This document shows positions 1 through 64,000 of a DNA stretch of 64,000 bases, one piece after another. Both the position numbers and the translations under genes were made by a program. Where the stretch lies: positions 868,001-932,000 of the forward strand of contig NZ_CP098514.1 of NCBI RefSeq assembly GCF_023703775.1. The letters run 5' to 3'. The stretch comes from Haloplanus sp. GDY1. GTDB taxonomy: Archaea > Halobacteriota > Halobacteria > Halobacteriales > Haloferacaceae. The notes beneath the pieces were generated by a model. The model was not told the origin of the DNA. It searched no databases and saw nothing but the letters and a program-made list of their open reading frames with translations. How positions within the stretch are numbered: the first letter of the stretch is position 1; the number at the start of each line of letters is the position of its first letter.

Positions 1-1
1 G

Positions 2-133
2 GACACCCACGACGACAAGTGGGGCGAGTCCGGCGGCGACGAGCGATACGAGGTGGAACTGCCCGACGGCGGGACCGAGCAAGTGCGAACCAAGGACGAC
101 GTGAAGGCGCTCCTGTTCGAGCATTACCGATGA
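2..133 (+). CDS. C-terminal end of an unknown protein (cut by window edge)
   Basis: An open frame enters from the left edge and ends in TGA at 131-133, giving 43 residues that finish in ALLFEHYR. The piece is acidic and charged, like haloarchaeal coding sequence, and its stop overlaps the ATG of the next gene (ATGA), which suggests translational coupling. I do not recognise the family from this fragment. Confidence 0.6.
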   Translation, partial: DTHDDKWGESGGDERYEVELPDGGTEQVRTKDDVKALLFEHYR

Positions 134-747
134 CGGGGCTCCTCGACGGACTGCGCTCCTGGCTTGGCGGCCGCTTCGGTGCCGGCGGCGAGCAGGCAGA
201 CGAGGAGGGGGCGGAGACGACGGCCTCGAACGACCGGGACGGAGGGAGCGCGTCGGCCGTCGCCCACCGCGACGACCGGCCGCTGGAGACGCCGGCGACC
301 CTCGATCCGTCGCCGCCGGCGGGGGAGCCCGACGGGTCGCCGCCGGCGGACGGGCGCGACGCCGCGACGGCCGACCGCGACCCGGGGCGGGTCGAGATTC
401 CCGACGCCGAGGGAGGCGACGCCGTGTCCGTCCCGGAGGCCGAGCGGACGGACGCCGGGGGGAGCGGCGCGCCGACGGACGCCGGGGACGGATCCGGGGC
501 GGGGGAGGGAGAGGCGTCCGATCCCGCGGCGGCCGAGGACGCCGACGCCTTCGCGTGTTCGGTGTGCGGGACGCGCGCCGAGGACCCGAGCGGTGGCTGC
601 CCGCTCTGTGGCTCGACGGACGTGCGACCGGTGTCGGGTCCCTCGGGCGGTGACTCCGCCGAAATCGGGCAGGGACGGACGGCGGTGTCGGAGGCGGACG
701 ACGAGGCGGTCGACCGCCTCCGCGACGTTCGGGGCGGCGGTGAGTGA
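130..747 (+). CDS. Zinc-ribbon protein with long acidic linker
   Basis: A 205-residue protein. The ATG at 130 is chosen because it overlaps the upstream stop; the frame is open further upstream but those residues are Arg-rich and out of character. Residues 1-20 form a short amphipathic stretch (starting MTGLLDGLRSWLGG). About 120 residues of low-complexity Asp/Glu/Gly/Ser/Ala linker follow, then a C-terminal double CxxC knuckle (CSVC and CPLC, 12 residues between the pairs) typical of a zinc ribbon. No membrane segment is seen. Function is unknown; a partner-binding or nucleic-acid-binding adaptor is possible. The overlap with the upstream gene suggests they act together. Confidence 0.75.
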   Translation: MTGLLDGLRSWLGGRFGAGGEQADEEGAETTASNDRDGGSASAVAHRDDRPLETPATLDPSPPAGEPDGSPPADGRDAATADRDPGRVEIPDAEGGDAVSVPEAERTDAGGSGAPTDAGDGSGAGEGEASDPAAAEDADAFACSVCGTRAEDPSGGCPLCGSTDVRPVSGPSGGDSAEIGQGRTAVSEADDEAVDRLRDVRGGGE

Positions 748-762
748 TCCACACCCACAGGG

Positions 763-769
763 TTTTTCG
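763..769 (+). promoter_or_regulatory. TATA-like box of the nuclease-helicase gene
   Basis: A T-tract (GTTTTTC) in GC-rich DNA, centred about 27 bases before the GTG at 793. This spacing fits a leaderless archaeal transcript and supports the GTG start. Confidence 0.4.
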
Positions 770-792
770 CCGCCGACCGCCCACCCTCGGGC

Positions 793-3468
793 GTGAACCT
801 CCGCGGGACGATTCTGGACGTTGGCGAGGTGCGGACCGTCTCGACGCGGCACGGCGAGCGCGACCTGGTCGAGACGGTGATCCGTCCCGACGGCGACGGC
901 GGGCAGACGACGCTCCCCGGCGCCGTCGACGACCGGTCGGTGACGGTCACGCTGTGGGGGAAGTGGACACACACCGCCGACCACGCCGCCGAGGGGATGG
1001 ACCTCCTCGTCACCGACGTCGAGACGCGGGAGGACGGGAGCCACGCCACGACCGGCGACTCCTACGTCGTCGTCGAACCCGACTTCCTCGTCGACGTGAC
1101 CGACGTCCGGTCGTGGGTGCAGTGCCCGCGGATGTACTACCTGAACAAACTCTCGGGCGTGCCGCTCGCCTACCCGGTCGTCAAGGGGACCATCGTCCAC
1201 GAGGTGTTCGGCGACCTGTTGCGGGGGCGTGACCTCGATTCGGCCGTCGCGGACCACGTCGAGGCGGCGGGCCTCGAACTCGGTCTGCTGGGGCGGGAGG
1301 CCGACGAGGTGCGCGACGAGGTGCGGCGGAACGCGTCGGCCATCGAGGGGTGGCTGGCACAGGACACCCTCACCGACGAGGACGAGTGGCGCTCGGAGTA
1401 CACGCTCATCAGCCCCACCTTCGGCATCAAGGGGCGGGCCGACGCGCTCCGCCGCGGCATGCCCGTCGAACTCAAGACGGGCAAGAACACGAAGCGCGAC
1501 CCGCGATTCCACGACAAGATCCAGGCGGCGACGTACGCCCTCCTGCTGGGCGAGTCGGGCGACCCGCCGGACACCGGGACGCTCCTCTACACGAAGAACG
1601 CGGCCCTCGACCGGTCGGAGGCGAGCGGCGACCTCTCGCCGGCCAAGGAGTTCTCGGTCGGGCGCGGACTGCTGGAGTTCGTCGTCCGCACGCGCAACGA
1701 GATCGCGGCCGCCGAGGCCGAGCGCCGCGTGCCGACTGGCTACGAGGCCGACGCGAAGTGCGAGTGGTGTTTCGAGCAGGACACCTGCATGGTCGTCTCC
1801 GGCCGCCTCGATCAGGAGTCGAAGGCCGGCCAGGTCGGGACCGCCATCCCCGAGGCGGAGCGCGCGTACTTCGAGGAGTTCTACCGCGCCATCGAGGACG
1901 AACGCCGGGCGGTCCACGACGAGTACCGGAAACTGTGGGAGCAGAGCGCGGCGGAACGCGCCGACGCCGACCGGGCGCTGATCGACCTCGACCCGCTCGG
2001 CCGCCGGCGACTGTCGGGCGGCGACTGGGAACTCCGGGCGCGGGTGCCGGACGGCGCCGTCTCGAAGCTCCGAGAGGGCGACGTGGCGCTCGCCAGTTCG
2101 GGCGACCCGATCCACGGCGACGCGGAACTCGGCCGCATCCGCTCGCTCGGCGACGAGGCGGTCGTCACGGTGGACGAACCGCTGGACCTGCGCCGTCTCG
2201 ACGTCTACCCCTCGGAACTCTCCGTCTCCCGCCAACTGACGGCGCTCCACGACGCCCTGCTGAAGGGCGACCCCGACCGCAAGGACGTGCTCTTCGGGCG
2301 CCGCGACCCCCGATTCGACGACGTGACCGAGACGTTCGTCGACAACAACGACGCCCAGAACGCCGCGATCCGGCGGTCCCTGGGCGCCGAGGACTTCGCG
2401 CTCGTCCACGGCCCGCCGGGGACGGGCAAGACCTACACCATCGCCCACCTGATCCGGGCGCTGGTCGACCGGGGGGAGCGCGTCCTCCTCTCGGCGTTCA
2501 CGAACCGCGCGGTCGACAACGCCCTCGACGCCCTCCGGGAACAGGGGTTCGAGGACGTGGCCCGCATCGGGACGACCACGGGCGTCCGCGATGACATGCT
2601 CGACGTGCGCCTCGAACGCCGGGGCGAGCCGAACGACCGGGCGGCCGCGCTCCGGTCGGCGTCCGTCGTCGCCGCCACCACCGCCACCTGTGGCTCCCGA
2701 ACCCTCCGCGAGGAGGAGTTCGACGTGGCCGTCGTCGACGAGGCGTCCCAGTTGACGGAGCCGGGAACGTTGCTGGCGCTGAACCTCGCCGACCGGTTCG
2801 TCCTCGTGGGCGACCACCAGCAACTCCCGCCGGTGGTCCAGTCCGGCGACGAGCGACTCGCCACCTCGCTGTTCGAGCGCCTCCACGACGAACACCCCGA
2901 GGCGGCGGTCATGCTCGACCGCCAGTACCGCATGAGCCAGCGCATCCAGGCTTTCGCCTCCCGGGAGTTCTACGACGGCGCGCTCCGTCCCGCCACGCCC
3001 GAGGTGGCGGGCGGGACGCTCGCGGACCTGCCGGGCGTCGACGGCGACCGACTTCCCCAGGAACTCCGGCAGGGCGTCCGCTTTCTCGATCCCGGCGGCC
3101 GGCGCGAGGGCAACGCCAACCCCGTCGAGGCCGACCGGGTGGCCGCGGTCGTCGAGGAGTACCTCGACGCCGGCGTCGATCCCGAGGACGTCGTGGTGAT
3201 CGCCCCCTTCCGGGCGCAGGTGGCGGAGATCGACCGCCGGGTCGACGTGGCCGTCGACACCGTCGACCGATTCCAGGGATCGAGCGCCGAGGTGGTGGTG
3301 GTCTCCTTCGTCGCCACCGGGGATCTGGACGGTCCCATCTTCGAGGACACCCGACGGGTGAACGTCGCGCTCACGCGGGCGAAGAAGGCGCTCGTCCTCG
3401 TGGGGGACGCGGCGGCGCTCGAATCCGAGCCGTTCTACGCCCGGATGCTGGACTGGGCGCGGCGCTAG
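793..3468 (+). CDS. Dna2-like nuclease-helicase (OB / Cas4-type nuclease / SF1 helicase)
   Basis: An 891-residue protein with a GTG start. The N-terminal ~95 residues look like an OB-type beta domain. Next is a RecB/Cas4-type nuclease with H136, D217 and the ExK pair E226/K228. Four cysteines (C111, C323, C326, C332) are arranged as in the Fe-S nucleases Dna2, Cas4 and AddB. The C-terminal half is an SF1B helicase: Walker A GPPGTGKT at 540-547, DEAS at 649-652, GDHQQLPP, RFQGSSAE, and the motif VI segment VNVALTRAKK. By family knowledge such proteins process 5' flaps or resect DNA ends in replication and repair. It converges with an Lhr-type helicase and shares a CTAG with it. It is not a CRISPR Cas4, since no array or cas genes are present. 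Confidence 0.88.
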   Translation: MNLRGTILDVGEVRTVSTRHGERDLVETVIRPDGDGGQTTLPGAVDDRSVTVTLWGKWTHTADHAAEGMDLLVTDVETREDGSHATTGDSYVVVEPDFLVDVTDVRSWVQCPRMYYLNKLSGVPLAYPVVKGTIVHEVFGDLLRGRDLDSAVADHVEAAGLELGLLGREADEVRDEVRRNASAIEGWLAQDTLTDEDEWRSEYTLISPTFGIKGRADALRRGMPVELKTGKNTKRDPRFHDKIQAATYALLLGESGDPPDTGTLLYTKNAALDRSEASGDLSPAKEFSVGRGLLEFVVRTRNEIAAAEAERRVPTGYEADAKCEWCFEQDTCMVVSGRLDQESKAGQVGTAIPEAERAYFEEFYRAIEDERRAVHDEYRKLWEQSAAERADADRALIDLDPLGRRRLSGGDWELRARVPDGAVSKLREGDVALASSGDPIHGDAELGRIRSLGDEAVVTVDEPLDLRRLDVYPSELSVSRQLTALHDALLKGDPDRKDVLFGRRDPRFDDVTETFVDNNDAQNAAIRRSLGAEDFALVHGPPGTGKTYTIAHLIRALVDRGERVLLSAFTNRAVDNALDALREQGFEDVARIGTTTGVRDDMLDVRLERRGEPNDRAAALRSASVVAATTATCGSRTLREEEFDVAVVDEASQLTEPGTLLALNLADRFVLVGDHQQLPPVVQSGDERLATSLFERLHDEHPEAAVMLDRQYRMSQRIQAFASREFYDGALRPATPEVAGGTLADLPGVDGDRLPQELRQGVRFLDPGGRREGNANPVEADRVAAVVEEYLDAGVDPEDVVVIAPFRAQVAEIDRRVDVAVDTVDRFQGSSAEVVVVSFVATGDLDGPIFEDTRRVNVALTRAKKALVLVGDAAALESEPFYARMLDWARR

Positions 3469-6191
3469 TCGTCACCGTCACCCTCGATCTCCGCCGTCAC
3501 GCGCTCGTGGAACTCCCGGAGGACGGCGTCCTCGTCGTCCGCGAGGACGGTGTCGGTGGCCGCGAGCGTCGCGAGGCCGAACGCCCGGGGCGAGGGCGTC
3601 TCGACCGTTCGCTCGACCACCTCGATCCCCCCGTCGCGGATCCGCCGGAGGACCGACTCGATGCCCGCGACGTGGAGTTTGTCCTCCAGCAGTTCGCGGT
3701 CGGTCTCCTCGATCACCGCGAAGTCGTCGAGGTCGTCGGCCAGCGACAGCAGCGTCTCGCTCTCGACCTGCTGGCGCGCCGCCGACTTCTCCGTGCCCTT
3801 GTACCGCTTCAGGATCATGAGCGACCGCGTGGCGTCGATGCGGAAGTACCGCTTGCGGAGGTCGGTCCCGCGGAGGGCCGACCGGAGGTCCGCCCGGACC
3901 GCGTCGGGGTCGAGGCCCCGGAGGAGCCCGGAGACGTCGAGCCGGCGGTTCAGCGGCATCGAGAGGACGAACCCGTTGTCGGCGACGGCGACGGTGACGC
4001 TCGCGGTGGTCTGGTTTGCACACCTCGCGGCCAGCAGGCGCGAGAGGCCGTCGTTGACCCGCCGGCCATAGACGGTGTGGACGTAGTAGCGCCGGCGGTA
4101 CTCCTCCCGGTCGCGCTCCTCCTCGATCGCGATCCGGTCGGGCGTCGAGACGCCCGCCGGCCCGGCGAAGGCGACCTGTCGATCGTAGAGGCGGGTGAGG
4201 GCGCGCACCGCCCGTTCGGAGAGGACGTCGCCGCGGAGCCAGTCCCGGAGCGCGGGCGGCCCGCCGGCGTCCAGGCGGTCGAGGACGTCGCGCTGGAAGG
4301 CGAGGATTTCGCGCGCGAGGTCGAACGCGAGCGGCAGGCGCTCGGAGTACCACGAGGGCACCGTCGGCCGGGCGTTCGTCCGGTCGACGTACACCTTCGA
4401 CCCGCGGCGGTAGCGGAACTCGAAGCGCTCGCCGCCGATGACGAACACGTCGCCGGGGTCGAGGGTGTCGAGGTAGTCCTCGTCGAGGTGGCCGACCCAC
4501 TCGTCGCTCCCCCGCACGATCACCTCACAGGAGAAGGAGTCGGGGATGGTGCCGACGTTCGTCAGGTAGATCATCCGGGCGAGGCGCCCCCGCTTGCCGA
4601 TCAGGCGCTCGCCGACGTCGAACTCCGGGTGGTGGTGGTCGCCGTCGGGCGGGTCGTTGGCGTCCCGCCAGATCTTCGCGTACACGTCCCGCTCCGCCAG
4701 CCCCTCGTAGTCCGCGGTGAGGTAGCGAAACAGCGTCTCGAAGTCGTCGTCGCCGAAGTTCCGGTAGGGGTAGGCCTGCCGGAGGATCCCCCGCACCTCG
4801 CGTTCGGGGCGGACGCGGTTGATCGCCATCCCGTAGACGTGCTGTGCCGCCACGTCGTAGGCGTTCTCGGGGACGAACACGCGGTCGACGAACCCGGACT
4901 CGGCCTTGCGGGCCATCACGGCACACTCGACCAGGTCGTCGCGGTCCAGCGCGACCACCCGCCCCTCGACGACCTGTCCGACCTGGTGGCCGGCGCGGCC
5001 CACCCGCTGGAGGAGAGCCGCCACCGACTTCGGCGACCCCACCTGCACCACCAGGTCGACGTGGGGCATGTCGACCCCGAGTTCGAGGCTGGTCGAAGTG
5101 GTCACCACGTCGAGGTCGCCGGCCTTCAGCGCCGACTCGACCGCCTGCCGCCGGTCGGCCGAGAGGCTGCCGTGGTGACAACCGGAGTCCGACTCGTCGT
5201 ACCCGTGGCGGTCGCGCAGCGCCTGCAACACCCGCTCGGCGCCCGACCGGGTGTTCGTGAACACCAGCGTGTTGGTGTGGGCGTCGATCAGGTCGTCGAG
5301 CCGGTCGTAAAAGCGGTCGCGGACGACCGCCCCCGGCGTGGCCACGAGGTCGTCGACCGGACAGTCGACCTGCAGGTCGAACTCGCGGGCGAAGCGGGCG
5401 TCGACCACCTCGCAGTCGCGGGGCGGACCGCCCGGCGACTCCCGGCCGACGAGGAACTCGGCCATCGTCCCGACGGGGTCGACCGTCGCCGAGCAGCCGA
5501 TCCGGGTCGGCGAGCCGTCCGCCAGTTCCGTCAGTCGCTCCAGCGACACCGAGAGGTGGGTGCCGCGCTTGGTCGCCGCGAGCGCGTGAATCTCGTCGAC
5601 GACGACGTACTCCACGTGGCGGAGTTTCTCGCGGAACTTCGGCGAGTTGAGCAGGATGGCGAGCGTCTCCGGGGTCGTGTTGAGGACGTGTGGCGTCTCG
5701 GCGAGCATCGCCCGCCGCTCGGCGTCGTCCGTGTCGCCGTGGCGGGTGGCGTGTCGCACCGACGTCGACTCGCCGCGTGCCGCCAGTCGCTCCCGAATCC
5801 CGTCGAGGGGCTCCGCCAGGTTCCGGTGGACGTCGTTCGCGAGCGCCTTCAGCGGCGAGACGTAGAGACAGTACACCGCGTTCTCCAGTCCGCCCGCCCG
5901 CTCCCGGCGGAACAGTTCGTTGATGATGGCGGTGAAGGCGGCGAGGGTCTTGCCGCTCCCGGTCGGCGCGCAGACGAGCGCGTGCTCCCCCTCGGCGACG
6001 AGGGGGATGGCCTCGCGCTGTGGCGGCGTGAAGAAGCCGCCGTTCTCGGGGACGTACTCGCCGAACCGGTCGATCCACCAGTCGCGGACGGCGGGGTCGA
6101 GCAGTTCGAGGACGTCGGCGTCGGCCGCGGCCGACGCGTCGACGTCGCAGTCGGCAAGCGCGTCGACGACTCCCTCCTCGGGCCGGTCCAT
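3465..6191 (-). CDS. Lhr-like DEAD/DEAH ATP-dependent helicase
   Basis: A 908-residue SF2 helicase. The frame is open to 6218, but the ATG at 6191 gives a normal N-terminus (MDRPEEGVVDAL); the only upstream start is TTG. Motifs: TPPQREAIP (Q motif), Walker A APTGSGKT (residues 75-82), TTPETLAIL, DEIH (199-202), GCSAT, and motif VI QRVGRAGHQ. A long C-terminal part of ~450 residues matches the winged-helix and beta-sheet 'Lhr core' arrangement. Lhr-type enzymes are single-strand-DNA-dependent 3'-5' helicases in DNA repair. The stop codon shares CTAG (3465-3468) with the convergent nuclease-helicase gene, leaving no room for a separate terminator. Confidence 0.88.
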   Translation of the reverse strand: MDRPEEGVVDALADCDVDASAAADADVLELLDPAVRDWWIDRFGEYVPENGGFFTPPQREAIPLVAEGEHALVCAPTGSGKTLAAFTAIINELFRRERAGGLENAVYCLYVSPLKALANDVHRNLAEPLDGIRERLAARGESTSVRHATRHGDTDDAERRAMLAETPHVLNTTPETLAILLNSPKFREKLRHVEYVVVDEIHALAATKRGTHLSVSLERLTELADGSPTRIGCSATVDPVGTMAEFLVGRESPGGPPRDCEVVDARFAREFDLQVDCPVDDLVATPGAVVRDRFYDRLDDLIDAHTNTLVFTNTRSGAERVLQALRDRHGYDESDSGCHHGSLSADRRQAVESALKAGDLDVVTTSTSLELGVDMPHVDLVVQVGSPKSVAALLQRVGRAGHQVGQVVEGRVVALDRDDLVECAVMARKAESGFVDRVFVPENAYDVAAQHVYGMAINRVRPEREVRGILRQAYPYRNFGDDDFETLFRYLTADYEGLAERDVYAKIWRDANDPPDGDHHHPEFDVGERLIGKRGRLARMIYLTNVGTIPDSFSCEVIVRGSDEWVGHLDEDYLDTLDPGDVFVIGGERFEFRYRRGSKVYVDRTNARPTVPSWYSERLPLAFDLAREILAFQRDVLDRLDAGGPPALRDWLRGDVLSERAVRALTRLYDRQVAFAGPAGVSTPDRIAIEEERDREEYRRRYYVHTVYGRRVNDGLSRLLAARCANQTTASVTVAVADNGFVLSMPLNRRLDVSGLLRGLDPDAVRADLRSALRGTDLRKRYFRIDATRSLMILKRYKGTEKSAARQQVESETLLSLADDLDDFAVIEETDRELLEDKLHVAGIESVLRRIRDGGIEVVERTVETPSPRAFGLATLAATDTVLADDEDAVLREFHERVTAEIEGDGDD

Positions 6192-6309
6192 CGGTACGAG
6201 GTTGGTGCGGACGACCAAGTGGGTTGTGCCGGCCGCCTCGGCGGACGCGTGCTCCCGGCCGCTCCGGAGCGCAGCCGCTCGACCGCGCTCGCCGAGAGGA
6301 AAGAAGGGA

Positions 6310-7050
6310 TCAGGAGAGTCGTCGGAGCGCGATCAGCGCGACCAGCGCCAGCCCGACGAACGCCACGAGGTAGACGGGATCCTTCGTGATCGCGTCCAGC
6401 CGCGCGTTCCGGAGTTGTCCCTGAAGCGGCGTCCCGTCGGCGGACGACTCCGCCGCGGCGGCACCGCCGGAGTGGTCGTCGCGGTTCTCGCTCGACCCCC
6501 CGTCGCTGCCGTCCGTCGCCCCCGCGCGCTCGCCCGAGCCGTCCCCGAGGACGGTCAGGTTCGTCGCCCGGGCGTCGGTGGTGTAACTGTCGCCGCGCTC
6601 GTCGCCGAGCGCCGCCACCGTCAGATCGAGGCCGGTCGAGCCGGGGCCGTCGCCCCGGAGCGTCACCCTGGCGATGGTCACGTCTCCGGTGTCCGCGGTG
6701 TTCGTCAGCGCCGCGACCATCGTCGCCGACGAGCCGTCGGCGGCGAGGTCGACCCGACTGGTCCGTGCCGAGGGATCGCCCAGCAGTTCGACGTTCGTGA
6801 TGCTCGCTATACTCGGGTCCGTGAGTGCGACCGTGACGTTGTACGCGCCGACGCCGCCGCTCGCGTCGTCGACGACGACGTCGACCGTCGTGGTCTCGGA
6901 GACGGCGACGTCGTCGGCCGCCGCCAGCCGAACCGTCGTGGCTCCGGCCGCGCCGACCGTCGCCGCGGCCACGAGGAGCGTCACGACGACGACGGCCGCG
7001 AGTCTCGGTCCGCGTCCCGTCAGCAGGTCGCAAGCTGTGTCTCGGTTCAT
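6310..7050 (-). CDS. Membrane-anchored cohesin-like domain protein
   Basis: A 246-residue exported protein. It has a basic N-terminus and hydrophobic signal segment (~residues 18-40), then one cohesin-like beta-sandwich (~42-165). A hydrophilic Gly/Ser/Asp linker follows, and a C-terminal transmembrane helix ending in RRLS. The domain is clearly homologous to the two cohesin-like domains of the next gene upstream, sharing patterns such as GGVGAY, VELLG and DGSS. The layout (signal, cohesin, linker, anchor) is that of a surface receptor for dockerin-bearing proteins. It lies 46 bases downstream of the PKD/cohesin/dockerin gene on the same strand, probably in one operon. Function is inferred from architecture only. 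Confidence 0.75.
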   Translation of the reverse strand: MNRDTACDLLTGRGPRLAAVVVVTLLVAAATVGAAGATTVRLAAADDVAVSETTTVDVVVDDASGGVGAYNVTVALTDPSIASITNVELLGDPSARTSRVDLAADGSSATMVAALTNTADTGDVTIARVTLRGDGPGSTGLDLTVAALGDERGDSYTTDARATNLTVLGDGSGERAGATDGSDGGSSENRDDHSGGAAAAESSADGTPLQGQLRNARLDAITKDPVYLVAFVGLALVALIALRRLS

Positions 7051-7096
7051 GTGTGGTGGGTCGTTTCGAGAGGGAAGGGGAGAGGAGAACGCCGAC

Positions 7097-8890
7097 CTAG
7101 CCGGTCAGCTCGAAGAAGAGCGCCTGGACGTCGACGATGTTGACCGTCCCGTCGCCGTTGAAGTCGAACTTGTCGGGGTTGTTCTGGATCGCGTCGTCGT
7201 CGAGGTTGGCGAACAGGGCCTGGACGTCGACGATGTTGAAGTTCCCGTCGCCGTTGATGTCCTCGTACTGCTCGTCTGCGTCGGCGTTGGTCACCGGGTT
7301 GGCGAAGTCGCCGACGACGACCTCGGTGACGGTGAGCGACGCCCCGTTGGTGCCGGTGACGGCGTAGTTGTTGCCGTCCTCGTCGCCGAGGGCCGTGACC
7401 GAGGTGTCGAGGTCGGTCGAGCCGGCGTTCACACCTTCGACGGTGATGGTGGCGACGGTCACGCTCCCGGAGTCGGCGGTGTTCATCAGCGCGGCGTCGA
7501 TGGACACCGACGAGCCGTCGGTCGCGATGTCGACCTGCGAGGTCTGTTCGGCCGGGTTGCCGAGCAGTTCGACGTCGGTGATCTGGCCGACGCTCGCGTC
7601 GTCGAGCGAGACGGTCGCGGTGTAGGCGCCGACGCCGCCGTTCGCGTCGTCGACCACGAGGGCGTACTCGGTCGAGTCGTCGGTCGCGATCTCACTGCTG
7701 GTCGGCGAGAGGCTCACCGACGTCGACTTCTCCGTGACGGAGAGCATCGCGCCGCTGGTGCCGGCGACCGTGTAACTGGTCCCCTGTTCGTTCCCGATCG
7801 CGCTGATCGAGGGGGAGAGGTCGGTCGATCCCGCGGCGCTACCCTGGAGCGTGATCGTCGCGACGGTCACGCTCCCGGTGTCGTCGGTGTCCATCAGCGC
7901 GGCGTCGATGGCCACCGACGAGCCGTCGCCGGCGATGTCGACGTTCGTCGTCTGGCCGGCCGGGCTTCCCTGCAACTCGACGTCGGTGATCCCGCCGACA
8001 GCCGCGTCGTCGACCGACACCGTGGCCGAGTACGCCCCGACGCCGCCGTTCGCGTCGTCGATCACGAGGTCGTACGCGGTCGTGCCGCCGACGAAGGTCT
8101 GGCTGCTCGACGGCTCCATGCTCACCGTCGTCTCCATGTCGGGCGAGGGCTGCGTCTGATCGTCGGAGACGGTCACCGTCTCCTGGGCAGTCGCCGTCGC
8201 GCCGTCGTCGTCCGTGACGGTGAGTTCGACCGTGTAGGTGCCGCTACTGGTGTAGGTGTGCGAGGGCGACGCGCCCGTGGCGGTCGCTCCGTCGCCGAAG
8301 TCCCAGTCGTAGCTCGCGATGGAGCCGTCCGGGTCGGTCGACGCCGAGGCGTCGAAGCTCACCGACTCGTCGGTCTCCGGGTCGGCCGGCGAGTAGGTGA
8401 ACGAGGCGCTCGGGGCCTGATTCGACGGCCCCGCGTCGACCGTGACCGTCGACGACGCGGAGGCGGTGACGAAGCTGTCGTCGTTGGGGTTGATCGCCGA
8501 CAGATCGGCCGTCACCGTCCCGTCGCCGCTGGCGCTCGACGGGACCTGTACGGTGTAATCGACCGTGTGTGTCCCGCCGGACGTCCAGATCCACTCGTTG
8601 GTCGAGGACTTGAACGTCGCTCCCCCGGTGGCGTTCTGGCTGATCAGCGTCCACCCGCTCGGGAGGTTCGCCTGCACCGACGGGGCGTTGTTGTCCGTCG
8701 CGTCCACCTGCACCGTGAACGTGACCTGGTCACCGGGGCCGACCGTCGTCGTCGACGGTGTCTGTGTAACCGATACCTGCGTGGGGTCCGCGCTCGCGAT
8801 GCCGACCGCTCCGACGGTCGAGAGCGCGATCATGGCCGCGACGAGCGCGGCGAGTCCCCGTCTGAACGTGCCGTGATTCGTGTAGTTCAT
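7097..8890 (-). CDS. Secreted protein with PKD, two cohesin-like domains and C-terminal dockerin
   Basis: A 597-residue exported protein. The ATG at 8890 directly precedes a signal peptide ([13 protein letters not shown], hydrophobic core, ASA cleavage near 34); the open frame upstream is not protein-like. Order: an N-terminal Ig/DUF11-like beta domain (~36-140), a PKD domain with YDWDFGDG (~145-230), cohesin-like domain A (~240-365), cohesin-like domain B (~370-505). A C-terminal type-I-like dockerin (~525-597) carries two calcium-loop repeats, [17 protein letters not shown] and [17 protein letters not shown]. In bacterial cellulosomes cohesin binds dockerin. Having both on one chain suggests an adaptor that can chain or bridge partners. 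No catalytic domain is present. It lies between the giant malectin protein and the membrane-anchored cohesin protein. Confidence 0.82.
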
Positions 8891-9219
8891 CTGTCGTGTG
8901 GTTGCCGTTGGGATTCGCTGTCGGGGTCGCATCCCGCCCCGTCGATCCGAGGGCGGGTCGTCCGAGAGCACTTCTCGGATGGTCGGAGGCCGATCACCGC
9001 AGTGGTCCTCTGGACGTGGTGGGGACGGGCCGGCGCTCGACGCCGGTCGGGGGCATCCCCGAGCGGTCCCGTCTCCACCACCGATCCACACCGCCGATCC
9101 GACGTGCGCTCGGTCGGACGGGCCGTGACGGCGGTCGCGTCGCCGACGGCGGTCGACCGGTCACGGTCCGGGGCGGTACGGGGGTGATCCGTCATCGGTA
9201 TCGGCGATCGGACCGCGGT
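8891..9219. other. 329-base intergenic region without a gene
   Basis: This lies between the stop of the giant protein gene (9220) and the ATG at 8890. It is uniformly GC-rich. I see no TATA-like box or strong Shine-Dalgarno before 8890, and no stem followed by a T-tract. The frame of the downstream gene stays open to 9091 but its residues are Pro/Arg-rich and precede the real signal peptide. The downstream genes may simply be transcribed through from the giant gene. Confidence 0.5.
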
Positions 9220-12200
9220 CTACGCGGTGGTGTTCCCTCCCGAGGAGTCCTCGACGATCTCGATGGCCGACACTTTCGCGTTGTCGTTGACGGCTTCGAA
9301 GTCGACGTCGAGGGTGTCGTCGTCGGCCGACACCTGGAACGTCTCGACCGTCCCGACGAACCGACTGCCGCCGGCGGCCTCGTAGGGCTCGTAACTCTCG
9401 ACGAGCGTCTCGTTGTCGACGGTGATGTCGAACAGCCGCGGCGCGGCCGAACTGTTCTCGTAGTCGCCGCCGTAGGTGCCGATCTCGGCGAAGTAGAGCC
9501 GGACCTCGTAGCTCTGGTTCGCCTCGGCCGGGAACTCGTAGGCGAGCGTCCCGCCGTCGTACCGCTCCGACTCGAACAGCGCTTCCGGCGTCCCTGCGGG
9601 CACCGACGAGTCGAACGCGATGTCGAAGTCGTCGCTGTAGGTCTGTTGGCCGTTGACCATGTACGGCGAGGGACTACCGCCGGTGTCCCCGCCCCACGCC
9701 GGGCCGCCGTCGCCGGCCGCGACCTCGGCGCCGCCGGCGTTCACGCGGTAGAGGACGTTACCCTGGACCGGTTCGGTGACCGTCACCGTCGTCGTCGCCG
9801 TGCCGGTGGCGCCGTCGTCGTCGGTGACGGTCAGTTCGACGTCGTAGTCGCCGGCGCTCGTGAACGTGTGATCGACCTGCTGGCCGGTGGCGTCGGTCGT
9901 GCCGTCGCCGTCGAAGTCCCACGCGTAGGACTGGATCGTCCCGTCCAGGTCGCCGGACCCGGCCGCGTCGAAGCTCACCGTCTCGTCGACGGTGATCGAC
10001 GACTGGTTCGCCGTCGCCGACGCGTACGGGGCCTCGTTTTGCGCCGATCCGCCGACCTCGATCACCTCGATGGCGTTCACCTGCGGGTTCGGGTCGTCGA
10101 CGCTGCTCGGCCCGTGGAAGAAGTCCAGGTCGATGGTCCCGTCGCTGGTCACCGTGTAGCTCTCCATGTGACCGACGTTGTCCCCGGAGTTGGCGACGAT
10201 GTCGTAGTTCTCCTCGACGGTCGTGCCGTCGATGGCGACGTCGAACGCCCGGACGCCGGCCGATCCGGCGAACTGGTCGGCGTAGTAGAGGCGCAGTTCG
10301 ACGGTGTCACCCTGGGGCACGTCGAGTTCCCACTGCATCTCCGGGCCTTCGGGCGGGTCGCCGAGTTCGGTCGCGAACACCTGCTCCGGCGTGGAGTTCG
10401 GCACCGTCGAGTCGACCGAACTGGCCGGTCCGCGGTTCGGCGAGTCGGCGACGCCGTTGTAGTAGGTCGTGTCGCCGGCGGGGACCCCGATCCACTGGGG
10501 CCCGTCGTCGACCGCCGAGACGTTCGGCCCGCCGGCGTTCAGCCGGTAGAGGATCGACGGTGACGGCGCCGGCTCCGTGACCGTGACGTTGACGGTCCGG
10601 CTGTCGGTCAGCCCCGCGCCGTCCGTCGCCGTGACGGTCACCTGGTAGGTGCCGGCGTCGCCGGACTGCGGGTCGAGCGTCAGGTTCCCGGTGCCGTCGC
10701 CGTCGTCGGTGAACGTCGCGAACGCCGGGAGGCCCGAGGCCGAGAGCGTCGGCGTGTCGGCGTCGTCGCTCGCCGTGACCGCCACGTCGAGGCTCTGGCC
10801 CGCCTCGACGCTCTGGTCCCCGATCGGGGCGAGCGTCGGCGGCTGGTTGGCCGCGCCGACGGTGACCGTCGTCGTCGCCGTGTCGGTGGCGCCGTCGTCG
10901 TCGGTGACGGTCAGGTTCACCGCGTACGTGCCCGCGCTGTCGAACGTGTTGGTGACCTGCGAGCCGGTGGCGTCGGTCGTGCCGTCGCCGTCGAAGTCCC
11001 ACTCGTAGGAGACGATCGAGCCGTCGGTGTCGCCGGAGCCGGCCGCGTCGAAGGCGACCGCGTCGCCGGCGGTCACCGACGTCTCGTTGGCCGCGACCGA
11101 CGCCGTCGGCGGCTGGTTCGTGTCGCCGGGATCGGAGACGTTGACGACCTCGATCCCCTGGATCACCGGGTTCACGTCGCCGGCGTCGGATCCCTGGGCG
11201 AAGTCGACGTCCACGGTGCCGTCGCTCGTCACCGTGAACGTCTCGGTGTGGCCCGTGGCGTCGCCACCGGCGGCCGCGATGATGTCGAAGTTCGTGAGCT
11301 CCTGGGTCCCCTCGACGGAGACGTTGAAGTGTCGATCACCGGGCGCGGCGGTGTCCGAGAAGATGTCGGCGAAGTGGAGCCGAATCTCGACGGTCGTGCC
11401 GGCCTCGACGGGGAACTCCCACTGCATGGTCGGCGACGACGGCGGGTCACCGCGCTCGGATTCGAGGACCACGAGCGGGACGTACTCCGGGACCGTCCCG
11501 TCCGTGCTCGTGACCGCGTCGTAACTGCTGGGGTTGTTCGCCAGGCTGAAGGCATCGCTGCCGGTGTTGTGGTACTGGCTCGGCGACGACGAGTTGTCGA
11601 CGCTCCAGACCGGACCGTCGTCGAGCGATTCGACGGTCGGTCCGCCGGCGTTGATCCGGTAGAGGACGTCCGCCGGCCCCTGGACGGACGCCGTGACGGT
11701 GACAGTCTGGGTCGCCGTGTCGGTGGCGCCGTCGTCGTCGGTGACGGTCAGTGCGACGTCGTAGTCGCCGGCGCTCGTGAAGTTCGTCGTCGCCGTCGGT
11801 CCCGTCGCGTCGGTCGTTCCGTCGCCGTCGAAGTCCCACTCGTAGGACGCGATCGAACCGTCCGGATCGCTCGACCCGGCCGCGTCGAAGGTGACGTCCT
11901 CACCCGTCTCGGGGTCGGTCGGCGCGGCGGTGAACGACGCCGTCGGGTCCTGGTTCGTCGCGGCGGTCGGATCGTACTTCAGCACGACGACGTCGGAGGT
12001 GAGCCCCGTGTCACCCTCGCCGTCGTCAGCGACCGCCATGAAGTAGTTGTAGCCGCCCTCGGCGGAGGAGTTGAGCAGGGTCACCGGGATCTCGGCCGTC
12101 CCGTCCCCTCCGATCGTCGCGGTGTAAGCGGTCGAGTAGGCGTCCTCGGCGCCGACGACCTTGTTGGCCTCCAGGGTGTCGACGTCGTACCCGCCCGACA

Positions 12201-15200
12201 GGCCGTTGCCCTGGACGTAGAGCGCCGCCTCCGTGTGGAGTAGATGCACCGTCTCACCCGGCTGGCCGGTGACCGTGATCGTCTGCTGGTCGTCGGTCAC
12301 GACCGCGCCGCTGTAGGTCGGCGCACCGCCGGCCGCGCCGAGGGTGACGTTCGCCGCGTCGATGCTCGGCGCCGGGGCGACCGTCGCGTCGGCGACGGCC
12401 TGTCCGCCGGCGACGCTCCCGTCGCTGAACAGGTGGGTCGTCTGGGTCGCGCCGTTCGCGTACTCCACGGTCACCTCGGTCCCCGACAGTTCGAGGCCGG
12501 AGACGCCGCCGGTGGTCGCCGGGCCGGGCGCGCTCGCGCCCTTGATGCTGTTGGGGTCCATGTCGACCGTGTACTGGAGCGTCTCGCCGGCGCCGAAGTC
12601 GGTGAACTCGAGCTGCTGGACGTCCCAGCCGTCGTCCGGGTCGGCGCCGTTGTGGTACTCCGCGAAGCCAGTCGTCGTCGAGCCGCCGACGCCGTCGTAG
12701 ACGTCGAAGCCCTCGCCGGCGACGTCGCCGGCCGTGCCGTTCGGATCGAGCACCAGATCCGGCAGGAGCGCGGCGTCGTGGTCCATCGCCACGCTCTCGA
12801 TGGGCACGTCGCCCGTGTTCTCGATCCGGACGCCGTAGCTCCCGTTGCCGCCGGAGATGGCGGTGTCGACGCCCGCCGTGTTGTCGGTGGTGACCTCGAT
12901 CAGCGCCGAGGGGTTCGCGGCCCCGGGCTGGCTGACGGTGACCGTCTGGGTCGCCGTGTCGGTGGCGCCGTCGTCGTCGGTGACGGTCAGTGCGACGTCG
13001 TAGTCGCCGGCGCTCGTGAAGTTCGTCGTCGCCGTCGGTCCCGTCGCGTCGGTCGTCCCGTCGCCGTCGAAGTCCCACTCGTAGGACGCGATCGAACCGT
13101 CGAGGTCGCTCGACCCGGCCGCGTCGAAGGTGATCTGCTCGTCGACCTCCGGCGCGCTCGGCGCGTAGGTGTACGACGCCGTCGGCGGGGTGTTACCGTC
13201 GCCCGAGACCGACACGACCTCGATGGCGTTGACGAACGGGTTCGTATCCGGCGTCCCGGAGCCGTGGAAGAAGTCCAGGTCGATCGTGCCGTCGCTCGTG
13301 ACGGTGAACGACTCCATGTGACCGGTGTTGTAGCCGGCCTCGGCGATCGGGTCGTAGCCGTCCAGCACCGTCTGGTTCTCGATCTCGGCGTCGAAGTTCC
13401 GCTGGTTCGGCTCCGGCTGCGGAGCCAGTTCGTCGGCGAAGTAGAGGCGCACCTCCACCGTCTCGCCGTCGGGCACGTCGAGTTCCCACTGCATCTCGGG
13501 TCCCGCGGGCGGATCGCCGAGTTCGGTCGCGAACACCTGCTCCGGCGTGGAGTTCGGCACCGTCGAGTCGACCGAACTGGCCGGTCCGCGATTCGGCGAG
13601 TCGGCGACGCCGTTGTAGTAGGTCGTGTCGCCGGCGGCGACGCCGAGCCACTGGGGCCCGTCGTCGACCGCCGAGACGTTCGGCCCGCCGGCGTTCAGCC
13701 GGTAGAGCACCTGCCCGGCCGTCGGGGCCGGACTCACCTGGATCGTCTCCGTCGCCGTGCCGGTCGCGCCGTCGTCGTCGGTGACGGTCAGTTCGACCGC
13801 GTAGGTGCCGGGGCTCGCGAACGCGTGGGTGACCTGCTGGCCGGTGGCGTCGACGACGCCGTCGCCGTCGACGTCCCACTCGTAGGAGACGATCGAGCCG
13901 TCGGGATCGGTCGACCCCGAGCCGTCGAAGGCGACCGCGTCGCCGGCGGTGATCGACGTCTCGTTGGCGGCGATGGACGCGCTCGGGTCCTGGTTCGACG
14001 GCTCGACCGTCTCGCCCTCCGCCCACGTGTCGATCAGCAGCTGCAGTTCGGGCGTGGTGATCGTCTCACCGTAGCCCGGGACGACCTCGTCTTCCGCCCA
14101 CCAGTTGATGGCGAGCTGGAGTTCCTGCGTGTCGATCTCGTCGGCCGGCGCGTTCTGCCCCGCGATGACCTCGGCGAGGGTCTGGTCGCCGTCGGTCCCG
14201 TTGTCGACCGCCACGATCTCGATGCCCGAGACCATCGGGTCGTCGCTGACGTGCAGGAGGTCGATGTCGAGGGTTCCGTCGGACGGCGTGACCGTGAAGT
14301 TCTTCGTCGTGCCGACGTCGTGGCCGACGTCCTCGTGGATCTCGTAGTCGTCGAGCACCTGCTGGCCCTCGATCTCGGCGTCGAAGATCCGCGGGCCGTT
14401 CTCCTCGCCGGAGTCGGACTGCGTCCCGTCCGGACCGTACCACGAGGTCTCGGCGAAGTGGAGGCGGACCTGGTAGCTCTGGCCGGCGGTGACCGGGAAC
14501 TCCCACTCCTGGGAGCCGTTGTCGTTGCCGTCCCAGCGGTGGGACTGGAACATGAGTTCCGGCGTTCCCGGCGGCACCGACGGGTCGAACGTGATCGAGT
14601 CGTCGGTGGTGGCGGTGCTGTCGGTCGTGATCCGGTACGGCGACGGATCGCTCCCGGTGTCGGCGTCCCAGTCCGGACCGCCGTCGGTCGCGGTGATCGA
14701 CGGGCCGGCGGCGTTGACGCGGTAGACGACCTCGCCGTCGGTTGGCTGATCGCCGTCGCCGGCGTCGGTCACGGTGATCGTCGCCGTCTCGCCGTCCGAG
14801 AGCCCGTCGTCGTCAGTGACGGTCAGGCTCACCTGGTAGGTGTCGGCCGTCGAGTAGTTGTGGACGACCTGCTGGCCGGTGGCGTCGGTCGTGCCGTCGC
14901 CGTCGAAGTCCCACTCGTAGGACTGGATCGTCCCGTCCGAGTCGGTCGATCCCGACGCGTCGAAGACGACGTCCTCGCCGGTCTCCGGGGCGGACGGCAC
15001 CACGGAGAACGAGGCCGAGGGCGCCTGCTCGACGGCCGTGGGATCCTCGGGCGTCACTTCGATGAAGTCCCACGTCGCCGGGAAGGTCGCGTAGCCGTTG
15101 GTCGTCGAGTAGGTCCCGACCGCCAGCCCGCCGTCGCTGCCGTCGAGCCAGGCGTCGGGGATCGACGTCGTCCCGACGGTCACGTTCTGCCCGCCGTCGA

Positions 15201-18200
15201 CGGCGTACTCGGCCGTCACCGTGTCGTTCGTCGGGTCGACGTGCATCCAGAGGTCGATGCGCTTGTTGTCGCCGACGACCGCCGAGTCCTGGGGCATGTT
15301 CACCAGGCTCAGCGAGCCGTCGACCTCCTTCGTGAACTCGACGCCGCCGTCGCCGCCGTGGGCGGTCACGACGAGTTTCGACCAGTTGTCCTGATCGCCG
15401 GTGCCGAGGAAGACCCCGACCTGCTGGTTGCCGTCGGAGCCACCCTGTGGGGTCTGGCCGCCGTCATCGGGGAACGGGTCCTGGACGACGGTGTGGACCG
15501 TGAAGTTCTCGCTCGGCGGGTTCACGCCGAACTGGAACCCGTTTTTCATGTCGTTCTCCGGCGTGCCCGCGTCGCCCGCGTCGACCTCGTTGATGACCAG
15601 GTCCTGCGACGCGCCGCCCTTGAAGATGTTCTCGTCCTCGTAGAGGTCGGCGTAGTCGGTGCCGTTGGTCATCAGGCCCGTGAACCCGAGGTCGAGGAGC
15701 GTCCCGGGGTAGGAGGCGGCCTGGAAGTTCCGCTCGACGGGCAGCGTCGTCGACAGCCCGTTGTCGGCGTCGATGGCGAACGGATCCTCCGTGTCGGGGA
15801 TGCCGTCGTTGTCGTCGTCGGGATCGTTCAGGTTGGACGTCCCGTCGTCGTCGTAGTCGGTGGGCTGTGACGCCGCCGAACAGGGGTCGGTCCCCGCGTC
15901 GATCTCGTCGGCGTTGTCGTAGCCGTCCCCGTCCTCGTCCAGGGTCGGGTCGTCGGCGCCGGTACAGGTCTCGGGATCGGTCTGTTCGTAGTCGTTCGGC
16001 TCGAACGCGACGATCCCGTCGCTGCCGCCGAAGCCCGGTCCAGCGGGGTTGCTGCTGTACCGCACCACCCACACGGTGCCCGGGAACTTCTCGTCGTCAC
16101 CCTGTGCGGTGACGTCGAGCGGGATCGACCCGAACCCGGAGAAGATCTGCGTGTTCGAGGTGGCGTCCGTGCCGTCCGCCGTCAGCTGGACGCGGTGAAC
16201 GGTGTTGTCGAAGCTCGCGATGAGCAGGTCGCTCTGCATCTCCCCGCCGAAGTTCGAGGCGGTGTACTCGGTCATCCCGTTCGTCGACGCACCGAACTCC
16301 GCGATGGAGCCGTCGTCGGGGAAGTCCCCGCTCGACGGGTGTTCGTACTGGCACTCCTCGGGGTTGGCCATGCTGAACGGAACCGGCGTGAAGCTGGCGT
16401 TGAAGTCGAGCACCTTGTCGGTGGCACCGGTCGCCGGATCGTACAGCCCCGCCACGCTCGGACTCGCCCGCGTGGGGTTCGGATGGCCGGCGTAGAAGCC
16501 CTCGCCCGGGATGTAGTGGATCTGGTCGGGACCGCCGAAGCTACCGGAGCTGTCGGCGTTGGTACAGCCGCCCTGAACGGAGACGGGGACGCCCCCGCTC
16601 CCGTCCGGCCCGTTGTCGCTGGCGTACATCTGCCCGTCCTCGGAGATGATGACGTCGTAGGGGTTGCGGTAGCCGGGCGAGTAGACCTGCACGGGGCCGT
16701 TCACCGTGAGCTTCCCCTGGTTGCGCCCGTCGAGGCCACCCCACGGGGCGTCGGTCGGCGCGACGGACTCGTCGGGCTGGAGCGTGGGGAGGTCGTACTT
16801 GATCGGGTCGCCGTCCGCGTCCGTCTCGGTCGGCATCGAGTCGATCTGATCGAGGTCGATCGAGAGGATCGCCGCCGAGGTGGCGTACTCGGGGAGGTAG
16901 CGGAACTGGTTCCCCGGCGCGCCGTGCATCGTGTGGCCGCCGTTGGCCAGGTACAGCGTGTTCGTCGTCTCGTTCAGCGCCAGTCCGTTGGGCGAGTGCG
17001 CCTCGGAGGACCGGGCGATGCCGCGGACGAGCTGGACGTGGTTCCAGGACGATCCCGTCCACGTCAGCCGGGAGACCACACCGGAGTTCGTGTCGATGGA
17101 CTCCGACGGCGGATCGTGTCCGCCGACGTTGAACCGCGGATCGCTGGAGGAGACGTAGATCACGGGGTTCTCGGCCGTCCCCTCGACGAGGATCCCGGTG
17201 ACCTGCCGTTCGTCGGCGTCGGAGCCGGTGTAGACGCTCCCGTCGTCGTTGTGGTTGGTGATGTCGTCGACGACGCCCGTGATCTCCTCGACGCCCGTCA
17301 CCTCGTAGTCGTTCTCACCCTGGCGCTCGACGGTGAACGCCTTGATGACGCCGGACTCCTGGGCGACGTACAGCCGCCCGTCCGGACCGAAGTCAAGCGC
17401 GGTCCCGCTGGTGATGTTCGTCGTGAGGACGCTGGAGTCGAACCCGACCGGGATGTTGCTGCTCGCGTCACCCGCCAGATCGACGGTCGTCGGCGTGTTG
17501 TTACCCGAGTGGCTGACCTCCAGCGTCGCTCCCTTCGCGCCCGCGCTGTCGGGCGCGAACGTGACCGGGATGCTCGTCGACTCGCCGGGCTGGAGCGTGA
17601 CGCTGCCGGAGTCGTCGAAGCCGTCGGAGAACTCGCTCGCGTCGGGGCCGACGATCGACGTGCTCTCGACGGTGATCGTCGGATCACCGTCGTCGCCGAG
17701 GTTCGTCAACTGCACCGACTCGGTCGTGGTGTCGTCGATCACGGTCGGTCCGAAGTCGACCGTCGAGGGAGCGGCGCCGAGTTCGTTCGGCGACGGCTCC
17801 GACTGGACGATCTCGATGGCGTTGACGAAGGGGTTCGTGTCGGACGCGCCCGATCCGTGGAAGAAGTCGATGTCGACCGTGCCGTCGCTGGTCGTCGTGA
17901 ACGACTTCATCGTGCCCACGTTGTGGCCGACGTCGTCGTTGGGATCGTAGCTCTGGAGCACGGTCGAGCCCTCGATCTCCACGTCGAAGGAGCGGTCCTG
18001 TGCGTGCTGGTCCGCGAAGTAGAGACGCACTTCGACCTGCGTGCCGTCCGGCACGTCGAACTCCCACTGCATCTCCTCGCCGCCCGGCGGGTCGCCGATC
18101 TCGTTGACGAACACCTCGTCGGGTGTGTCCGCCGGCACGCTCGCATCGATCGAGGAGGCCGCCGAACCGGACGGTGTATCGCCCGCCGCATCCCCGTTGA

Positions 18201-18414
18201 AGTAGGTCGTCGACGAGGCGCTCACCCCCTCCCAGTCCGGCCCGGAATCCAGGGCGGTGAGCGTGTCCCCGCCCGCGTTCACTCGATACAGGGTCGTGGG
18301 CGCCGCGGACGCGACGCCGGAACCCAGGGCGACCGTCCCCGCGAAGACGGACGTCACCATGAGTATCGAGACCAGTACCGCCGCCAGTCGGTTGTTCGTT
18401 CCCGGCAAGTGCAT
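9220..18414 (-). CDS. Giant secreted malectin/PKD multidomain protein (3064 residues)
   Basis: Signal peptide ends near residue 38 (GVASA|A). Approximate domains: malectin-like 1 (40-200); choice-of-anchor/ASPM-like beta domain (205-315); six-bladed propeller resembling glucose/sorbosone dehydrogenases (320-810, with DFGPDGRLYV and SPNGLALN); calcium-type TSP3 repeats (817-882, DEDGDGYDNADE); LamG-like domain (885-1120); PKD1 (1127-1215); malectin 2 (1226-1403); two dockerin-like repeats (1410-1472); PKD2; malectin 3; PKD3 (to ~1826); an unassigned beta-rich region (1835-2151); PKD4; malectin 4; PKD5; a cadherin/He_PIG-like Ig domain (2520-2615); malectin 5; PKD6; malectin 6 at the C-terminus. 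Malectin folds bind glycans. No glycoside-hydrolase motif is visible and there is no C-terminal anchor, so attachment may be through the dockerin repeats to the neighbouring cohesins. Confidence 0.85.
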   Translation of the reverse strand: MHLPGTNNRLAAVLVSILMVTSVFAGTVALGSGVASAAPTTLYRVNAGGDTLTALDSGPDWEGVSASSTTYFNGDAAGDTPSGSAASSIDASVPADTPDEVFVNEIGDPPGGEEMQWEFDVPDGTQVEVRLYFADQHAQDRSFDVEIEGSTVLQSYDPNDDVGHNVGTMKSFTTTSDGTVDIDFFHGSGASDTNPFVNAIEIVQSEPSPNELGAAPSTVDFGPTVIDDTTTESVQLTNLGDDGDPTITVESTSIVGPDASEFSDGFDDSGSVTLQPGESTSIPVTFAPDSAGAKGATLEVSHSGNNTPTTVDLAGDASSNIPVGFDSSVLTTNITSGTALDFGPDGRLYVAQESGVIKAFTVERQGENDYEVTGVEEITGVVDDITNHNDDGSVYTGSDADERQVTGILVEGTAENPVIYVSSSDPRFNVGGHDPPSESIDTNSGVVSRLTWTGSSWNHVQLVRGIARSSEAHSPNGLALNETTNTLYLANGGHTMHGAPGNQFRYLPEYATSAAILSIDLDQIDSMPTETDADGDPIKYDLPTLQPDESVAPTDAPWGGLDGRNQGKLTVNGPVQVYSPGYRNPYDVIISEDGQMYASDNGPDGSGGVPVSVQGGCTNADSSGSFGGPDQIHYIPGEGFYAGHPNPTRASPSVAGLYDPATGATDKVLDFNASFTPVPFSMANPEECQYEHPSSGDFPDDGSIAEFGASTNGMTEYTASNFGGEMQSDLLIASFDNTVHRVQLTADGTDATSNTQIFSGFGSIPLDVTAQGDDEKFPGTVWVVRYSSNPAGPGFGGSDGIVAFEPNDYEQTDPETCTGADDPTLDEDGDGYDNADEIDAGTDPCSAASQPTDYDDDGTSNLNDPDDDNDGIPDTEDPFAIDADNGLSTTLPVERNFQAASYPGTLLDLGFTGLMTNGTDYADLYEDENIFKGGASQDLVINEVDAGDAGTPENDMKNGFQFGVNPPSENFTVHTVVQDPFPDDGGQTPQGGSDGNQQVGVFLGTGDQDNWSKLVVTAHGGDGGVEFTKEVDGSLSLVNMPQDSAVVGDNKRIDLWMHVDPTNDTVTAEYAVDGGQNVTVGTTSIPDAWLDGSDGGLAVGTYSTTNGYATFPATWDFIEVTPEDPTAVEQAPSASFSVVPSAPETGEDVVFDASGSTDSDGTIQSYEWDFDGDGTTDATGQQVVHNYSTADTYQVSLTVTDDDGLSDGETATITVTDAGDGDQPTDGEVVYRVNAAGPSITATDGGPDWDADTGSDPSPYRITTDSTATTDDSITFDPSVPPGTPELMFQSHRWDGNDNGSQEWEFPVTAGQSYQVRLHFAETSWYGPDGTQSDSGEENGPRIFDAEIEGQQVLDDYEIHEDVGHDVGTTKNFTVTPSDGTLDIDLLHVSDDPMVSGIEIVAVDNGTDGDQTLAEVIAGQNAPADEIDTQELQLAINWWAEDEVVPGYGETITTPELQLLIDTWAEGETVEPSNQDPSASIAANETSITAGDAVAFDGSGSTDPDGSIVSYEWDVDGDGVVDATGQQVTHAFASPGTYAVELTVTDDDGATGTATETIQVSPAPTAGQVLYRLNAGGPNVSAVDDGPQWLGVAAGDTTYYNGVADSPNRGPASSVDSTVPNSTPEQVFATELGDPPAGPEMQWELDVPDGETVEVRLYFADELAPQPEPNQRNFDAEIENQTVLDGYDPIAEAGYNTGHMESFTVTSDGTIDLDFFHGSGTPDTNPFVNAIEVVSVSGDGNTPPTASYTYAPSAPEVDEQITFDAAGSSDLDGSIASYEWDFDGDGTTDATGPTATTNFTSAGDYDVALTVTDDDGATDTATQTVTVSQPGAANPSALIEVTTDNTAGVDTAISGGNGSYGVRIENTGDVPIESVAMDHDAALLPDLVLDPNGTAGDVAGEGFDVYDGVGGSTTTGFAEYHNGADPDDGWDVQQLEFTDFGAGETLQYTVDMDPNSIKGASAPGPATTGGVSGLELSGTEVTVEYANGATQTTHLFSDGSVAGGQAVADATVAPAPSIDAANVTLGAAGGAPTYSGAVVTDDQQTITVTGQPGETVHLLHTEAALYVQGNGLSGGYDVDTLEANKVVGAEDAYSTAYTATIGGDGTAEIPVTLLNSSAEGGYNYFMAVADDGEGDTGLTSDVVVLKYDPTAATNQDPTASFTAAPTDPETGEDVTFDAAGSSDPDGSIASYEWDFDGDGTTDATGPTATTNFTSAGDYDVALTVTDDDGATDTATQTVTVTASVQGPADVLYRINAGGPTVESLDDGPVWSVDNSSSPSQYHNTGSDAFSLANNPSSYDAVTSTDGTVPEYVPLVVLESERGDPPSSPTMQWEFPVEAGTTVEIRLHFADIFSDTAAPGDRHFNVSVEGTQELTNFDIIAAAGGDATGHTETFTVTSDGTVDVDFAQGSDAGDVNPVIQGIEVVNVSDPGDTNQPPTASVAANETSVTAGDAVAFDAAGSGDTDGSIVSYEWDFDGDGTTDATGSQVTNTFDSAGTYAVNLTVTDDDGATDTATTTVTVGAANQPPTLAPIGDQSVEAGQSLDVAVTASDDADTPTLSASGLPAFATFTDDGDGTGNLTLDPQSGDAGTYQVTVTATDGAGLTDSRTVNVTVTEPAPSPSILYRLNAGGPNVSAVDDGPQWIGVPAGDTTYYNGVADSPNRGPASSVDSTVPNSTPEQVFATELGDPPEGPEMQWELDVPQGDTVELRLYYADQFAGSAGVRAFDVAIDGTTVEENYDIVANSGDNVGHMESYTVTSDGTIDLDFFHGPSSVDDPNPQVNAIEVIEVGGSAQNEAPYASATANQSSITVDETVSFDAAGSGDLDGTIQSYAWDFDGDGTTDATGQQVDHTFTSAGDYDVELTVTDDDGATGTATTTVTVTEPVQGNVLYRVNAGGAEVAAGDGGPAWGGDTGGSPSPYMVNGQQTYSDDFDIAFDSSVPAGTPEALFESERYDGGTLAYEFPAEANQSYEVRLYFAEIGTYGGDYENSSAAPRLFDITVDNETLVESYEPYEAAGGSRFVGTVETFQVSADDDTLDVDFEAVNDNAKVSAIEIVEDSSGGNTTA
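10359..10551. repeat. Internal direct DNA repeat, copy in malectin 5
   Basis: These 193 bases match 13515-13707 (malectin 3) with about four mismatches by eye, offset 3156 bases (1052 codons, in frame). This points to recent duplication or gene conversion between the two malectin modules. Confidence 0.85.
11705..11894. repeat. Internal direct DNA repeat, copy in PKD4
   Basis: These 190 bases match 12944-13133 (PKD3) with about four mismatches by eye, offset 1239 bases (413 codons, in frame). Recombination between them would delete the unassigned region and one PKD. Confidence 0.85.
12944..13133. repeat. Internal direct DNA repeat, copy in PKD3
   Basis: Partner of 11705-11894. Confidence 0.85.
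13515..13707. repeat. Internal direct DNA repeat, copy in malectin 3
   Basis: Partner of 10359-10551. Confidence 0.85.
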
Positions 18415-18451
18415 TCACCTGCTACGGGAAACGCTCACACACACGCACGGG

Positions 18452-18460
18452 TAGTTATTA
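18452..18460 (-). promoter_or_regulatory. Possible TATA-like element of the giant gene
   Basis: TAGTTATTA is the most AT-rich stretch before the ATG at 18414, about 40 bases upstream. A Shine-Dalgarno-like AGGTGA lies directly before the ATG on the minus strand. A short leader would result. Confidence 0.35.
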
Positions 18461-18653
18461 GCTCGATGACATCTGGTATCGGAACGATGCGATTCGGTAT
18501 CGGGCCGATGAACGGGCGGCCCCGAGCGCTAACGAGACGATAACGGGAGCGACGCGGACGACCCGGCTCCGCGTCGGCGTCGTACGGCTACCGGCCGACG
18601 TCCTGCGATTAACGGCCGCATAACCGGTCGCCGGGCCGGTGGTCGGCGCGGCG

Positions 18654-19169
18654 CTACTTCATCAAGACGTATCCCACGGCGAGGAGGCTGAGGCCGACGA
18701 GGAGCCCGTAGAGGGGGTCGACGAGGGAGAGCATCGACGGCGGAACGACCCCGACGCCGAGGAACAGTCCGACGACGAGGGCGGCCAGGGCGACCGAGAG
18801 GCGATCCCTGGCCGCCGACCGCCGGTCGCGTCCGGCGATGCGTCGCTGGATTTCGGCGCCGCGGTCGGTGAGTTCGATCCGGTCCCATCCGCCCTCCGAC
18901 CGCACGAGACCCACCTGTTCCATCATGGGGAGGTGGTTCTGGTGGAGGCCGGTGTAGACGCTCTTGCGTTGGTCGTACGTGACCTCCGCGACGGGCCGGT
19001 CGTTCTCCAGTCCCGCGACCCGTTCCGCCAGCGTCCCGATGTCGATCGGATCGTCCTCCGCGGCCAGGACCTGGAGGACGTGCCGTCGTCGCTCGTTACC
19101 GAGCACCTGGTAGACGGGGTCCGAGAGGAGCGGGGCTCCCTCGGCCTCGTCCCGTTCGAGTCCTGCCAT
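18654..19169 (-). CDS. Winged-helix protein with two C-terminal membrane helices (DUF7344-like)
   Basis: A 171-residue protein. Residues ~15-110 fit a haloarchaeal winged-helix domain: VYQVLGNERRRHVLQVL is the usual opening, then a recognition segment around YTGLHQNHLPMMEQVGLV and the wing GWDRIELT. Residues ~123-142 and ~147-169 form two membrane helices. This combination is common in haloarchaea for membrane-tethered regulators of unknown signal. It lies just upstream of the giant surface-protein gene on the same strand (239-base gap) and is a candidate regulator of it. The codon two before the ATG is an in-frame TGA (19173-19175) that ends an upstream open frame. Confidence 0.75.
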   Translation of the reverse strand: MAGLERDEAEGAPLLSDPVYQVLGNERRRHVLQVLAAEDDPIDIGTLAERVAGLENDRPVAEVTYDQRKSVYTGLHQNHLPMMEQVGLVRSEGGWDRIELTDRGAEIQRRIAGRDRRSAARDRLSVALAALVVGLFLGVGVVPPSMLSLVDPLYGLLVGLSLLAVGYVLMK

Positions 19170-19497
19170 TCGTCAGAGCCCTGTCCGGTCGGGCGATCGG
19201 CGTGCGGGTCCGCCGCGCGTCGGACGGCACCCGGTGAACGGACGTGGCCACAGTCCGTCCCGAAGCCGCCGCGGTCGACGGTCCCGATCCGTCGGTTCCC
19301 CCGGTCGATCCCCCGTTCGATACGACGACCCGTCCGATCGACTTCGCGCCCGTCCCCCCGAGCGCGGACGCACACGACTCCCGACGTACTCCAGCAACCC
19401 CCGAACGCCGTCGGTCATCGATATCCCCTCTCTTCGAGCATCATGCAAAATATCCAATAATTCGGGGGCAAATTACCCTATCCCCTGCACGCGACTG

Positions 19498-19635
19498 CAC
19501 GGCCTGCACTCACGTCGGAAAACGCGGATCGTCCAGCAGACGAGCGGACGGGGGAGTTGCACAGAGCGTGATCGCTCGTTCGAACCGTGGTCCGACGGAC
19601 AGAAGCTGTCGGTTCGCCCCCGAGTGCAGGCCGTG
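19498..19635. repeat. Spaced 14-base inverted repeat
   Basis: CACGGCCTGCACTC at 19498-19511 and its exact reverse complement at 19622-19635, 110 bases apart, lie between two divergent regulator genes. They could be a looped operator pair or the stem of an RNA. Confidence 0.7.
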
Positions 19636-19690
19636 GTCTCACGGGTATAACATCGATTGAACGACACGTCGGGGGATTAATCAGGTCATA

Positions 19691-19701
19691 CTGATATTTT
19701 T
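19691..19701 (+). promoter_or_regulatory. TATA box of the HTH regulator gene
   Basis: CTGATATTTTT is centred about 28 bases before the ATG at 19724. A GAGAGGAG sequence also lies 8 bases before the ATG. Confidence 0.5.
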
Positions 19702-19723
19702 GTGCCGAGAGGAGAACCACGGA

Positions 19724-20761
19724 ATGGTCGACGCTCGCGAACTAATCGAACTGGTACTCACGCACACGGAGGTTCTGAACTCTCTGCTTTCTGCCCCGAA
19801 GACGAAGCCGGAACTCGTGGAGCAATGCGACGTCTCGCGGACGACGGTCGACCGCTGGATCAACCAACTCGAGACGGCGTCGCTCGTACACCGACCCGGG
19901 GACCGGTTCGAACTGACGCTGTTCGGTCGGGTCGTGACGCTGAAATTCAACCGCGTGCGGACGCAGTTGGGCCACCTCATCAAACTGCGTGATCCGCTGG
20001 GGACGCTGTCCGAGGAGGTGGACCTGGATCCGGAGATACTGGCGTCGGCGACCGTCTCGTTCCACGAGGGATTGGCCCCGGAACTCGCAGAGCGACTGCT
20101 GACCCACGACGGCCGCACCCGGCTGATCGCCCCACGCGTCCCGTATGTCTTTTCGATCCTCCTGTTCCGGAACCCGAATCCGGACGTCGAACTCGAAGTT
20201 CTCATCGAGGAGGGGCTGGCCTCACAACTCGACGCGTACGTCACGGACCGATACCTGCCGATGCTCTCGGTCGCCGACCTCGAGATACACGAGACGAGGG
20301 ACGTGCCGCCGTTCTGTCTCGCCCTCGTCGAACACGACGGGGGTTCGACGGTGTATTTCGTCTTCGAGGGGCCGTGGGCCGGCATGGGCGTCATCGAAAC
20401 CGACGCCCAGGAGGCCGTCGCGTGGGCGGAGGGGCTCTACGCCGAGTACCGCGACCGGACCACCGAGTACGAGTGGCCGTCGACGAACCAGCCGTTCGGA
20501 ACCCTCCCGGACCGGAGACAGTGCGTCGTCCTCCTCGAGATACTGGCCGGCAACGCCACTCACGAGACCGACGTGATGGCGCGGGGTGCCGAGGGGGACG
20601 ACGGCCGTGACGAGTCGCTCCGGGCGCTGGCCGAGGCGGGCTACGTCGAGTGGGACCGCGACACCGGAGCCATCTCCGAGGGCCCCAACTTCGACGACAT
20701 CAGACCGATACTCGAACTGATCGCGAACGATCCCGAGACGCTCCCGCCGGAGTGGCAGTGA
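19724..20761 (+). CDS. Helix-turn-helix regulator of the FilR1/DUF1724 type
   Basis: A 345-residue protein. The ATG at 19724 is chosen over an in-frame TTG eight codons earlier because of its TATA spacing and the GAGAGGAG before it. Residues ~5-65 form an ArsR-like winged helix (KPELVEQCDVSRTTVDRWI is the recognition region). The remainder fits the middle and C-terminal ligand-type domain seen in methanogen FilR1 and many haloarchaeal regulators. A second small helical module may occupy ~270-340. It is probably a DNA-binding transcription factor. It diverges from the membrane winged-helix gene and the surface-protein locus, so the 554-base gap may hold operators for both. Confidence 0.75.
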   Translation: MVDARELIELVLTHTEVLNSLLSAPKTKPELVEQCDVSRTTVDRWINQLETASLVHRPGDRFELTLFGRVVTLKFNRVRTQLGHLIKLRDPLGTLSEEVDLDPEILASATVSFHEGLAPELAERLLTHDGRTRLIAPRVPYVFSILLFRNPNPDVELEVLIEEGLASQLDAYVTDRYLPMLSVADLEIHETRDVPPFCLALVEHDGGSTVYFVFEGPWAGMGVIETDAQEAVAWAEGLYAEYRDRTTEYEWPSTNQPFGTLPDRRQCVVLLEILAGNATHETDVMARGAEGDDGRDESLRALAEAGYVEWDRDTGAISEGPNFDDIRPILELIANDPETLPPEWQ

Positions 20762-20839
20762 GGGAGCCGCCCCCGGCCGGCGTCCCGACGTCGACGACGG
20801 AGACACAACGGTCAAGTCGTCAGTGGGACTATCCCCTGT

Positions 20840-21148
20840 ATGGCAGAGAAGAAGTTCACCCTCCTCGAACTCAACCTCGGCGACGGCACCCTCCAGATCG
20901 GACCCGCGACGCTCGGCGGCGACGGGGGCGGGATCGACGGACCGGACCTCGACCTGGACCTGGACGACGACGTCGAACTCGACGACGAGGACGACGACGG
21001 CCGCTGTCCCGGCCGCACGGTCGGCAAACTGCTCGTCGCCGTCCTTCTGCTGGCGGTCGTCGCGCTGGTCGCGAAGAAGCTCCTCGGGAGCAGCGAGTAC
21101 GACGACCTGGAGGAACTCGAAGACCTCTCGGATCTGGACGAGGAGTGA
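20840..21148 (+). CDS. Small single-pass membrane protein
   Basis: A 102-residue protein. Residues 1-30 are a Gly-rich segment opening MAEKKFTLLELNL, followed by a run of Asp/Glu (35-54). A Cys-Pro-Gly turn leads to one membrane helix (~61-80, KLLVAVLLLAVVALVAKKLL) and an acidic tail (DLEELEDLSDLDEE). The acidic segments on both sides are typical of haloarchaea. I do not recognise a function. It precedes mevalonate kinase by 43 bases on the same strand but has no obvious link to that pathway. Confidence 0.7.
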   Translation: MAEKKFTLLELNLGDGTLQIGPATLGGDGGGIDGPDLDLDLDDDVELDDEDDDGRCPGRTVGKLLVAVLLLAVVALVAKKLLGSSEYDDLEELEDLSDLDEE

Positions 21149-21191
21149 GCATCCGGACACCTTAAGCGACGGCCGGTCCGTAGGGACGGGT

Positions 21192-22199
21192 ATGACGGTA
21201 TCGAGTGCGCCGGGCAAAGTGTACCTCTTCGGCGAACACGCCGTCGTCTACGGCGAACCCGCCGTACCCTGTGCCATCGAGCGGCGAGCGACGGTGACCG
21301 TCGAGACGCGGGACGACGATCACGTGCGCGTCGAGGCGTCGGACCTGAGCCTCGACGGCTTCACCGTCGAGTACGCGGGGTCGACCGGCGACCGACCGGA
21401 CGTCGACGTGCCGGCGTCGCTGGTGGACGCGGCGATGGGCTACGTCGACGCGGCGGTCGAACAGGCCCGCGAGGCCGCCGACGCGCCCGACGCCGGCTTC
21501 GACATCACCGTCGAGAGCTCGATCCCCCTCGGCGCGGGCCTGGGGTCGTCGGCAGCGGTGACGGTGGCGGGCATCGACGCGGCGACGCGAGAACTCGGCC
21601 GGGAGCTGTCGGCACGCGAACTCGCCGACTACGCCTACCGCGCCGAGTCCGCGGTCCAGGACGGCCAGGCGTCGCGCGCGGACACCTTCTGCTCGGCCGT
21701 GGGGGGCGCCGTCCGGGTCGAGGGCGACGACTGTCGCTCCATCGAGGCGCCGGACCTCCCCATCGTCGTCGGCTTCGACGGCGGTGCGGGCGACACGGGC
21801 GAACTCGTCGCCGGCGTCCGCGCGCTCAAGGAGGAGTACGACTTCGCGGCCGACACCGTCGCCACGATCGGGGACCTGGTGCGGATCGGCGAGCGGGTCC
21901 TCGACCCCGAGGCCGACGCGGGCGCCGACGACCGACTCGCGGAACTCGGCCGACTCATGAACTTCAACCACGGCCTGCTTGAGTCGCTCGGCGTCTCCTC
22001 GCGGTCGCTCGACAGCATGGTGTGGGCGGCCCGCGAGGCCGGCGCTCACGGCGCGAAGCTCACGGGCGCCGGGGGCGGCGGCTGTATCGTCGCGCTCGAC
22101 TCCACGCCGGAGACGCTGACGGCGCTCCGGTTCACGCCGGGGTGTGAGGAGGCGTTTCGCGCCGAACTCGCGACCGACGGCGTCCGGAGGGTGGAATGA
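21192..22199 (+). CDS. mvk: Mevalonate kinase
   Basis: A 335-residue GHMP kinase that phosphorylates mevalonate in archaeal lipid precursor synthesis. The start is the ATG at 21192; the open frame before it is not protein-like. Motif 1 is SAPGKVYLFGEHAVVYG (residues 5-21). The ATP loop is PLGAGLGSSAAVTVA (112-126), the catalytic Asp lies in ADTFCSAVGG (163-172, D164), and motif 3 is KLTGAGGGGCIVAL near 291-304. The stop overlaps the ATG of isopentenyl phosphate kinase by four bases, so the two steps are translationally coupled. Confidence 0.95.
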   Translation: MTVSSAPGKVYLFGEHAVVYGEPAVPCAIERRATVTVETRDDDHVRVEASDLSLDGFTVEYAGSTGDRPDVDVPASLVDAAMGYVDAAVEQAREAADAPDAGFDITVESSIPLGAGLGSSAAVTVAGIDAATRELGRELSARELADYAYRAESAVQDGQASRADTFCSAVGGAVRVEGDDCRSIEAPDLPIVVGFDGGAGDTGELVAGVRALKEEYDFAADTVATIGDLVRIGERVLDPEADAGADDRLAELGRLMNFNHGLLESLGVSSRSLDSMVWAAREAGAHGAKLTGAGGGGCIVALDSTPETLTALRFTPGCEEAFRAELATDGVRRVE

Positions 22200-22927
22200 C
22201 GACCGTCCTCAAACTCGGCGGGAGCCTCATCACCGAGAAGGACCGCCGCGAGACGCTCGACGACGACGCGCTCTCGGCCGCAGCCGACGCCATCGCCGAG
22301 GCGGAGACGGACCTCGCGCTCGTTCACGGCGCCGGGAGCTTCGGCCACCACTACGCCGAGAAACACGGCGTGAGCGTCGGCCAGGGAACGGCCGACGCGG
22401 GCGCCGCCCTCGAAATCCACGGCTCGATGACCACCCTGAACCGCTTCGTCCTCTCGCGTCTGCACGACCGGGACGTGCCCGCCCTCCCCGTCCACCCGCT
22501 CTCCGCGGGCGCCCGCGACGACGGGGCGACCCTCCGCCTCCCGCTTCCCTCCACCCGGACGATGCTCGGCGAGGGGTTCGTCCCCGTCTCCCACGGCGAC
22601 GTGATCGCACACGAGGGCCAGGGGGCGACGATCATCTCGGGCGACGAGGTGGTGGCTCGCTTCGCGACGGGGCTTTCCGCCGACCGCGTGGGGCTCTGTT
22701 CGACCGTCGACGGCGTCTACGACGCCGACGGCGAGGTGATCGACCGGATCACGTCGTTCGAGGAGGTGGCCGACGCCCTCGGCGAGAGCGACGCCACCGA
22801 CGTGACCGGCGGCATGGCCGGGAAGGTGCGCACGCTCCTCGACCTCGACGTTCCGGCGTCCGTCTTCGGCGCCGACGACCTGGCCGCGTTCCTCGACGGC
22901 GGCGAACCGGGCACGCGGATCGGCTGA
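22196..22927 (+). CDS. ipk: Isopentenyl phosphate kinase
   Basis: A 243-residue amino-acid-kinase-fold enzyme that turns isopentenyl phosphate into IPP in the archaeal alternative mevalonate pathway. Visible motifs: KLGGSLITEK near the N-terminus, GAGSFGHH with the family's catalytic His at 51, GDVI, and a C-terminal TGGMAGKV that matches the nucleotide-binding lysine region. Length fits the family. It overlaps mevalonate kinase by ATGA. The intervening enzymes (phosphomevalonate steps) are not in the window. Confidence 0.93.
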   Translation: MTTVLKLGGSLITEKDRRETLDDDALSAAADAIAEAETDLALVHGAGSFGHHYAEKHGVSVGQGTADAGAALEIHGSMTTLNRFVLSRLHDRDVPALPVHPLSAGARDDGATLRLPLPSTRTMLGEGFVPVSHGDVIAHEGQGATIISGDEVVARFATGLSADRVGLCSTVDGVYDADGEVIDRITSFEEVADALGESDATDVTGGMAGKVRTLLDLDVPASVFGADDLAAFLDGGEPGTRIG

Positions 22928-22997
22928 ACCGGCCGGCGGTCGTGGTACCACGACCCTCGCAAGCGTTATGCCCGAGACGGCTGTACGTTCGTTTGCA

Positions 22998-23192
22998 ATG
23001 GCAAACGGAACTGTTGATTTCTTCAACGACACTGGCGGCTACGGTTTCATCGAGACTGAGGATGCTGACGACGACGTGTTCTTCCACATGGAGGACGTTG
23101 GCGGTCCGGACCTCGAAGAGGGACAGGAGCTGGAATTCGAGATCGAGGACTCCCCGAAGGGTCCGCGCGCGACCAACGTCGTCCGCAACTAA
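22998..23192 (+). CDS. Cold-shock-domain protein
   Basis: A 64-residue single CSD protein. The ATG at 22998 gives the standard family start MANGTVDFFNDTGGYGFI. RNP1-like GGYGFI and RNP2-like DVFFHM are both intact. The protein is very acidic and probably a single-strand RNA/DNA-binding chaperone in the cytoplasm. A TATA-like GTTATG ends 28 bases before the start. The gene is followed by a strong hairpin (23206-23227), so it is likely monocistronic. Confidence 0.93.
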   Translation: MANGTVDFFNDTGGYGFIETEDADDDVFFHMEDVGGPDLEEGQELEFEIEDSPKGPRATNVVRN

Positions 23193-23205
23193 CTACCGAT
23201 TTCGA

Positions 23206-23247
23206 ACCGTCGCCACACGGCGACGGTCGATCACCGATTCGTTTGTT
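23206..23247 (+). terminator. Hairpin terminator after the cold-shock gene
   Basis: A perfect 9-base stem (ACCGTCGCC at 23206-23214, GGCGACGGT at 23219-23227) with an ACAC loop starts 14 bases after the stop. A T-rich stretch (TTCGTTTGTT) follows near 23237-23246. Confidence 0.55.
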
Positions 23248-23339
23248 CGAGACCTCACCCGTGTAGCGACGCGCTCGGAGCCACGGGGCCGACGCTACCG
23301 GGACGTCGCGTGGCGGCCGGGCGCGACCGGGGGCGTGAC

Positions 23340-24080
23340 CTAGGGCTCGATCCGCAACCCGTCGCGGGCGAAGCGCACGTCGCCGTCGTACCGCCCGTCG
23401 ACCGCCGCCAGCATCTCCTCGTGGCGCCCCTCCGTGTGCGGGTAGAGATGCGTCAGGTAGACCCGGCCGTAGTCGTGTCCGGCGAGGGCGTCGCCGAGTT
23501 TCGAGGGCGTGGGGTGGTTGGACACGTCGACGTCGTCGGGAAAGGAACAGTCGTGGACCAGCACGGCGGAGCCGTCCGCGAAGGCGGCCAGCCCCTCGAA
23601 GGCCTCGGTGTCGCCGCTGATCGTCAGGTCGCCCGCCTCGTCCGCGAACCGGTAGGCCAGACCGTCCACGGAGTGGCGCGTCTCGCGGGCCGACACGTCG
23701 AAGCCGGCGACCGAGAACTCGTGCGCCCCGACCTCACGCACCCGGAGGTCGACCCGGCCGTCCAGGTAGTCGAACGCCGAGAGCAGGTCGTCGAGGAGCG
23801 CCTTCGTCCCCCGCGGGCCGACGACCTCCAGGAACGCCTCGCCGGCCAGCCACCGCGCCTTCAGGAGCGCCAGGAGGTCCGAGACGTGATCCAGATGCAG
23901 GTGGGTCACCAACACGGTCGAGACGGCCTCGTACCCGGCGTCGGTGCCCGCGAGGCGGTGGAGGACGCCGGCGCCGCAGTCGACGAGGAGGCGTCGCTCG
24001 CCGCGTTCGAGCAACAGGCCGGTCTGGGCCCGGTCGGGGAGCGGCATCGCGCTCCCGGTGCCGAGGAAGGTGAGGTGCAT
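23340..24080 (-). CDS. RNase Z-like metallo-beta-lactamase-fold hydrolase
   Basis: A 246-residue protein, ATG at 24080, opening MHLTFLGTGSAMPLPDRAQT like RNase Z family members. The metal motif THLHLDHVSD is intact, followed by SGDTE with a further ligand Asp, HDCSF, and THLYPH near the C-terminus. It is shorter than tRNase Z and lacks an obvious exosite arm. It is best called an RNase Z/arylsulfatase-like phosphodiesterase of unknown substrate. Confidence 0.82.
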   Translation of the reverse strand: MHLTFLGTGSAMPLPDRAQTGLLLERGERRLLVDCGAGVLHRLAGTDAGYEAVSTVLVTHLHLDHVSDLLALLKARWLAGEAFLEVVGPRGTKALLDDLLSAFDYLDGRVDLRVREVGAHEFSVAGFDVSARETRHSVDGLAYRFADEAGDLTISGDTEAFEGLAAFADGSAVLVHDCSFPDDVDVSNHPTPSKLGDALAGHDYGRVYLTHLYPHTEGRHEEMLAAVDGRYDGDVRFARDGLRIEP

Positions 24081-24118
24081 GGTCGGCCGTGGGACGCGGG
24101 TTCGGAAAGACGTTCGGA

Positions 24119-24328
24119 TCAGGTGAAGCCGAACTCGGCGTCGACAACCTCGCCGCGGGCGTAGGACTCGCCGACGTCGGTGATTTCGACCCGTACCGTC
24201 TCGCCCAGCGACGCCTCGTCGACGAGGACGGCGAACTCCTCGACGTAGCCCACGCCGTCCCCCTCGGACCCCAGTTCCTCGATGGCGACGACGTACGTCT
24301 CGCCGGTCGTGACCGGTCGGTCGGTCAT
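24119..24328 (-). CDS. Small TRAM-domain RNA-binding protein
   Basis: A 69-residue protein made of one TRAM domain: a beta-barrel pattern from GETYVVAIEELGSEGDGVGYV to GETVRVEITDVGESYARGEV. The ATG at 24328 is used rather than one five codons upstream, because a TATA box lies about 29 bases before it. Stand-alone TRAM proteins are abundant in archaea and act as RNA chaperones or regulators. Confidence 0.9.
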   Translation of the reverse strand: MTDRPVTTGETYVVAIEELGSEGDGVGYVEEFAVLVDEASLGETVRVEITDVGESYARGEVVDAEFGFT

Positions 24329-24353
24329 GGCACCCAGTACCACACGGAGACGG

Positions 24354-24360
24354 AAATAAG
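24354..24360 (-). promoter_or_regulatory. TATA box of the TRAM gene
   Basis: CTTATTT on the minus strand, about 29 bases before the ATG at 24328. This spacing implies a leaderless transcript. Confidence 0.5.
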
Positions 24361-24382
24361 TCGCGGCGTCGACACGTCGCCG

Positions 24383-25126
24383 CTACGGCGCGAGGCGGTT
24401 CTTGCGGCCCTTCATGTGTTTCTCGTAGTGTTCGAAGGTGATGGGACACCACTCGGCGGCCAGGTCGAGGACCGACTCGGTCATCTCGCGGATCTCCCAC
24501 TGGCTGTCGGCCGCGGCGCGCATGTCCGCGACGTGCATCAGCATCCGGGCGTTCATCGACATGACGATGTTGACCTCGGTGCCGATGGGGAGGACGAAGC
24601 GGGCGTCCTCGGGCGGCATTCCCAGATCGAGGAGTTGCTGGTAGGACTCCACCGAGTTCCGGACCGTCTCCCGGAAGACGCGTTCGCGCTCCGCGACCGT
24701 CTCCTCGTCGACGGACCCGCTCGACTGGTTGCGACCGATCCAGTCCGGGTCGGTCGCCGACGGCGGCGTCACCACCATCGCCCCCTCCTCGACCTCGGCG
24801 GGGTCCACGTCGTCGAAGGAGACGTACCGCATGCTCTGGACGTCGAAGCTGACGTGGCGGTGGCGCGTGATCTGGGCCATACAGGACCGGCTGACGCCCT
24901 TGATCGCGAAGGTCGCCTGGGGGTGTTCGAACGGCCCGAAGTGGCCGTGATCCAGCAGGTGACCGATCAGCGTCCGCCGTTTCTCCTCCTCCGTCTCCCC
25001 CTCGATGCCCTCCATCGCCTCCGCGAACGAGATGTCGCCCACGAACTCCGAGAGGTAGTCGTTTCGCGCCGCCGTACAGATCACGCGCTCCGGATCGGGC
25101 GTCGCTTCGAGCAGTTGGACCTCCAT
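24383..25126 (-). CDS. thyX: FAD-dependent thymidylate synthase ThyX
   Basis: A 247-residue enzyme that methylates dUMP to dTMP using folate and reduced FAD. The ThyX signature RHRxxSxxxxSxR is present as RHRHVSFDVQSMR (residues 88-100). The ATG at 25126 (MEVQLLEATP) fits the family start; an in-frame GTG or ATG eight codons upstream is less likely given the TATA box near 25155. The substrate-binding region LPIGTEVNIVMSMNARML is also typical. It is followed by the TRAM gene (54 bases), which has its own promoter. Confidence 0.95.
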   Translation of the reverse strand: MEVQLLEATPDPERVICTAARNDYLSEFVGDISFAEAMEGIEGETEEEKRRTLIGHLLDHGHFGPFEHPQATFAIKGVSRSCMAQITRHRHVSFDVQSMRYVSFDDVDPAEVEEGAMVVTPPSATDPDWIGRNQSSGSVDEETVAERERVFRETVRNSVESYQQLLDLGMPPEDARFVLPIGTEVNIVMSMNARMLMHVADMRAAADSQWEIREMTESVLDLAAEWCPITFEHYEKHMKGRKNRLAP

Positions 25127-25150
25127 GCCTTCGTGGGGGAGCCCCCACAA

Positions 25151-25160
25151 CCTAAACGTA
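25151..25160 (-). promoter_or_regulatory. TATA-like box of thyX
   Basis: TACGTTTAGG on the minus strand, centred about 29 bases before the ATG at 25126. Confidence 0.45.
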
Positions 25161-25207
25161 CTGTTGGAGGGGCAGCGTCAAGCCCCCGGAGACGGAAGGG
25201 GCGAGCG

Positions 25208-25783
25208 ATGACCGACATCGAGAACCTGGCGGCCGGGGTGGAGGCCTTCACCAGCAACGTCTTCCTCGTCCACGGCGACCGGACGGTCCTCGTCGACGCC
25301 GGCGCCAACTTCGACGTCGTGAGCGAACTCGAGGCCCGGACCGACGGCCTCGACGCCGTCGTCCTCACCCACACCCACCGCGACCACGTGGGCAACGTCG
25401 ACGCCGTCCGCGAGGCGTTCGGCGTCGAGACGTGGGGGTACGATCCCACACAGCCAGCCGTCGACAACGAACTCCGCGACGCGGTCCGACTCGGCGACGA
25501 CGAGTTCACCGTCCTCCACACGCCGGGCCACAAGGACGACCACGTCTGCCTGTACGCGCCGGCGACGACGGTCTGTTTCGCTGGCGATCTGGTGTTCGCG
25601 AACGGCGCCTTCGGGCGGACGGACCTGGAGGAGGGGGATCGGGACGCCCTGGTCCGGAGCATCGACCTGCTCTTGGAGACGGTCGGTCCCGACCTCGCGG
25701 CGCTCCATCCGGGCCACGGCCCGAGCGTCACGGACGGCGCCTACGCGACGATAGAGCGCGCGCGACAGGCGGCGCGGCTGTAG
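25208..25783 (+). CDS. Glyoxalase II-like metallo-beta-lactamase-fold hydrolase
   Basis: A 191-residue protein with ATG at 25208 (MTDIENLAAGVEAFTSNVFLV). The metal motif THTHRDHVGN is intact, with later ligands in TPGHKDDHVC, FAGDLVF and LHPGHGPS. It lacks the extra C-terminal domain of true glyoxalase II, so the substrate (a thioester or other ester) is unknown. Its TAG is immediately followed by the convergent stop of the next gene. Confidence 0.85.
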   Translation: MTDIENLAAGVEAFTSNVFLVHGDRTVLVDAGANFDVVSELEARTDGLDAVVLTHTHRDHVGNVDAVREAFGVETWGYDPTQPAVDNELRDAVRLGDDEFTVLHTPGHKDDHVCLYAPATTVCFAGDLVFANGAFGRTDLEEGDRDALVRSIDLLLETVGPDLAALHPGHGPSVTDGAYATIERARQAARL

Positions 25784-26056
25784 CTACTCGTCGGTCCGCA
25801 GGCCGTAGTAGCCGGGGTCGTCCTCGGTCGGCGGTTCGCCGATCACGAGGTCGTCGGCGTTCGTCATCACCCAGGGCACCGCCCAGTCGACGAGGACGGC
25901 CTCCGTCCCCTCGTCGACGTCGGCGTCGGGGTCCAGCCCCTGCAACAGGCGGGCGATTTCGTCGATCGTGTACATCTGCTCGGGGTCGAGCAACTCCTCG
26001 GGCGTGTAGAACTCGCAGGGGTAGATCCCCTCGAACGCGTCCTTCGGTCTGGGCAT
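25784..26056 (-). CDS. Conserved haloarchaeal small acidic protein
   Basis: A 90-residue acidic protein. The ATG at 26056 (MPRPKDAFEGIYPCEFYTPEELL) is chosen over an upstream GTG because it opens the conserved-looking part. The central DEIARLLQGLDPDAD and C-terminal WAVPWVMTNADDLVIG segments look like a compact fold. It resembles an uncharacterised haloarchaeal family (possibly DUF5827, from memory). Function unknown. Confidence 0.7.
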   Translation of the reverse strand: MPRPKDAFEGIYPCEFYTPEELLDPEQMYTIDEIARLLQGLDPDADVDEGTEAVLVDWAVPWVMTNADDLVIGEPPTEDDPGYYGLRTDE

Positions 26057-26111
26057 GCCCGTGGATAGGGCGAGTCGCACGGTAAACGCTACCGGCTGCG
26101 GGTCGGGTGCG

Positions 26112-26117
26112 AAAAAA
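26112..26117 (-). terminator. T-tract terminator after the SOD gene
   Basis: Six consecutive T on the minus strand in GC-rich DNA, about 55 bases after the superoxide dismutase stop. Archaeal termination relies mainly on such T-runs. Confidence 0.45.
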
Positions 26118-26170
26118 TCGTGCGATCTGTCGGGCTGGAGCCGCTCTCCGCGGCCCTGCGACGATCTCGG

Positions 26171-26770
26171 CTACTCGAACAGCTCGACGGCCTGCTCGTA
26201 GCGCGCGCTCGGCTCCTCCCAGTCGACGACCTGGAAGAAGTTGTCGACGAAGTCGCCGCGGGCCGGGCCGTAGTCGTGGTAGTAGGAGTGCTCCCAGACG
26301 TCGAGCGCGAGGATGGGGTGGCTGCCCCAGAGCGCGCCCTGGTCGTGCTTGTCGACCACGACGTTGCGAAGCTGGTTGGAGAAGCTGTCGTACACCAGCA
26401 GCGCCCAGCCGCCGGCGGCGCTCGCGGCGGCCTCGAACTCGCCCTTCCAGGCCTCGTAGGAGCCGAAGTCCTCCTCGATGCGGTCGGCGAGGTCACCGCT
26501 CGGCTCGTCGCCACCCTCCGGCGACATGTTCTGCCAGAACAGGTCGTGGAGGATGTGGCCACAGCCGTTGTGGGTGACGTTCCGGATGGCACCCGCCGAG
26601 GACCCGAAGTCGCCGTCCTCGCGGTTCTCCTCGAGCGTCTCCTCGGCGCTGTTCCAGCCGTTCACGTAGCCCTGGTGGTGGGTGTCGTGGTGCCACGTCA
26701 GCACCTGCTCCGAGATGTGCGGCTCCAGCGCGTCGTAATCGTACGGGAGTGGGTCGAGTTCGTAGCTCAT
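26171..26770 (-). CDS. sod: Superoxide dismutase (Mn/Fe family)
   Basis: A 199-residue cytoplasmic enzyme that dismutates superoxide. Metal ligands are recognisable as H27 (LTWHHDTHHQGYV), H75 (HILHDLFWQNMSP), and D157 and H161 (LDVWEHSYYHDY). Length and motifs match the haloarchaeal Mn-type SOD, though metal choice cannot be proven by eye. The ATG at 26770 has GGAGGT seven bases upstream. Confidence 0.96.
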   Translation of the reverse strand: MSYELDPLPYDYDALEPHISEQVLTWHHDTHHQGYVNGWNSAEETLEENREDGDFGSSAGAIRNVTHNGCGHILHDLFWQNMSPEGGDEPSGDLADRIEEDFGSYEAWKGEFEAAASAAGGWALLVYDSFSNQLRNVVVDKHDQGALWGSHPILALDVWEHSYYHDYGPARGDFVDNFFQVVDWEEPSARYEQAVELFE

Positions 26771-26777
26771 TGGAATA

Positions 26778-26816
26778 ACCTCCACACAGACGATGTATCG
26801 GGACGCTGTTAAGCTT
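26778..26816 (-). promoter_or_regulatory. Promoter and ribosome-binding site of the SOD gene
   Basis: The minus strand has GCTTAACAG (TATA-like, 26808-26816) and then a consensus GGAGGT (26778-26783) seven bases before the ATG. Unlike most genes here, this transcript should carry a short leader with a Shine-Dalgarno sequence. Confidence 0.45.
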
Positions 26817-26906
26817 TGAGGAAACGTACGATAACACGTCACACGACGGATCGTGCGGACGGAACGGATCGGTCGGCCGCTATCGCTCCCTCACCGACTC
26901 ACCCCT

Positions 26907-27060
26907 CACGACACCCACACCTCGCCTCGACGGTCCACCGACCGTCGACGCCCACCGACCCACCTCCTCACGACACCCACACCTCGCCTCGACGGTCCAC
27001 CGACCGTCGACGCGCACCGACCCACTCCCTCACGACACCCACACCTCGCCTCGACGGTCG
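26907..27060. repeat. 62-base tandem repeat with hairpins
   Basis: About 2.5 copies, starting at 26907, 26969 and 27031, nearly identical. Each full copy contains a perfect 9-base stem with CACC loop (26927-26948 and 26989-27010). The third copy contains the last codons and stop of the DJ-1/PfpI gene, so the other copies are duplicates of that gene end plus its downstream DNA. Confidence 0.9.
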
Positions 27061-27635
27061 TACTCCAGTCCCTCCGCCACTCTCCCGGCCGTCTCCGCGT
27101 CCACGAACCGCTCGATCAGGTGGAGCGCCAGGTCCAGCCCCGACGTGATGCCCCCCGCGGTCAGCACGTCGCCGTCGTCGACGACGCGCGCGTCGACCAC
27201 GTCGGCGTCCGTCGCCCGCAGGTCGTCGAGGGCGCCACGGTGGGTGACCGCCGGCCGGCCGTCGAGGAGACCGGCACGGGCGAGGAGCATGCCGCCGGTG
27301 CAGACCGCCGCGAGCGTCCCGCCCGCGTCGTGGACCCGGGCCAGCGCGTCGGGGAGGGTGCCCCGTTCCGCCTCCGCCCACGCGCCCTCGGGCCGCCGGT
27401 CGTTCCACCCGCCGCCCGGGACGACGAGCAGGTCCGGCGGCTGGGCGAGTGAGAGGGTGCCGTCCGGGTCGATCCGGAGGCCGTGGGCCGCCCTCACCGT
27501 CGGCTGCTCGTCGAGGGTCACGAGCGACGCGTCGAGTGGCGCGCCCTCGTCGGCCGCCATCTCGAAGGCCTCGAAGGGCCCCACCGCGTCCAGTTCGTCG
27601 AAGCCATCGTAGACGAGTATCGCGACGGTCGTCAT
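27030..27635 (-). CDS. DJ-1/PfpI family protein
   Basis: A 201-residue class I glutamine-amidotransferase-like protein opening MTTVAILVYDGFDELDAVGPFE. The nucleophile-elbow cysteine is C112 in AAVCTGGMLLARAGLLDG, and VTHR follows. This subgroup includes ThiJ/isonitrile hydratase-like and AraC-associated proteins, so the substrate is uncertain. The C-terminal YDRRGEVWVS and stop lie inside a tandem repeat unit whose extra copies sit downstream. Confidence 0.88.
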   Translation of the reverse strand: MTTVAILVYDGFDELDAVGPFEAFEMAADEGAPLDASLVTLDEQPTVRAAHGLRIDPDGTLSLAQPPDLLVVPGGGWNDRRPEGAWAEAERGTLPDALARVHDAGGTLAAVCTGGMLLARAGLLDGRPAVTHRGALDDLRATDADVVDARVVDDGDVLTAGGITSGLDLALHLIERFVDAETAGRVAEGLEYDRRGEVWVS

Positions 27636-27676
27636 ACCCTCACGTCGGCGCCGGCGACCATAGAGCTACGGCCGGG

Positions 27677-27684
27677 AGTATATG
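27677..27684 (+). promoter_or_regulatory. TATA box of the HD phosphohydrolase gene
   Basis: AGTATATG, about 28 bases before the chosen ATG at 27709. Confidence 0.45.
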
Positions 27685-27708
27685 GTCGATGCCGCCGAAG
27701 GTGTCACC

Positions 27709-28932
27709 ATGGCGACGATCAAGGACAGCGTTCACGACCACATCGAGGTGACGGGCGTCGCCGAGGCGCTCCTCGACACGCCGGCGATGCAGCGACTCCG
27801 GCGGATCCGCCAGCTCGGAACCGTCTCGCTCGTCTACCCGTCGGCCAACCACACCCGCTTCGAGCACAGCCTCGGCGTCTACCACCTCGCCTCGGAGGCG
27901 CTCGATCACCTCGGCGTCGCGGGGACGACCGCCGAACGCGTCCGCGCCGCCGCCCTCCTGCACGACGTGGGCCATCCCCCCTTCAGCCACAACGTCGAGC
28001 GACTCCTCTATCGCCACACGGGGAAGCTCCACGACGACGTGGCCGACCTCATCGCGGGCGGACGGGTGGGCGCCGTCCTCCGGGAACACGACCTCGATCC
28101 GGACGCCGTCGCGGACCTCGTGGCCGGCGAGGGGCGGTACGGCCAGCTCGTCTCGGGCGAGCTCGACGTCGACCGGATGGACTACCTCGTCCGCGACGCC
28201 CACCACACGGGTGTGCCGTACGGCACCATCGACCACGGGCGACTGGTTCGGGAGCTCACATTCCAGGACGACGAACTCGTCATCGCGGAGGGGAACGTCC
28301 AGACCGCGGAGAGCCTGCTCCTCGCCCGGGCACTGATGAACCCGACGGTGTACCAACACCACGTCGCCCGCATCGGCAAGGCGATGCTCCGGCGGGCGAC
28401 CGAACGGCTGATCGAGGACGCCGGCTACGACGCCGAGACGGTGCGTCGGTGGGACGACGCCGACCTGCTGGTCGCGCTCCGCCGGACGGACGCCACCGCC
28501 GACCTGGCCGACCGCCTCTCGACCCGCGACCTCTACAAGCGGGCGGTGTGGGCCGAACTCGACGACGTGCCCGAGTCGCTGCTGGAGGCGGATCACGACC
28601 GCATCGGTGACCTCGAACGCGAGGTGGCGACCGCGGCGGACGTAGACCCCGACGCCGTCGTCATCGACGTCCCGCCGCCGCCGGAGATGCGGGAGTCGTC
28701 GTCCCGGGTCGTCGTCAACGGCGAGATCCGACGGCTCGACCGGCAGTCGCCGCTGGTGTCCGCGCTCCGGACCGCCGGCCGCAACCAGTGGCGACTCGGC
28801 GTCTACGCCCCACCCGGCGCCGTCGACCGCGTGGGCCGGACGGCGGCCCGGACGCTCGGTCTCGACATCGACGGCGCCCTCGTCTCGGAGGTGCGCCGCG
28901 GACTCGACGCCACGCTCGACGAGTTCGGGTAG
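27709..28932 (+). CDS. HD-domain phosphohydrolase
   Basis: A 407-residue protein of the archaeal/bacterial dGTPase-like HD family. The ATG at 27709 (MATIKDSVHDHI) follows a family-like start, an AGGTG Shine-Dalgarno and the TATA spacing; an in-frame ATG at 27682 is less likely. HD ligands: H53 (HTRFEHSLG), H85-D86 (AALLHDVGHPPFSH) and the later Asp in ELDVDRMDYLVRD. It probably hydrolyses nucleotide phosphates. A ~100-residue C-terminal part is variable. An amidohydrolase gene follows 31 bases later. Confidence 0.88.
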   Translation: MATIKDSVHDHIEVTGVAEALLDTPAMQRLRRIRQLGTVSLVYPSANHTRFEHSLGVYHLASEALDHLGVAGTTAERVRAAALLHDVGHPPFSHNVERLLYRHTGKLHDDVADLIAGGRVGAVLREHDLDPDAVADLVAGEGRYGQLVSGELDVDRMDYLVRDAHHTGVPYGTIDHGRLVRELTFQDDELVIAEGNVQTAESLLLARALMNPTVYQHHVARIGKAMLRRATERLIEDAGYDAETVRRWDDADLLVALRRTDATADLADRLSTRDLYKRAVWAELDDVPESLLEADHDRIGDLEREVATAADVDPDAVVIDVPPPPEMRESSSRVVVNGEIRRLDRQSPLVSALRTAGRNQWRLGVYAPPGAVDRVGRTAARTLGLDIDGALVSEVRRGLDATLDEFG

Positions 28933-28963
28933 CTTCAAGGGCCACGCACGCCCCAGTCGAGGT

Positions 28964-29977
28964 ATGCAGATCGAGGGGACCGTCCTCCGCGGTCGCGAGT
29001 TCGAACCGGTCGAGGGCCGGGTGGTCGTCGAGGACGGCGACGTCGTCGCCGTGGAGGAGGGAGAGACCGAGAGTGACGCGGTCGTCTGTCCGGCGTTCGT
29101 CAACGCCCACACGCACATCGGCGACTCCATCGCCAAGGAGGCCGGCGCCGGCCTGTCGCTCGACGAACTCGTGGCGCCGCCGGACGGCCTCAAACACCGC
29201 CTCCTCCGGGCGGCCACCGACGCGGAGAAAGTCGCGGCAATGCGCCGGTCGCTCCGCTTCATGCAGCGAGCGGGGACGGCGGCGACCGTCGAGTTCCGGG
29301 AAGGCGGCGTCGACGGCGTCCATGCGATACGGGAGGCGATGGACGGCCTCGACGTCGAGGCCGTCGTCCTCGGCCGGGAGACGGTCGCCGCGATGCACGA
29401 GGCGGACGGGTTCGGGGCGAGCGGCGCCCGCGACGCCGACTTCACCGCCGAACGCGCCGCGACCCGCGAGGCCGGCAAACCGTTCGGCATCCACGCCGGC
29501 GAGCGCGACGCGGCCGACATCGACCCCGCACTCGACCTCGATCCGACCTTCCTCGTCCACGTCGTCCACCCGGAACCGCACCACCTCGACCGGATCGAAC
29601 ACGGGTCGGTTCCGGTCGTCGTCTGCCCGCGCTCGAACCTCGTCACCGGCGTCGGCACGCCCCCCATCGCCGACCTCCTCGACCGGACGACCGTCGCGCT
29701 GGGGACGGACAACGTCATGCTCAACAGCCCCTCGATGTTCCGCGAGATGGAGTTCGCCGCGAAGGTCGGGGGCGTCGACGCCCGCGACGTGTTGCGGATG
29801 GCGACGGTCAACGGCGCCGACCTCGTCGGCCTCGACTGCGGCCTGATCGAGGTGGGACGACCGGCGAAACTGCTCGTCCTCGACGGCGACTCCGATAACC
29901 TCGCCGGCGCCCGCGACCCGGTTCGGGCGGTGGTCCGCCGGGCCGGCGTGGCCGACGTGGACCGGGTCGTGCTGTAG
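28964..29977 (+). CDS. Amidohydrolase-superfamily hydrolase
   Basis: A 337-residue protein with the composite-domain start MQIEGTVLRGREFEPVEGRV, then NAHTHIGDS with metal ligands H49 and H51. Further ligand-type segments are GIHAGERD, HVVHPEPHH and GTDNVMLN. The fold and spacing match the cytosine deaminase/chlorohydrolase branch, but the short length leaves the substrate open. A TATA-like CTTCAAG lies about 27 bases before the ATG. Confidence 0.85.
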   Translation: MQIEGTVLRGREFEPVEGRVVVEDGDVVAVEEGETESDAVVCPAFVNAHTHIGDSIAKEAGAGLSLDELVAPPDGLKHRLLRAATDAEKVAAMRRSLRFMQRAGTAATVEFREGGVDGVHAIREAMDGLDVEAVVLGRETVAAMHEADGFGASGARDADFTAERAATREAGKPFGIHAGERDAADIDPALDLDPTFLVHVVHPEPHHLDRIEHGSVPVVVCPRSNLVTGVGTPPIADLLDRTTVALGTDNVMLNSPSMFREMEFAAKVGGVDARDVLRMATVNGADLVGLDCGLIEVGRPAKLLVLDGDSDNLAGARDPVRAVVRRAGVADVDRVVL

Positions 29978-29992
29978 GCGATCCGCTCCCGG

Positions 29993-30655
29993 CTACTCCA
30001 GGGTTCGCTGGAGCACGGCCTCCGGGAACTCCGCCTGCCACTCCTCGTTGTCGGCTTTCGCCACGTCGTAGATCCGTTCGAGTTCCGAGACGGGATCCTC
30101 GTGATCGTCGACCCTGAGGTCGTCCTGCAGCGCCGGCGTCTCCGGGTGGTAGACTTTGAGCGCCGCGCTCTGTGCGTGGTCACCGCGCTTGTCGCCGCCG
30201 GCCTCCTCGCCGGCACGGAGGGCCGCGAGCAGCCGTTCGGCGAGCGGCCGTTCGGGGTCGGTATCCGCGAATGCCGTCGCGACGGCGTCGACGACCCGTT
30301 CACCCACCAGCATGTTGCCCGCGACGGTGAAGTCGTCCCGCTCGCGGGAGCCGTACCAGTCGACACAGTCGTCACCGGAGAAGGTGACCGTGTTCCCCCA
30401 CCGATCGACGCCGTGTACCTGTCGGACCGCCGCGTCCTCGTCTTTCGCGACGAGCGTCCCGACGGCGTCGTCAACGCTCGCTCCCTCGTCCATGAGGCGG
30501 GTCGCCTTCACGCCGAGCGGGACGCTGACGAGCGACTGCGTGCTCACTACCCCGTTCGGCGAGAGAAACGGGGCCAGCGAGCCGACCGCCGGGGCCTTGG
30601 TTGCGATGGCGACGCCGTGTACGCCGTCCTGTGTCGCACAGATGGAGTACGTCAT
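29993..30655 (-). CDS. DUF1028 family protein
   Basis: A 220-residue protein opening MTYSICATQDGVHGVAIATKAPAVGS, characteristic of DUF1028 (Ntn-hydrolase-like fold). Conserved TQSLVSVPLG and FTVAGNMLVG segments are present. Members often sit in amino-acid, carbamoyl-compound or purine catabolic clusters, and here the gene follows a symporter by a short gap and lies near an M20 amidase. Biochemical activity of the family is not established to my knowledge. It converges with the amidohydrolase gene (15-base gap). Confidence 0.85.
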   Translation of the reverse strand: MTYSICATQDGVHGVAIATKAPAVGSLAPFLSPNGVVSTQSLVSVPLGVKATRLMDEGASVDDAVGTLVAKDEDAAVRQVHGVDRWGNTVTFSGDDCVDWYGSRERDDFTVAGNMLVGERVVDAVATAFADTDPERPLAERLLAALRAGEEAGGDKRGDHAQSAALKVYHPETPALQDDLRVDDHEDPVSELERIYDVAKADNEEWQAEFPEAVLQRTLE

Positions 30656-30658
30656 GTG

Positions 30659-30802
30659 TTACCAGATCTCCTTGGCTCTGAACTCTCGGATCGTGTACGC
30701 GATGATGATGATGCTCACGACGACTGCACCCGCGATTCCCAGTCCGACGACTGCGACGAAGAACTCCTGCTGACCGTGAGGGGAATCGGAACCATCCGTC
30801 AG
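30659..30802 (-). CDS. Hidden 47-residue membrane protein between symporter and DUF1028
   Basis: The frame from 30802 to the TAA at 30659 encodes a hydrophilic start (TDGSDSPHGQQEFF), one clear membrane helix (FVAVVGLGIAGAVVVSIIII) and a charged tail (REFRAKEIW). It lies three bases before the DUF1028 ATG and overlaps the symporter stop (CTGA). No ATG, GTG or TTG is available near its start: the frame opens right after an in-frame TGA with CTG at 30802-30800, preceded by GGGGGGTGA. A CTG start, or re-initiation or frameshifting from the GTG at 30806, are possible. The membrane-helix composition is strong evidence for coding. Confidence 0.6.
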   Translation of the reverse strand: MTDGSDSPHGQQEFFVAVVGLGIAGAVVVSIIIIAYTIREFRAKEIW

Positions 30803-32229
30803 TCACCCCCCTCGGACGCCGAACGCCCGGCCAACTGAAGCTTTCGCCAGTCGAACTCGCGCGGCCAGACGACCGTGCTGCCGGCGGTGATCAGGAACGA
30901 CAGCCACCCGCTGGCGATGATCCCCTGGAGGTTCCCGACGGTGAAGTAGACCGCGTATCCGCCCGCGATCGCGACGATTGCGGCCACGAACACGCCGTTC
31001 GGGTTCGTCTTCTCCGACCAGAGACCGAGGACGATCGGGAAGATGAAGGCCGCGTTGATCACTCCCAGGAAGATCAGCATCTGGAGCATCGTCAGGATCT
31101 TCGGGAGGCTGAGCAGGAGTCCGAGAACGCCGACGACGACGGTCAGGTACTTGCCGTACTGGAGGCTCTCGTCGCCCGAGACGTCCTCCTTGACTCGCGG
31201 GAGGAGGTCGTGCATCAAGAGCGTCGCCAGGGCGTTGATGCTCGCGGCCGTCGTCGAAGCGAGGGCGCTCCAAACGGCGACCAGGAACAGCCAGCCGGCG
31301 AACTGGCCGCCGTACACCTGCGCGACCAGCGGTGCGACCTGATTGATCTGTTCGGGCTCCCGGCCGAACGCCAGGGCGACGAACGCGAGGCTCGCGACCG
31401 CGAGCGGTACGAGTGCCCAGCCGATGCCGCTCATCATGAACGTCTTGAGGACATCCTCCTGGCGGATCGCGTACGCCCGCTGCCAGAAGGTGTTGTCCAT
31501 GAACACCTCGCCAATCCCGAAGAATGCCCCGCCGAACATGAACAGGAGTGCGGCCTGGTTGGTGAGGTTCAGACTCGACGGCGTCGTTTCGAGCATCCCC
31601 TGATAGACGGGGGTGAACCCCACCTTGAAGTAGACGAGTGGCGGGACGACGATGGCGACGACGAGGATCAACAGGACCTGAAAGTACGCGACGCCGGCGA
31701 CGCTCCGGAACCCCCCGAAGTACGAGTAGGTGATCACGACGGCGAAGGTGAGGACGACCGAAACCATATACGGGATGTCGAATATCTGTTCGAGGAGGAC
31801 GCCCCCACCGATGCCCTGTGTCACGATCAATCCGAGGACGTAGATAATCAGCAGTGCGATGAACAGGAAGTAGTTCTTGCCGTCGTAGCGGGTGCCGTAG
31901 TAATCCCCAACCGACTTGCCGTGAGGGATCACCTGGTGGATGCGCTTCGAGAGGAAGCCAAAGAGCACCACGCCGCTGCCGCCGATGAGCGCGTAGCCGA
32001 GGGCGCCGGTGATACCGAAGTTGTACGCGCTCTCCGGGGCAGCCAGCATCGTGTTCCCCGTAATCCAGAACGCGAGCAGCGAGGTCATCCCGAACGCGAC
32101 TCCCAGTTTCCCGCTCCCGACGATGTACTCGTCGGCGTCCTCGACACGCCGCGAGAAGTACCAGCCGGCAGCGATGAACACCAGTCCGAGCGCGAGGACG
32201 ATGCCGATGTTGATCCAGGGTAGTGCCAT
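30799..32229 (-). CDS. Sodium:solute symporter (SSS family)
   Basis: A 476-residue integral membrane protein with about 13 hydrophobic helices and SSS-type features: YIVGSGKLGVAFGMTSLLAFW near the N-terminus, YSYFGGFRSVAGVAYFQ, and a conserved ASTTAASINALATLLMHDLLP segment near the sodium site. It would import an organic solute with Na+. Neighbours (tiny membrane proteins on both sides, DUF1028, an M20 amidase and an IclR regulator) suggest a nitrogenous substrate such as an N-carbamoyl compound, ureide or related solute. This is inference. Confidence 0.9.
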   Translation of the reverse strand: MALPWINIGIVLALGLVFIAAGWYFSRRVEDADEYIVGSGKLGVAFGMTSLLAFWITGNTMLAAPESAYNFGITGALGYALIGGSGVVLFGFLSKRIHQVIPHGKSVGDYYGTRYDGKNYFLFIALLIIYVLGLIVTQGIGGGVLLEQIFDIPYMVSVVLTFAVVITYSYFGGFRSVAGVAYFQVLLILVVAIVVPPLVYFKVGFTPVYQGMLETTPSSLNLTNQAALLFMFGGAFFGIGEVFMDNTFWQRAYAIRQEDVLKTFMMSGIGWALVPLAVASLAFVALAFGREPEQINQVAPLVAQVYGGQFAGWLFLVAVWSALASTTAASINALATLLMHDLLPRVKEDVSGDESLQYGKYLTVVVGVLGLLLSLPKILTMLQMLIFLGVINAAFIFPIVLGLWSEKTNPNGVFVAAIVAIAGGYAVYFTVGNLQGIIASGWLSFLITAGSTVVWPREFDWRKLQLAGRSASEGGD

Positions 32230-32239
32230 GATCTCTGCC

Positions 32240-32416
32240 TCAGTTGGTGGTGGATTGCTCGTCCGCGAGCGCGGACTCCTCGGTTCCCGTATCCTCGATG
32301 CTCGGCGGCGATCTCGTTCCGTACACGCCGAAGTACGGGGCGATCAGGAGCCCCGTCAACACCAGTAACAATCCGATCGCGAGGTAGACCCAGGTCATCG
32401 TCGATAACAGTGCCAT
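32240..32416 (-). CDS. Small membrane protein upstream of the symporter
   Basis: A 58-residue protein. The ATG at 32416 (MALLSTMTWVYLAIGLLLVL) has a TATA box about 32 bases upstream. One N-terminal membrane helix (residues ~7-28) is followed by a Ser/Thr/Glu-rich tail. It starts the symporter operon (10-base gap) and may be an accessory subunit, as seen with small partners of some SSS carriers. This role is inferred. Confidence 0.75.
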   Translation of the reverse strand: MALLSTMTWVYLAIGLLLVLTGLLIAPYFGVYGTRSPPSIEDTGTEESALADEQSTTN

Positions 32417-32445
32417 GGTACACAATCCCGTGACGTAGCTCGACG

Positions 32446-32451
32446 TATATA
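32446..32451 (-). promoter_or_regulatory. TATA box of the symporter operon
   Basis: TATATA in an AT-rich gap, centred about 32 bases before the ATG at 32416. It is the best TATA match in the window. Confidence 0.6.
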
Positions 32452-32511
32452 CCTTATTAATGTTTGATATGAGAAATTTATAATCTCGTCTTAATACCCG
32501 ATAGAAATTTG

Positions 32512-32552
32512 TATTGTAGCCCTATTTTCGAGTAGTTTCTTTGAATACAATA
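32512..32552. promoter_or_regulatory. Inverted repeat TATTGTA / TACAATA upstream of symporter promoter
   Basis: TATTGTA (32512-32518) and TACAATA (32546-32552) are reverse complements, 27 bases apart, in the AT-rich gap (32417-32675) about 60-100 bases upstream of the TATA box. The ATTGT/ACAAT half-sites recur in the palindrome by the IclR gene. It could be a regulator site, but it is low-complexity AT DNA. Confidence 0.3.
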
Positions 32553-32675
32553 TTATTACCCGTTTCGTCGAAGATTCGAATTCATCTAAGTCTCCTCGAA
32601 ATCCGACATCTGACAAAATGTCTGAGAGAATTTTACATAATGCGGAACGTTCGCGAGCGTCGCTCCGCCGGACGG

Positions 32676-33926
32676 CTACGACGTCGCGAGGCGGGCGAGT
32701 CCGGCCGCGAGGACGCGGGTCGCCCGAGCACAGTCCGCCCACTCCGTCCACTCCCGGGGATTGTGAGAGATGCCGTCCCGGGACGGGGCGAAGAGCAAGC
32801 CGGCGTCGGTCACGCGCGCCACTTCCATCGTGTCGTGGCCGGCGCCCGAATGCAGGTCGACGGTCCCGACGTCGGTGTGCTCGCCGGCGGCGTGAATCGC
32901 GTCCCGACACCGGTCGGACATCGCGACCGGCTGGATGTCGACGTACCGATCCAGGCTCGTCTCGACGCCGCGTTCCCGCTCGATCCGGGCGAGGCTCTCC
33001 CGCGCTCGGCGCACCAGATACGCCATCGACGAGGCGTCGACGTCGCGGATATCGAGTCCGAGTTCGACGTGTCCGGGGACGACGTTCGTCCCGTTCGGGG
33101 AGACGTCGGTCCTGCCGACCGTCGCGACCGCCGTGTCGCTCGCCGTCTCGACGAGTTCGGTAGCCGCGTCCTCGACGTCGAGGGCGAACTCGGCGGCGCC
33201 GAGGAGGGCGTCCCGTCGGCCACCCATCGGCGTCGTCCCCGCGTGGTTTGCCTCACCGCTGATCTCGACACGACAGTGCGTGATCCCCGTTATCGAGGTG
33301 ACGACACCGACCGGGACGTCCCGATCCTCGAGGCGGGTCCCCTGTTCGATGTGGAGTTCGAGCCACGCGTCCCACTCCTCGGCCGCCAGTCGGTCCTCTC
33401 CATGGTATCCGATCCCCGAGAGCGCATCCGCCAGCCGTTCCCCCCGGTCGTCGGTCAGATCGAGGGCCTCGTCCACGGGGAGCGTCCCCGACGCGACCTT
33501 CGAGCCGAGCAACGGCGTGTCGAAGCGCGTCCCTTCCTCTTCGGTGAAACACACCACGTCGATGGGTCGGTTCGGACGGAGGTCACATTCCTGCATCGCG
33601 CGGACCGCTTCGAGGCCGGCGTAGACGCCGAGCGGCCCGTCGAAGATGCCGCCCTCGGGGACGGAATCGAGGTGGCTCCCCGCGGCCACTGGTGGGGCGG
33701 CCGGATCGGCGCTCTCCGGGGTCCATCGGCCGACGATGTTCCCGACCGCGTCGACGGAGGTAGTCAGCCCCGCCTCGTCGAGTCGGGACACGAGGTAGTT
33801 CCGGGTCCGCTCGTCGGCCTCGCTCCCGGTGAACACCGACCGGCCACGTCCCGTCTCGACGTCGATGGCGCCGAACTCGGCGGTCGATTCGATATCGTCT
33901 CGGAGCCGCTCGACACTGACGTCCAT
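32676..33926 (-). CDS. M20-type amidase/carbamoylase (HyuC/AllC-like)
   Basis: A 416-residue zinc peptidase-fold amidase. The ATG at 33926 follows a TATA box (33946-33953); the open frame upstream runs through the promoter and is not real. Metal-site motifs: GSHLDSVPEGGIFDGPLGV (His and bridging Asp), the EEEGTRF glutamates, LELHIEQG, and the C-terminal SGAGHDTM His. Family members hydrolyse N-carbamoyl-L-amino acids, allantoate or ureidoglycine; the exact substrate cannot be read here. It diverges from an IclR regulator and lies upstream of the symporter operon. Confidence 0.88.
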   Translation of the reverse strand: MDVSVERLRDDIESTAEFGAIDVETGRGRSVFTGSEADERTRNYLVSRLDEAGLTTSVDAVGNIVGRWTPESADPAAPPVAAGSHLDSVPEGGIFDGPLGVYAGLEAVRAMQECDLRPNRPIDVVCFTEEEGTRFDTPLLGSKVASGTLPVDEALDLTDDRGERLADALSGIGYHGEDRLAAEEWDAWLELHIEQGTRLEDRDVPVGVVTSITGITHCRVEISGEANHAGTTPMGGRRDALLGAAEFALDVEDAATELVETASDTAVATVGRTDVSPNGTNVVPGHVELGLDIRDVDASSMAYLVRRARESLARIERERGVETSLDRYVDIQPVAMSDRCRDAIHAAGEHTDVGTVDLHSGAGHDTMEVARVTDAGLLFAPSRDGISHNPREWTEWADCARATRVLAAGLARLATS

Positions 33927-33945
33927 ACCGACCGGCGTGGTTCCG

Positions 33946-33953
33946 AAATTATC
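33946..33953 (-). promoter_or_regulatory. TATA box of the amidase gene
   Basis: GATAATTT on the minus strand, about 24 bases before the ATG at 33926, implying a nearly leaderless transcript. Confidence 0.5.
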
Positions 33954-33992
33954 AATCTGTGGCTCCTCTACCCCTCGAAATCTGGAGATTAG

Positions 33993-34003
33993 ATTGTCAC
34001 AAT
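33993..34003. promoter_or_regulatory. Palindrome ATTGTCACAAT, candidate IclR operator
   Basis: A perfect 5-1-5 palindrome about 40 bases upstream of the amidase TATA box, in the gap between the amidase and the IclR-type gene. Position and symmetry fit a local regulator site. Not proven. Confidence 0.4.
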
Positions 34004-34195
34004 TCCGGAGCCGAGAGCGCGGCCGAGTCGCCCGGATTCGCGCGACGCGCGCCGGAATCCCGCCGACGTCGGACGATTCCGCGACGGCGACGGGCGTGGC
34101 ACATGTCGACAGCGGCCTCGCAGGGAGAGAGTCCCGACACCGGCCCGGAACCCCCATGCAAACGACTAACACAGAGAACACGCCTAGGGAGGCGT

Positions 34196-35002
34196 ATGTC
34201 CACCCCCCTCGACAGCGACGAGCCGTCTCGGCTGCTGAAAACGGCCGCGACCACCCTCGACGTTCTCGACGTGCTCAAGGAGACTGGCGGGACGACGGCC
34301 GCCGACCTCGCGGAGCGGCTCGATCTCTCGGAGACGACGACGTACAACCAGCTCACGACCCTCAGGGAACACGAGTTCGTCGTCAAGGACGGGAAGGAGT
34401 ACCGTCTGAGTGGCAAACACATCCTGTTCGGCGAACAGGTGCGCCAGGAGAACACCCTCTACGAACACGGCCGCGAGGAACTGGAGGAGATCGCGGCCCA
34501 GACCGGGGAGTACGCCCAACTGGTCGTCGAACAGTTCGGCCAGGGGATCATCGTCTACGAGACGCAGGGCGACGACGCCATCGGCGAGGCGTTCCAGGCC
34601 CGGCTACAGCAGGAGACGTTCGATCTCCACTACACGGCGGCAGGGAAGGCGATCCTCGCCCACCTTCCCGAGAGGCGGGTCTCGCGGATCGTCGACAATC
34701 ACGGCCTGACGAAACGGACGGAACAGACGATCACCGACCGCGGCCGCCTCAGGGACGAACTGGCCGAGATCCGGGAGCGGGGCTACGCGTTCAACGACGA
34801 GGAACAGGTCGCGGGGTTACGCGTCGTCGGCGCGCCGATCCGGGGGCCGGACGGGGAGGTGCTGGGAGCCCTGAGCGTCTCGGGACCGACGAGCCGGATG
34901 CAGGAGGAGCGGTACCACGAGGAGATCCCACGGCTGGTGACGAGGACGGCGAACCTGATCGAGGTCAACATCAACATGGCGCGACGGAGCGGGGAGGGGT
35001 GA
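34196..35002 (+). CDS. IclR-family transcriptional regulator
   Basis: A 268-residue protein. The ATG at 34196 follows GGGAGG, and the upstream open frame is not protein-like. Residues ~10-70 are the winged helix (TTAADLAERLDLSETTTYNQL). Residues ~85-265 are the IclR effector domain, with the typical LHYTAAGKAILAHLP segment and RGYAFNDEEQVAGLRVVGAPI. IclR proteins sense small catabolic metabolites. Divergent placement beside the amidase suggests it controls that gene and perhaps the symporter operon. Confidence 0.9.
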   Translation: MSTPLDSDEPSRLLKTAATTLDVLDVLKETGGTTAADLAERLDLSETTTYNQLTTLREHEFVVKDGKEYRLSGKHILFGEQVRQENTLYEHGREELEEIAAQTGEYAQLVVEQFGQGIIVYETQGDDAIGEAFQARLQQETFDLHYTAAGKAILAHLPERRVSRIVDNHGLTKRTEQTITDRGRLRDELAEIRERGYAFNDEEQVAGLRVVGAPIRGPDGEVLGALSVSGPTSRMQEERYHEEIPRLVTRTANLIEVNINMARRSGEG

Positions 35003-35069
35003 GCGACGTCGCGGTCCGGAGCGTCCCACGGTGTCAAGAGTTATGTAGCGAGGCATGGTACTGATACAC

Positions 35070-35528
35070 ATGGTCGCGTACGAACGCATCCTCGTTCCGA
35101 CCGACGGCTCCGACGGCGTGGAGCGGGCCATCGAACACGCCGTCGAGGTGGCGACGATTCACGGCGCGACCGTCCACGGGCTCTACGTCCTCAACGCGGA
35201 CGCCTACGCGGGGCTGGCGATGGAGTCCTCGTGGGAGAGCGTCGACAGCCTGCTCCGCGAGGACGCGGAGGCGGCCGTCGCGCGGGTCCGCGAGATCGCG
35301 ACCGAGATGGGCGAGGGCGACGATCCCGCAGTCCCCGTCCGGACGGCGGTGGTCGAGGGCAAGCCCAGCCGCGAAATCGTCAACTACGCCGAGGACGAGG
35401 ACTGCGATCTCGTGGTGATGGGCACCCACGGCCGGGGTGGCATCGACCGCCTCCTCCTCGGGAGCGTCGCGGAGTCCGTCATCCGCGCGTCCTCGATCCC
35501 GGTGACGACCGTCCCGGTCGAACCTTAG
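35070..35528 (+). CDS. Universal stress protein (UspA family)
   Basis: A 152-residue single-domain Usp. The ATG at 35070 (MVAYERILVPTDGSDG) is the standard family start; an ATG five codons earlier is possible. The ATP-binding motif is GTHGRGGIDRLLLGSVAESV near residues 116-135, so it is the ATP-binding type. The stop overlaps the convergent birA stop by four bases. Confidence 0.92.
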   Translation: MVAYERILVPTDGSDGVERAIEHAVEVATIHGATVHGLYVLNADAYAGLAMESSWESVDSLLREDAEAAVARVREIATEMGEGDDPAVPVRTAVVEGKPSREIVNYAEDEDCDLVVMGTHGRGGIDRLLLGSVAESVIRASSIPVTTVPVEP

Positions 35529-36451
35529 GCGGGCCGAAGGTGCTCGCAGTCCCCCGCGTGGACGACCCGGTCGCCGTCGTCGGTCCGCACGACCAGCGCC
35601 CCGGGAAACTCCACGTCGACGGCCTCGCCCTCGACGACGCCACCGGGCGTCTCGACGCGCACCTCGCGACCGAGGGTGACGGCGTGGTCGCGCCAGGCGG
35701 GCAGCGTCGCCTCCGGATCGAGGCCGTGGAACGCCTCGATCACCCGCTGGCAGAAGCGCCGGCGGTCCGCCACGCCGCCGGCCGCGCGGACGCTCGTCGC
35801 CGTCTCCGGTAACGCCTCGGCGGCCACGTCGACGTTCGCGCCGACGCCGACGATCAGCCACGACACCCGGTCGGCCTCGCCCTCCATCTCGGTGAGGACG
35901 CCCGCGAGCTTCCGCTCCGACTCCGCGAGCAACACGTCGTTGGGCCACTTGATGACCGCGTCGACGCCCGCCTCGCGACAGGCGCGAGTGACCGCGACGG
36001 CCGCGGCGAGAGTGAAGACCGGAACGTGAGCAGGGGGGCGATCCGGCCGGACGAGGAGGCTCGCGTAGACGCCGCCTGGCGGCGAGGACCACGGCCGGTC
36101 GAGGCGGCCACGGCCGCCGGTCTGCTCGCCCGCGACGACCACGTGGTCGGTCGCCCCTTCGACGGCGAGTTCGCGCGCCCGGTCGTTCGTGCTGGGCAGC
36201 CGGTCGTGATACTCGACGGCGTAGGGGGCGTCGAGGCCGTAGGCGATGGCGTCGGCGCCGTAGTCGGGGACGCCGCGGACGGCGTAGCCCGCGGCGTCGC
36301 TCGCCACGTCGAACCCGGCCTCCCGGAGCGCCTCCACCTGTTTCCAGACCGCCGCCCGCGAGACGCCGAGGCGGTCGGCGAGTTCCGGGCCCGACACCGG
36401 GCCGTCGGCCGCGGCCAGGGCGTCGAGCAGGCGACGGCGCGTGTCGCTCAT
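35525..36451 (-). CDS. birA: Biotin--protein ligase with N-terminal winged helix
   Basis: A 308-residue bifunctional BirA. An N-terminal helix-turn-helix (~1-60, [28 protein letters not shown]) precedes the ligase core with [24 protein letters not shown] (biotinyl-AMP loop) and [11 protein letters not shown]-terminal SH3-like part follows. It would attach biotin to the BCCP lysine of the carboxylase encoded just upstream, with which it overlaps by four bases. The HTH suggests it may also repress biotin-related genes; no operator is evident. Confidence 0.93.
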
Positions 36452-38241
36452 TCGAGGACGACCAGCGGATCACCCATGTCGACGCTCTCGCCCTCGCTCA
36501 CCAGCACCTCGGCGACCGTGCCGCCGCTCTCGGCGACGACGTCGTTCTCCATCTTCATCGCTTCGAGGACGAGCACCACGTCGCCGGCCGCGACCTCGTC
36601 GCCAGCCGCGACCTCGACCGAGAGGATGGTGCCCTGCATCTCGGCGTCGATGCGCTCGCCCTCGCCGGTGGCGACCGCCCCGCCGCCGTCGTCGCCGGTG
36701 GCGGCGTCGGGGCGGTCCATCCCGCCACCGCCGCCGCTCCCGCCGCCGGTCGGGATCGACGGCGCCCCTCGCTCCTCGAGGTTCACCTCGAAGCGCTTGC
36801 CGTTGACCTCGACGGTGAACTCGCGTTCGCTCACCTCCTCGTCGGTCTCCTCCTCGGCGTCGTCGTCCGGCCCCCAGCGCTCGACGGCGCGGTCGATCCG
36901 CTCGGGGTCGAGTTCCTCGTCGAGGTAGTTCGTCGTGTGGGTGCCCGCGGTGAACCGCTCGTCGGTCACCATCAGCCGGTGGAACGGGATGACGGTGTGG
37001 AACCCCTCGACGTCGAACTCGCGGAGGGCGCGCTCGGAGCGTGCGAGACACTCCTCGCGGTCGCCGGCGTGGACGATCAGCTTCGCGATCATGGAGTCGT
37101 AGTCGCCGCCGATCTCGTCGCCCTGGCGCACGGCGTCGTCGATGCGGACGCCGATCCCTCCGGCGGGATCGTACGTCGAGAGCCGCCCCGTCGCGGGCGC
37201 GAAGTCGTTGGCCGCGTTCTCGGCGTTGATGCGGAACTCGATGGCGTGGCCATCGACCTCCACGTCCTCCTGTTCGAAGCTGATCTCGTTGCCGGCGGCG
37301 ACCCGGATCTGTTCCTTGACGATGTCGATGCCCGTGATCATCTCGGTGACGGGGTGTTCGACTTGGATGCGGGTGTTGACCTCGAGGAAGTAGAACTCGC
37401 CGTCCTCGACGAGGAACTCGACGGTGCCGGCGTTCGTGTAGTCGGTGTCGGCGATGCCGCGGCGGGCCGCCTCGCCGATCCGCTCGCGGAGGTCGTCCGA
37501 GAGCGCCGGGCTCGGCCCCTCCTCGATGACCTTCTGGTGGCGACGCTGGAGCGAGCAGTCCCGCTCGCCGAGGTGGCGGACGTTGCCGTGGTGGTCGGCG
37601 ACGATCTGCACCTCGATGTGTCGCGGGGCGTCGAGATACCGCTCCAGGTAGACGGAGTCGTTGTCGAAGTACGCCTCCCCCTCGCGTTTGGCCGCCTCGA
37701 ACTGCTCTTCGATCTCGCCTTCGTGTTCGACGATCTTCATCCCGCGGCCGCCGCCGCCGCCTTCGGCCTTGATCGCGACCGGGTAGCCGTGTTCCTCGGC
37801 GAACGCCGCGACCTCGGCGGGGTCCTCGATCGGGTCGGTCGTCCCGGGCACGACCGGCACGCCGGCCGCGTCCATCACCCGCCGGGCCTTCGTCTTCTCG
37901 CCGAGGCGCTCCATGGCCTCGGGCGGCGGCCCGATCCACGTACACTCGCTCTCGACGACCCGCGCCGCGAACGCCGCGTTCTCCGCCATGAACCCGTAGC
38001 CGGGGTGGATGGCGTCGGCGTCGGCCTTGCGGGCCGCCTCCAGCACCGCCTCCTGGTCGAGATACGAGTCCGCCGCTCGCGCCGGGCCGACGTTGTACGC
38101 CTCGTCGGCGTACCGGACGTGACCGGCGTGCTTGTCGGCCTCGCTGTAGACCGCGACCGTCCGAACGCCCAACTCCTCACAGGCACGCATCACTCGCACC
38201 GCGATCTCGCCCCGGTTGGCGACGAGAACCTTGCGGAACAT
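36448..38241 (-). CDS. Acyl-CoA carboxylase alpha subunit (biotin carboxylase + BCCP)
   Basis: A 597-residue protein. The ATG at 38241 ([21 protein letters not shown]) is the family start; the longer frame is rejected. Residues ~1-445 are biotin carboxylase with an ATP-grasp core ([46 protein letters not shown]). The C-terminal ~75 residues are a biotinyl domain with EAMKMEN and the biotin lysine at K563. In haloarchaea this subunit serves propionyl/acetyl-CoA carboxylase. The carboxyltransferase partner is not in the window. BirA follows with an ATGA overlap. Confidence 0.93.
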
Positions 38242-38436
38242 GTGCCCCCTTACAGGCGATTGCCCCGTTAGTGTATCGGTCATCCGACCGGTCCCCGCGG
38301 GCGACGGCTCCGTTCCGGTTCGGAACCGAATCCGGAGGTTCGGGGACGAACCGACGGTTTCTCCGCCGGGAATCGGGGAAAATCGACCGAACGGTCGATT
38401 CGAGGGGTCACCGGGGTCGGCGCCGAATCCAAACCG

Positions 38437-38443
38437 CCTTATG
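38437..38443 (+). promoter_or_regulatory. TATA-like box of the asd gene
   Basis: CCTTATG, about 25 bases before the ATG at 38466, fitting a leaderless transcript. It lies in the 224-base divergent gap with the carboxylase gene. Confidence 0.4.
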
Positions 38444-38465
38444 TGAGTGACCCGCACGGACACCT

Positions 38466-39500
38466 ATGTCAGTACGAGTCGGCATTCTCGGAGCGACCGG
38501 CGCGGTGGGACAGCGATTCATCCAACTACTCGACGGCCACCCGACGTTCGAACTCGCGGCGCTCACCGCCAGCGAGGACAGCGCGGGCGAGCCCTACCGG
38601 ACCGCGGCGAAGTGGCGGGTCGACGCCCCCATCCCCGTCGACGTCGCCGAGATGACCGTCCGCGAGACGACGCCGGACGCGGTGCCCGACGACGTGGATC
38701 TGCTCTTCTCGTCGCTGCCGTCGAGCGTCGCCGTCGACGTCGAGGAGGACTTCGCTCGCGACGGCTACGTCATCTCCTCGAACTCCTCGAACGACCGCCT
38801 CGCGGACGACGTGCCGCTGACGATTCCGGAGATCAACCCGGACCACCTCGACCTGATCGAGGTGCAGCGCGACGAACGCGGCTGGGACGGCGCCATCGTG
38901 AAGAACCCGAACTGCTCGACCATCACGATGATCCCGCCGCTCGCCGCCCTCGACGAGTTCGGCCTCGAACGCGTCGACGTCTCCACGCTGCAGGCCGTCT
39001 CCGGCGCCGGCTACTCCGGGGTCACCTCGATGGAGATCATCGACAACGTCCTCCCGCACATCGGCGGGGAGGAGGACAAGATGGAGACCGAGAGCCGGAA
39101 GCTCCTGGGCGAGTTCGACGGCGCGGAACTCTCCTGGCACGACGTCGACGTCGCGGCCTCCTGCAACCGGGTCCCGACCCTCGACGGCCACCTGGAGAAC
39201 GCCTTCGTCGACCTGTCGGCGGACCCCGAACCGAGCGAGGTGGCGGACGCGATGCGGGAGTTCCCCGGCGTCGACCTCCCGAGCGCCCCCAACCAGCTCA
39301 TTCACGTCTTCGACGACCCCGAGCGACCCCAGCCCCGGATGGACCGGATGCGCGGGCAGGGCATGCAGATCTGCGTCGGCGGCATCCAGTCCACGGGCCG
39401 CGGCGTCAAGTTCAACTGCCTCGCACACAACACCGTCCGCGGCGCCGCCGGCGCGAGCGTGCTGAACGGCGAACTCCTCGTCGAGAACGGCTACCTGTAG
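38466..39500 (+). CDS. asd: Aspartate-semialdehyde dehydrogenase
   Basis: A 344-residue NADP-dependent enzyme of Lys/Thr/Met synthesis. The nucleotide loop is GATGAVGQRF (residues 9-18). The catalytic cysteine is C150 in VKNPNCSTITM, and SGAGYSG and the later SCNRVPTLDGH segments complete the active site. The sequence resembles the archaeal/fungal type of ASADH rather than the E. coli type. Divergent from the carboxylase gene with its own promoter. Confidence 0.94.
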   Translation: MSVRVGILGATGAVGQRFIQLLDGHPTFELAALTASEDSAGEPYRTAAKWRVDAPIPVDVAEMTVRETTPDAVPDDVDLLFSSLPSSVAVDVEEDFARDGYVISSNSSNDRLADDVPLTIPEINPDHLDLIEVQRDERGWDGAIVKNPNCSTITMIPPLAALDEFGLERVDVSTLQAVSGAGYSGVTSMEIIDNVLPHIGGEEDKMETESRKLLGEFDGAELSWHDVDVAASCNRVPTLDGHLENAFVDLSADPEPSEVADAMREFPGVDLPSAPNQLIHVFDDPERPQPRMDRMRGQGMQICVGGIQSTGRGVKFNCLAHNTVRGAAGASVLNGELLVENGYL

Positions 39501-39567
39501 GCGCCCTCCCTACCCCCGGGACCGACCCACCACCTTCATGTTCGTCGGGTGGTAGATTCCGGACGAC

Positions 39568-39921
39568 ATGTCGTCCCCGCTAGTCGAACGGCTGGAGGAA
39601 GTCGCCGGCCCCGCCCTGCGCGCGGTCGCCCGATACGACCGTGACGGCATCGAGATCACCTACGAGCGGCCGGACGTCGCCGAGAAGGAAACCGTCATCG
39701 AGCGCATCCACGACGAACTGGTGTTACAGGAACTCGGACGGGAGTATCTGGAGCACCTGTTTCAGGTGGGCCGCTGGCACTGTACGATGCATCGCTTCGA
39801 GCGGGCGGTCTGTATCCACTACGCCAGAGGGGAGTTCTCGGGCGCGTTCGTCTCGATCGACAGCGGTGCGGACGTCGACCTGGACCGGATCGCCGACGCC
39901 TGTCACCAACACGCCGACTGA
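39568..39921 (+). CDS. Conserved haloarchaeal hypothetical protein
   Basis: A 117-residue acidic protein (MSSPLVERLEEVAGPALRAVARYDRDG). It has an alpha-beta pattern with IERIHDELVLQELGREYLEHLFQVG in the middle and a GAFVSIDSGADVDL strand near the end. No membrane segment, no metal motif. It resembles haloarchaeal DUF families of this size, possibly DUF7522 (from memory). It is followed by a long nested inverted repeat. Confidence 0.75.
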   Translation: MSSPLVERLEEVAGPALRAVARYDRDGIEITYERPDVAEKETVIERIHDELVLQELGREYLEHLFQVGRWHCTMHRFERAVCIHYARGEFSGAFVSIDSGADVDLDRIADACHQHAD

Positions 39922-39928
39922 TACGGAG

Positions 39929-39994
39929 TATTGTAACTGTTTACCGGTGGTTCGGCGAGTCATCTCGGCGAACCACCGGTACTGACGTACAATA
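39929..39994. repeat. Nested inverted repeat between convergent genes
   Basis: Inner arms are 13 bases, perfect: 39942-39954 (TACCGGTGGTTCG) and 39969-39981. Outer arms are 7 bases, TATTGTA (39929-39935) and TACAATA (39988-39994). The gaps between outer and inner arms are six bases on both sides, so the whole 66-base structure is symmetric around 39961-39962. It lies between two convergent genes and could be a bidirectional terminator, an RNA hairpin or a protein-binding dyad. Confidence 0.85.
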
Positions 39995-40012
39995 AACCGT
40001 ACGAGGGATCGG

Positions 40013-40198
40013 TCACTCCAGCAACCGCGCCTCGGTGAACGACAGATACGCGAAAAACGAGATGGCGAGCAGCAACATCCCCGCCTGCATGAAGACCCCC
40101 TCGTAGATGAACTTCAGGACGAGCACCACCGCGGCGACGATGATCGTCCGAAAGAGCAGGACACTGAGAAGGACGTTGTACGACCGGGACACGGGCAC
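40013..40198 (-). CDS. Small two-helix membrane protein
   Basis: A 61-residue protein with two hydrophobic segments (~10-30, LLSVLLFRTIIVAAVVLVL; ~36-52, MQAGMLLLAISFFAYLSF) and a short charged end (TEARLLE). No recognised family. Divergent from the next gene with 74 bases between. Confidence 0.65.
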   Translation of the reverse strand: MPVSRSYNVLLSVLLFRTIIVAAVVLVLKFIYEGVFMQAGMLLLAISFFAYLSFTEARLLE

Positions 40199-40272
40199 GA
40201 TAGGGGTTCGAACAGCAAAAAGTCGCCGCCCGGTCGGACAACGCTCATAACCCTGCCCGCTCGTGTGACGGT

Positions 40273-40890
40273 ATGAGCACTGACGACGGGTCGGAGACGG
40301 GGGGGACCGACGGCGATGGCGACGACCGCTCCCCCTCGGAAGTCGGCGTCGGCGACGGCCGCGAGAAACACCTCCACGTGGTGACCCAGTCGGGCAAGGA
40401 GATCGACCACGAGGAGGTGTACCTCCGTCACACGGAGACCGAGTACCTCGTCTCGCCGGACCCCGAGTTCCCGGCCGACGAGACGACCCGCTACCGGAAG
40501 TCGGACCTCCACCGGGCCGAGATCACCCAACACCACTCGAACTGCTTTGTCACCACCGCGGCCGCGGGGGAGGGACCAACCCTCGACTCCCTGCGGGGCT
40601 TCCGCGCCGAGGTGATGGCACCGACCCTGGTGGGGCGTTGCCTCCTTCGCACCTACGAGACGATCAGCCCCCCCATCGCGGCGACGCTCGGCCGGCATCC
40701 GGACGCCGCCGCGACCGCCGCCGTCCGCCGCCTCGTCGACCGCTGCGGCGCGCTCGCCGACCGGCGGCGAGCGGCCCGCTCCGACGCCACGCGGGCGGCC
40801 CTGTCGGTGACGCTGATCGCCCTCTACGTCGTCGGCGTGGGACTCGCGGCGCTGGCCCACGCCTGGCTCCGCGCCCGAGAACTCGCCTGA
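40273..40890 (+). CDS. C-terminally anchored haloarchaeal protein
   Basis: A 205-residue protein. The first 30 residues are a disordered acidic start. A soluble alpha-beta part (~30-125, KHLHVVTQSGKEIDHEEVYLRHTETEYLV) follows. A single membrane helix near the C-terminus (~176-197, SVTLIALYVVGVGLAALAHAWL) ends in a basic cap. Unknown family. A TATA-like CATAACC lies about 23 bases before the ATG. It converges with the next gene (9-base gap). Confidence 0.7.
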   Translation: MSTDDGSETGGTDGDGDDRSPSEVGVGDGREKHLHVVTQSGKEIDHEEVYLRHTETEYLVSPDPEFPADETTRYRKSDLHRAEITQHHSNCFVTTAAAGEGPTLDSLRGFRAEVMAPTLVGRCLLRTYETISPPIAATLGRHPDAAATAAVRRLVDRCGALADRRRAARSDATRAALSVTLIALYVVGVGLAALAHAWLRARELA

Positions 40891-40899
40891 ACGCCCGGC

Positions 40900-41433
40900 T
40901 CAACCGAAGAAGCGTTCGACGTTCTCGCGGGGGTCGAACCCGGTCCCCGACTCGACGACGACGTCGAACGGACGGTCGGCCGCCACGTCGCGGAGGTCCG
41001 CAGCGAGGGCGTCGGCGTCGTCGTTCTCGTGGAGACGGAAGGCGTGGGACCGCGCCGTCTCGTCGCTCGGATAGACCGTGATCTTCGGCCGTCCGAGCAG
41101 GCCGCCGCGGTGGAGGACGACCCGGTCGATGGCGTCGTAGTGCAGCCAGTAGACGCTGTCGGCCTGCAGCAACACCTCGTCGAGCCCGTGGACGTCGTAC
41201 ACGTCCTGCATCGCCCCCGCCTCGCGGCGGTGTTTCTTCGTTCCCAGCCCGAACATGGGCGTGATGTAACTGTACTCGACGATGTGGAGACCGTCGGACG
41301 CGAAAAACAGGTCCGCGAGCCGCAACGGGAACGAGCCGGCCATCCCGAAGTGGACGTGCAGTTCCGTCTCGATGTCGGTCGACGGGAGGTCCTCGAACTC
41401 CTCGGGGTCGACCTCGTCGGCCTCAGACGCCAC
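40900..41433 (-). CDS. Hypothetical haloarchaeal soluble protein
   Basis: A 177-residue acidic protein without membrane segments. The pattern of strands (FFASDGLHIVEYSYITPMFGLG; VYWLHYDAIDRVVLHRGGLLGRPKITVYP) suggests a PH-like or beta-rich domain. The C-terminus is DPRENVERFFG. Unknown function. Its start overlaps the end of the upstream membrane-protein gene by 11 bases, suggesting coupling. Confidence 0.7.
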   Translation of the reverse strand: MASEADEVDPEEFEDLPSTDIETELHVHFGMAGSFPLRLADLFFASDGLHIVEYSYITPMFGLGTKKHRREAGAMQDVYDVHGLDEVLLQADSVYWLHYDAIDRVVLHRGGLLGRPKITVYPSDETARSHAFRLHENDDADALAADLRDVAADRPFDVVVESGTGFDPRENVERFFG

Positions 41434-41860
41434 GGCCGTCGCCCCCTTCGGTGCGGTAACCCATGTACGCGAACAGGAACGCTCCGAGGATAAAGAGCGC
41501 GCCGGTCGCGGTACTGATCTCCATGATGGCGTAGATGCCGACGGCGAGGCCGACGACGGCCGTCGCGACGGAGGCGCGCAGTCGGAGGGAGTACGACTCC
41601 CGCGACTCCCCCGTTCGCTCGTCGAGGTGGTCCCGCCCGACCCGTCGTTCGGCGACGTAGGTGACGATCATCAAGGCGAGGCTCGCCACCACGATGGCGG
41701 TGCGCGCGCCCGGCGAGAGCTCCATCCCGTAGGCCCGCTGCAGGAGGAGCGGGATCCCGATGGCGATCAGCCCACCGAGGTAGACGAACAGCCGGTAGGT
41801 GACCAGAAGTCGCATGAGGGTCCCGAAAGCACGGTCCCGCGACTGCGTTTGGGATGCCAT
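41423..41860 (-). CDS. Four-helix membrane protein
   Basis: A 145-residue protein with about four hydrophobic helices (VYLGGLIAIGIPLLL; IVVASLALMIVTYVA; ATAVVGLAVGIYAIM; ALFILGAFLFAYMGY). The middle loop is charged. Unknown family. It lies 51 bases after the Nramp-like gene and overlaps the next gene, so the three may be one operon. Confidence 0.7.
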   Translation of the reverse strand: MASQTQSRDRAFGTLMRLLVTYRLFVYLGGLIAIGIPLLLQRAYGMELSPGARTAIVVASLALMIVTYVAERRVGRDHLDERTGESRESYSLRLRASVATAVVGLAVGIYAIMEISTATGALFILGAFLFAYMGYRTEGGDGRGV

Positions 41861-41911
41861 ACCGTCCCGTTGACGGCGCCGATAAATAAAAACGGTTGGT
41901 CGGAAGTCGCG

Positions 41912-43645
41912 TTACGACAGGAAGCCGCGAGCGGTGTCCGCCCCCTCGACGGTGCCGGAGGCGTTCATCTTCGCGGTCGCCGAGCGGTACATCGTGTAGA
42001 TCTGCACGACGAGTGCGAAGACCCACAGCGCGTAGCCACCCGGTGCGCTGCCGACGACGCCGACGGTCGTCTCGAACATCGGGAAGCTGAGCCCGTAGGC
42101 GTCCGGCGAGTTGAGCACGCCACCGATCAGCAGGATGGTGAAGTACCCGAAGAAGCCGGTCGCCCACCACATCGCGACGATGCGACCCCAGCCGGGCTGG
42201 GTGTGTTCGGGCAGTCGCGTCGTGTTGAGGATGGTGACCAGCGCGTTGTACGGCCACATCATCGCACCGGCGATGGCGGCACCGATGACCAGCAGGATCC
42301 ACGGCTGCTGGAACTGGGCGACGATGATGAGGATGCCCCACAGCGTGAAGAGCGTGAGCAGGCCGAGGAAGACCCGCGAGAGGTCCCAGCCGGCCGACCG
42401 CCCGTACCCCTCGAAGATGATGTCCACGCTGTTGCGGACGAACGCCTCGAGGATGGCGTACTGCGTGCTGAACAGGGCGATGAAGATCACGGCGTACATC
42501 AACTGCGTCTGCACGCCGCCGAGCTGCGGGATGATCACGTCGAGCCACATGTTGATCGCGCCCTGATCGGTTCCGGCCGCGTACTGGGCGGAGATGGTCA
42601 TCGCGACCGTCGCGACGACGAGCAGGCCGACGACGAACGTCAGGAAGTGCTCCTGCTGGGTGACCTTCCACCACTGCTTCCAGCGGAGGAGGTTCTTCTC
42701 GGTCGGCTCGAAGGTGAAGCCGCCGTGGACCTCTTCGGGCTCGGATCCGCGGAGCGGGTTCTTGATGCGGCCCTGGTAGGTACCCATGCCGTACCCCTTC
42801 TCACGGGCCCAGATGCCCTGTGCGAGGTTGATGTACCCGCCGGCACCCGCGTAGGCGAGGCCACCGAGGAACGTCGCGATGTCCATGTTCTGTGGCAGCG
42901 CGCCGAAGTTGACCGCGCCGCCGGGCACGTTCGCGAACTGACTGACCGAACCGGCGATGAACGCCAGGATCACCGCGCCGAAGATGGCGATGAACATCAG
43001 CGCCAGTTGGGCCTTCTCGATGGCGTTGTACAGGATCGGGCCAGCCTGGTAACTGAGCCAGATCAGGACCATCGTGGCGACGCCGATGATCGCCCAGTCC
43101 TGCCGCGGGACGACGCCGGTCCAGACGGCGAACACTTCGGATGCGCCGGCCGCCCAGCCGGGCCACCCGACGTGGAAGAAGCCGGCGACGAGGAAGAACC
43201 ACGGCCAGATGCCGTTCATCCGGTCGAACGCCCGGAAGATGCTCTCCCCGGTGGCGATGGTCCAGCGCTGAATCTCCGTGTTGATGAAGAACTGGGTGAT
43301 CACCCCGACCCAGAAGGCCCAGTACAGGCCCCAGCCGTTCTGGGCGACCAGCGTCGGCCAGAACATCGTCTCCCCGCTCCCGAGCGACGCACCGAGCATG
43401 ATGGCGCTCGGCCCGACGAGGTGGGATACCTTCGGGACCTTCGGCATGTCGTACTTCCGGAAGCCCCACTTGCCGTCGGTGTCGGGATACTCGCTCGTTT
43501 CGGGTGCGACCTCGAGCGATTCGTAGTCGATGTCACGGTACACCGTCGCACGATACTGCTCTCCGACTTCGGCGGTCGTGTGAATGTCGTCCTCCGTGAG
43601 ACCACCGTCGGTTTCGACTCGTTTGTCGTCGTTGTTGTCTGTCAT
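41912..43645 (-). CDS. Nramp-fold transporter lacking the usual metal motifs
   Basis: A 577-residue protein. About 75 hydrophilic N-terminal residues precede ~11 hydrophobic helices. The pattern around HLVGPSAIMLGASLGSGE at helix 1 and GGLAYAGAGGYINLAQG at the position of helix 6 resembles Nramp-related carriers. However, the DPGN of helix 1 and the MPH of helix 6, which bind Mn/Fe in classical Nramp, are absent. A long loop rich in charged residues (KNPLRGSEPEEVHGGF) is present. The substrate is therefore uncertain, probably not a classical divalent transition metal. Family placement is moderate. Confidence 0.7.
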   Translation of the reverse strand: MTDNNDDKRVETDGGLTEDDIHTTAEVGEQYRATVYRDIDYESLEVAPETSEYPDTDGKWGFRKYDMPKVPKVSHLVGPSAIMLGASLGSGETMFWPTLVAQNGWGLYWAFWVGVITQFFINTEIQRWTIATGESIFRAFDRMNGIWPWFFLVAGFFHVGWPGWAAGASEVFAVWTGVVPRQDWAIIGVATMVLIWLSYQAGPILYNAIEKAQLALMFIAIFGAVILAFIAGSVSQFANVPGGAVNFGALPQNMDIATFLGGLAYAGAGGYINLAQGIWAREKGYGMGTYQGRIKNPLRGSEPEEVHGGFTFEPTEKNLLRWKQWWKVTQQEHFLTFVVGLLVVATVAMTISAQYAAGTDQGAINMWLDVIIPQLGGVQTQLMYAVIFIALFSTQYAILEAFVRNSVDIIFEGYGRSAGWDLSRVFLGLLTLFTLWGILIIVAQFQQPWILLVIGAAIAGAMMWPYNALVTILNTTRLPEHTQPGWGRIVAMWWATGFFGYFTILLIGGVLNSPDAYGLSFPMFETTVGVVGSAPGGYALWVFALVVQIYTMYRSATAKMNASGTVEGADTARGFLS

Positions 43646-43859
43646 TGTCTCCCCTAGTTGGATGGGATCATACTGCGTGGGTCATGCTACCATCGTCTGT
43701 GCGATCCATGTTATCCAGGTTTGTCATATCATAAATAATCATCGATGCGTGACAGGGTGGTTACCATTCGCGCCGAATAACCGGACGGAGCCACCACTAA
43801 ACGGTGCCTAAGCGACTCTCGGTCGGAGAGGAGAACAGCGGATATCAGTCGGTGATGTG

Positions 43860-44243
43860 TCAGTCGTCGACGACTCGAACCGTCGCGCCCGCACCGCTCG
43901 GGAGGCTCGACAAGGCGGAGACGTCGTCGAGATGCCCCACGACGTTCACGGGCGAGGCGGCCCGCGGCGTCGAGTCCGTACTCGCCGGGGTCGGCCCCCA
44001 GAACAGACAGAGCGCCGATCCCTGTGGCCAGTAGGCGACGGTGCCGGGGTCGACCGCCGCTCGCGGGTCCTCCGCCTCGACGTCGACCGGCACGCGGAAG
44101 TAGAGTTCGTCGCCCCAGCGCGTCGCCTCCCCCTCGACGGGGAGGGCGTCGACGAGCGCCCGGCGCGTCTCCGGGCTCTCCTCGGCCCACGTGGCGCCGA
44201 TGTCCGTCCCGTCGACGACGACGGTGAAGCGTCCGTCGCTCAT
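43860..44243 (-). CDS. Cyclophilin-like fold protein
   Basis: A 127-residue protein, ATG at 44243 (MSDGRFTVVVDGTDIGATWAEESPETR). The WGDELYFRVPVDVEAEDPRA and WPQGSALCLFWGPTPAS segments fit the cyclophilin-like archaeal family (COG2164-type), which lacks clear prolyl isomerase residues. It overlaps the stop of the giant FAD/Fe-S dehydrogenase by four bases, so it is translated together with it. Role unknown; a folding or assembly helper is speculation. Confidence 0.78.
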   Translation of the reverse strand: MSDGRFTVVVDGTDIGATWAEESPETRRALVDALPVEGEATRWGDELYFRVPVDVEAEDPRAAVDPGTVAYWPQGSALCLFWGPTPASTDSTPRAASPVNVVGHLDDVSALSSLPSGAGATVRVVDD

Positions 44244-47200
44244 CGGAGTGCGTCCCCGAGTTTCTCGACGGGGTGGGGCGGGTGGTCGTCGTACTCGTCG
44301 CCCAGTTGGGAGCGACAGGAGGCGCCCGGGGCGGTCACCTGATCCGCGGGGCTCTCCTCGACCTCCTCGAACAGGAGGCTGCCGATGGCCTGTGAGATGT
44401 CGTAATGCTCCTCGTGGTAGCCGAAGGAGCCGGCCATCCCACAGCAGGTCGTGTTGAGCGGGTCGACGTCGTAGCCCGCACCCTGCAGGGCGGCGAGGGC
44501 GTGGTGATCCTTGTTCGTCGCCTTCTGGTTGCAGTGGCCGTGGTAGGCCAGGGACCGCGACGGCGCGTCGAACTCGACCCCGTCGGTCAGCCCGGTGACG
44601 TCGGCGTACTCCATGATCCCGTAGGCGGCGTCGGAGACGGCCTCGACGGCCGACCCGGAGAGCAGGTCGCGGTACTCGTCCTGGAACATGACCGCGTCCG
44701 AGGGCTCGATGAACACGACCGACCAGCCGTCGTCGACCGCCTCGTGCAGCGCGGAGACGTTCCGCTCGGCGCGCTCGCGGCACAGGTCGAGCATGCCCGA
44801 GGAGAAGGCCGCCCGCCCCGAGGGCGCCACGTCGTCGGGAATGCGGACGAACACGTCCGCGGCTTCGAGCACCTCGATGGCCGCCTTCCCGGCGTCGGGG
44901 TAGATGTAGTTCGTGTAGGTGTCGGGGAAGAGCAACACCTGGTCTTGGGCCTCGCTCGGGGCGACCTTGCAGCGGCCGCGCTCCTCGAACCAGGCCTCCA
45001 GGCTCTCGCTCGCGAAGGTGGGCAGTTCCCGCTCCCGGGAGACGCCCAGCGCCTCCTCCATCACCGCGCGGGCGCCCGGAACCTTCGGCGCGAGGTTGGA
45101 GAGCGGCGCCGTCATCGACCCGAGCTTCGACAGCGTGTCGATGTTGGCGAAGACGCGCTCGCGCAGGCTGACGCCCTCCTCCTGGTGGTACTGGTGTTTG
45201 ACCTCCGTCTTCAGCTTCGCCATGTCGACGCCGGTCGGGCAGTCGCTCTTGCAGCCCTTGCAGCCGACACAGAGGTCCATGACCTCCTCCTGGAAGCGCT
45301 CGGAGTAGATCTCCTCCTCGTCGAGTTCGCCGCTGATCGCGGCCCGGAGCATGTTCGCCCGGCCGCGCGTCGTCTGAATCTCCTCCTCGGAGGCGCGGTA
45401 GGTGGGACACATCACCTCGGAGTCGGTCTGGCGACAGGTTCCACAGCCGTTACACAGTTCGACGAGGTGCGAGAAGCCGCCCTCGTCCTCGAAGTCGAGC
45501 GCCGTCTGGGGCTCGACCGACTGGTAGTCGGCGCCGTAGCGGAGGTGCTCCCGCATGTCGGCGCCGACGCCGCGGTCCGAGTCCGGGCCGACGTCCTCCG
45601 GACCGTCGCGGTAGACGACGTTCCCCGGATGCATCTGCCACTCGGGATCGAACGCCGTCTTCAGTTCCTTGAACGCCTGCCAGAGTTCGTCGCCGTACAT
45701 CTTGGGGTTGAACTCCGTCCGCGCCATCCCGTCGCCGTGCTCGCCAGAGAACGAGCCGTGGTGTTCGAGCACCAGGTCGGTCACGTCCTCCGTGATGGAG
45801 TGCATCTTCTCGATGCCCTCCTCCTCCTTGAGGTTGAGGATGGGACGGATGTGGAGCGTCCCGCTGCCGGCGTGGGCGAAGTAGGCGGCGGAGGTGCCGT
45901 GGTTCTCCAGTACCTCCTCGAACTCGAAGACGTACTCGGACAGTTCCTCCGGCGGCACCGTCGCGTCCTCGATGAACGGGTACGGCTTGGGGTCGCCTTT
46001 CATCCCCATCAGCAGGGGGATGGCGGCCTTCCGGAGCTTCCAGATGTCGGCCTGGTCCTCCTCGGTGTAGGCCTCGATGGCGTGGAAGGCGTCGCCGTTC
46101 TCGACGAAGAACTCGTTGGTCTCCTCGATGGCCTCGTGGAAGTCGTCGACGAGTTCCGAGTCGAACTCCAACATCAGGGCCGCCTTCGTCCCCTCCGGGA
46201 TCATCTCGACGTACTGGGCGTACTCCGTCGAGTCGGCGGCCAGTTGGAACACCTCGTCGTCCATCAACTCCACGGCGCCGACGTCGAACTGGAGCGCCTG
46301 CGGCACCGCCTCCATCGTCTCGACCAGGTCGTCGAAGCAGTAGAGGACGAGCGCCGTCTCCTCGGGCAGCGTGACCAGCGACACCTCGGCCTCGACGATG
46401 ACGCCGAGGGTCCCCTCGGCGCCCACGAAGAGCTTCGAGAGGTTGATGACCTCCTCGCCGTCCTCGTTCTCGTAGATGACCTTCTGGAGGTTGTAGCCCG
46501 ACACCGAGCGCTTGAGGTCGGGGTACTTCTCCTCGATTTCCTCCTCGTGGTCCTCGACGAGGCGGCGGGTCGTCTCGTAAATCTGGGCTTCGAGACCGTC
46601 GCCGGAGACCTTCTCGTCCCACTCGTCGCTGTCGAGGACGACCTCCTCGGTGTGGATCAGCGAGCCGTCGGCGAGTACCACGTCGAGTTCCTCGGTGTAG
46701 GCGTCGGTGATGCCGTACCGAACCGAGTGAGCGCCCGTGGAGTTGTTGCCGATGCCGCCCACGATGGTCGACCGGTTCGAGGAGGCCGGGTCCGGCGCGA
46801 ACTTCAGGCCGTACTGTTCGAGGTGGTTGTCGAGGTGGTCCTGCACGACCCCGGGCTGGACGACCGCCCGCTGCCCGTCGGGGTCGACGTCCACGATGTC
46901 GTCCATGTACCGCGTGAAGTCGACGACGACACACCCCGGCCCGACCGTCTGGCCGCCGAGCGAGGACCCCGTCCCGCGCGGCAGGATCGGCACGCCGTGT
47001 TCGGCCGCCGTCTCCACCGTGTGCTGGACGTCGTCGACGGTCCGCGGCAGGACGACGCCCGCCGGCTTCGCCTGGTAGATGCTCCCGTCCGTCGCGTAGA
47101 GTACCTGTGCGTACTCGTCGAAGGAAACGTCCCCCTGCACACCCTCACGGAGGTCCTCGGCCAGGGCCCGGTACTCCTCGGCGTCGGGGTGGTCGTGCCC

Positions 47201-47251
47201 CAGTGAGTCCGCCGAGGTCTCTAATCCCGTGGATCGTTCATCAATGGCCAT
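44240..47251 (-). CDS. FAD and Fe-S dehydrogenase, YdiJ-like (GlcD-GlcF fusion)
   Basis: A 1003-residue fusion. The ATG at 47251 is chosen for its TATA spacing; the longer open frame is spurious. Residues ~60-290: FAD-binding PCMH domain (PRGTGSSLGGQTVGPGCVVVD). ~290-560: FAD oxidase C-domain with HAGSGTLHIRPIL and GEHGDG. Then ferredoxin-type clusters CNGCGTCRQTDSEVMC and CVGCKGCKSDCPTG, and a C-terminal CCG domain (TTCCGMAGSFGYHEEH). The size and order match E. coli YdiJ (D-2-hydroxyglutarate dehydrogenase), so a D-2-hydroxyacid oxidising role is likely, passing electrons to the quinone pool. The cyclophilin-like gene follows with a four-base overlap. Confidence 0.9.
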   Translation of the reverse strand: MAIDERSTGLETSADSLGHDHPDAEEYRALAEDLREGVQGDVSFDEYAQVLYATDGSIYQAKPAGVVLPRTVDDVQHTVETAAEHGVPILPRGTGSSLGGQTVGPGCVVVDFTRYMDDIVDVDPDGQRAVVQPGVVQDHLDNHLEQYGLKFAPDPASSNRSTIVGGIGNNSTGAHSVRYGITDAYTEELDVVLADGSLIHTEEVVLDSDEWDEKVSGDGLEAQIYETTRRLVEDHEEEIEEKYPDLKRSVSGYNLQKVIYENEDGEEVINLSKLFVGAEGTLGVIVEAEVSLVTLPEETALVLYCFDDLVETMEAVPQALQFDVGAVELMDDEVFQLAADSTEYAQYVEMIPEGTKAALMLEFDSELVDDFHEAIEETNEFFVENGDAFHAIEAYTEEDQADIWKLRKAAIPLLMGMKGDPKPYPFIEDATVPPEELSEYVFEFEEVLENHGTSAAYFAHAGSGTLHIRPILNLKEEEGIEKMHSITEDVTDLVLEHHGSFSGEHGDGMARTEFNPKMYGDELWQAFKELKTAFDPEWQMHPGNVVYRDGPEDVGPDSDRGVGADMREHLRYGADYQSVEPQTALDFEDEGGFSHLVELCNGCGTCRQTDSEVMCPTYRASEEEIQTTRGRANMLRAAISGELDEEEIYSERFQEEVMDLCVGCKGCKSDCPTGVDMAKLKTEVKHQYHQEEGVSLRERVFANIDTLSKLGSMTAPLSNLAPKVPGARAVMEEALGVSRERELPTFASESLEAWFEERGRCKVAPSEAQDQVLLFPDTYTNYIYPDAGKAAIEVLEAADVFVRIPDDVAPSGRAAFSSGMLDLCRERAERNVSALHEAVDDGWSVVFIEPSDAVMFQDEYRDLLSGSAVEAVSDAAYGIMEYADVTGLTDGVEFDAPSRSLAYHGHCNQKATNKDHHALAALQGAGYDVDPLNTTCCGMAGSFGYHEEHYDISQAIGSLLFEEVEESPADQVTAPGASCRSQLGDEYDDHPPHPVEKLGDALR

Positions 47252-47578
47252 GCCTCCCACACCGGACTGGGCCAATTTAACTCCTACGCAACCCGACTGG
47301 ACGCTACTCGCCGCCGTCCGGTATTCTACACGAACGTTCGGACGAAATTGTTGCCGGTATCCATACCGACTCACGCGGACGATCGCCCGATCGCTCCGGA
47401 ATCGGCGGGCTGATCGGGACCACGGACCGCGGGCGCCCCTCCCGTCGACGTCCGACGGCGGTGGGGTGCCGGCGACGTCCGACGGCGGTGGGGTGCCGGC
47501 GACGTCCGACCGGCCCACCTCCGGCGGCGACCCGACTAGGACATCTTTTTGTCGGCAGCGGGGCGTGTCCCGAACGGA
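47252..47578. other. 327-base divergent intergenic region
   Basis: It holds a TATA-like element for the dehydrogenase (GTTAAATTGG, minus strand, 47272-47281, ~25 bases before its ATG), a 27-base tandem repeat (47447-47510), and a T-rich box (47544-47550) before the VOC gene. An AT-richer patch lies at 47335-47365. No gene is seen. Confidence 0.6.
47447..47510. repeat. 27-base tandem repeat, about 2.4 copies
   Basis: Units start at 47447, 47474 and 47501 (the last is partial), identical over the shared bases. They lie upstream of the VOC gene promoter. Slippage or recombination could change the copy number. Confidence 0.9.
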
Positions 47579-47947
47579 ATGAGCCTGATTCACGTCTGTC
47601 TGAACGTCGCCGACGCAGAGGAGTCGATCGAGTTCTACCGGCAGTTCGGCTTCGAGGAATCCTGGTCGTTCGAGACGCCGGACGGCGAGACGGAGAACCG
47701 CTACGTCGCCGACGAGGACGGCGTCGAGATTCAGCTCTCCGAAACCGAAGGGGAAACCGAGTTCGAGATGGGAACCGCGTGGGATCACGTCGCCATCGGC
47801 GTCAACGACGTGGACGCCGTCTTCGAGCGGATCGATCACCACGGCGTCGTCGAGGAACCGGGCGACCAGCCCGCCGCCGGCGCACGCACGGCGTTCGTCG
47901 AGGACCCCGACGGCCACGTCGTCGAACTCGTCGAGCCGATGGAGTAG
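47579..47947 (+). CDS. VOC-superfamily (glyoxalase I-like) protein
   Basis: A 122-residue protein, ATG at 47579 (MSLIHVCLNVADAEESIEFYRQFGF). It has the paired beta-alpha-beta-beta-beta layout with possible metal residues in LIHVCLNV, TAWDHVAIGV and DPDGHVVELVE. This is the size of lactoylglutathione lyase or a dioxygenase-like VOC protein. Substrate unknown; haloarchaea generally lack glutathione, so a methylglyoxal role should not be assumed. Confidence 0.87.
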   Translation: MSLIHVCLNVADAEESIEFYRQFGFEESWSFETPDGETENRYVADEDGVEIQLSETEGETEFEMGTAWDHVAIGVNDVDAVFERIDHHGVVEEPGDQPAAGARTAFVEDPDGHVVELVEPME

Positions 47948-48013
47948 GCGGGTCGTGCGCGGCCCGCTCACACCCGGCGAAACGTCTTTTCCTCCCCCGC
48001 TGTCTCTCCGTCC

Positions 48014-48709
48014 ATGAACGACGAGTCGGCGCCGATCCGAGCGACGCGACGGGGGGTCCTCGCGGGCGGACTGTCGGCCCTCGGCGCGGGCTGTCTCGGG
48101 TCGGCCGGCGGTGGCGGTAGCGAGGGCGAGGGCGACGCGGCGAGCCTCGCCACCCACCCGGTCGGCGCGAACCTGGACGCCCAGCCCCGTCTCGGGCCGC
48201 CCCCGGGCGAGGCGACGGGAACCGTCGTCGCCTTCGAGGACCCCTCCTGTCCCCGGTGTGCCGCGTTCGAACGCGACACCGTCCCCAGGATCCGGTCGGA
48301 ACTCGTCGACCCCGGCGACGCGACGTTCGTCGCCCGGACCATCCCCGTCGTCTACCCGTGGGGCGAGCCCGCCGTCCACGCGCTCGAAGCGACGTTCGCG
48401 CGCGACGCCGACGCGTTCTGGGCGCTCGCCGGCCACTACTTCGACGAACAGGACGCCTTCGACGCCGGGAACGTCCTCGACCGGACCGAGGCGTTCCTCG
48501 CCGCGGAGACCGAGGTGGACGCGTCGGGCGTCGTCGCCGACGCCGAGAGCGAGGCCTACGCCGACGCCGTCGAGGCGGACCTCGCGGCGAGCGAGGCGGC
48601 GGACGTGAGCGGGACGCCCACGGTCTTTCTCTTCCGCGACGGCCAGTACCGGACGCGCGCGACCGGATCGGTCAGCTTCGACTTCGTGACCGGGGCACTG
48701 GGACTGTGA
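48014..48709 (+). CDS. DsbA-like thioredoxin-fold lipoprotein
   Basis: A 231-residue exported protein. The N-terminus has twin arginines (TRRGVLAGG) and a lipobox-like LGAGC (C27), so Tat export and lipid anchoring are likely. After a Gly/Ser spacer comes a DsbA-type thioredoxin domain with active site CPRC (C79, C82) in EDPSCPRCAAFE and the cis-Pro loop GTPTVFLF. It would oxidise, reduce or isomerise disulfides outside the cell. Its TGA overlaps the ATG of the next membrane protein, so both are made together. Confidence 0.87.
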   Translation: MNDESAPIRATRRGVLAGGLSALGAGCLGSAGGGGSEGEGDAASLATHPVGANLDAQPRLGPPPGEATGTVVAFEDPSCPRCAAFERDTVPRIRSELVDPGDATFVARTIPVVYPWGEPAVHALEATFARDADAFWALAGHYFDEQDAFDAGNVLDRTEAFLAAETEVDASGVVADAESEAYADAVEADLAASEAADVSGTPTVFLFRDGQYRTRATGSVSFDFVTGALGL

Positions 48710-49287
48710 TGTCGGTCCGGCTCCCGCTCCGCCGCGACGACTGGCGGCTGATGGGCCGGACGGCCCGACTCGTCCTCGGCGGGCCCGTCTACGCCCTCGT
48801 CGCCCTCGTCGCCGCCGCCGTCGCCCTCGCGGGGTTCGTCCTCTCGGGGAACCCCACGACGGTCGGCGACGCGCTCGCGGGCCGGATCCCTCCCGGACTC
48901 CTGCTGGAGCTGTTCCCCTTCGTCGGCACCTCCTACGGCACCCTCACCGGATCGGTCGTCGTCCTCGTCGCCGCGCTCGTGGGCGTCGACATCGCCATGG
49001 TCGCCTACCACGTCCGGGAACACCGCCTCTCGGCGGAGGGGAGCGGCGGGAGCCTGCTCGGCGTCGTCCTCGGCACCCTCGGTGCCGGCTGTGCGGCCTG
49101 TGGATCGGCCGTCGTCGCCGGCCTCCTGTCGCTGGTCGGCGCGGCGGGGCTGGCGACGCTCCTGCCGCTCGACGGACTGGAGTTCGCCCTCCTGGCGCTG
49201 GTGGCGCTGCTCCTCTCGATCCACTGGCTGGCCGACGGGATGCGGGGCGGCGAGATCCGCGGCTGTCCGGTCGACGCGAAAAAATAG
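48709..49287 (+). CDS. Membrane protein with CxxC motif, partner of DsbA-like protein
   Basis: A 192-residue protein with about four to five hydrophobic helices. The segment LGAGCAACGSAVVAGLL puts C128 and C131 at the start of a membrane helix; a third cysteine, C186, lies in the tail. It overlaps the DsbA-like gene by one base (TGATG). It is not recognisably DsbB or VKOR, yet position and cysteines suggest a membrane partner that re-oxidises or reduces the DsbA-like protein. This is inference from context. Confidence 0.75.
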   Translation: MSVRLPLRRDDWRLMGRTARLVLGGPVYALVALVAAAVALAGFVLSGNPTTVGDALAGRIPPGLLLELFPFVGTSYGTLTGSVVVLVAALVGVDIAMVAYHVREHRLSAEGSGGSLLGVVLGTLGAGCAACGSAVVAGLLSLVGAAGLATLLPLDGLEFALLALVALLLSIHWLADGMRGGEIRGCPVDAKK

Positions 49288-49313
49288 CGGGAGTCGAAAG
49301 AACGAAAGCCGAT

Positions 49314-50228
49314 CTAGAGGATGCCGGCGGCCCGCGCCTTGTCGACGATGTCCTGGGCCATCTTGTTGGTGGCCTCGTCGACCATCTGGCCGTCGACGGA
49401 GACGGCGCCCTTGCCTTCCTCCATCGCCTCGGCGTAGGCCTCGACGATGCGCTCGGCGCGTTCGGCCACCTCCGGATCGGGGGCGAACACTTCGTTGCCG
49501 AGTTCGATCTGGCTCGGGTGGATGGCCCACTTGCCGTCACAGCCGAGCATGTTGGCGTTCTCCGCGGACTCGCGGAAGCCCTCGGGGTCGTCGATGTCGG
49601 CGTACGGGCCGTCCATGCACGGCAGGCCGGCGCTCTTCGCGGCGGCGTTACACTCGGAGAGCGCGTGGTGCCAGTAGTGGCCGGGGTAGTCGGGGAACTG
49701 GCCGATGTCCAGGCCGGGGGTCCCCATCGCGGCGGAGTAGTCGCCGGGGCCGAAGATGATCGAACTCAGCCGGTCGGAGGAGTGGGCGATGTCGTGGACG
49801 TTGTGCATGCCCTCGCCGTCCTCGATCTGGGGCTCCAGACCGATGCCGCCGACCTCCAGACCGTTGTTCTCCTCGACCTGCGCGAGGAGGTTCTCGACGG
49901 TGTGGACGTCGCTCGGACTGGCGACCTTCGGGATGATGATGTCGTCGATGTACTCGCCCGCCTGGCCGACGACCTCGATGATGTCGTCGTACCACCACTT
50001 GGTGTCGATGCCGTTCATCCGGAACGACAGGATCTTGTCCGACCAGTCGTGTTCCTGGGCCGCCTCGATGAGCGGTTCTCGGGCCTCGGCCTTCGCGTTC
50101 GGCGCGACGGAGTCCTCCAGGTCGAGGAAGACTTCGTCGGCGTCGCTCCGGGAGGCGCTCTCCATGAAGTCGGGGTCGCTAGCCGGCGTCGCGAGCTGTG
50201 TGCGACGGAGTTCTACGTCTTCAGACAT
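49314..50228 (-). CDS. citE: CitE-type lyase (L-malyl/beta-methylmalyl-CoA lyase)
   Basis: A 304-residue HpcH/HpaI-aldolase-fold enzyme. Motifs: EVFLDLEDSVAPNAKAEAR (metal and CoA site), FRMNGIDTKWWYDD, IIIPKVAS, GLEPQIEDGEG, and GCDGKWAIHPSQIE. Haloarchaeal CitE homologues act as malyl-CoA or beta-methylmalyl-CoA lyases in the methylaspartate cycle; which reaction applies here is not readable. No other cycle genes are in the window. A TATA-like CTTTATCA lies about 36 bases before the ATG. Confidence 0.87.
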   Translation of the reverse strand: MSEDVELRRTQLATPASDPDFMESASRSDADEVFLDLEDSVAPNAKAEAREPLIEAAQEHDWSDKILSFRMNGIDTKWWYDDIIEVVGQAGEYIDDIIIPKVASPSDVHTVENLLAQVEENNGLEVGGIGLEPQIEDGEGMHNVHDIAHSSDRLSSIIFGPGDYSAAMGTPGLDIGQFPDYPGHYWHHALSECNAAAKSAGLPCMDGPYADIDDPEGFRESAENANMLGCDGKWAIHPSQIELGNEVFAPDPEVAERAERIVEAYAEAMEEGKGAVSVDGQMVDEATNKMAQDIVDKARAAGIL

Positions 50229-50367
50229 GTTTCCACCACCCGTAAGACCCCCTCGCTGGCTGATAAAGATTCCTTAGTCGCCGTATTTTCGAGGTCTGAC
50301 GAACGCGAATTCGTCCGTTGTCGAGTGTCTTCATCGACCATGAGAGCCCCGGGCGCAGACTGAACGC

Positions 50368-50373
50368 TTTTAG
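50368..50373 (+). promoter_or_regulatory. TATA-like box of gatE
   Basis: TTTTAG, about 27 bases before the ATG at 50398, fitting a leaderless transcript. Confidence 0.45.
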
Positions 50374-50397
50374 GCTCGCCGGGTCGAGATACCGACG

Positions 50398-52266
50398 ATG
50401 AGCGAGTACGACTACGAGGCGCTCGGGTTGGTCGCGGGGCTGGAGATCCACCAGCAACTCGACACCGCGACCAAACTGTTCTGTGCGTGCCCGACCGAGC
50501 GTCGGGACCCCGAGGAGGCGACCCGAACCTTCTCCCGGTATCTCCACCCGACGAAGAGCGAACTCGGCGAACTCGACGAGGCGGCCGTGGAGGAGAGCCG
50601 CGTCGACCGCGAGTTCGAGTATCTGGGCTTCGACACCACCTGTCTCGTCGAGGAGGACGACGAACCGCCGGGGCGGATCGACGACGAGGCGCTCGACGTC
50701 GCCCTCCAGATCGCCGACCTGCTGGACATGACGGCCGTCGATCAGGCCCACGTCATGCGGAAGATCGTCGTCGACGGCTCGAACACCTCCGGCTTCCAGC
50801 GGACGGCGCTGGTGGGTCAGGACGGCGAAATCGAGACGAGCGAGGGACCGGTCGGCGTCGAGGACCTCCTGCTCGAAGAGGAGAGCGCCGGCCGCGTCGA
50901 GGAGACCGACGAGGGCGTCCGCTACAGCCTCGACCGACTCGGCATCCCGCTGGTGGAGATCGGCACCCGTCCGGACATCGGCACGCCCGAACAGGCCCGC
51001 GAGGCCGCCGAGCGCATCGGCATGCTCCTGCGCTCGACCGGGTCGGTCAAGCGCGGCCTCGGCACCATCCGCCAGGACGTGAACGTCTCCATCGCCGAGG
51101 GCGCCCGCGTCGAGATCAAGGGCGTCCAGGCGCTGGATCAGATCGACGACATCGTCCGGCTGGAGGTGCAACGACAGGTCGAACTCCTCGACGTCGCGGC
51201 CGAACTCGACGCCCGGGACGCCGAGGTCGGCGACCCGCAGGACGTGAGCGACGTGTTCGCGGACACCGACAGCGGCGTGATCCGCGGCGCCCTGGACTCC
51301 GGCGGCCGCGTCACCGCCGTCCCGCTCTACGGCTTCGACGGCCTCGTCGGCCGCGAACTCCAGCCGGATCGCCGCTTCGGCACCGAACTCTCGGATCACG
51401 CCACGCGCCACGGCGCCGGGGGGATCTTCCACACCGACGAACTCCCCGCCTACGGCGTCACCGAGGCGGAAGTCGAGGCGCTCCGCGACGCCGTCGACGC
51501 CGGCCCCGAGGACGCCGTCGCCATCGTCGCCGACGACGCCGAGACGGCCGAACTGGCGATCGGTGCCGTCGCCGACCGCGCCCGGGCGGGCATCGAGGGG
51601 GTCCCCGAGGAGACCCGCGACGCGACACAGGAGGGGACGACCCGCTACCTCCGGCCCCTGCCCGGCGCGGCGCGGATGTACCCCGAGACGGACGTGCCGC
51701 CGGTCGAACTCGATCCGAGCGAGGTCGACCGGCCGGAACTGCTGACCGAGAAGGTCGAGCGCTACCAGTCCGACCACGGCCTCGACGCGGGGCTGGCCGA
51801 ACAGGTGGCCTACGGCCGACGGATGTCGCTGTTCGAGGACGCTGTCGAGGCGGGCGTCGACGCCACCTTCGCCGCCGGGGTGTTGGAGGGAACGCTGACC
51901 GAACTCCGCCGCGACGACGTGCCGGTCGACCGCCTCACCGACGCCCACCTGCTCGGGGTCCTCCGGCTGGTCGAGGACGGCGACCTGGCGAAGGAGGGCG
52001 TCGACGAGGTGCTGACGACGCTCGCCGAGAACCCCGACCTCTCGCCCGAGGCGGCCATCGAGGAGGCGGGCCTCGCCGGCGTCTCCGAGGACGAGGTTCG
52101 CGAGGCCGTCGCCGACGTCGTCGAGCGCAACGCCGACCAGGTCGAACGCGAGGGCATGGGCGCTTTCTCCGCGCTCATGGGCGAGTGCATGGGCGCGCTC
52201 CGCGGCAAGGCCGACGGCGAAGTCGTCAGCGACGTCCTTCGGGACGAGATCGGCAAGCGGGCCTGA
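50398..52266 (+). CDS. gatE: Glu-tRNA(Gln) amidotransferase subunit E
   Basis: A 622-residue GatE, the archaeal tRNA-recognising and ATP-dependent subunit that, with the asparaginase-like GatD, makes Gln-tRNA(Gln). The N-terminal YEALGLVAGLEIHQQLDTATKLFC, then KRGLGTIRQDVNVSI and the GatB-type cradle are intact. The inserted AspRS-like domain (~270-420) is what separates GatE from GatB, and the C-terminal YqeY-like tail ends ALRGKADGEVVSDVLRDEI. gatD is not in the window. Confidence 0.95.
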   Translation: MSEYDYEALGLVAGLEIHQQLDTATKLFCACPTERRDPEEATRTFSRYLHPTKSELGELDEAAVEESRVDREFEYLGFDTTCLVEEDDEPPGRIDDEALDVALQIADLLDMTAVDQAHVMRKIVVDGSNTSGFQRTALVGQDGEIETSEGPVGVEDLLLEEESAGRVEETDEGVRYSLDRLGIPLVEIGTRPDIGTPEQAREAAERIGMLLRSTGSVKRGLGTIRQDVNVSIAEGARVEIKGVQALDQIDDIVRLEVQRQVELLDVAAELDARDAEVGDPQDVSDVFADTDSGVIRGALDSGGRVTAVPLYGFDGLVGRELQPDRRFGTELSDHATRHGAGGIFHTDELPAYGVTEAEVEALRDAVDAGPEDAVAIVADDAETAELAIGAVADRARAGIEGVPEETRDATQEGTTRYLRPLPGAARMYPETDVPPVELDPSEVDRPELLTEKVERYQSDHGLDAGLAEQVAYGRRMSLFEDAVEAGVDATFAAGVLEGTLTELRRDDVPVDRLTDAHLLGVLRLVEDGDLAKEGVDEVLTTLAENPDLSPEAAIEEAGLAGVSEDEVREAVADVVERNADQVEREGMGAFSALMGECMGALRGKADGEVVSDVLRDEIGKRA

Positions 52267-52305
52267 GCGACGGACTCCCGCCGCGGCGGGAGCCACGCTG
52301 ACGGC

Positions 52306-53739
52306 TCAGTCGGCCGTGCAGGGGTCGGTCACGCAGGCGACGCCGGTGATCCCGAAGCGGGTTCCCCCGGCCGCGCTCTCGGCCACCGCGACGTCCCAGT
52401 CGTGGGCGTCGGCGATCTCGGCCACGATGGAGAGCCCGAATCCGGTGCCGTCACTCGACGTGGAGTAGCCGCTCTCGAACACCGTCTCGCGCTGGCCCTC
52501 GGGGATCCCCGGCCCGTCGTCCGCGACGTAGAACCCGTCCGCACGGTCGCCGACGGTGATCGTCACGTCCTCGCCGCCGTGGGTGATGGCGTTCCGGAGG
52601 AGGTTCTCGAGGAGGTGCTGGAGCTGGCTCCGATCCGCGCGGATCGAGCGGGTCGTCTCGACGTCGAGCGACGCCCCGCTCGTCGAGACGTTTCGCCAGC
52701 ACTCCCGAACCGTCGCCGCCAGATCCACCGTCTCGACGTCGCTCACGCGGTCGCCGGCGCGGGCGAGCGTCAGCAGGTCGTCGATCAGGTTCCCCATCCG
52801 CTCCAGGGCGTGTGCCGCCTCGTCGAGGTGGTCGCACTCGGCGTCCCGGCGCGCTACCGACAGGTTGCCGGTCGCCACGTTCAGCGGATTCCGGAGGTCG
52901 TGGGAGACGACGCTCGTGAACTGATCGAGGCGCTCGTTCCGGCGCCGGAGTTCCCGCGCGTGTTCGCGCCGCTCGGTGATGTCGCGGGCCGAGGCGATGA
53001 GCGAGACGACGGTCCCCGACTCGTCGGTGACCGGTCGGATCGTCCCGCTCACGCTCCGCCGGTCGCCGTCCACCCCGACGTGGTCGGCCTCGTACTCGAC
53101 GTACTCGCCCCCGGCGGCGCGCTCGACCCACTCGCGGACGTCCGCTCGGTTCTCGTCGGACCACCACGGCGTCTCCCAGAAGGGCTCGCCGACCAGGTCC
53201 TCGTGGTCGGCGTCGACGAGTTCCATGGCGGTGTGGTTGGCGTCGTGGAGTCGGCCGTCGGGAGAGAGCACGCCGACGAGCATCTTCGGGTCCTCGAAGA
53301 CGGCGTCGAGGCGGCGCTCGCTCCGCCGTAACGTCCGCTCCGCGCGGTACCCCTCGACCGCGTCGTGGATCCGCTTGGCCAGGAGCGCGTCGTCGCCCTG
53401 AACCCCGCGGCGGAGGTAGTCGGTGACGCCCGCGGAGATGGCCTCGCTGGCGACCGCCTCGCTCCCGGCGGCCGTATAGAGGATGAAGGGGAGGTCGGGA
53501 CGACGGTCGCGGACCGCGCGCAGGAACTCGAGGCCGGTCCGGTCCGGCAGGTCGTGACCCGAAACCACGCAGTCGACGCCGCCCGCGTCCAAGCGGCCGA
53601 GCGCCGTCCCGGCGTCGGGTACCGTCTCCACGTCGAATCGGTCGCCCTCGTGTTCGAGGTGCGGTGCGGTCGGGTCGCCGATGTCCACGTCGTCGTCGAC
53701 GTGCAGGACCCGTATGCGCTCTCGGCCCACGTCGACCAT
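52306..53739 (-). CDS. Histidine kinase with degenerate receiver (REC-PAS-HisKA-HATPase)
   Basis: A 477-residue soluble kinase. The N-terminal receiver keeps the acidic pocket (DDD at 15-17) but has Gly61 where the phosphoacceptor Asp belongs (VVSGHDLPD) and Arg in place of the conserved Lys (YLRRG). Then a PAS domain (~140-255), HisKA with H280 (SVVSHDLRNPLN), and an intact HATPase (NAITHGG, DDGPGIP, GTGFGLSIV). It should autophosphorylate, while the receiver probably works as a binding or dimer module. No cognate intact receiver is next to it. The C-terminal CVTDPCTAD is an odd Cys tail. Confidence 0.88.
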   Translation of the reverse strand: MVDVGRERIRVLHVDDDVDIGDPTAPHLEHEGDRFDVETVPDAGTALGRLDAGGVDCVVSGHDLPDRTGLEFLRAVRDRRPDLPFILYTAAGSEAVASEAISAGVTDYLRRGVQGDDALLAKRIHDAVEGYRAERTLRRSERRLDAVFEDPKMLVGVLSPDGRLHDANHTAMELVDADHEDLVGEPFWETPWWSDENRADVREWVERAAGGEYVEYEADHVGVDGDRRSVSGTIRPVTDESGTVVSLIASARDITERREHARELRRRNERLDQFTSVVSHDLRNPLNVATGNLSVARRDAECDHLDEAAHALERMGNLIDDLLTLARAGDRVSDVETVDLAATVRECWRNVSTSGASLDVETTRSIRADRSQLQHLLENLLRNAITHGGEDVTITVGDRADGFYVADDGPGIPEGQRETVFESGYSTSSDGTGFGLSIVAEIADAHDWDVAVAESAAGGTRFGITGVACVTDPCTAD

Positions 53740-53828
53740 ACTGCCTCGTCGCGCCGCCGAAAGTAAGGCCTTTGCCGCCGAATATCACTGATGAAAATCC
53801 CCGTCTGACGGACGGCGGTGGGATCGTC

Positions 53829-54479
53829 TCAGTCGTCGGCGTTCGCGGGCACGGGATCGAAGGGCACCCACTCCGACGCCCCGCCGAGGAAGCTACGGGA
53901 CCGGAGTTCCGGTCCCTCGCGGACGTCGATCCGACCGTCGCAGAACTGCGCGATGGTCCGCAGTTCGCGCTCGTCGTGCATCGCCGGATCGACGAGGAAG
54001 ACGCCGAGGCCGTCCACCTTGCTCACCCGCCCCGCGAGCGTGTGGACGAACCGCGAGACGGTCTGTAGCTCCGTGAGCGAGAGGACCGTCGATATCGAGA
54101 ACAGTCCCGTCCGGACCCGCCGAACCCCCTCCCGATGGAACTCCCGGTAGAGCTTGGAGTAGCGCATCCCGATGCCCGTCAGGTCCTGCGCGCTGGAGAC
54201 GGTCATCACGCGGGCGGGGACGCCGCTGTCGTCGCTGTCCAGACAGTCGACGATGCCCATCCGGTCCGGGGTTGGCTCGATGCCGACCGTCTCGCAGTCG
54301 GCCGCGGTGTCGGCGGCCGTCGTGTTCGTCGTCAGGACGATCACCCCATCGTCGCCGGCGAGCATCCGGTAGGCGAGTTCCTTGGTGCCGCCGTGCGACG
54401 GCCCGGCGACGAGGACGGTCGTCCCGGGCCTGACGGGATCGATCGGCAGTCCCTCGAAGGTGTAGTCCGCGTCACTCAT
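53829..54479 (-). CDS. RecA/KaiC-fold protein with altered Walker A (DUF7504-like)
   Basis: A 216-residue protein, ATG at 54479. It opens with a RecA-like core, PGTTVLVAGPSHGGTKELAYRML, where the P-loop reads GPSHGGTK (residues 26-33) instead of GxxxxGK[ST]. A hydrophobic strand ending LGVFLVDPA sits at the Walker B position. Such proteins are common beside haloarchaeal kinases and bacterio-opsin-activator-like regulators. ATP binding is doubtful. Its start overlaps the stop of the REC-GAF gene by eight bases, so they are probably cotranslated. Confidence 0.75.
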   Translation of the reverse strand: MSDADYTFEGLPIDPVRPGTTVLVAGPSHGGTKELAYRMLAGDDGVIVLTTNTTAADTAADCETVGIEPTPDRMGIVDCLDSDDSGVPARVMTVSSAQDLTGIGMRYSKLYREFHREGVRRVRTGLFSISTVLSLTELQTVSRFVHTLAGRVSKVDGLGVFLVDPAMHDERELRTIAQFCDGRIDVREGPELRSRSFLGGASEWVPFDPVPANADD

Positions 54480-55359
54480 CGGCCTCACCCGCCGTGGCCT
54501 CGTGGAGGCGCCTGCGGAGGTCCAGTCTGTCCATCACGTCGTCGGCGAGCGCCGAGAGCAGGTCACGCTCCGCCGCCGTGAGCGTCCCCGGTTCGTCGTC
54601 GAACAGGCAGAAGACGCCGACCGCGTCGCCCGCGGCGGTCCGGATCGGCGCCCCGGCGTAGAACCGGATCGAGGCCTCGATCAACGCCTCGTTGCCCTCG
54701 AAGCGCGGGTCCGCCTGCGTGTCGGGGATCACCGTCACCCCGTCGTCGAGGATGGCGTAGGTACAGACCGTCCGTTCGCGGTCCAACCGATCCACGTCGA
54801 CCTCGTGACAGGCGACGAACCGCTCCTGGTGGGCGTCGAGGAAGCCGACCGTCGCCGCGTCGACGTCGAACAGCGCGGCCGCGATCCTCGTGAGGCGGTC
54901 GAGCGACGCGTCGGGAACGCCGGGCAGGTCGTCGACGTACTTCGTCACGGCGTCGAGGCGGGCGTCCTCGTCGTCGGGGAGGGGGTAGGCGGTCTGGCTC
55001 CGGTTGTCGACGCTGAACTCGAGGAGGTCGACCAACTCCTCGCGTGCGTCCGGCGCCCCCTTGTCGACGTACTCGACGACGGCCGTCCCGAGGTCGGCGG
55101 TGTCGAGTTCGTCGAACCCGGCGTCGGTGAAGAGGACGCAGGTCGCGTCGGGAACGGTCGTGCGCGCTCGCTCGACGAGTTCGAGTCCGGTTCCGTCGGG
55201 GAGGTCGTACTCGGTGACGACGCCGGCGACCGACTCGTCGAGCGCCTCGCGGGCCTCGGCCAGCGAGCCACTGAGCGTCGCGTCGATACCGGCCTCCCGG
55301 AGTGCGGCCCGCGTGGCACGTCCGTCCTCCGGGGCGGGATCGACACACAGGACCCTCAT
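54472..55359 (-). CDS. Receiver-GAF protein with Glu at the phosphorylation site
   Basis: A 295-residue protein. The N-terminal CheY-like domain (1-115) has VVTEYDLPDG, placing E50 at the phosphoacceptor position, and keeps K100. The acidic pair is weakened (CVDPAPED). A Glu there could mimic a permanently phosphorylated state. Residues ~130-285 are a GAF domain (RFVACHEVDVDRLDRERTVCTY; FYAGAPI). No output domain is present. It overlaps the RecA-like gene and lies next to the kinase gene on the same strand. Confidence 0.85.
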   Translation of the reverse strand: MRVLCVDPAPEDGRATRAALREAGIDATLSGSLAEAREALDESVAGVVTEYDLPDGTGLELVERARTTVPDATCVLFTDAGFDELDTADLGTAVVEYVDKGAPDAREELVDLLEFSVDNRSQTAYPLPDDEDARLDAVTKYVDDLPGVPDASLDRLTRIAAALFDVDAATVGFLDAHQERFVACHEVDVDRLDRERTVCTYAILDDGVTVIPDTQADPRFEGNEALIEASIRFYAGAPIRTAAGDAVGVFCLFDDEPGTLTAAERDLLSALADDVMDRLDLRRRLHEATAGEADE

Positions 55360-55466
55360 ATCCTACGTCTGACCGCCCCCGATCATAAGTCCCCAACATC
55401 GAACGACCGACAGGTGCGTCGCCGCGGAAGGGAACGCACTTCACCCCGGCCGCCGAGGATCGACCG

Positions 55467-55910
55467 ATGACGGTCTTCCTCGACGACGTCGACCGCTGGG
55501 ACGGCGAGTCACACGGGACGTACGCGGTGACCGAGGCGGAAATCGTGGAGTTCGCGGAGCGCTACGACCCGCAGTGGTTCCACACCGACCCCGACCGCGC
55601 CGCCGACTCCATCTACGGCGGCTTGATCGCCAGCGGCTGGCACACCGCGGCGATGTCGATGCGGCTGTTCGTCGACGGCTTCCTCGGCGAGACGGCGACG
55701 CTCGGCGCGAAGGGGCTGGATCGGCTCCGCTGGCCCGCGCCGGTCGTCCCCGGCGACGAACTCACGGTCCACTCGACGATCCACGGCGTCGACGGATCGG
55801 ACGGTACCGACGACTACGGGGTGGTTCGCTGGGGCGTCGAGACGACGGCCGGGGGAGGCGAGAAGACGGTGCTGGCGTTCGAGGCGCTGGTGTTGGTCGC
55901 GCGTGCGTGA
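55467..55910 (+). CDS. MaoC-like hot-dog dehydratase
   Basis: A 147-residue single hot-dog-fold protein. The hydratase motif appears as FAERYDPQWFHTDPDRA (D34, H38), followed by FGG-like IYGGLIASGWHTAAMSMRL. Members hydrate enoyl-CoA or related thioesters in fatty-acid, polyhydroxyalkanoate or CO2-assimilation routes. No pathway partners are adjacent, so the substrate is unknown. It converges with the trmJ gene (12-base gap). Confidence 0.87.
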   Translation: MTVFLDDVDRWDGESHGTYAVTEAEIVEFAERYDPQWFHTDPDRAADSIYGGLIASGWHTAAMSMRLFVDGFLGETATLGAKGLDRLRWPAPVVPGDELTVHSTIHGVDGSDGTDDYGVVRWGVETTAGGGEKTVLAFEALVLVARA

Positions 55911-55922
55911 CGACCGACGACG

Positions 55923-56690
55923 TCACCACCGGTCGGGTTCGTCGTACTCAGAGAGCAGTTCCCGGCGGTGGCGCAACTGCCCGGTCGCCCGGCGCAAGAC
56001 CCCGAGCAGGGTGTGGATCTCCCGGTCCGTCGGGTGGGCGCGGCCGATCAGCCGCCGCACCAGCCGCCGGGTCTTGTCGCGTTTGACCTCGCGGTAGCCG
56101 CTGGCGTCCAGGAACTCGCCGACGAAGTCGTGGAACCGCTCGACGTCCGCCTCCGTGGCCCGCTCGCGCTCCACGTCCGGCAACTGCGTCTCCTCGACGG
56201 TCAGCCCCCGGAGTTCGTAGAGCAGGATCGTCGCCGCCTGCCCCAGGTTCAGGACGGGGTAGTCCGCGCTCGCGGGGATCGAACACACCTCGTCGAGCCG
56301 GCCGAGTTCCTCGTTGTCGAGGCCGCGCCCCTCCCGGCCGAACACCAGAGCGGTCGGCGCGTCGACCGTCTCCAGGCTGTCGGCCAACTCCCGGGGCGTC
56401 TTGAACGGGAAGCGCACGTGTCGTCGGCTGTCCTCACCCGTGATGGCCGTGCAGCCGACCGTGTGGTAGTTCGCGACCACCTCGTCGAGGGTCACCTCGT
56501 CGGCGTTCGGGAGCACGTCCTCGCGGGCGTGGCCGGCGAAGCCGTAGGCCTCGCCGTCGGGGTCGAGTTCCGGCGGGTCCACCAGCTTGAGATCCGTCAG
56601 CCCGAAGTTCTTCATCGCGCGGGCGATGGTGCCGACGTTGCCCGGCGTCTCGGCGTCGACGACGACGACGACCGGTCGCTGGCCGCTCAT
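55923..56690 (-). CDS. trmJ: SPOUT tRNA methyltransferase TrmJ-like
   Basis: A 255-residue protein. The ATG at 56690 ([26 protein letters not shown]) starts the SPOUT domain; the longer frame is rejected. The trefoil-knot motifs [16 protein letters not shown] and [15 protein letters not shown] are intact. A C-terminal ~75-residue extension with many basic residues ([18 protein letters not shown]) fits TrmJ, which 2'-O-methylates nucleotide 32 of tRNA. It overlaps the upstream hypothetical gene by ATGA. Confidence 0.9.
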
Positions 56691-57271
56691 CGGGACGGGT
56701 AGTCGGTGCCGAGGTCGACGTCGTCGAGGTCGACGTCCTCGTCGTCGCTCTCGCCGTCGTCGCTCTCGCCGTCGTACCTCTCGCGGAGGTCGATCCGTCG
56801 GCCGTCGAAGTCCTCGTTGAGTCGGCGGTGGATCTCCTGTGGATCGGGCAGCGAGGGGAGTTCCGCGGGGTCGGTCTCGACGTGATCGAGGCCGCCGTAC
56901 CCCTCGGGGGCACGGCCGCCGTCGTCGAACCACTCGTGGAACGCGTCGCGGAAGCGCTCCGTGCCGCGGTGGGCCTTGCCGCCAGCCTCGCGGTACCAGT
57001 AGAGGAAGTCCGCCTCGTGGGCGTCACAGAGCAGGATCTCCTCGCCGGGTTCGCCGTAGACGATGGCCGCCTGCGTACACCGCTCCACGTCCTCCTCGCC
57101 GTACACCAGATAGCAGGCGTCACAGGGCTGGTCGACGAGGCGGGTGAGGCGGACGAGCCGGTCCCGGGAGTCCGCGGGCATCTCGTCGAGGGGCTTGAAC
57201 TCCCCGTCGTCGGTGAACACCTCGGACTCCTCGAAGCGCCAGCCGCGAAGCCCGATACTGACCTTTGCCAT
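56687..57271 (-). CDS. Cys-rich hypothetical haloarchaeal protein
   Basis: A 194-residue protein, ATG at 57271 ([23 protein letters not shown]). Cysteines C50, C53, C65 and C82 (DQPCDAC, VERC, LLCDAH) could bind zinc. The C-terminal 30 residues are almost all Asp/Glu/Ser/Gly. It overlaps the trmJ start, so an RNA-modification-related role is possible but only by context. A close-packed AATAAA lies near 57293-57300 on the promoter side. Confidence 0.7.
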
Positions 57272-57345
57272 TGGACGGCGGTAGCGCCCGGGCGAATAAA
57301 AAGAGCGCGTCTTCGACGCCCTGACGCCGCCGGCTCGGCCCTGGC

Positions 57346-58302
57346 TCACTCGCCCCCGTCGCGTGGCGTCCACCGCGTCACGCGGTCGGCGACCTTGAGC
57401 GCCCCGTCGCGCCGGCGGAGGTACGCTACGAGGAGAACGCCACCCGCGGCGGCGGCGCCCACGTGGACGAGGCCCTCCTCACCCACCCACCGGGACGGCC
57501 CCACGAGGTCGAGCGCCAGGAGTTCGGGCACCGCCCCCGAGACGCCGAGTCCGAACAGTCCCTGCGTGTAGTTGTAGAGCGCGTGAAATCCGATCGGTAG
57601 CGCGAGGTCGCCGGTCAGGGCGTACACGCCCCCGAGGATCGCCCCGGCGAGCAGGTAGTAGCCGTACTGTCCGGGGTGGGTTACCTTGCCGCCGTGGAGG
57701 GCGGCGAAGACGAGGGCGCTGAGGAGGACGGCGAGGAGGACGGCCGGCCGCCGCCCCAGCGAGTCCTGGCCGCCCTCCGCGAGGTTCTTCAGCATCGTCG
57801 CCCGGAAGACGAACTCCTCCCACGCCGCCGCGACGGCGACGAGCGCGAACGCCCCGACGGTCGCGGGGAGGAACGGGAGGACGCCCGGTGCCTCGGTGAC
57901 GCCGGTCACGGCGGCCCAGTCGGCGCCGAGCACCACTGCGAGGGCGCCGGCGTTGACGGCCGTGCCGATGCCGGCGCCGACGGCGAGCGATCGGACCCAC
58001 CGGCGGTCGACCGCCAGGCCGTACTCGGCGGTCGGTCGACGGTCGATCAGTCGCGCGCTGGCGACGACGGCGACGGCGAGGATCGCGGCGATCCCGAGGA
58101 GTTCGAGCAGTTCGCGGACGGGATGCTCGAACCGCGTCCGAACGGCCGTCTGGACGACCGCGAGGGCGAGAAAAGTCGTCACGAGGGGCAGTACCGCCCG
58201 TATCGGCGCCCGGAGTCGGCGGCCGTCGCGGGTCCGGATCGGCCACGCGAGCCATCGCCGGATCCGTCGCCACGGGGATCGATCGGTCGTCGGGGTCGAC
58301 AT
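57346..58302 (-). CDS. CPBP-family intramembrane metalloprotease (CAAX-like)
   Basis: A 318-residue multi-pass membrane protein, ATG at 58302 ([13 protein letters not shown]); an upstream start eight codons earlier is less likely. Protease motifs: EExxxR as [11 protein letters not shown] (E162, E163, R167), ALHGG (H203) and [11 protein letters not shown] (H240, N244). These are the expected ABI/CPBP zinc ligands. Function could be peptide or prenyl-protein processing. Divergent from a winged-helix regulator. Confidence 0.88.
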
Positions 58303-58372
58303 GCTCGGAGGGACCGACGGAGCCACCCTATCGGTGCGGGCACGGCTTCCGATACGGAAGCCGGACGGCCCT

Positions 58373-58379
58373 TTTATTC
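58373..58379 (+). promoter_or_regulatory. TATA-like box of the winged-helix operon
   Basis: CTTTTATTC region, about 26 bases before the ATG at 58402. Confidence 0.5.
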
Positions 58380-58401
58380 GCCGCCGCCCGTTGGTACCGG
58401 T

Positions 58402-58746
58402 ATGGACGGGGACGGGGACGACGAACTCCTCGCGTTGCTCGACGACGAGTACGCGCGGGCCATCCTCGCCGAACTCACCACCGAACCGATGTCAGCCTCC
58501 GAACTCTGTGCCGCGTGTGAGATGTCCGATCCGACGGCGTACCGTCGCCTCGAACGGCTGGAGGCGGCCGACCTCGTGGTCGAGCAGCAGGCGATCGACC
58601 CGGACGGCCACCACTACAAGCGCTACGCCGCGACCGTCGAGGAGGTGACCGTCGCGTTCGCCGACGGATCGTGCGAGGTGTCCGTCACCAGATCCTCGAC
58701 GAACCCGGCCGATCGGTTCACCGACCTGTTCGAGGGGGTGTCCTGA
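58402..58746 (+). CDS. ArsR-like winged-helix regulator
   Basis: A 114-residue protein, ATG at 58402 (MDGDGDDELLALLDDEYARAILAEL). The HTH reads SASELCAACEMSDPTAYRRLERLEAADLV and the wing HHYKRYAATVEEVTVAF. No ligand domain. It probably autoregulates the short operon with the two small membrane proteins that follow (one-base gap). Confidence 0.85.
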   Translation: MDGDGDDELLALLDDEYARAILAELTTEPMSASELCAACEMSDPTAYRRLERLEAADLVVEQQAIDPDGHHYKRYAATVEEVTVAFADGSCEVSVTRSSTNPADRFTDLFEGVS

Positions 58747-58747
58747 A

Positions 58748-59077
58748 ATGCGTTCGCTCCCCTTACAGCTGCGGGCCGGCGGGGCCGATCCCCTGCTGTC
58801 GGTCGCCGTCGTCGGACTCACGCTCCTCTCGATCGCCCTCTCGGTGGCGATCGCCGCGCTCCTCGTCCGTGGCTACCGCCGCGGACCGGGCCACGCCGGA
58901 ATGCTGCGTCTCGCGGTCGGGCTCATCCTGCTCACCACCGTGCCGGAGCTCCTGCGGATCGGGCTCCCGACGGTCACCGCCGCCGGCGACGTCGGTCGAT
59001 CGCTCCTCGTGAGCGGCTGTGAACTGCTGGGACTCGGAACCATCATCCTGGCGGTCTACGGGGGTGGGTCGGAGTGA
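58748..59077 (+). CDS. Small three-helix membrane protein
   Basis: A 109-residue protein with hydrophobic segments near 18-41, 52-72 and 85-104. It resembles the following gene, sharing the VRGYRRG-type loop after the first helix. Such pairs after a winged-helix gene recur in haloarchaea (DUF7521-like, from memory). Its stop overlaps the GTG of the next gene. Function unknown; a sensor partner of the regulator is possible. Confidence 0.75.
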   Translation: MRSLPLQLRAGGADPLLSVAVVGLTLLSIALSVAIAALLVRGYRRGPGHAGMLRLAVGLILLTTVPELLRIGLPTVTAAGDVGRSLLVSGCELLGLGTIILAVYGGGSE

Positions 59078-59364
59078 TTCCGGACCTCCCGCTCGCTCCC
59101 GAGAGCGTCGCGTGGGCGTCGCGTGGGCTGACGGCCGTCGTCGGCCTCTTCGTCGCGACGCTGGCGTACCGTGGATACAGGCGCAACGACGCCCCGCAGA
59201 TGCGGGCGCTCGCGGTCGGCGTGGGCCTGTTGACCGCCGGCGTCTTCCTCGTCGTCACCGTCGTCGACGCGGTGGGAGCCGGCGCCGGCGTCGTCCTGCT
59301 CGCCCGCGGACTCGTCACCGTGGCCGGCCTCTGTGCCGTGCTGATCGCCGTTCGCTACCGGTGA
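59074..59364 (+). CDS. Small three-helix membrane protein, paralogue of the preceding gene
   Basis: A 96-residue protein starting at GTG 59074, overlapping the previous stop by four bases (GTGA). Three hydrophobic segments (~19-33, 45-66, 73-93) with LAYRGYRRNDAPQMRALAVGVGLL after the first. The likeness to its neighbour suggests tandem duplication. Unknown function. Confidence 0.75.
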   Translation: MIPDLPLAPESVAWASRGLTAVVGLFVATLAYRGYRRNDAPQMRALAVGVGLLTAGVFLVVTVVDAVGAGAGVVLLARGLVTVAGLCAVLIAVRYR

Positions 59365-59444
59365 CTCGGCCGCGCTCCCGGCGGCGAGTCCGCACCGTTC
59401 CCCCGACCGGTTCGCATATGGTGATCGGGGCCGGAAGGCCGCCC

Positions 59445-60593
59445 ATGCGAAACGTGGACGCCGCGGGCCTCGGCATCGGCGACGACTACCCGCCACGACT
59501 CATGGGGGTGTTGAACGTCAGCGAGGAGTCGCCGTACGAGCCGAGCGTGTTCGACGACCCCGGCGAGGCGGCCGCGTACGTCGACGAGGAACTCATCGAC
59601 GAGGGCGCCGACATCGTCGACGTCGGCCTCGAATCCGCGAACAAGCGCTTCGAGGTGCTCTCCGCCGAGGGGGAACTCGACCGCCTCGACACCGCGGTCG
59701 AGGCCATCGAGAGCGTCTCCGGCGACGCCGTCTTCTCCATCGAGACGCGCTATCACGAGGTGGCCGAGGCGGCGCTCGACGCTGGCTTCGACATGGTGAA
59801 CGACATCTGTGGCTTCGCCGATCCCGAGATGCCGCGGGTCTGTGCCGAGCGCGACGTGGCGGTCGTGAAGATGGCGAGTCCGCCGGACCTGGAGCGACCG
59901 GGGGCCGTCGAGGACGTCGACGACATCTACGACGCGCTGCAACGCGAGGGGCTCACGGAGAAGACGGTCGTCGACCCCGCGTTCGGCGGCTGGAGCGAGG
60001 ACAAGACCCTCGAAGACGACCGGGAGACCTTCCGCCGCCTCCGGGAGTTCCGCGCCCTCGACCGTCCCATCCTCGTCTCCATCAACCGCAAGAACTTCCT
60101 CCGGGACATCGCCGGCCGCTCGACCGAGGCGGCCCTGCCCGTCTCCCTGGCCGCCACCGCCATGGCCGTCGAGCGCGGCGCACACGTGATCCGCACCCAC
60201 GACGTCGCCGAGACGCGGGACGCCGCCCTCGTCGGCGACGCCTTCGCCCGCGACCGACTCCGGGCCACCGGCGGCGCCGTGACCGTCGAGGAACTCGACG
60301 TGACGGGCGTCGGGGAGATGCGCCGCCACCTCGACCGACTCGGAGGGGACCCGTCGGCGGCCCGCCGGGGCACCGTCCGCACCTTCGAACTCGGCGGCCT
60401 CTCGCCCGCGGACCGCGACGTCCTGGACGCCGCCGCCCGGGGAACCGCCGCCGTGGTCGCCGGCGCCCCGGACGACGACCGCCGCCTGCTCGCGGGGACG
60501 CCCGCCGACCTGACCGCCGTCGTCGAGGCCGCTACCGGCGGTTCCGACGCGCTCGACCGGGCGCTCGCCGCGGTCGAATCCGTTGCCGGCTAA
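59445..60593 (+). CDS. folP: Dihydropteroate synthase-like protein
   Basis: A 382-residue protein, ATG at 59445 (MRNVDAAGLGIG); the upstream open frame is not coding. DHPS landmarks are recognisable but diverged: LMGVLNVSEESPYEPS (ILNVTPDSF type), GADIVDVGLESANKRF, MVNDICGF, VVDPAFGG and SINRKNFLRDI. About 100 extra C-terminal residues follow the barrel. It would join a pterin to an aminobenzoate-type group in folate or pterin-cofactor synthesis. The MptE-like kinase gene follows 102 bases later, supporting this. Confidence 0.85.
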   Translation: MRNVDAAGLGIGDDYPPRLMGVLNVSEESPYEPSVFDDPGEAAAYVDEELIDEGADIVDVGLESANKRFEVLSAEGELDRLDTAVEAIESVSGDAVFSIETRYHEVAEAALDAGFDMVNDICGFADPEMPRVCAERDVAVVKMASPPDLERPGAVEDVDDIYDALQREGLTEKTVVDPAFGGWSEDKTLEDDRETFRRLREFRALDRPILVSINRKNFLRDIAGRSTEAALPVSLAATAMAVERGAHVIRTHDVAETRDAALVGDAFARDRLRATGGAVTVEELDVTGVGEMRRHLDRLGGDPSAARRGTVRTFELGGLSPADRDVLDAAARGTAAVVAGAPDDDRRLLAGTPADLTAVVEAATGGSDALDRALAAVESVAG

Positions 60594-60695
60594 GAGAAAG
60601 CTTATGCCAGACGCTTCGAAAACGAGGGCGTGGAAGCCGGGGCGACACACGGGTAGGGGTACTTGGTGTCGTTCCGGCTACTGTGACCTTATTGG

Positions 60696-61373
60696 ATGAA
60701 CTACCAGACGTGGGTCCCGGTGTACGAACGCATCCTCGACGACTTCGGCTACTCCCGCGCCGAGGACGAGCGCGCACGCGACGTGCTCGCGGAACTGGTC
60801 GACCCCTTCGACGAGTCGCGGTTCGACCCCGTTTCGGGCGCCACCGTCGCCGTCGCCGGCGCTGGACCCTCCCTCGGCGACCAGGTCGGCGTCGCTGCCG
60901 ACGCCGACCTGGTCGTCGCCGCCTCCACCGCCGCGGCGACGCTCCGGGAGGCCGGCGTCGGCGTCGACCTGATGGTGACCGACCTCGACAAGACGCCCGC
61001 GACGGCCCGGGACCTGACCCGCGAGGGCGTCCCCGTCGCCGTCCACGCCCACGGCGACAACGTCCCCGCCGTCGAGGAGTGGGTCCCCCGTCTCGACGGC
61101 GACCACGTCGTCCCGACGACGCAGACCGAACCCCGCGGCCCCGTCGCGAACTACGGCGGGTTCACCGACGGCGACCGGGCGGCCTTCCTCGCCGACGCCT
61201 TCGGCGCCGCGACCCTGCGGTTCCCGGGGTGGGACTTCGACGACCCCGCCGTCGACGCGACGAAACGCAAGAAACTGAGGTGGGCCGAGCGGTTGCTCGA
61301 ATGGCTCGAACGCCGACGCGGCGAGCGGTTCGCGATACTCGACGGCCGACGCGAGGGGATCGATCCGATCTGA
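60696..61373 (+). CDS. mptE: 6-hydroxymethylpterin diphosphokinase (MptE-like)
   Basis: A 225-residue DUF115-fold protein with GAGPSLGDQV (ATP site) and MVTDLDKTP (metal/substrate Asp). NYGGFTDGDRAAFLAD and AVDATKRKKLRWAE complete the pattern. MptE supplies 6-hydroxymethylpterin diphosphate, the substrate of the preceding DHPS-like enzyme, replacing bacterial FolK. Opposite-strand genes follow at once (4-base gap). Confidence 0.88.
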   Translation: MNYQTWVPVYERILDDFGYSRAEDERARDVLAELVDPFDESRFDPVSGATVAVAGAGPSLGDQVGVAADADLVVAASTAAATLREAGVGVDLMVTDLDKTPATARDLTREGVPVAVHAHGDNVPAVEEWVPRLDGDHVVPTTQTEPRGPVANYGGFTDGDRAAFLADAFGAATLRFPGWDFDDPAVDATKRKKLRWAERLLEWLERRRGERFAILDGRREGIDPI

Positions 61374-61377
61374 CCGA

Positions 61378-62316
61378 TCAGGCGTCCGCGCCGCCGTCGG
61401 CGGTGCCGCCGCTCGAATCGCTACTTCCCGAATCGCTCCCTCCCGAGTCGCCGCCGCTCGATCCGCCAGCGTCCGAGTCGCCGCCGCTCGACCCGCCAGC
61501 GTCCGATCCACTGGCGTCCGAACCGCCGTCACCGTCGCCGCCATCTGCACCGTCGGTCGATCCGCCGCTCGCCCCACCGGCGTCGTCCGAATCGCCGTTC
61601 GAACCGCCAGCATCGGATGCGCCGCTCGATCCGTCGCTCGGATCGCCGGCCGACCCACCGTCGTCGGCCGATCCGGCGTCCGAACCGTCCGCGTCGCTTC
61701 CGGCCTCGTCGTTGCCCGCTCCGCCGGCCTCGTCGTCGCCGGCGGCTCCGGTATCGGCACCGGCGTCGGCCGATCCGGCGTCCGAACCGTCCTCGCTGGC
61801 ATCACCGGCACCGACGTCGTCCTCGGCGGTACCGTCCTCACCGGCATCATCGTCGCCGACACCGTCCTCGCCGACACCCCCGCCCGCCGACGCTCCGTCG
61901 TCGCCATCGCCGTCGTCGGGCGATTGCGCGGGGGCGTCGGATCCGCTCGGGTCCGCGGCGGGTGCGTCGCCCGCGCCGTCACCCTCGTCGTCGGTGGCGC
62001 CGGTCGAGGTGGCGCCGGTCGGGACGTCGCCCGCCCCCTTCGCACCGCCGCCGGTCGGCTCGCCCGCGGGCGCCGTGCCCGCGACGTCGGTGTCGTTCCC
62101 GGTGGCGGAGGCCGGCCCGGACGGCGCGTCGAGCGCGAGGGGGGCGGCCTGCACCTGCGGTTCGATCACCGGTAGGTCGGAGACGTCGACGGTGGCGTCG
62201 ACGCCGGCGGCGTCGCTGAACACCGCGAGCGTGTAGCCGCCGCCGAGGGCGGCCGCGAAGACCACGCAGGCCACCGCGAGCAGGGGCAGGACCGCGCGCC
62301 GGTCGGCAGCCGTCAC
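61378..62316 (-). CDS. Exported Gly/Ser/Asp-rich low-complexity protein with SipW-type signal
   Basis: A 312-residue protein starting at GTG 62316, overlapping the signal peptidase stop by four bases. The N-terminus (VLPLLAVACVVFAAALGGGY) is followed by TLAVFSDAAG, like the signal end of SipW-dependent camelysin/TasA-type proteins. About 60 ordered residues follow. The remaining ~230 are repeats of Asp/Gly/Ser/Ala (for example DAGGSSGGDS), probably disordered. It may be a surface or matrix protein; the repeats could vary in length. Confidence 0.72.
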   Translation of the reverse strand: MTAADRRAVLPLLAVACVVFAAALGGGYTLAVFSDAAGVDATVDVSDLPVIEPQVQAAPLALDAPSGPASATGNDTDVAGTAPAGEPTGGGAKGAGDVPTGATSTGATDDEGDGAGDAPAADPSGSDAPAQSPDDGDGDDGASAGGGVGEDGVGDDDAGEDGTAEDDVGAGDASEDGSDAGSADAGADTGAAGDDEAGGAGNDEAGSDADGSDAGSADDGGSAGDPSDGSSGASDAGGSNGDSDDAGGASGGSTDGADGGDGDGGSDASGSDAGGSSGGDSDAGGSSGGDSGGSDSGSSDSSGGTADGGADA

Positions 62317-63542
62317 CGCTCGGCACCCCCGTCGGGCGAGAGGGTCGTGACGGTCCCGTCGTCGTCGCGTGGCTCGGTCGCCCCGTCGTCGTCGTCGCGT
62401 GGCTCGGTCACCCCGTCGGCGTCGGATGCGTCGTCGGCCGTCTCGGGACCGTCCGCCGCGTCGGTCACCGCTTCGTCGTCCGCCGCGGCGGTCGCCTCGG
62501 GGTCGGGGTCGGCGGGAACGTCGCAGGCGTACGTCACCGCCCCGTCGAGGACGACGTAGCGGTCGTCGGCCCGAAGGAGCGGCCGGGAGACGGCGGCGGC
62601 GATGGCGCGCAGGTCGGCCGGGCCGGCCACCTCGACGGTGGGGCCGGCCGTCGCCCCGCGGTCGATCCGGACGCTGGGGACGCCCACCGGAGTCGTGCCG
62701 TCGCCGCCGTCGGTCACGGCTGGCTGCGTCCCGACGGGCGCGGACGGCGCGAACGACCGCATGCCGGCCGCGAGGACGAACCCCGCCCCCGCGGCGACGG
62801 CGACGCCGACCGCGATTCCCGAGGGGCGCTGGTAGGCCGAGTAGCCGGCGTAGGCCGTCACGACACCGAGAACGACGCTCGCGAGCGTGAGGTCCCGCTG
62901 CGTGAAGGTGAACTGATCGTCCGTCCCGGCGGGCGACTCGTCGGGTCCGCCGTCGCCGCCGGTCCCCGTGGCCGGCACGCCGTCGCCGTCGTCGTCGCCG
63001 TCGGCGGCGGTCGTGGCCGCCGGATCGGGACGCCCAGACCGGAGCAGGTCGGCGACCTCCGAGGCGATCAGGAGGCCGAGCGGCAACACGACCAGGGCGA
63101 CGAAGCCGAGGGGCGTGCCGACGAACTGGATGACGTGACCGATGAGGGGGATGGTGAGGACCACCCGACCGATCAGCCGGTCCGGCGTCACCGGACCGAG
63201 GTCGGCGTCCTCGTTGGCGTCGCCCTTGGTGACGAACGCGGGGGTGCCGTCCCCCGCCCGTTCGACGCCGATCACCCGGTGGGTCACCGGCACCTCCCCG
63301 CCGGCCTGCTGTTCGAAGACGATCACGTCGCCGACGCGGACCGACCGGGCCGGCACCTCGTCGACGACCACCACGTCGCCGGGGGCGATGGCCGGCGTCA
63401 TGCTCGCGGTCAGGACGACGTAACTCGCCTCGGCGCCGACGGTGCCCGGCACCGCGTAGACGACGAAGGGGGCGATCAACGCCAGGAGGACGACGACGAG
63501 CAGGGCCCGACCGGCCGTCCGTGAGTGTGTGGTGAGATTCAT
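62313..63542 (-). CDS. Archaeal type I signal peptidase with long C-terminal extension
   Basis: A 409-residue protein, ATG at 63542 (MNLTTHSRTAGRALL). A first membrane helix leads to the catalytic LTASMTPAIAPGDVVVVDEV (S47), VTHRVIGV (H88) and TKGDANEDAD (D108): the ER/archaeal Ser-His-Asp form seen in SipW-like peptidases. A second helix lies near 133-165. A ~220-residue extension with two more helices and an acidic tail is unusual. It is flanked and overlapped by two exported-protein genes, which are its likely dedicated substrates. Confidence 0.88.
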   Translation of the reverse strand: MNLTTHSRTAGRALLVVVLLALIAPFVVYAVPGTVGAEASYVVLTASMTPAIAPGDVVVVDEVPARSVRVGDVIVFEQQAGGEVPVTHRVIGVERAGDGTPAFVTKGDANEDADLGPVTPDRLIGRVVLTIPLIGHVIQFVGTPLGFVALVVLPLGLLIASEVADLLRSGRPDPAATTAADGDDDGDGVPATGTGGDGGPDESPAGTDDQFTFTQRDLTLASVVLGVVTAYAGYSAYQRPSGIAVGVAVAAGAGFVLAAGMRSFAPSAPVGTQPAVTDGGDGTTPVGVPSVRIDRGATAGPTVEVAGPADLRAIAAAVSRPLLRADDRYVVLDGAVTYACDVPADPDPEATAAADDEAVTDAADGPETADDASDADGVTEPRDDDDGATEPRDDDGTVTTLSPDGGAER

Positions 63543-64000
63543 TCGGTTGCTCCGTTCGGGGGAGTGCGCCCCCGGCCGCCGCGGCCCCGAGGGGGGTCCT
63601 CGGGGTCGTCCGTTCCGTCCTCGCCGGCCGCGACGGGTGGGCCGCCCCGCCGCGTCCCGCACGACAGCGGTTCGAGGTCGGTGAACGACCCCGAGCCCTC
63701 GTCGAACTCCAGTTTGATTCCCTCCCCCTCGCAGGCACACCGCGAGAAGTTCGGGGGCACGTCGAGGAGCGCTCCGCCGACCGAGTCGACGGTGGCCGTC
63801 GTGACGCCGCCGACGTCGAACCGGCGGTGACCGCCGTTCGGCGCGGCCCTGCTGCCGGCCTTCACGACGACGTAGTCGATCGGGACCGGCGACGTGACCT
63901 CGACGACGTACACCTCGCCGGGAGTCCCGGTCACGTCCGCGCCCGTCTCGGGGTCGCGGACGACCCAGGTGACCGCCCCGGGATCGACCGGGGAGTCGGT
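63539..64000 (-). CDS. Exported-type protein, N-terminus beyond window edge
   Basis: The frame is open to 64000, so only the C-terminal 153 residues are seen; the stop at 63539 overlaps the signal peptidase ATG (ATGA). It reads as a beta-rich extracellular domain (VYVVEVTSPVPIDYVVVKAG, FDVGGVTTATVDSVGGALL) with three cysteines (RCACEGEG, LSCGT) and ends in a Pro/Gly/Arg-rich tail. It is likely a SipW-type substrate or surface protein. Family not recognised. Confidence 0.7.
   Translation of the reverse strand, partial: TDSPVDPGAVTWVVRDPETGADVTGTPGEVYVVEVTSPVPIDYVVVKAGSRAAPNGGHRRFDVGGVTTATVDSVGGALLDVPPNFSRCACEGEGIKLEFDEGSGSFTDLEPLSCGTRRGGPPVAAGEDGTDDPEDPPRGRGGRGRTPPNGATE

Follow-up and report, generated by a model that had tools for sequence, protein, structure and literature searches.

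Three adjacent genes in the window, the whole 64,000-nucleotide stretch of Haloplanus sp. GDY1 DNA that we analysed, probably encode a closed cohesin-dockerin scaffold of small size, distinct from a cellulosome, that sits on the surface of haloarchaeal cells and holds a giant protein with malectin domains and a glucose/sorbosone dehydrogenase (GSDH)-type propeller. In the assembly that we propose, the C-terminal helix of an anchor would fix it in the membrane with one cohesin exposed outside, the Ca-loaded dockerin of an adaptor would plug into that cohesin, and the adaptor's own two cohesins would hold the secreted giant via an EF-hand-derived module, here called EIQ. On the giants of sister genera, canonical dockerins would fill the role of EIQ. 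Several malectin domains and a propeller of the sugar-dehydrogenase type make it likely that the payload keeps extracellular carbohydrate at the cell surface and perhaps oxidises it.

Gene layout and domains

The locus comprises three co-oriented ORFs on the minus strand (6310-7050, 7097-9091 and 9220-18414), and their products, the anchor, the adaptor and the giant, are all exported proteins, as the initial annotation had stated (Table 1). The mechanical ORF of the adaptor reaches 9091; its likely start is the ATG at 8890, with a signal peptide directly downstream. The membrane-anchored cohesin protein described earlier was recovered in full, with a signal peptide, one cohesin and a hydrophobic C-terminal helix, while no C-terminal anchor was seen on the 3064-aa giant. 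The adaptor had been said to carry two cohesins and a dockerin, and it does: one of its cohesins has been modelled (see below), and its dockerin, which scores 30.2 bits against a Dockerin_1 cut-off of 22.9 and has both 12-residue Ca loops complete, is of type I. Pfam also places a DUF11 domain in the adaptor and finds malectin in six stretches of the giant and PKD in seven; the giant further contains a propeller and one dockerin-like module. All six malectin-type domains first noted exceed the cut-off of PF11721 (E 1e-72). In the Pfam domain search of the three proteins, no cellulose-binding module was identified in the adaptor and no glycoside hydrolase in any of them, the latter in agreement with the first reading.

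Table 1. Features of the locus, in window coordinates
Feature	Position	Strand	Basis
Anchor protein, 246 aa: signal peptide, one cohesin, acidic Ser/Gly-rich linker, C-terminal transmembrane helix	6310..7050	-	
C-terminal hydrophobic helix of anchor	6325..6381	-	Hydropathy scan, mean hydropathy 2.29
Anchor cohesin domain	6547..6939	-	Sequence search E 1e-61; 46-52% identity to adaptor cohesins
Adaptor protein, about 597 aa: signal peptide, DUF11, PKD, two cohesins, C-terminal dockerin	7097..8890	-	
Canonical type I dockerin, two complete Ca-binding loops	7106..7309	-	Pfam Dockerin_1 E 5e-7
Adaptor cohesin 2	7322..7723	-	Sequence search; AlphaFold2 pLDDT 91.4; Foldseek matches to cohesins, best E 5e-11
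Adaptor cohesin 1	7730..8131	-	Sequence search; tree position
Adaptor PKD domain	8168..8422	-	PKD_4 E 1e-25
Giant payload protein, 3064 aa, signal peptide	9220..18414	-	
Malectin domain 6, C-terminus	9262..9756	-	Pfam
Malectin domain 5	10069..10554	-	Pfam
Malectin domain 4	11170..11667	-	Pfam
Malectin domain 3	13222..13710	-	Pfam
EIQ module, a duplicated loop-helix of EF-hand origin that has lost its Ca ligands; candidate equivalent of a dockerin	13996..14181	-	
Malectin domain 2, immediately N-terminal of EIQ module	14221..14730	-	Pfam
Conserved propeller-adjacent domain, weakly GH43_C2/concanavalin-like	15037..15789	-	15 relatives align
GSDH-type beta-propeller	15982..17466	-	Pfam GSDH E 2e-6 in window copy
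Malectin domain 1	17815..18291	-	Pfam

Identity of the cohesins

Structure prediction had been suggested as a check on the cohesins, and the AlphaFold2 model of adaptor cohesin 2 has the predicted cohesin beta-sandwich fold: its 38 best PDB matches in Foldseek are cohesins exclusively, the Archaeoglobus fulgidus cohesin 2xdh among them (E 4e-10). The three best PDB matches of the cohesin sequence profile are cellulosomal scaffoldin cohesins, at E 0.09-0.3. The Pfam Cohesin model, PF00963, found zero matches in the window or the genome and matched 0/14 relatives at E 1; it matches only a distant bacterial relative, in locus L113 (E 0.031), and NCBIfam gave no cohesin match either. PF00963 is an operational marker and not a definition of the fold, and we still call these domains cohesin-fold. 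If our reading is right, haloarchaeal cohesin receptors have been overlooked because the Pfam model fails to match them.

Might the beta-sandwiches instead be adhesion domains of cohesin fold that bind no dockerin, as may hold for animal TMEM132, with the dockerin a leftover or a glycan binder? The silence of the Pfam model would fit, as would the cohesin-fold domains described in animal adhesion molecules (TMEM132, PMC6030884) and the description of haloarchaeal dockerins as substrate-binding (PMC10963439, PMC13260240). However, in almost all relatives the two Ca loops of the dockerin are complete, cohesin and dockerin genes lie next to each other and tend to occur in the same genomes, and of 20 loci selected for their cohesin alone, 19 include a dockerin within the stretch retrieved. 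We consider this explanation very improbable and continue to read the domains as probable sockets for dockerins.

Distribution of the cassette

The window genome holds three cohesins, one dockerin (the adaptor's) and one EIQ module, every one of them inside the locus. The genome-wide search for further dockerin proteins, proposed with the initial annotation, thus returned none beyond the adaptor's, and the system is closed. Archaeal cohesins had been called scattered, a description that does not survive the finding of a cohesin match in 153/392 genomes of the order. With phylogeny ignored, Dockerin_1 is present in 121 of the 153 genomes with cohesin versus 49 of the 239 without, and the giant's propeller family occurs in 23/392 genomes, accompanied by a cohesin in 22 of the 23.

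The cassette is conserved across many haloarchaeal genera, usually in the order giant-adaptor-anchor. Since the EIQ module, the cohesins and the gene order all recur in this way, the locus is not a chance assembly. Where the giant bears EIQ or a dockerin, a cohesin gene adjoins it in 21/22 loci; for complete giants with neither module (L128, L132) the count is 0/2 (contrast p 0.011). In favour of the scaffold, too, the giants of L070 and L133 are split such that part 1 closes with a dockerin and part 2 opens with a cohesin. Against it, an EIQ giant in L124 has no cohesin gene nearby, and the adaptor of L085 has CARDB-like repeats where the cohesins would stand. A search of viral contigs for EIQ, the propeller and cohesin-dockerin found nothing.

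The EIQ module of the giant

The giant had been credited with dockerin-like repeats. One duplicated loop-helix module is indeed there, but it has no Pfam Dockerin_1 match and the window copy is without Ca ligands, so we do not class it as a canonical dockerin. What, then, is its origin? A structure prediction from a shallow three-sequence alignment shows two loop-helix units. Eight distant members keep a complete EF loop in register (for example, DEDDDGEIDDDE), and a profile that includes them has EF-hands as its best PDB matches; a PDB search with the cassette sequences alone gave chance matches to unrelated proteins. Because distant members keep full EF loops and the best matches of the profile are EF-hands, we conclude from sequence and model that EIQ is a duplicated module derived from EF-hands.

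Its likeness to dockerins is weaker. Profile-profile comparison with hhalign gave p 0.34, and a still weak p 0.029 after distant members were added, and scoring the half-repeats with the dockerin HMM against shuffles was negative. In Foldseek, dockerins made up 7 of the 24 matches of the EIQ model and calbindin/S100 EF-hands several more, with a best E of 0.77 for what is a shallow three-sequence model. In favour of an equivalent role, EIQ and the canonical dockerin replace one another, each giant with one of them being without the other: in the giants of L068, L069, L070 (part 1), L082, L084, L130 and L133, a dockerin at the C-terminus takes the place of EIQ. In other loci, the secreted proteins that bear EIQ include a trypsin-like protein, a G8/CEMIP-type protein and a phosphoesterase that also has CBM96. 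Against a docking role, EIQ also terminates secreted proteins in genomes without a detected cohesin (for example, G247 and G263). We infer that EIQ binds a cohesin, a candidate docking role. Possibly, though we propose it tentatively, it is a new, Ca-independent dockerin type made from an EF-hand pair, which would plug haloarchaeal secreted proteins into cohesin receptors invisible to domain libraries.

Plugs and sockets

Across genomes the cohesins cluster by role, anchor versus adaptor (12 changes, where shuffling gave a mean of 30; 0/500), as expected if each takes a different plug. They track giant type imperfectly in the tree. The dockerin loop code (VGDAQ versus VVDVQ) is suggestively linked to cohesin clade, with G-type dockerins in 7/7 loci that have a cohesin of one clade versus 8/24 others; this contrast (p 0.002) is post hoc, includes several scan artefacts and ignores phylogeny, and we do not rely on it.

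An adaptor whose dockerin fitted not just the anchor's cohesin but also those of the adaptor itself would polymerise into surface chains or branches, leaving the giant undocked and EIQ to serve otherwise. The identity between anchor and adaptor cohesins makes a common ligand possible, the sole canonical dockerin is the adaptor's own, and EIQ has no significant dockerin match. Yet the adaptor cohesins of the window, L065, L066 and L067 group in a supported clade separate from the anchor cohesins of the window, L065 and L066, many adaptors bear a single cohesin, and the giant gene is almost always present in the cassette with EIQ or a dockerin. Self-polymerisation is therefore unlikely, and we favour separate plugs, the adaptor's for the anchor and the giant's for the adaptor.

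The giant as payload

The propeller of the giant is of GSDH type, in the PQQ sugar dehydrogenase superfamily, as judged from its sequence. Pfam GSDH (PF07995) matches the propeller in 15/15 relatives, the window copy scoring 27.8 bits over a short stretch against a curated cut-off of 25. The likeness is confined mainly to one motif: the best PDB match, 2ism, is short and weak (E 0.002) and lies at the RNP..GP motif. A PqqC search as a sign of PQQ supply had silent controls. The adjacent domain matches GH43_C2 in 3/15 cases (best E 8e-4), the window copy not among them.

It had been suggested that the complex may bind cells or extracellular glycans rather than degrade them; a GSDH-type propeller in 15/15 relatives does not suit a mere binder. 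Since the conserved His (H..N) and Arg-Asn motifs are kept in all 15, the giant may be more than a binder, with a possible role in oxidising sugars. It could even be mainly a sugar oxidoreductase, an enzyme kept near the cell by the same scaffold, like an oxidising cellulosome of one enzyme. Besides the Pfam matches and motifs, the good conservation of both the propeller and its neighbouring domain speaks for this; against it, the PDB match is poor, the DNGP region varies in some giants, and propellers can serve purely for binding. We regard a mainly enzymatic giant as possible but somewhat doubtful; the scaffold that we propose accommodates it.

Discussion

Of the surface complex of anchor, adaptor and giant first envisaged for this locus, the scaffold of cohesins and dockerin is supported, kept across haloarchaeal genera and with its partners confined to the locus, while the role of the giant and the type of its module needed correction. 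If the proposal is true, plug-and-socket assembly in the style of cellulosomes is widespread in haloarchaea and serves surface glycan chemistry, and the published view of haloarchaeal dockerins shifts from substrate binding to attachment. With three proteins, the system is small enough for full reconstitution; how cohesins and dockerins assemble at molar salt could then be tested, along with a possibly calcium-free plug, and salt-tolerant pairs would be useful parts for protein engineering.

Clostridial cellulosomes are built by cohesin-dockerin pairs from an anchoring scaffoldin, an adaptor scaffoldin and dockerin-bearing enzymes. The haloarchaeal set shares this logic of anchor, adaptor and payload, and the cohesin and type I dockerin folds. 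Unlike the clostridial complex, it has one payload, with EIQ instead of a canonical dockerin, a membrane-helix anchor and no glycoside hydrolase among its three proteins. We rejected a cellulosome proper: the single dockerin of the genome sits on a scaffold protein, and the three proteins contain neither glycoside hydrolase nor cellulose-binding module.

In A. fulgidus, the gene for a cohesin-plus-dockerin protein presumably lies beside that for a cohesin protein, an arrangement resembling the haloarchaeal one; we know of no giant payload in that system. Its non-cellulosomal proteins likewise have an archaeal cohesin fold (2xdh) and no cellulase context, whereas the haloarchaeal set adds a conserved payload gene, C-terminal membrane anchors, the EIQ module and two or three cohesins per protein.

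Archaeal cohesin-dockerin versions have been verified as forming specific, strong bonds, and ANME archaea have scaffoldin-like proteins that combine one dockerin with several cohesins, as here, for which surface attachment has been proposed (PMC9012536). ANME payloads, however, vary by genome and include solute-binding and S-layer proteins, in contrast to the recurring malectin/GSDH cassette of haloarchaea. Also comparable are the Natronoglomus hydrolases (PMC10963439) and a GAG lyase (PMC13260240), secreted carbohydrate-active proteins of the same archaeal group whose type I dockerin was treated as substrate-binding, with cohesin unmentioned. In the present locus, cohesin receptors are encoded next door, which argues that haloarchaeal dockerins are attachment plugs.

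A three-gene cassette for exported cohesin and dockerin proteins

Three consecutive minus-strand genes encode a payload protein (the giant), an adaptor carrying cohesins and a dockerin, and an anchor carrying a cohesin. All three proteins have a signal-peptide-like hydrophobic segment at the N-terminus, and the anchor is predicted from sequence to end in a transmembrane helix. In the adaptor, Pfam recognized PKD, DUF11 and Dockerin_1; the giant has six stretches that match malectin and seven that match PKD, and no Pfam domain matched the anchor. Two helicase genes on opposite strands adjoin the cassette (window 793-6218). Upstream of the giant lies a kinase gene that nothing ties to the system.

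Features of the window (W) and of loci from other genomes (L-numbers)
Feature	Location	Strand	Description
Giant	W 9220-18414	minus	3064 aa
Adaptor	W 7097 to likely ATG at 8890	minus
Anchor	W 6310-7050	minus
EIQ module	W 13996-14181		one 62-residue duplicated loop-helix unit of the giant
Helicase	W 793-3468	plus	Dna2/AAA_11-AAA_12 type
Helicase	W 3465-6218	minus	Lhr type with DEAD_assoc
GHMP kinase	W 20823-22199		galactokinase-type signature
Split giant	L070:7158-15632		two genes
Split giant	L133:4290-13981		two genes
Helix-less "anchor"	L068:3977-6982		cohesin-only
Helix-less "anchor"	L072:3372-6149		cohesin-only
EIQ protein	L139:4781-6883		phosphoesterase with CBM96
EIQ protein	L140:6026-8149		trypsin-like
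EIQ protein	L143:7261-11289		G8/CEMIP beta-helix with cupredoxin
EIQ protein	L080:8235-10817		NPCBM with laminin-G
EIQ protein and neighbor	L113:5981-11293		Fraserbacteria contig

The domains have a cohesin fold

Were the domains cohesins, as the initial annotation had claimed? Pfam Cohesin matched none of the three in the window and, at E 1, 0 of 14 relatives; the claim hence required a fold test. An AlphaFold2 model of adaptor cohesin 2 with the dockerin, built from 35 sequences, reached a pLDDT of 91.4. When this cohesin model was compared with the PDB by Foldseek, the best 38 matches, at E 5e-11 to 6e-7, were all cohesins; they include 2xdh, the noncellulosomal cohesin of Archaeoglobus fulgidus. 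Independently, a cohesin sequence profile ranked three cellulosomal scaffoldin cohesins first among 177,635 PDB sequences, at weak E values of 0.09-0.3. A distant bacterial relative found by the haloarchaeal model matched Pfam Cohesin over its full length (E 0.031). We conclude that model and structural matches uphold the cohesin fold despite the silence of Pfam Cohesin.

Both calcium loops of the adaptor's C-terminal dockerin are complete. The genome holds one dockerin, three cohesins and one EIQ module, every one inside this locus; a genome-wide search for further dockerin proteins, as initially proposed, returned only the adaptor's own.

The cassette recurs across the order

Among 392 genomes of the order, the cohesin profile matched 153 and Dockerin_1 matched 170: both in 121, cohesin only in 32, dockerin only in 49 and neither in 190 (Fisher p 3e-31, uncorrected for phylogeny). 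In 19 of 20 loci picked on cohesin alone, a dockerin lay within the fetched stretch (<=20 kb). Architecture mapping found the same cassette across these and later loci. Giants run malectin, propeller, beta-sandwich-like domain, PKD, sometimes malectin, EIQ or dockerin, and finally malectins; adaptors have PKDs, one or two cohesins and a dockerin; anchors have one to three cohesins and usually a C-terminal helix. Halorubrum salsamenti and Haloarcula pellucida are among the carriers of a giant with cohesin-dockerin genes, and Haloferax species have the adaptor-anchor pair, the giant being absent from the fetched loci. The helix-less "anchor" proteins of L068 and L072 end in CARDB-like repeats and a duplicated helical-looking repeat (DEIAQAKYD...), perhaps an alternative cell attachment.

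The giant carries a sugar-dehydrogenase-type propeller

The giant was originally read as a glycan binder, a reading that missed a propeller of the glucose/sorbosone dehydrogenase (GSDH) type. Pfam GSDH matched 15/15 relatives; the window propeller was barely over the cutoff, along a short stretch (E 2e-6). A His..Asn motif and an Arg-Asn motif are kept in 15/15 propellers, and a weak PDB match, 2ism, falls at the same motif. Together, these observations suggest that the giant may oxidize sugars. The propeller family is sharply bounded, occurring in 23/392 genomes and 14 genera, and a cohesin is present in 22 of these genomes.

A possible pairing of two sockets with two plugs

Across genomes, anchor and adaptor cohesins group by role in the cohesin tree, with 12 role changes where shuffled labels averaged 30 (0/500 shuffles as low). 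The two window adaptor cohesins and the adaptor cohesins of L065-L067 group together, separate from the anchor cohesins of the window, L065 and L066. This clustering fits a pairing in which the adaptor dockerin would bind the anchor cohesin and the giant's EIQ would bind the adaptor cohesins. In both split giants a dockerin ends part 1 and a cohesin opens part 2, which looks like a cohesin-dockerin joint in place of a covalent link. There are exceptions: the L085 adaptor has CARDB-like repeats instead of cohesins, and L124 has EIQ and no local cohesin.

Dockerins of giants and outer adaptors (L068, L069, L082, L125) share a VGDAQ loop end; membrane-proximal adaptors of L068 and L069 have VVDVQ. 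Read post hoc, these motifs are a possible plug code parallel to the cohesin clades.

EIQ is a candidate docking module

The "dockerin-like repeats" first noticed in the giant are a single duplicated unit, EIQ. Neither profile comparison with dockerins nor half-repeat scoring was significant, nor was any Foldseek match, though dockerins made up 7 of only 24. Pfam and NCBIfam gave no family.

Might EIQ nonetheless dock? A canonical dockerin at the C-terminus takes the place of EIQ in some giants, and in L070 part 1 a dockerin directly follows malectin 2, the place of EIQ in the window giant. Giants with either module adjoin a cohesin gene in 21/22 loci, against 0/2 complete giants with neither (p 0.011). 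Strong EIQ matches have a cohesin in the same genome in 18 of 19 cases; EIQ proteins also occur in some genomes where no cohesin was detected. Dockerins often sit at protein C-termini, and noncassette EIQ is the extreme C-terminus of secreted proteins. In eight distant members an EF loop of 12 residues, such as DEDDDGEIDDDE, is complete and in register, and a profile including these members ranks EF-hand proteins first in the PDB. The dockerin swap, cohesin neighbors, co-occurrence, C-terminal position and EF loops speak for docking, and the nonsignificant dockerin comparisons and the genomes without a detected cohesin speak against it; we put the chance that EIQ binds a cohesin at about even.

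In distant members L144, L145, L146, L147, L148, L158, L113 and L143, the EF-hand calcium loop of repeat 1 is complete and repeat 2 is degenerate, which suggests that calcium binding was lost toward the cassette members. Four haloarchaeal loci encode other secreted proteins with C-terminal EIQ (table). On the bacterial contig L113, an EIQ-bearing protein adjoins a cohesin-dockerin-dockerin protein, extending the association outside archaea.

Comparison with known systems

Cohesin-dockerin pairs are known in archaea from A. fulgidus. Multi-cohesin archaeal proteins have been described in ANME (PMC9012536), and haloarchaeal type I dockerins have been read as substrate binding, with cohesins unmentioned (PMC10963439, PMC13260240). 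Our literature search, which reached few subscription papers, found no published description of haloarchaeal cohesins. The haloarchaeal system differs from the cellulosome and is not one; it probably works as a miniature scaffold.

Follow-up and report, generated by a model that had tools for sequence, protein, structure and literature searches.

Haloarchaea carry an ancient conserved pair of adjoining genes, in which a receiver-GAF protein (REC-GAF) without the phospho-accepting aspartate is joined to a KaiC-like protein of family DUF7504 without the Walker A lysine, and which is not a product of local decay. The pair thus brings together two known kinds of protein, namely aspartate-less receivers and inactivated KaiC-like proteins. 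It was analyzed in a window of 64,000 nucleotides from Haloplanus sp. GDY1, where a histidine kinase gene lies next to it. The sequence states, the conservation of the pair, the predicted fold and the evolutionary constraint lead us to favour, with modest confidence, a reading in which REC-GAF and DUF7504 form a phosphorylation-independent signalling pair, with GAF as the input, an ATP-less KaiC-like protein as the partner and a kinase that was added later.

The REC-GAF gene (54472..55359, minus strand; reading frame and Pfam scan) codes for 295 residues, comprising a receiver (residues 1-118; 55006..55359, minus) and a GAF domain (residues 150-276; 54532..54912, minus; PF01590, E 7.2e-13). 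The GAF domain scores above the Pfam cut-off, and the receiver is sub-threshold (PF00072, 22.5 bits against a curated cut-off of 30.2). The identity of the receiver is evident from a profile of 64 relatives, which matches solved response regulators (E 5.8e-12), and from the AF2 model (mean pLDDT 93.4), where strands and helices alternate over residues 2-119. At the phospho-Asp place stands Glu50 (codon 55210..55212, minus), a residue reported in the initial annotation and confirmed by direct check, while D7, T78, Y97 and K100 are present. The protein therefore combines the two features of an aspartate-less receiver, a replaced phospho-Asp and a recognizable receiver domain.

The relatives of REC-GAF were retrieved with the window protein as query, and one row (L153) was removed before residues were counted over 94 sequences. 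Asp is absent from the site in 92/94 (57 Glu, 27 Ala, 7 Gly and 1 Ser), the two Asp-bearing receivers being L072 and L085. The switch residues are kept (T78 in 91 and Y97 in 88 of the 94), as is the acidic D7 in 77, and the Lys100 place is occupied by Arg in 45. Near-invariant positions include T78, R194 and three cysteines of the GAF domain, Cys184 (89), Cys199 (92) and Cys251 (91).

The initial annotation took Glu50 for a possible phosphomimic. By extension, Glu50 could hold REC-GAF permanently on, such that output would be modulated only by GAF or by the level of DUF7504. The phosphomimic idea is borne out only in part. Glu is indeed the commonest residue at the site, T78 and Y97 are retained, and passages of PMC12632262 and PMC4395418 describe partial activation of some receivers by Glu at this place. 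Ala and Gly nevertheless occur within the same architecture, the site has changed between Glu and other residues about ten times on the tree, and, as related in part of PMC4395418, the activity of ChxR survived the replacement of its Glu. A permanently active receiver is thus unlikely. The raw association between Glu50 and Lys100 (Glu with Lys in 40/57, Ala with Arg in 23/27), a candidate for covariation, disappears on the tree (median p 1). Phosphorylation of another residue, or some other modification of the pair, has Asp52 and Asp55 of REC-GAF as examples of targets: Asp is found at position 55 in 90/95 sequences and at position 52 in 58/95, and D7 is widely kept. Asp55, however, lies in a loop past the site rather than at it, and the partner Lys100 is often Arg; this explanation is scarcely probable.

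The DUF7504 gene (53829..54479, minus; PF24336, E 1.7e-29) codes for 216 residues with a predicted KaiC-like RecA fold (AF2 pLDDT 93.8). The sequence alone had no match when compared with the PDB; a profile was needed, and it matches KaiC with E 1.2e-9. The predicted model superimposes on PH0284 (Z 19.9, 195 aligned, rmsd 2.6) and on KaiC 7s65 (Z 19.1, 187 aligned, rmsd 2.6). The broken P-loop that had been noted in this protein is real: its degenerate Walker A, GPSHGGTK (residues 26-33; 54381..54404, minus; GPSHGGTKE to residue 34), has lost the Gly-Lys-Ser/Thr, and Thr32 sits where relatives carry Lys. The catalytic Glu pair of KaiC aligns by HMM to Asn52 and Thr53. Among the 96 REC-GAF-paired DUF7504 rows, the Walker A Lys is absent in 95, the sole exception being L101, and Glu occurs at column 52 in 6 and at column 53 in 12; five rows (L153, L179, L180, L183 and L236) were removed before these counts and before the DUF7504 tree was built. 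Prior to this removal, with identical rows merged (169 to 163), the Lys was present in 1/97 REC-GAF pairs, 27/27 HalX pairs and 29/39 unpaired proteins. DUF7504 thus exhibits, in sequence and predicted structure, traits of an inactivated KaiC-like protein, a KaiC/RecA fold in which both the Walker A and the Glu pair are missing.

In the window, the two reading frames of the pair share 8 nt, and the commonest junction across the loci is an overlap of the 4-nt type. DUF7504 lies directly downstream on the same strand in 98/99 REC-GAF ORFs, or in 97/98 after one duplicate was removed (L217 duplicates the L099 locus). The 95 loci of the class search come from 81 genomes, which represent 30 genera in 7 families, and in a named haloarchaeal sample, whose genomes partly overlap the other counts, the pair is found in 19/19 loci, with Glu (16) or Ala (3) at the receiver site and no Walker Lys; Haloarcula and Halobacterium are among the genera that have it. 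Among the 13 genomes that have two usable pairs, the divergence of the partners tracks as units (r 0.895); within-genome swaps give a mean r of 0.18 and 0/2000 reach the observed value, yet linked genes would co-diverge in any case, so this does not prove contact. Four loci were left out of that test (L153, L081, L103 and L132, an initial pass having matched no DUF7504 at the last two). In favour of a functional pair, two pairs of genome G228 have each lost a member, the one leaving just DUF7504 (L209) and the other just REC-GAF (L103), so that one of each gene remains. Against it, Lys-less DUF7504 proteins with no adjoining REC-GAF are also found at L210-L212, L198 and L216 in addition to L209.

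The third gene of the locus (52306..53739, minus) codes for a kinase of 477 residues with REC, PAS, HisKA and HATPase domains by Pfam scan, and its start follows the DUF7504 stop after 89 nt on the same strand. As the initial annotation had it, the receiver of the kinase bears Gly61 at the phosphate site (codon 53557..53559, minus) and Arg111 in place of Lys; D15, D16 and T89 are present. With Glu50 in REC-GAF and Gly61 in the kinase, neither receiver has the phospho-Asp of a two-component phosphorelay. Of 27 receiver matches in the genome, 25 were inspected; Asp is present in 21 and missing in 4, two of which are those at this locus. The kinase is nonetheless recognizable as a histidine kinase by the HisKA phospho-acceptor His280 (codon 52900..52902, minus), a motif at 379 and motifs at 407 and 431, which we take to be the N box and the G boxes, respectively.

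Orthologues of this kinase occur in 6/12 genomes of one genus, with G, G, E, E, D and D at the receiver site. Four of the six are linked to the pair, directly downstream in the window and at L061, L062 and L170, and two lie apart from it, in G296 and in G173, a genome with no pair. The three linked genes had been interpreted as an allosteric complex with disabled catalytic sites, and the kinase as a true member of such a complex would fit its strand, the short gap and its recurrence at the linked loci, as well as the unrelated, receiver-less PAS kinases found downstream of the pair at L073, L141 and L150. Any kinase is located downstream, however, in just 7/98 pair loci, and the unlinked orthologues and the variable site also stand against membership, which is quite unlikely. 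The three-gene unit as a general rule was ruled out, since the kinase is present in half of the genomes of the genus and linked in four. The proposal thus holds for REC-GAF and DUF7504, which may form an allosteric complex, and finds no support for the kinase, which is best read as a late neighbour, an intact histidine kinase added to the locus in one genus.

A decaying locus, with two degraded signalling genes, a degrading kinase and little or no function, might be suspected from the disabled sites in all three genes, from the labile receiver site of the kinase and from genome G293, where the kinase ORF ends after HisKA and no catalytic motifs were found downstream in any frame. The states of REC-GAF and DUF7504 nevertheless persist across 30 genera, T78, R194 and the three cysteines are near-invariant, and pN/pS within the genus is 0.45 for the REC-GAF receiver, 0.40 for GAF and 0.18 for DUF7504. 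Constraint is strongest on DUF7504, and such strong purifying selection is not that of a dying gene. Decay is already disfavoured by this constraint and is very improbable. Orthologues with a normal Asp were to mark lineage-specific decay: Gly61 is indeed a lineage-level change (2 Asp, 2 Glu, 2 Gly), whereas Glu50 is not, given the two Asp among 94.

A sister pair, REC-HalX with DUF7504, offers a comparison. Its receiver Asp, receiver Lys and Walker Lys are each present in 27/27 pairs, although the query that retrieved most of this set (from L220 on) was itself a HalX-paired DUF7504 carrying the Lys, and the Lys is thus partly built into it; six loci that came from searches with the window DUF7504 or PF24336 (L177, L200, L201, L203, L204 and L205) all have Asp and Lys. 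Both kinds of pair coexist in 16 genomes, including Haloplanus sp. GDY1. The Walker Lys state changes only 3 times on the DUF7504 tree, so that Lys-bearing and Lys-less forms essentially separated once, long ago, and the joint loss of Asp and Lys in that single split could be coincidental. Repeated, independent co-loss of the two residues found no support, there being no informative independent pairs (median p 1). The Lys-bearing DUF7504 proteins also lack Ser/Thr after the Lys and may not bind ATP either, which would weaken the contrast between live and dead proteins.

In the favoured phosphorylation-independent pair, the REC-GAF receiver would be barred from phosphotransfer and would serve as a protein-binding and allosteric domain. 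GAF, with its three cysteines, would take the input, a ligand or a redox cue, and the receiver would relay the change in GAF to DUF7504, presumably in a physical complex; the long C-terminal helix of REC-GAF could dimerize. DUF7504, without the Walker A Lys and the hydrolysis glutamates of KaiC, would act as a binding partner or scaffold rather than as an ATPase, and transmit the signal to a putative downstream target. The receiver of the adjoining kinase would meanwhile be drifting. A more tentative and rather doubtful extension is that two modes coexist per cell: a phosphate-driven one, in which REC-HalX partners a DUF7504 that bears the Lys, and one free of phosphate and driven by a GAF ligand, in which REC-GAF partners a Lys-less DUF7504. 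In the latter, the receiver and the KaiC-like protein may have lost their chemistry jointly while being retained as a switch that is allosteric only, which would parallel in haloarchaea the cyanobacterial pseudo-receiver control of KaiC, and the Lys-less DUF7504 might mix into and tune rings of its Lys-bearing relatives.

KaiA and CikA are pseudo-receiver proteins which act on KaiC or its clock complex, and the association of a pseudo-receiver protein with a KaiC-fold protein may be analogous to that of REC-GAF with DUF7504. Unlike KaiA, REC-GAF lacks the KaiC-binding KaiA domain that marks the clock pair (no KaiA family among Pfam matches at E up to 0.01), and DUF7504 is single-domain and without catalytic residues. 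Aspartate-less receivers, a subset of pseudo-receivers, share with REC-GAF the fold without phospho-Asp, Glu as the commonest replacement and the retained switch T and Y, according to sections of PMC4395418 and PMC12632262; the examples given there are bacterial, several with DNA-binding outputs, whereas REC-GAF has a GAF fusion, no output domain and a KaiC-like partner gene. Receivers without phospho-Asp are put at about a tenth of those in archaea in one passage (PMC4395418) and at 10-15% in another (PMC12632262), and the authors of the latter, a 2025 review, state there that they were aware of no published functional investigation of archaeal pseudo-receivers. The inactivated KaiC-like domains (iKaiC) treated in part of PMC5847659 share with DUF7504 a KaiC/RecA fold, the lack of a working ATP site (judged by sequence for DUF7504) and a place in archaeal signalling. 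Their receiver fusions in Table 2 of that paper are from methanogens, Thermoplasmata and thaumarchaea, whereas DUF7504 is a separate, overlapping gene of haloarchaea with a Lys-bearing sister class. The same source describes archaeal REC-GAF response regulators of identical two-domain architecture with no obvious output domain, and a REC-PAS and REC-PAS-GAF class whose partners it gives as unknown, while REC-GAF here has a candidate partner in DUF7504. No description of the pair was found in the limited collection of literature searched. The pair supplies an aspartate-less archaeal receiver with a specific conserved partner, the Asp- and Lys-bearing REC-HalX pair of the same genomes provides a natural control, and genomes carrying two pairs allow tests of specificity, by which signalling through aspartate-less receivers becomes a testable question in haloarchaea.

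A neighbourhood survey of the pair revealed no third gene common to more than 5 of the 30 genera, and hence indicates no target. Repeats within the window locus amount to nothing beyond short, GC-rich, chance-like matches. At about 19 pair loci, the surroundings consist of purine genes and resemble a common insertion place.

In this window of a haloarchaeal genome (G000:C1:868001-932000), three adjacent genes on the minus strand encode a receiver-GAF protein of 295 residues (REC-GAF; 55359-54472), which is first in order, a KaiC-like RecA-fold protein of 216 residues (54479-53829), whose gene overlaps it by 8 nt, and a REC-PAS-HisKA-HATPase kinase of 477 residues (53739-52306), whose gene starts 89 nt further on. 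Direct reading of the residues agrees with the initial annotation, namely Gly61, Arg111 and His280 of the kinase, Glu50 of REC-GAF and, in the middle protein, GPSHGGTKE in the Walker A position. The REC-GAF receiver alone scores below the Pfam cut-off; its family profile matches solved receivers, and the structure model is confident (mean pLDDT 93.4). The middle protein is assigned by Pfam to DUF7504, and its model (pLDDT 93.8) resembles KaiC (Z 19.1) and RecA-family ATPases of archaea (PH0284, Z 19.9; SSO2452, Z 19.5), a resemblance also seen with Foldseek. Among the 27 receiver matches in this genome, 25 were read and two left unread; Asp occupies the phosphorylation site in 21 of the 25, and two of the four Asp-less receivers belong to the present locus. 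Two further Asp-less receivers of the genome, at G000:C1:1979500-1980200 (L346) and G000:C1:1727800-1728400 (L347), have Glu and Ala at the site.

The locus had been described as a signalling cluster of three linked genes built from non-phosphorylatable receivers. The observation is sound, and in two of the three genes, the Asp-less REC-GAF and the Lys-less DUF7504, it picks out a genuine signalling pair that is both ancient and under constraint. Searching 292 genomes of this class led to 94 loci beyond the window; all 95 together come from 81 genomes in 30 genera and 7 families, and 14 of the genomes have two loci. With later loci added, DUF7504 lies directly downstream of 98 of 99 REC-GAF ORFs (97 of 98 distinct ones, as L217 duplicates the L099 locus), the sole exception being L103. 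The junction is tight, most commonly an overlap of the 4-nt type. The Walker A Lys is found in only one of 96 paired DUF7504s (L101). The receiver Thr and Tyr are conserved in 91 and 88 of 94 aligned REC-GAF proteins. The site residue of these proteins changes about 15 times on the tree. Glu, the commonest (57/94), accords with the suggestion that Glu50 is a phosphomimic, yet a fixed mimic is weakened by the many Ala (27) and Gly (7) in the same architecture; Asp (2) and Ser (1) complete the set. In a second, named sample, which overlaps the first in part, the pair occurs in 19/19 haloarchaeal loci, with Glu (16) or Ala (3) at the site and no Walker Lys. The pair stands among purine-biosynthesis-like genes (formyltetrahydrofolate deformylase, PurQ and PurC, by eye) in roughly 19 loci from 4-5 genera, L080, L085, L095, L102 and L144 among them.

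Comparisons within the genus (15 pairs each) give pN/pS values of 0.45 for the receiver of REC-GAF, 0.40 for its GAF domain and 0.18 for DUF7504, the strongest constraint being on the protein with the broken P-loop. In the 13 genomes where two pairs could be used, each pair diverges as a unit (r 0.895); upon swapping partners within genomes the mean r is 0.18, and 0.895 was never reached in 2000 trials. Linkage alone could produce such co-divergence. Loss is reciprocal in one genome (G228), where one pair (L209) lacks REC-GAF and another (L103) lacks DUF7504, such that one of each remains; the L209 DUF7504, also Lys-less, still adjoins genes resembling the purine-locus neighbours of its relatives. 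Gene order, co-divergence and reciprocal loss provide indirect support for contact between the two proteins. Near the unpaired L209 DUF7504 is a further small RecA/KaiC-like ORF (L209:1078-1713), missed by the DUF7504 profile.

Other DUF7504s of the class usually keep the Gly-Lys (29/35 unpaired rows). Second Lys-less copies without an adjoining REC-GAF occur at L210 (G280) and L211 (G080), with a full pair elsewhere in the same genomes. In a second type of pair, the gene immediately upstream of a Lys-bearing DUF7504 encodes a REC-HalX response regulator (HalX assigned by Pfam, for L201 and L177). All 27 distinct pairs of this type have both the Asp and the Lys of the receiver, and the DUF7504 Lys is likewise present in 27/27, a count partly built in, since the set was mostly found with a Lys-bearing query; six pairs found by other queries also carry Asp and Lys. 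Both types occur together in 16 genomes, including that of the window, whose REC-HalX pair (L177, G000:C1:1165656-1172162; REC-HalX 2217-2930, DUF7504 2923-3588) is far from the window locus and has Asp and Lys. The tree sets a limit to the contrast between the types. Across its 158 rows the Walker Lys state switches just 3 times, and an independent-pairs test is uninformative; the Lys difference is a single ancient split, maintained since, rather than repeated co-loss of Asp and Lys. The Ser/Thr after the Lys is missing in every Lys-bearing row, and other residues mostly occupy the positions of the catalytic Glu pair of KaiC, features which make ATP hydrolysis unlikely throughout the DUF7504 family. 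Judging from these motifs, nucleotide binding alone may set the two DUF7504 classes apart.

The best reading of REC-GAF and DUF7504 is of a phosphorylation-independent signalling pair, whereby input would enter via the GAF domain, and the Asp-less receiver would pass the signal on to an ATP-less KaiC-like partner. Among solved structures, the GAF domain (54532-54912) is closest to that of the diguanylate cyclase Dcsbis (32% identity, rmsd 1.8). Near-invariant Cys184 (89/94), Cys199 (92/94) and Cys251 (91/94) in this domain and its relatives make a redox, ligand or metal input possible. About 4% of receivers overall lack the aspartate, as do up to 10% of archaeal ones; such receivers are most numerous in Halobacteria and Methanomicrobia, and have Glu as the commonest replacement (PMC4395418). 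A 2025 review puts the archaeal share at 10-15%, and its authors are aware of no study published on an archaeal one (PMC12632262). PMC5847659 lists inactivated KaiC domains, fusions of receivers to these, and REC-GAF regulators. No description of the haloarchaeal pair was found in the literature searched; the 2017 KaiC hub paper might mention it. The pair combines disabled signalling proteins of two kinds already known, Asp-less receivers and inactivated KaiC-like proteins.

The kinase, the third member of the cluster in the initial annotation, proved to be a local feature. Close orthologues occur in 6/12 genomes of the genus; four adjoin the pair (window, L061, L062 and L170), one (L172, G296) lies away from it in a genome with pairs, and one (L171, G173) is in a genome without any. 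The site and Lys positions read G/R in the window, D/K in L061, E/K in L062 and L170, D/R in L172 and G/R in L171; Gly61 is not conserved. From the scattered orthologues and varied site residues, the kinase is an occasional neighbour of the pair with a labile receiver. The L170 kinase ORF (L170:6606-7871), beside the pair, stops soon after HisKA, and no HATPase catalytic motifs were found downstream of it in any frame. With its own catalytic motifs intact, the window kinase may signal to another receiver. In L073, L141 and L150 kinases of different make-up, lacking a receiver, lie downstream of the pair. A 116-residue ORF downstream of the pair in L063 (L063:3738-4088) matches the kinase weakly and is possibly a remnant.
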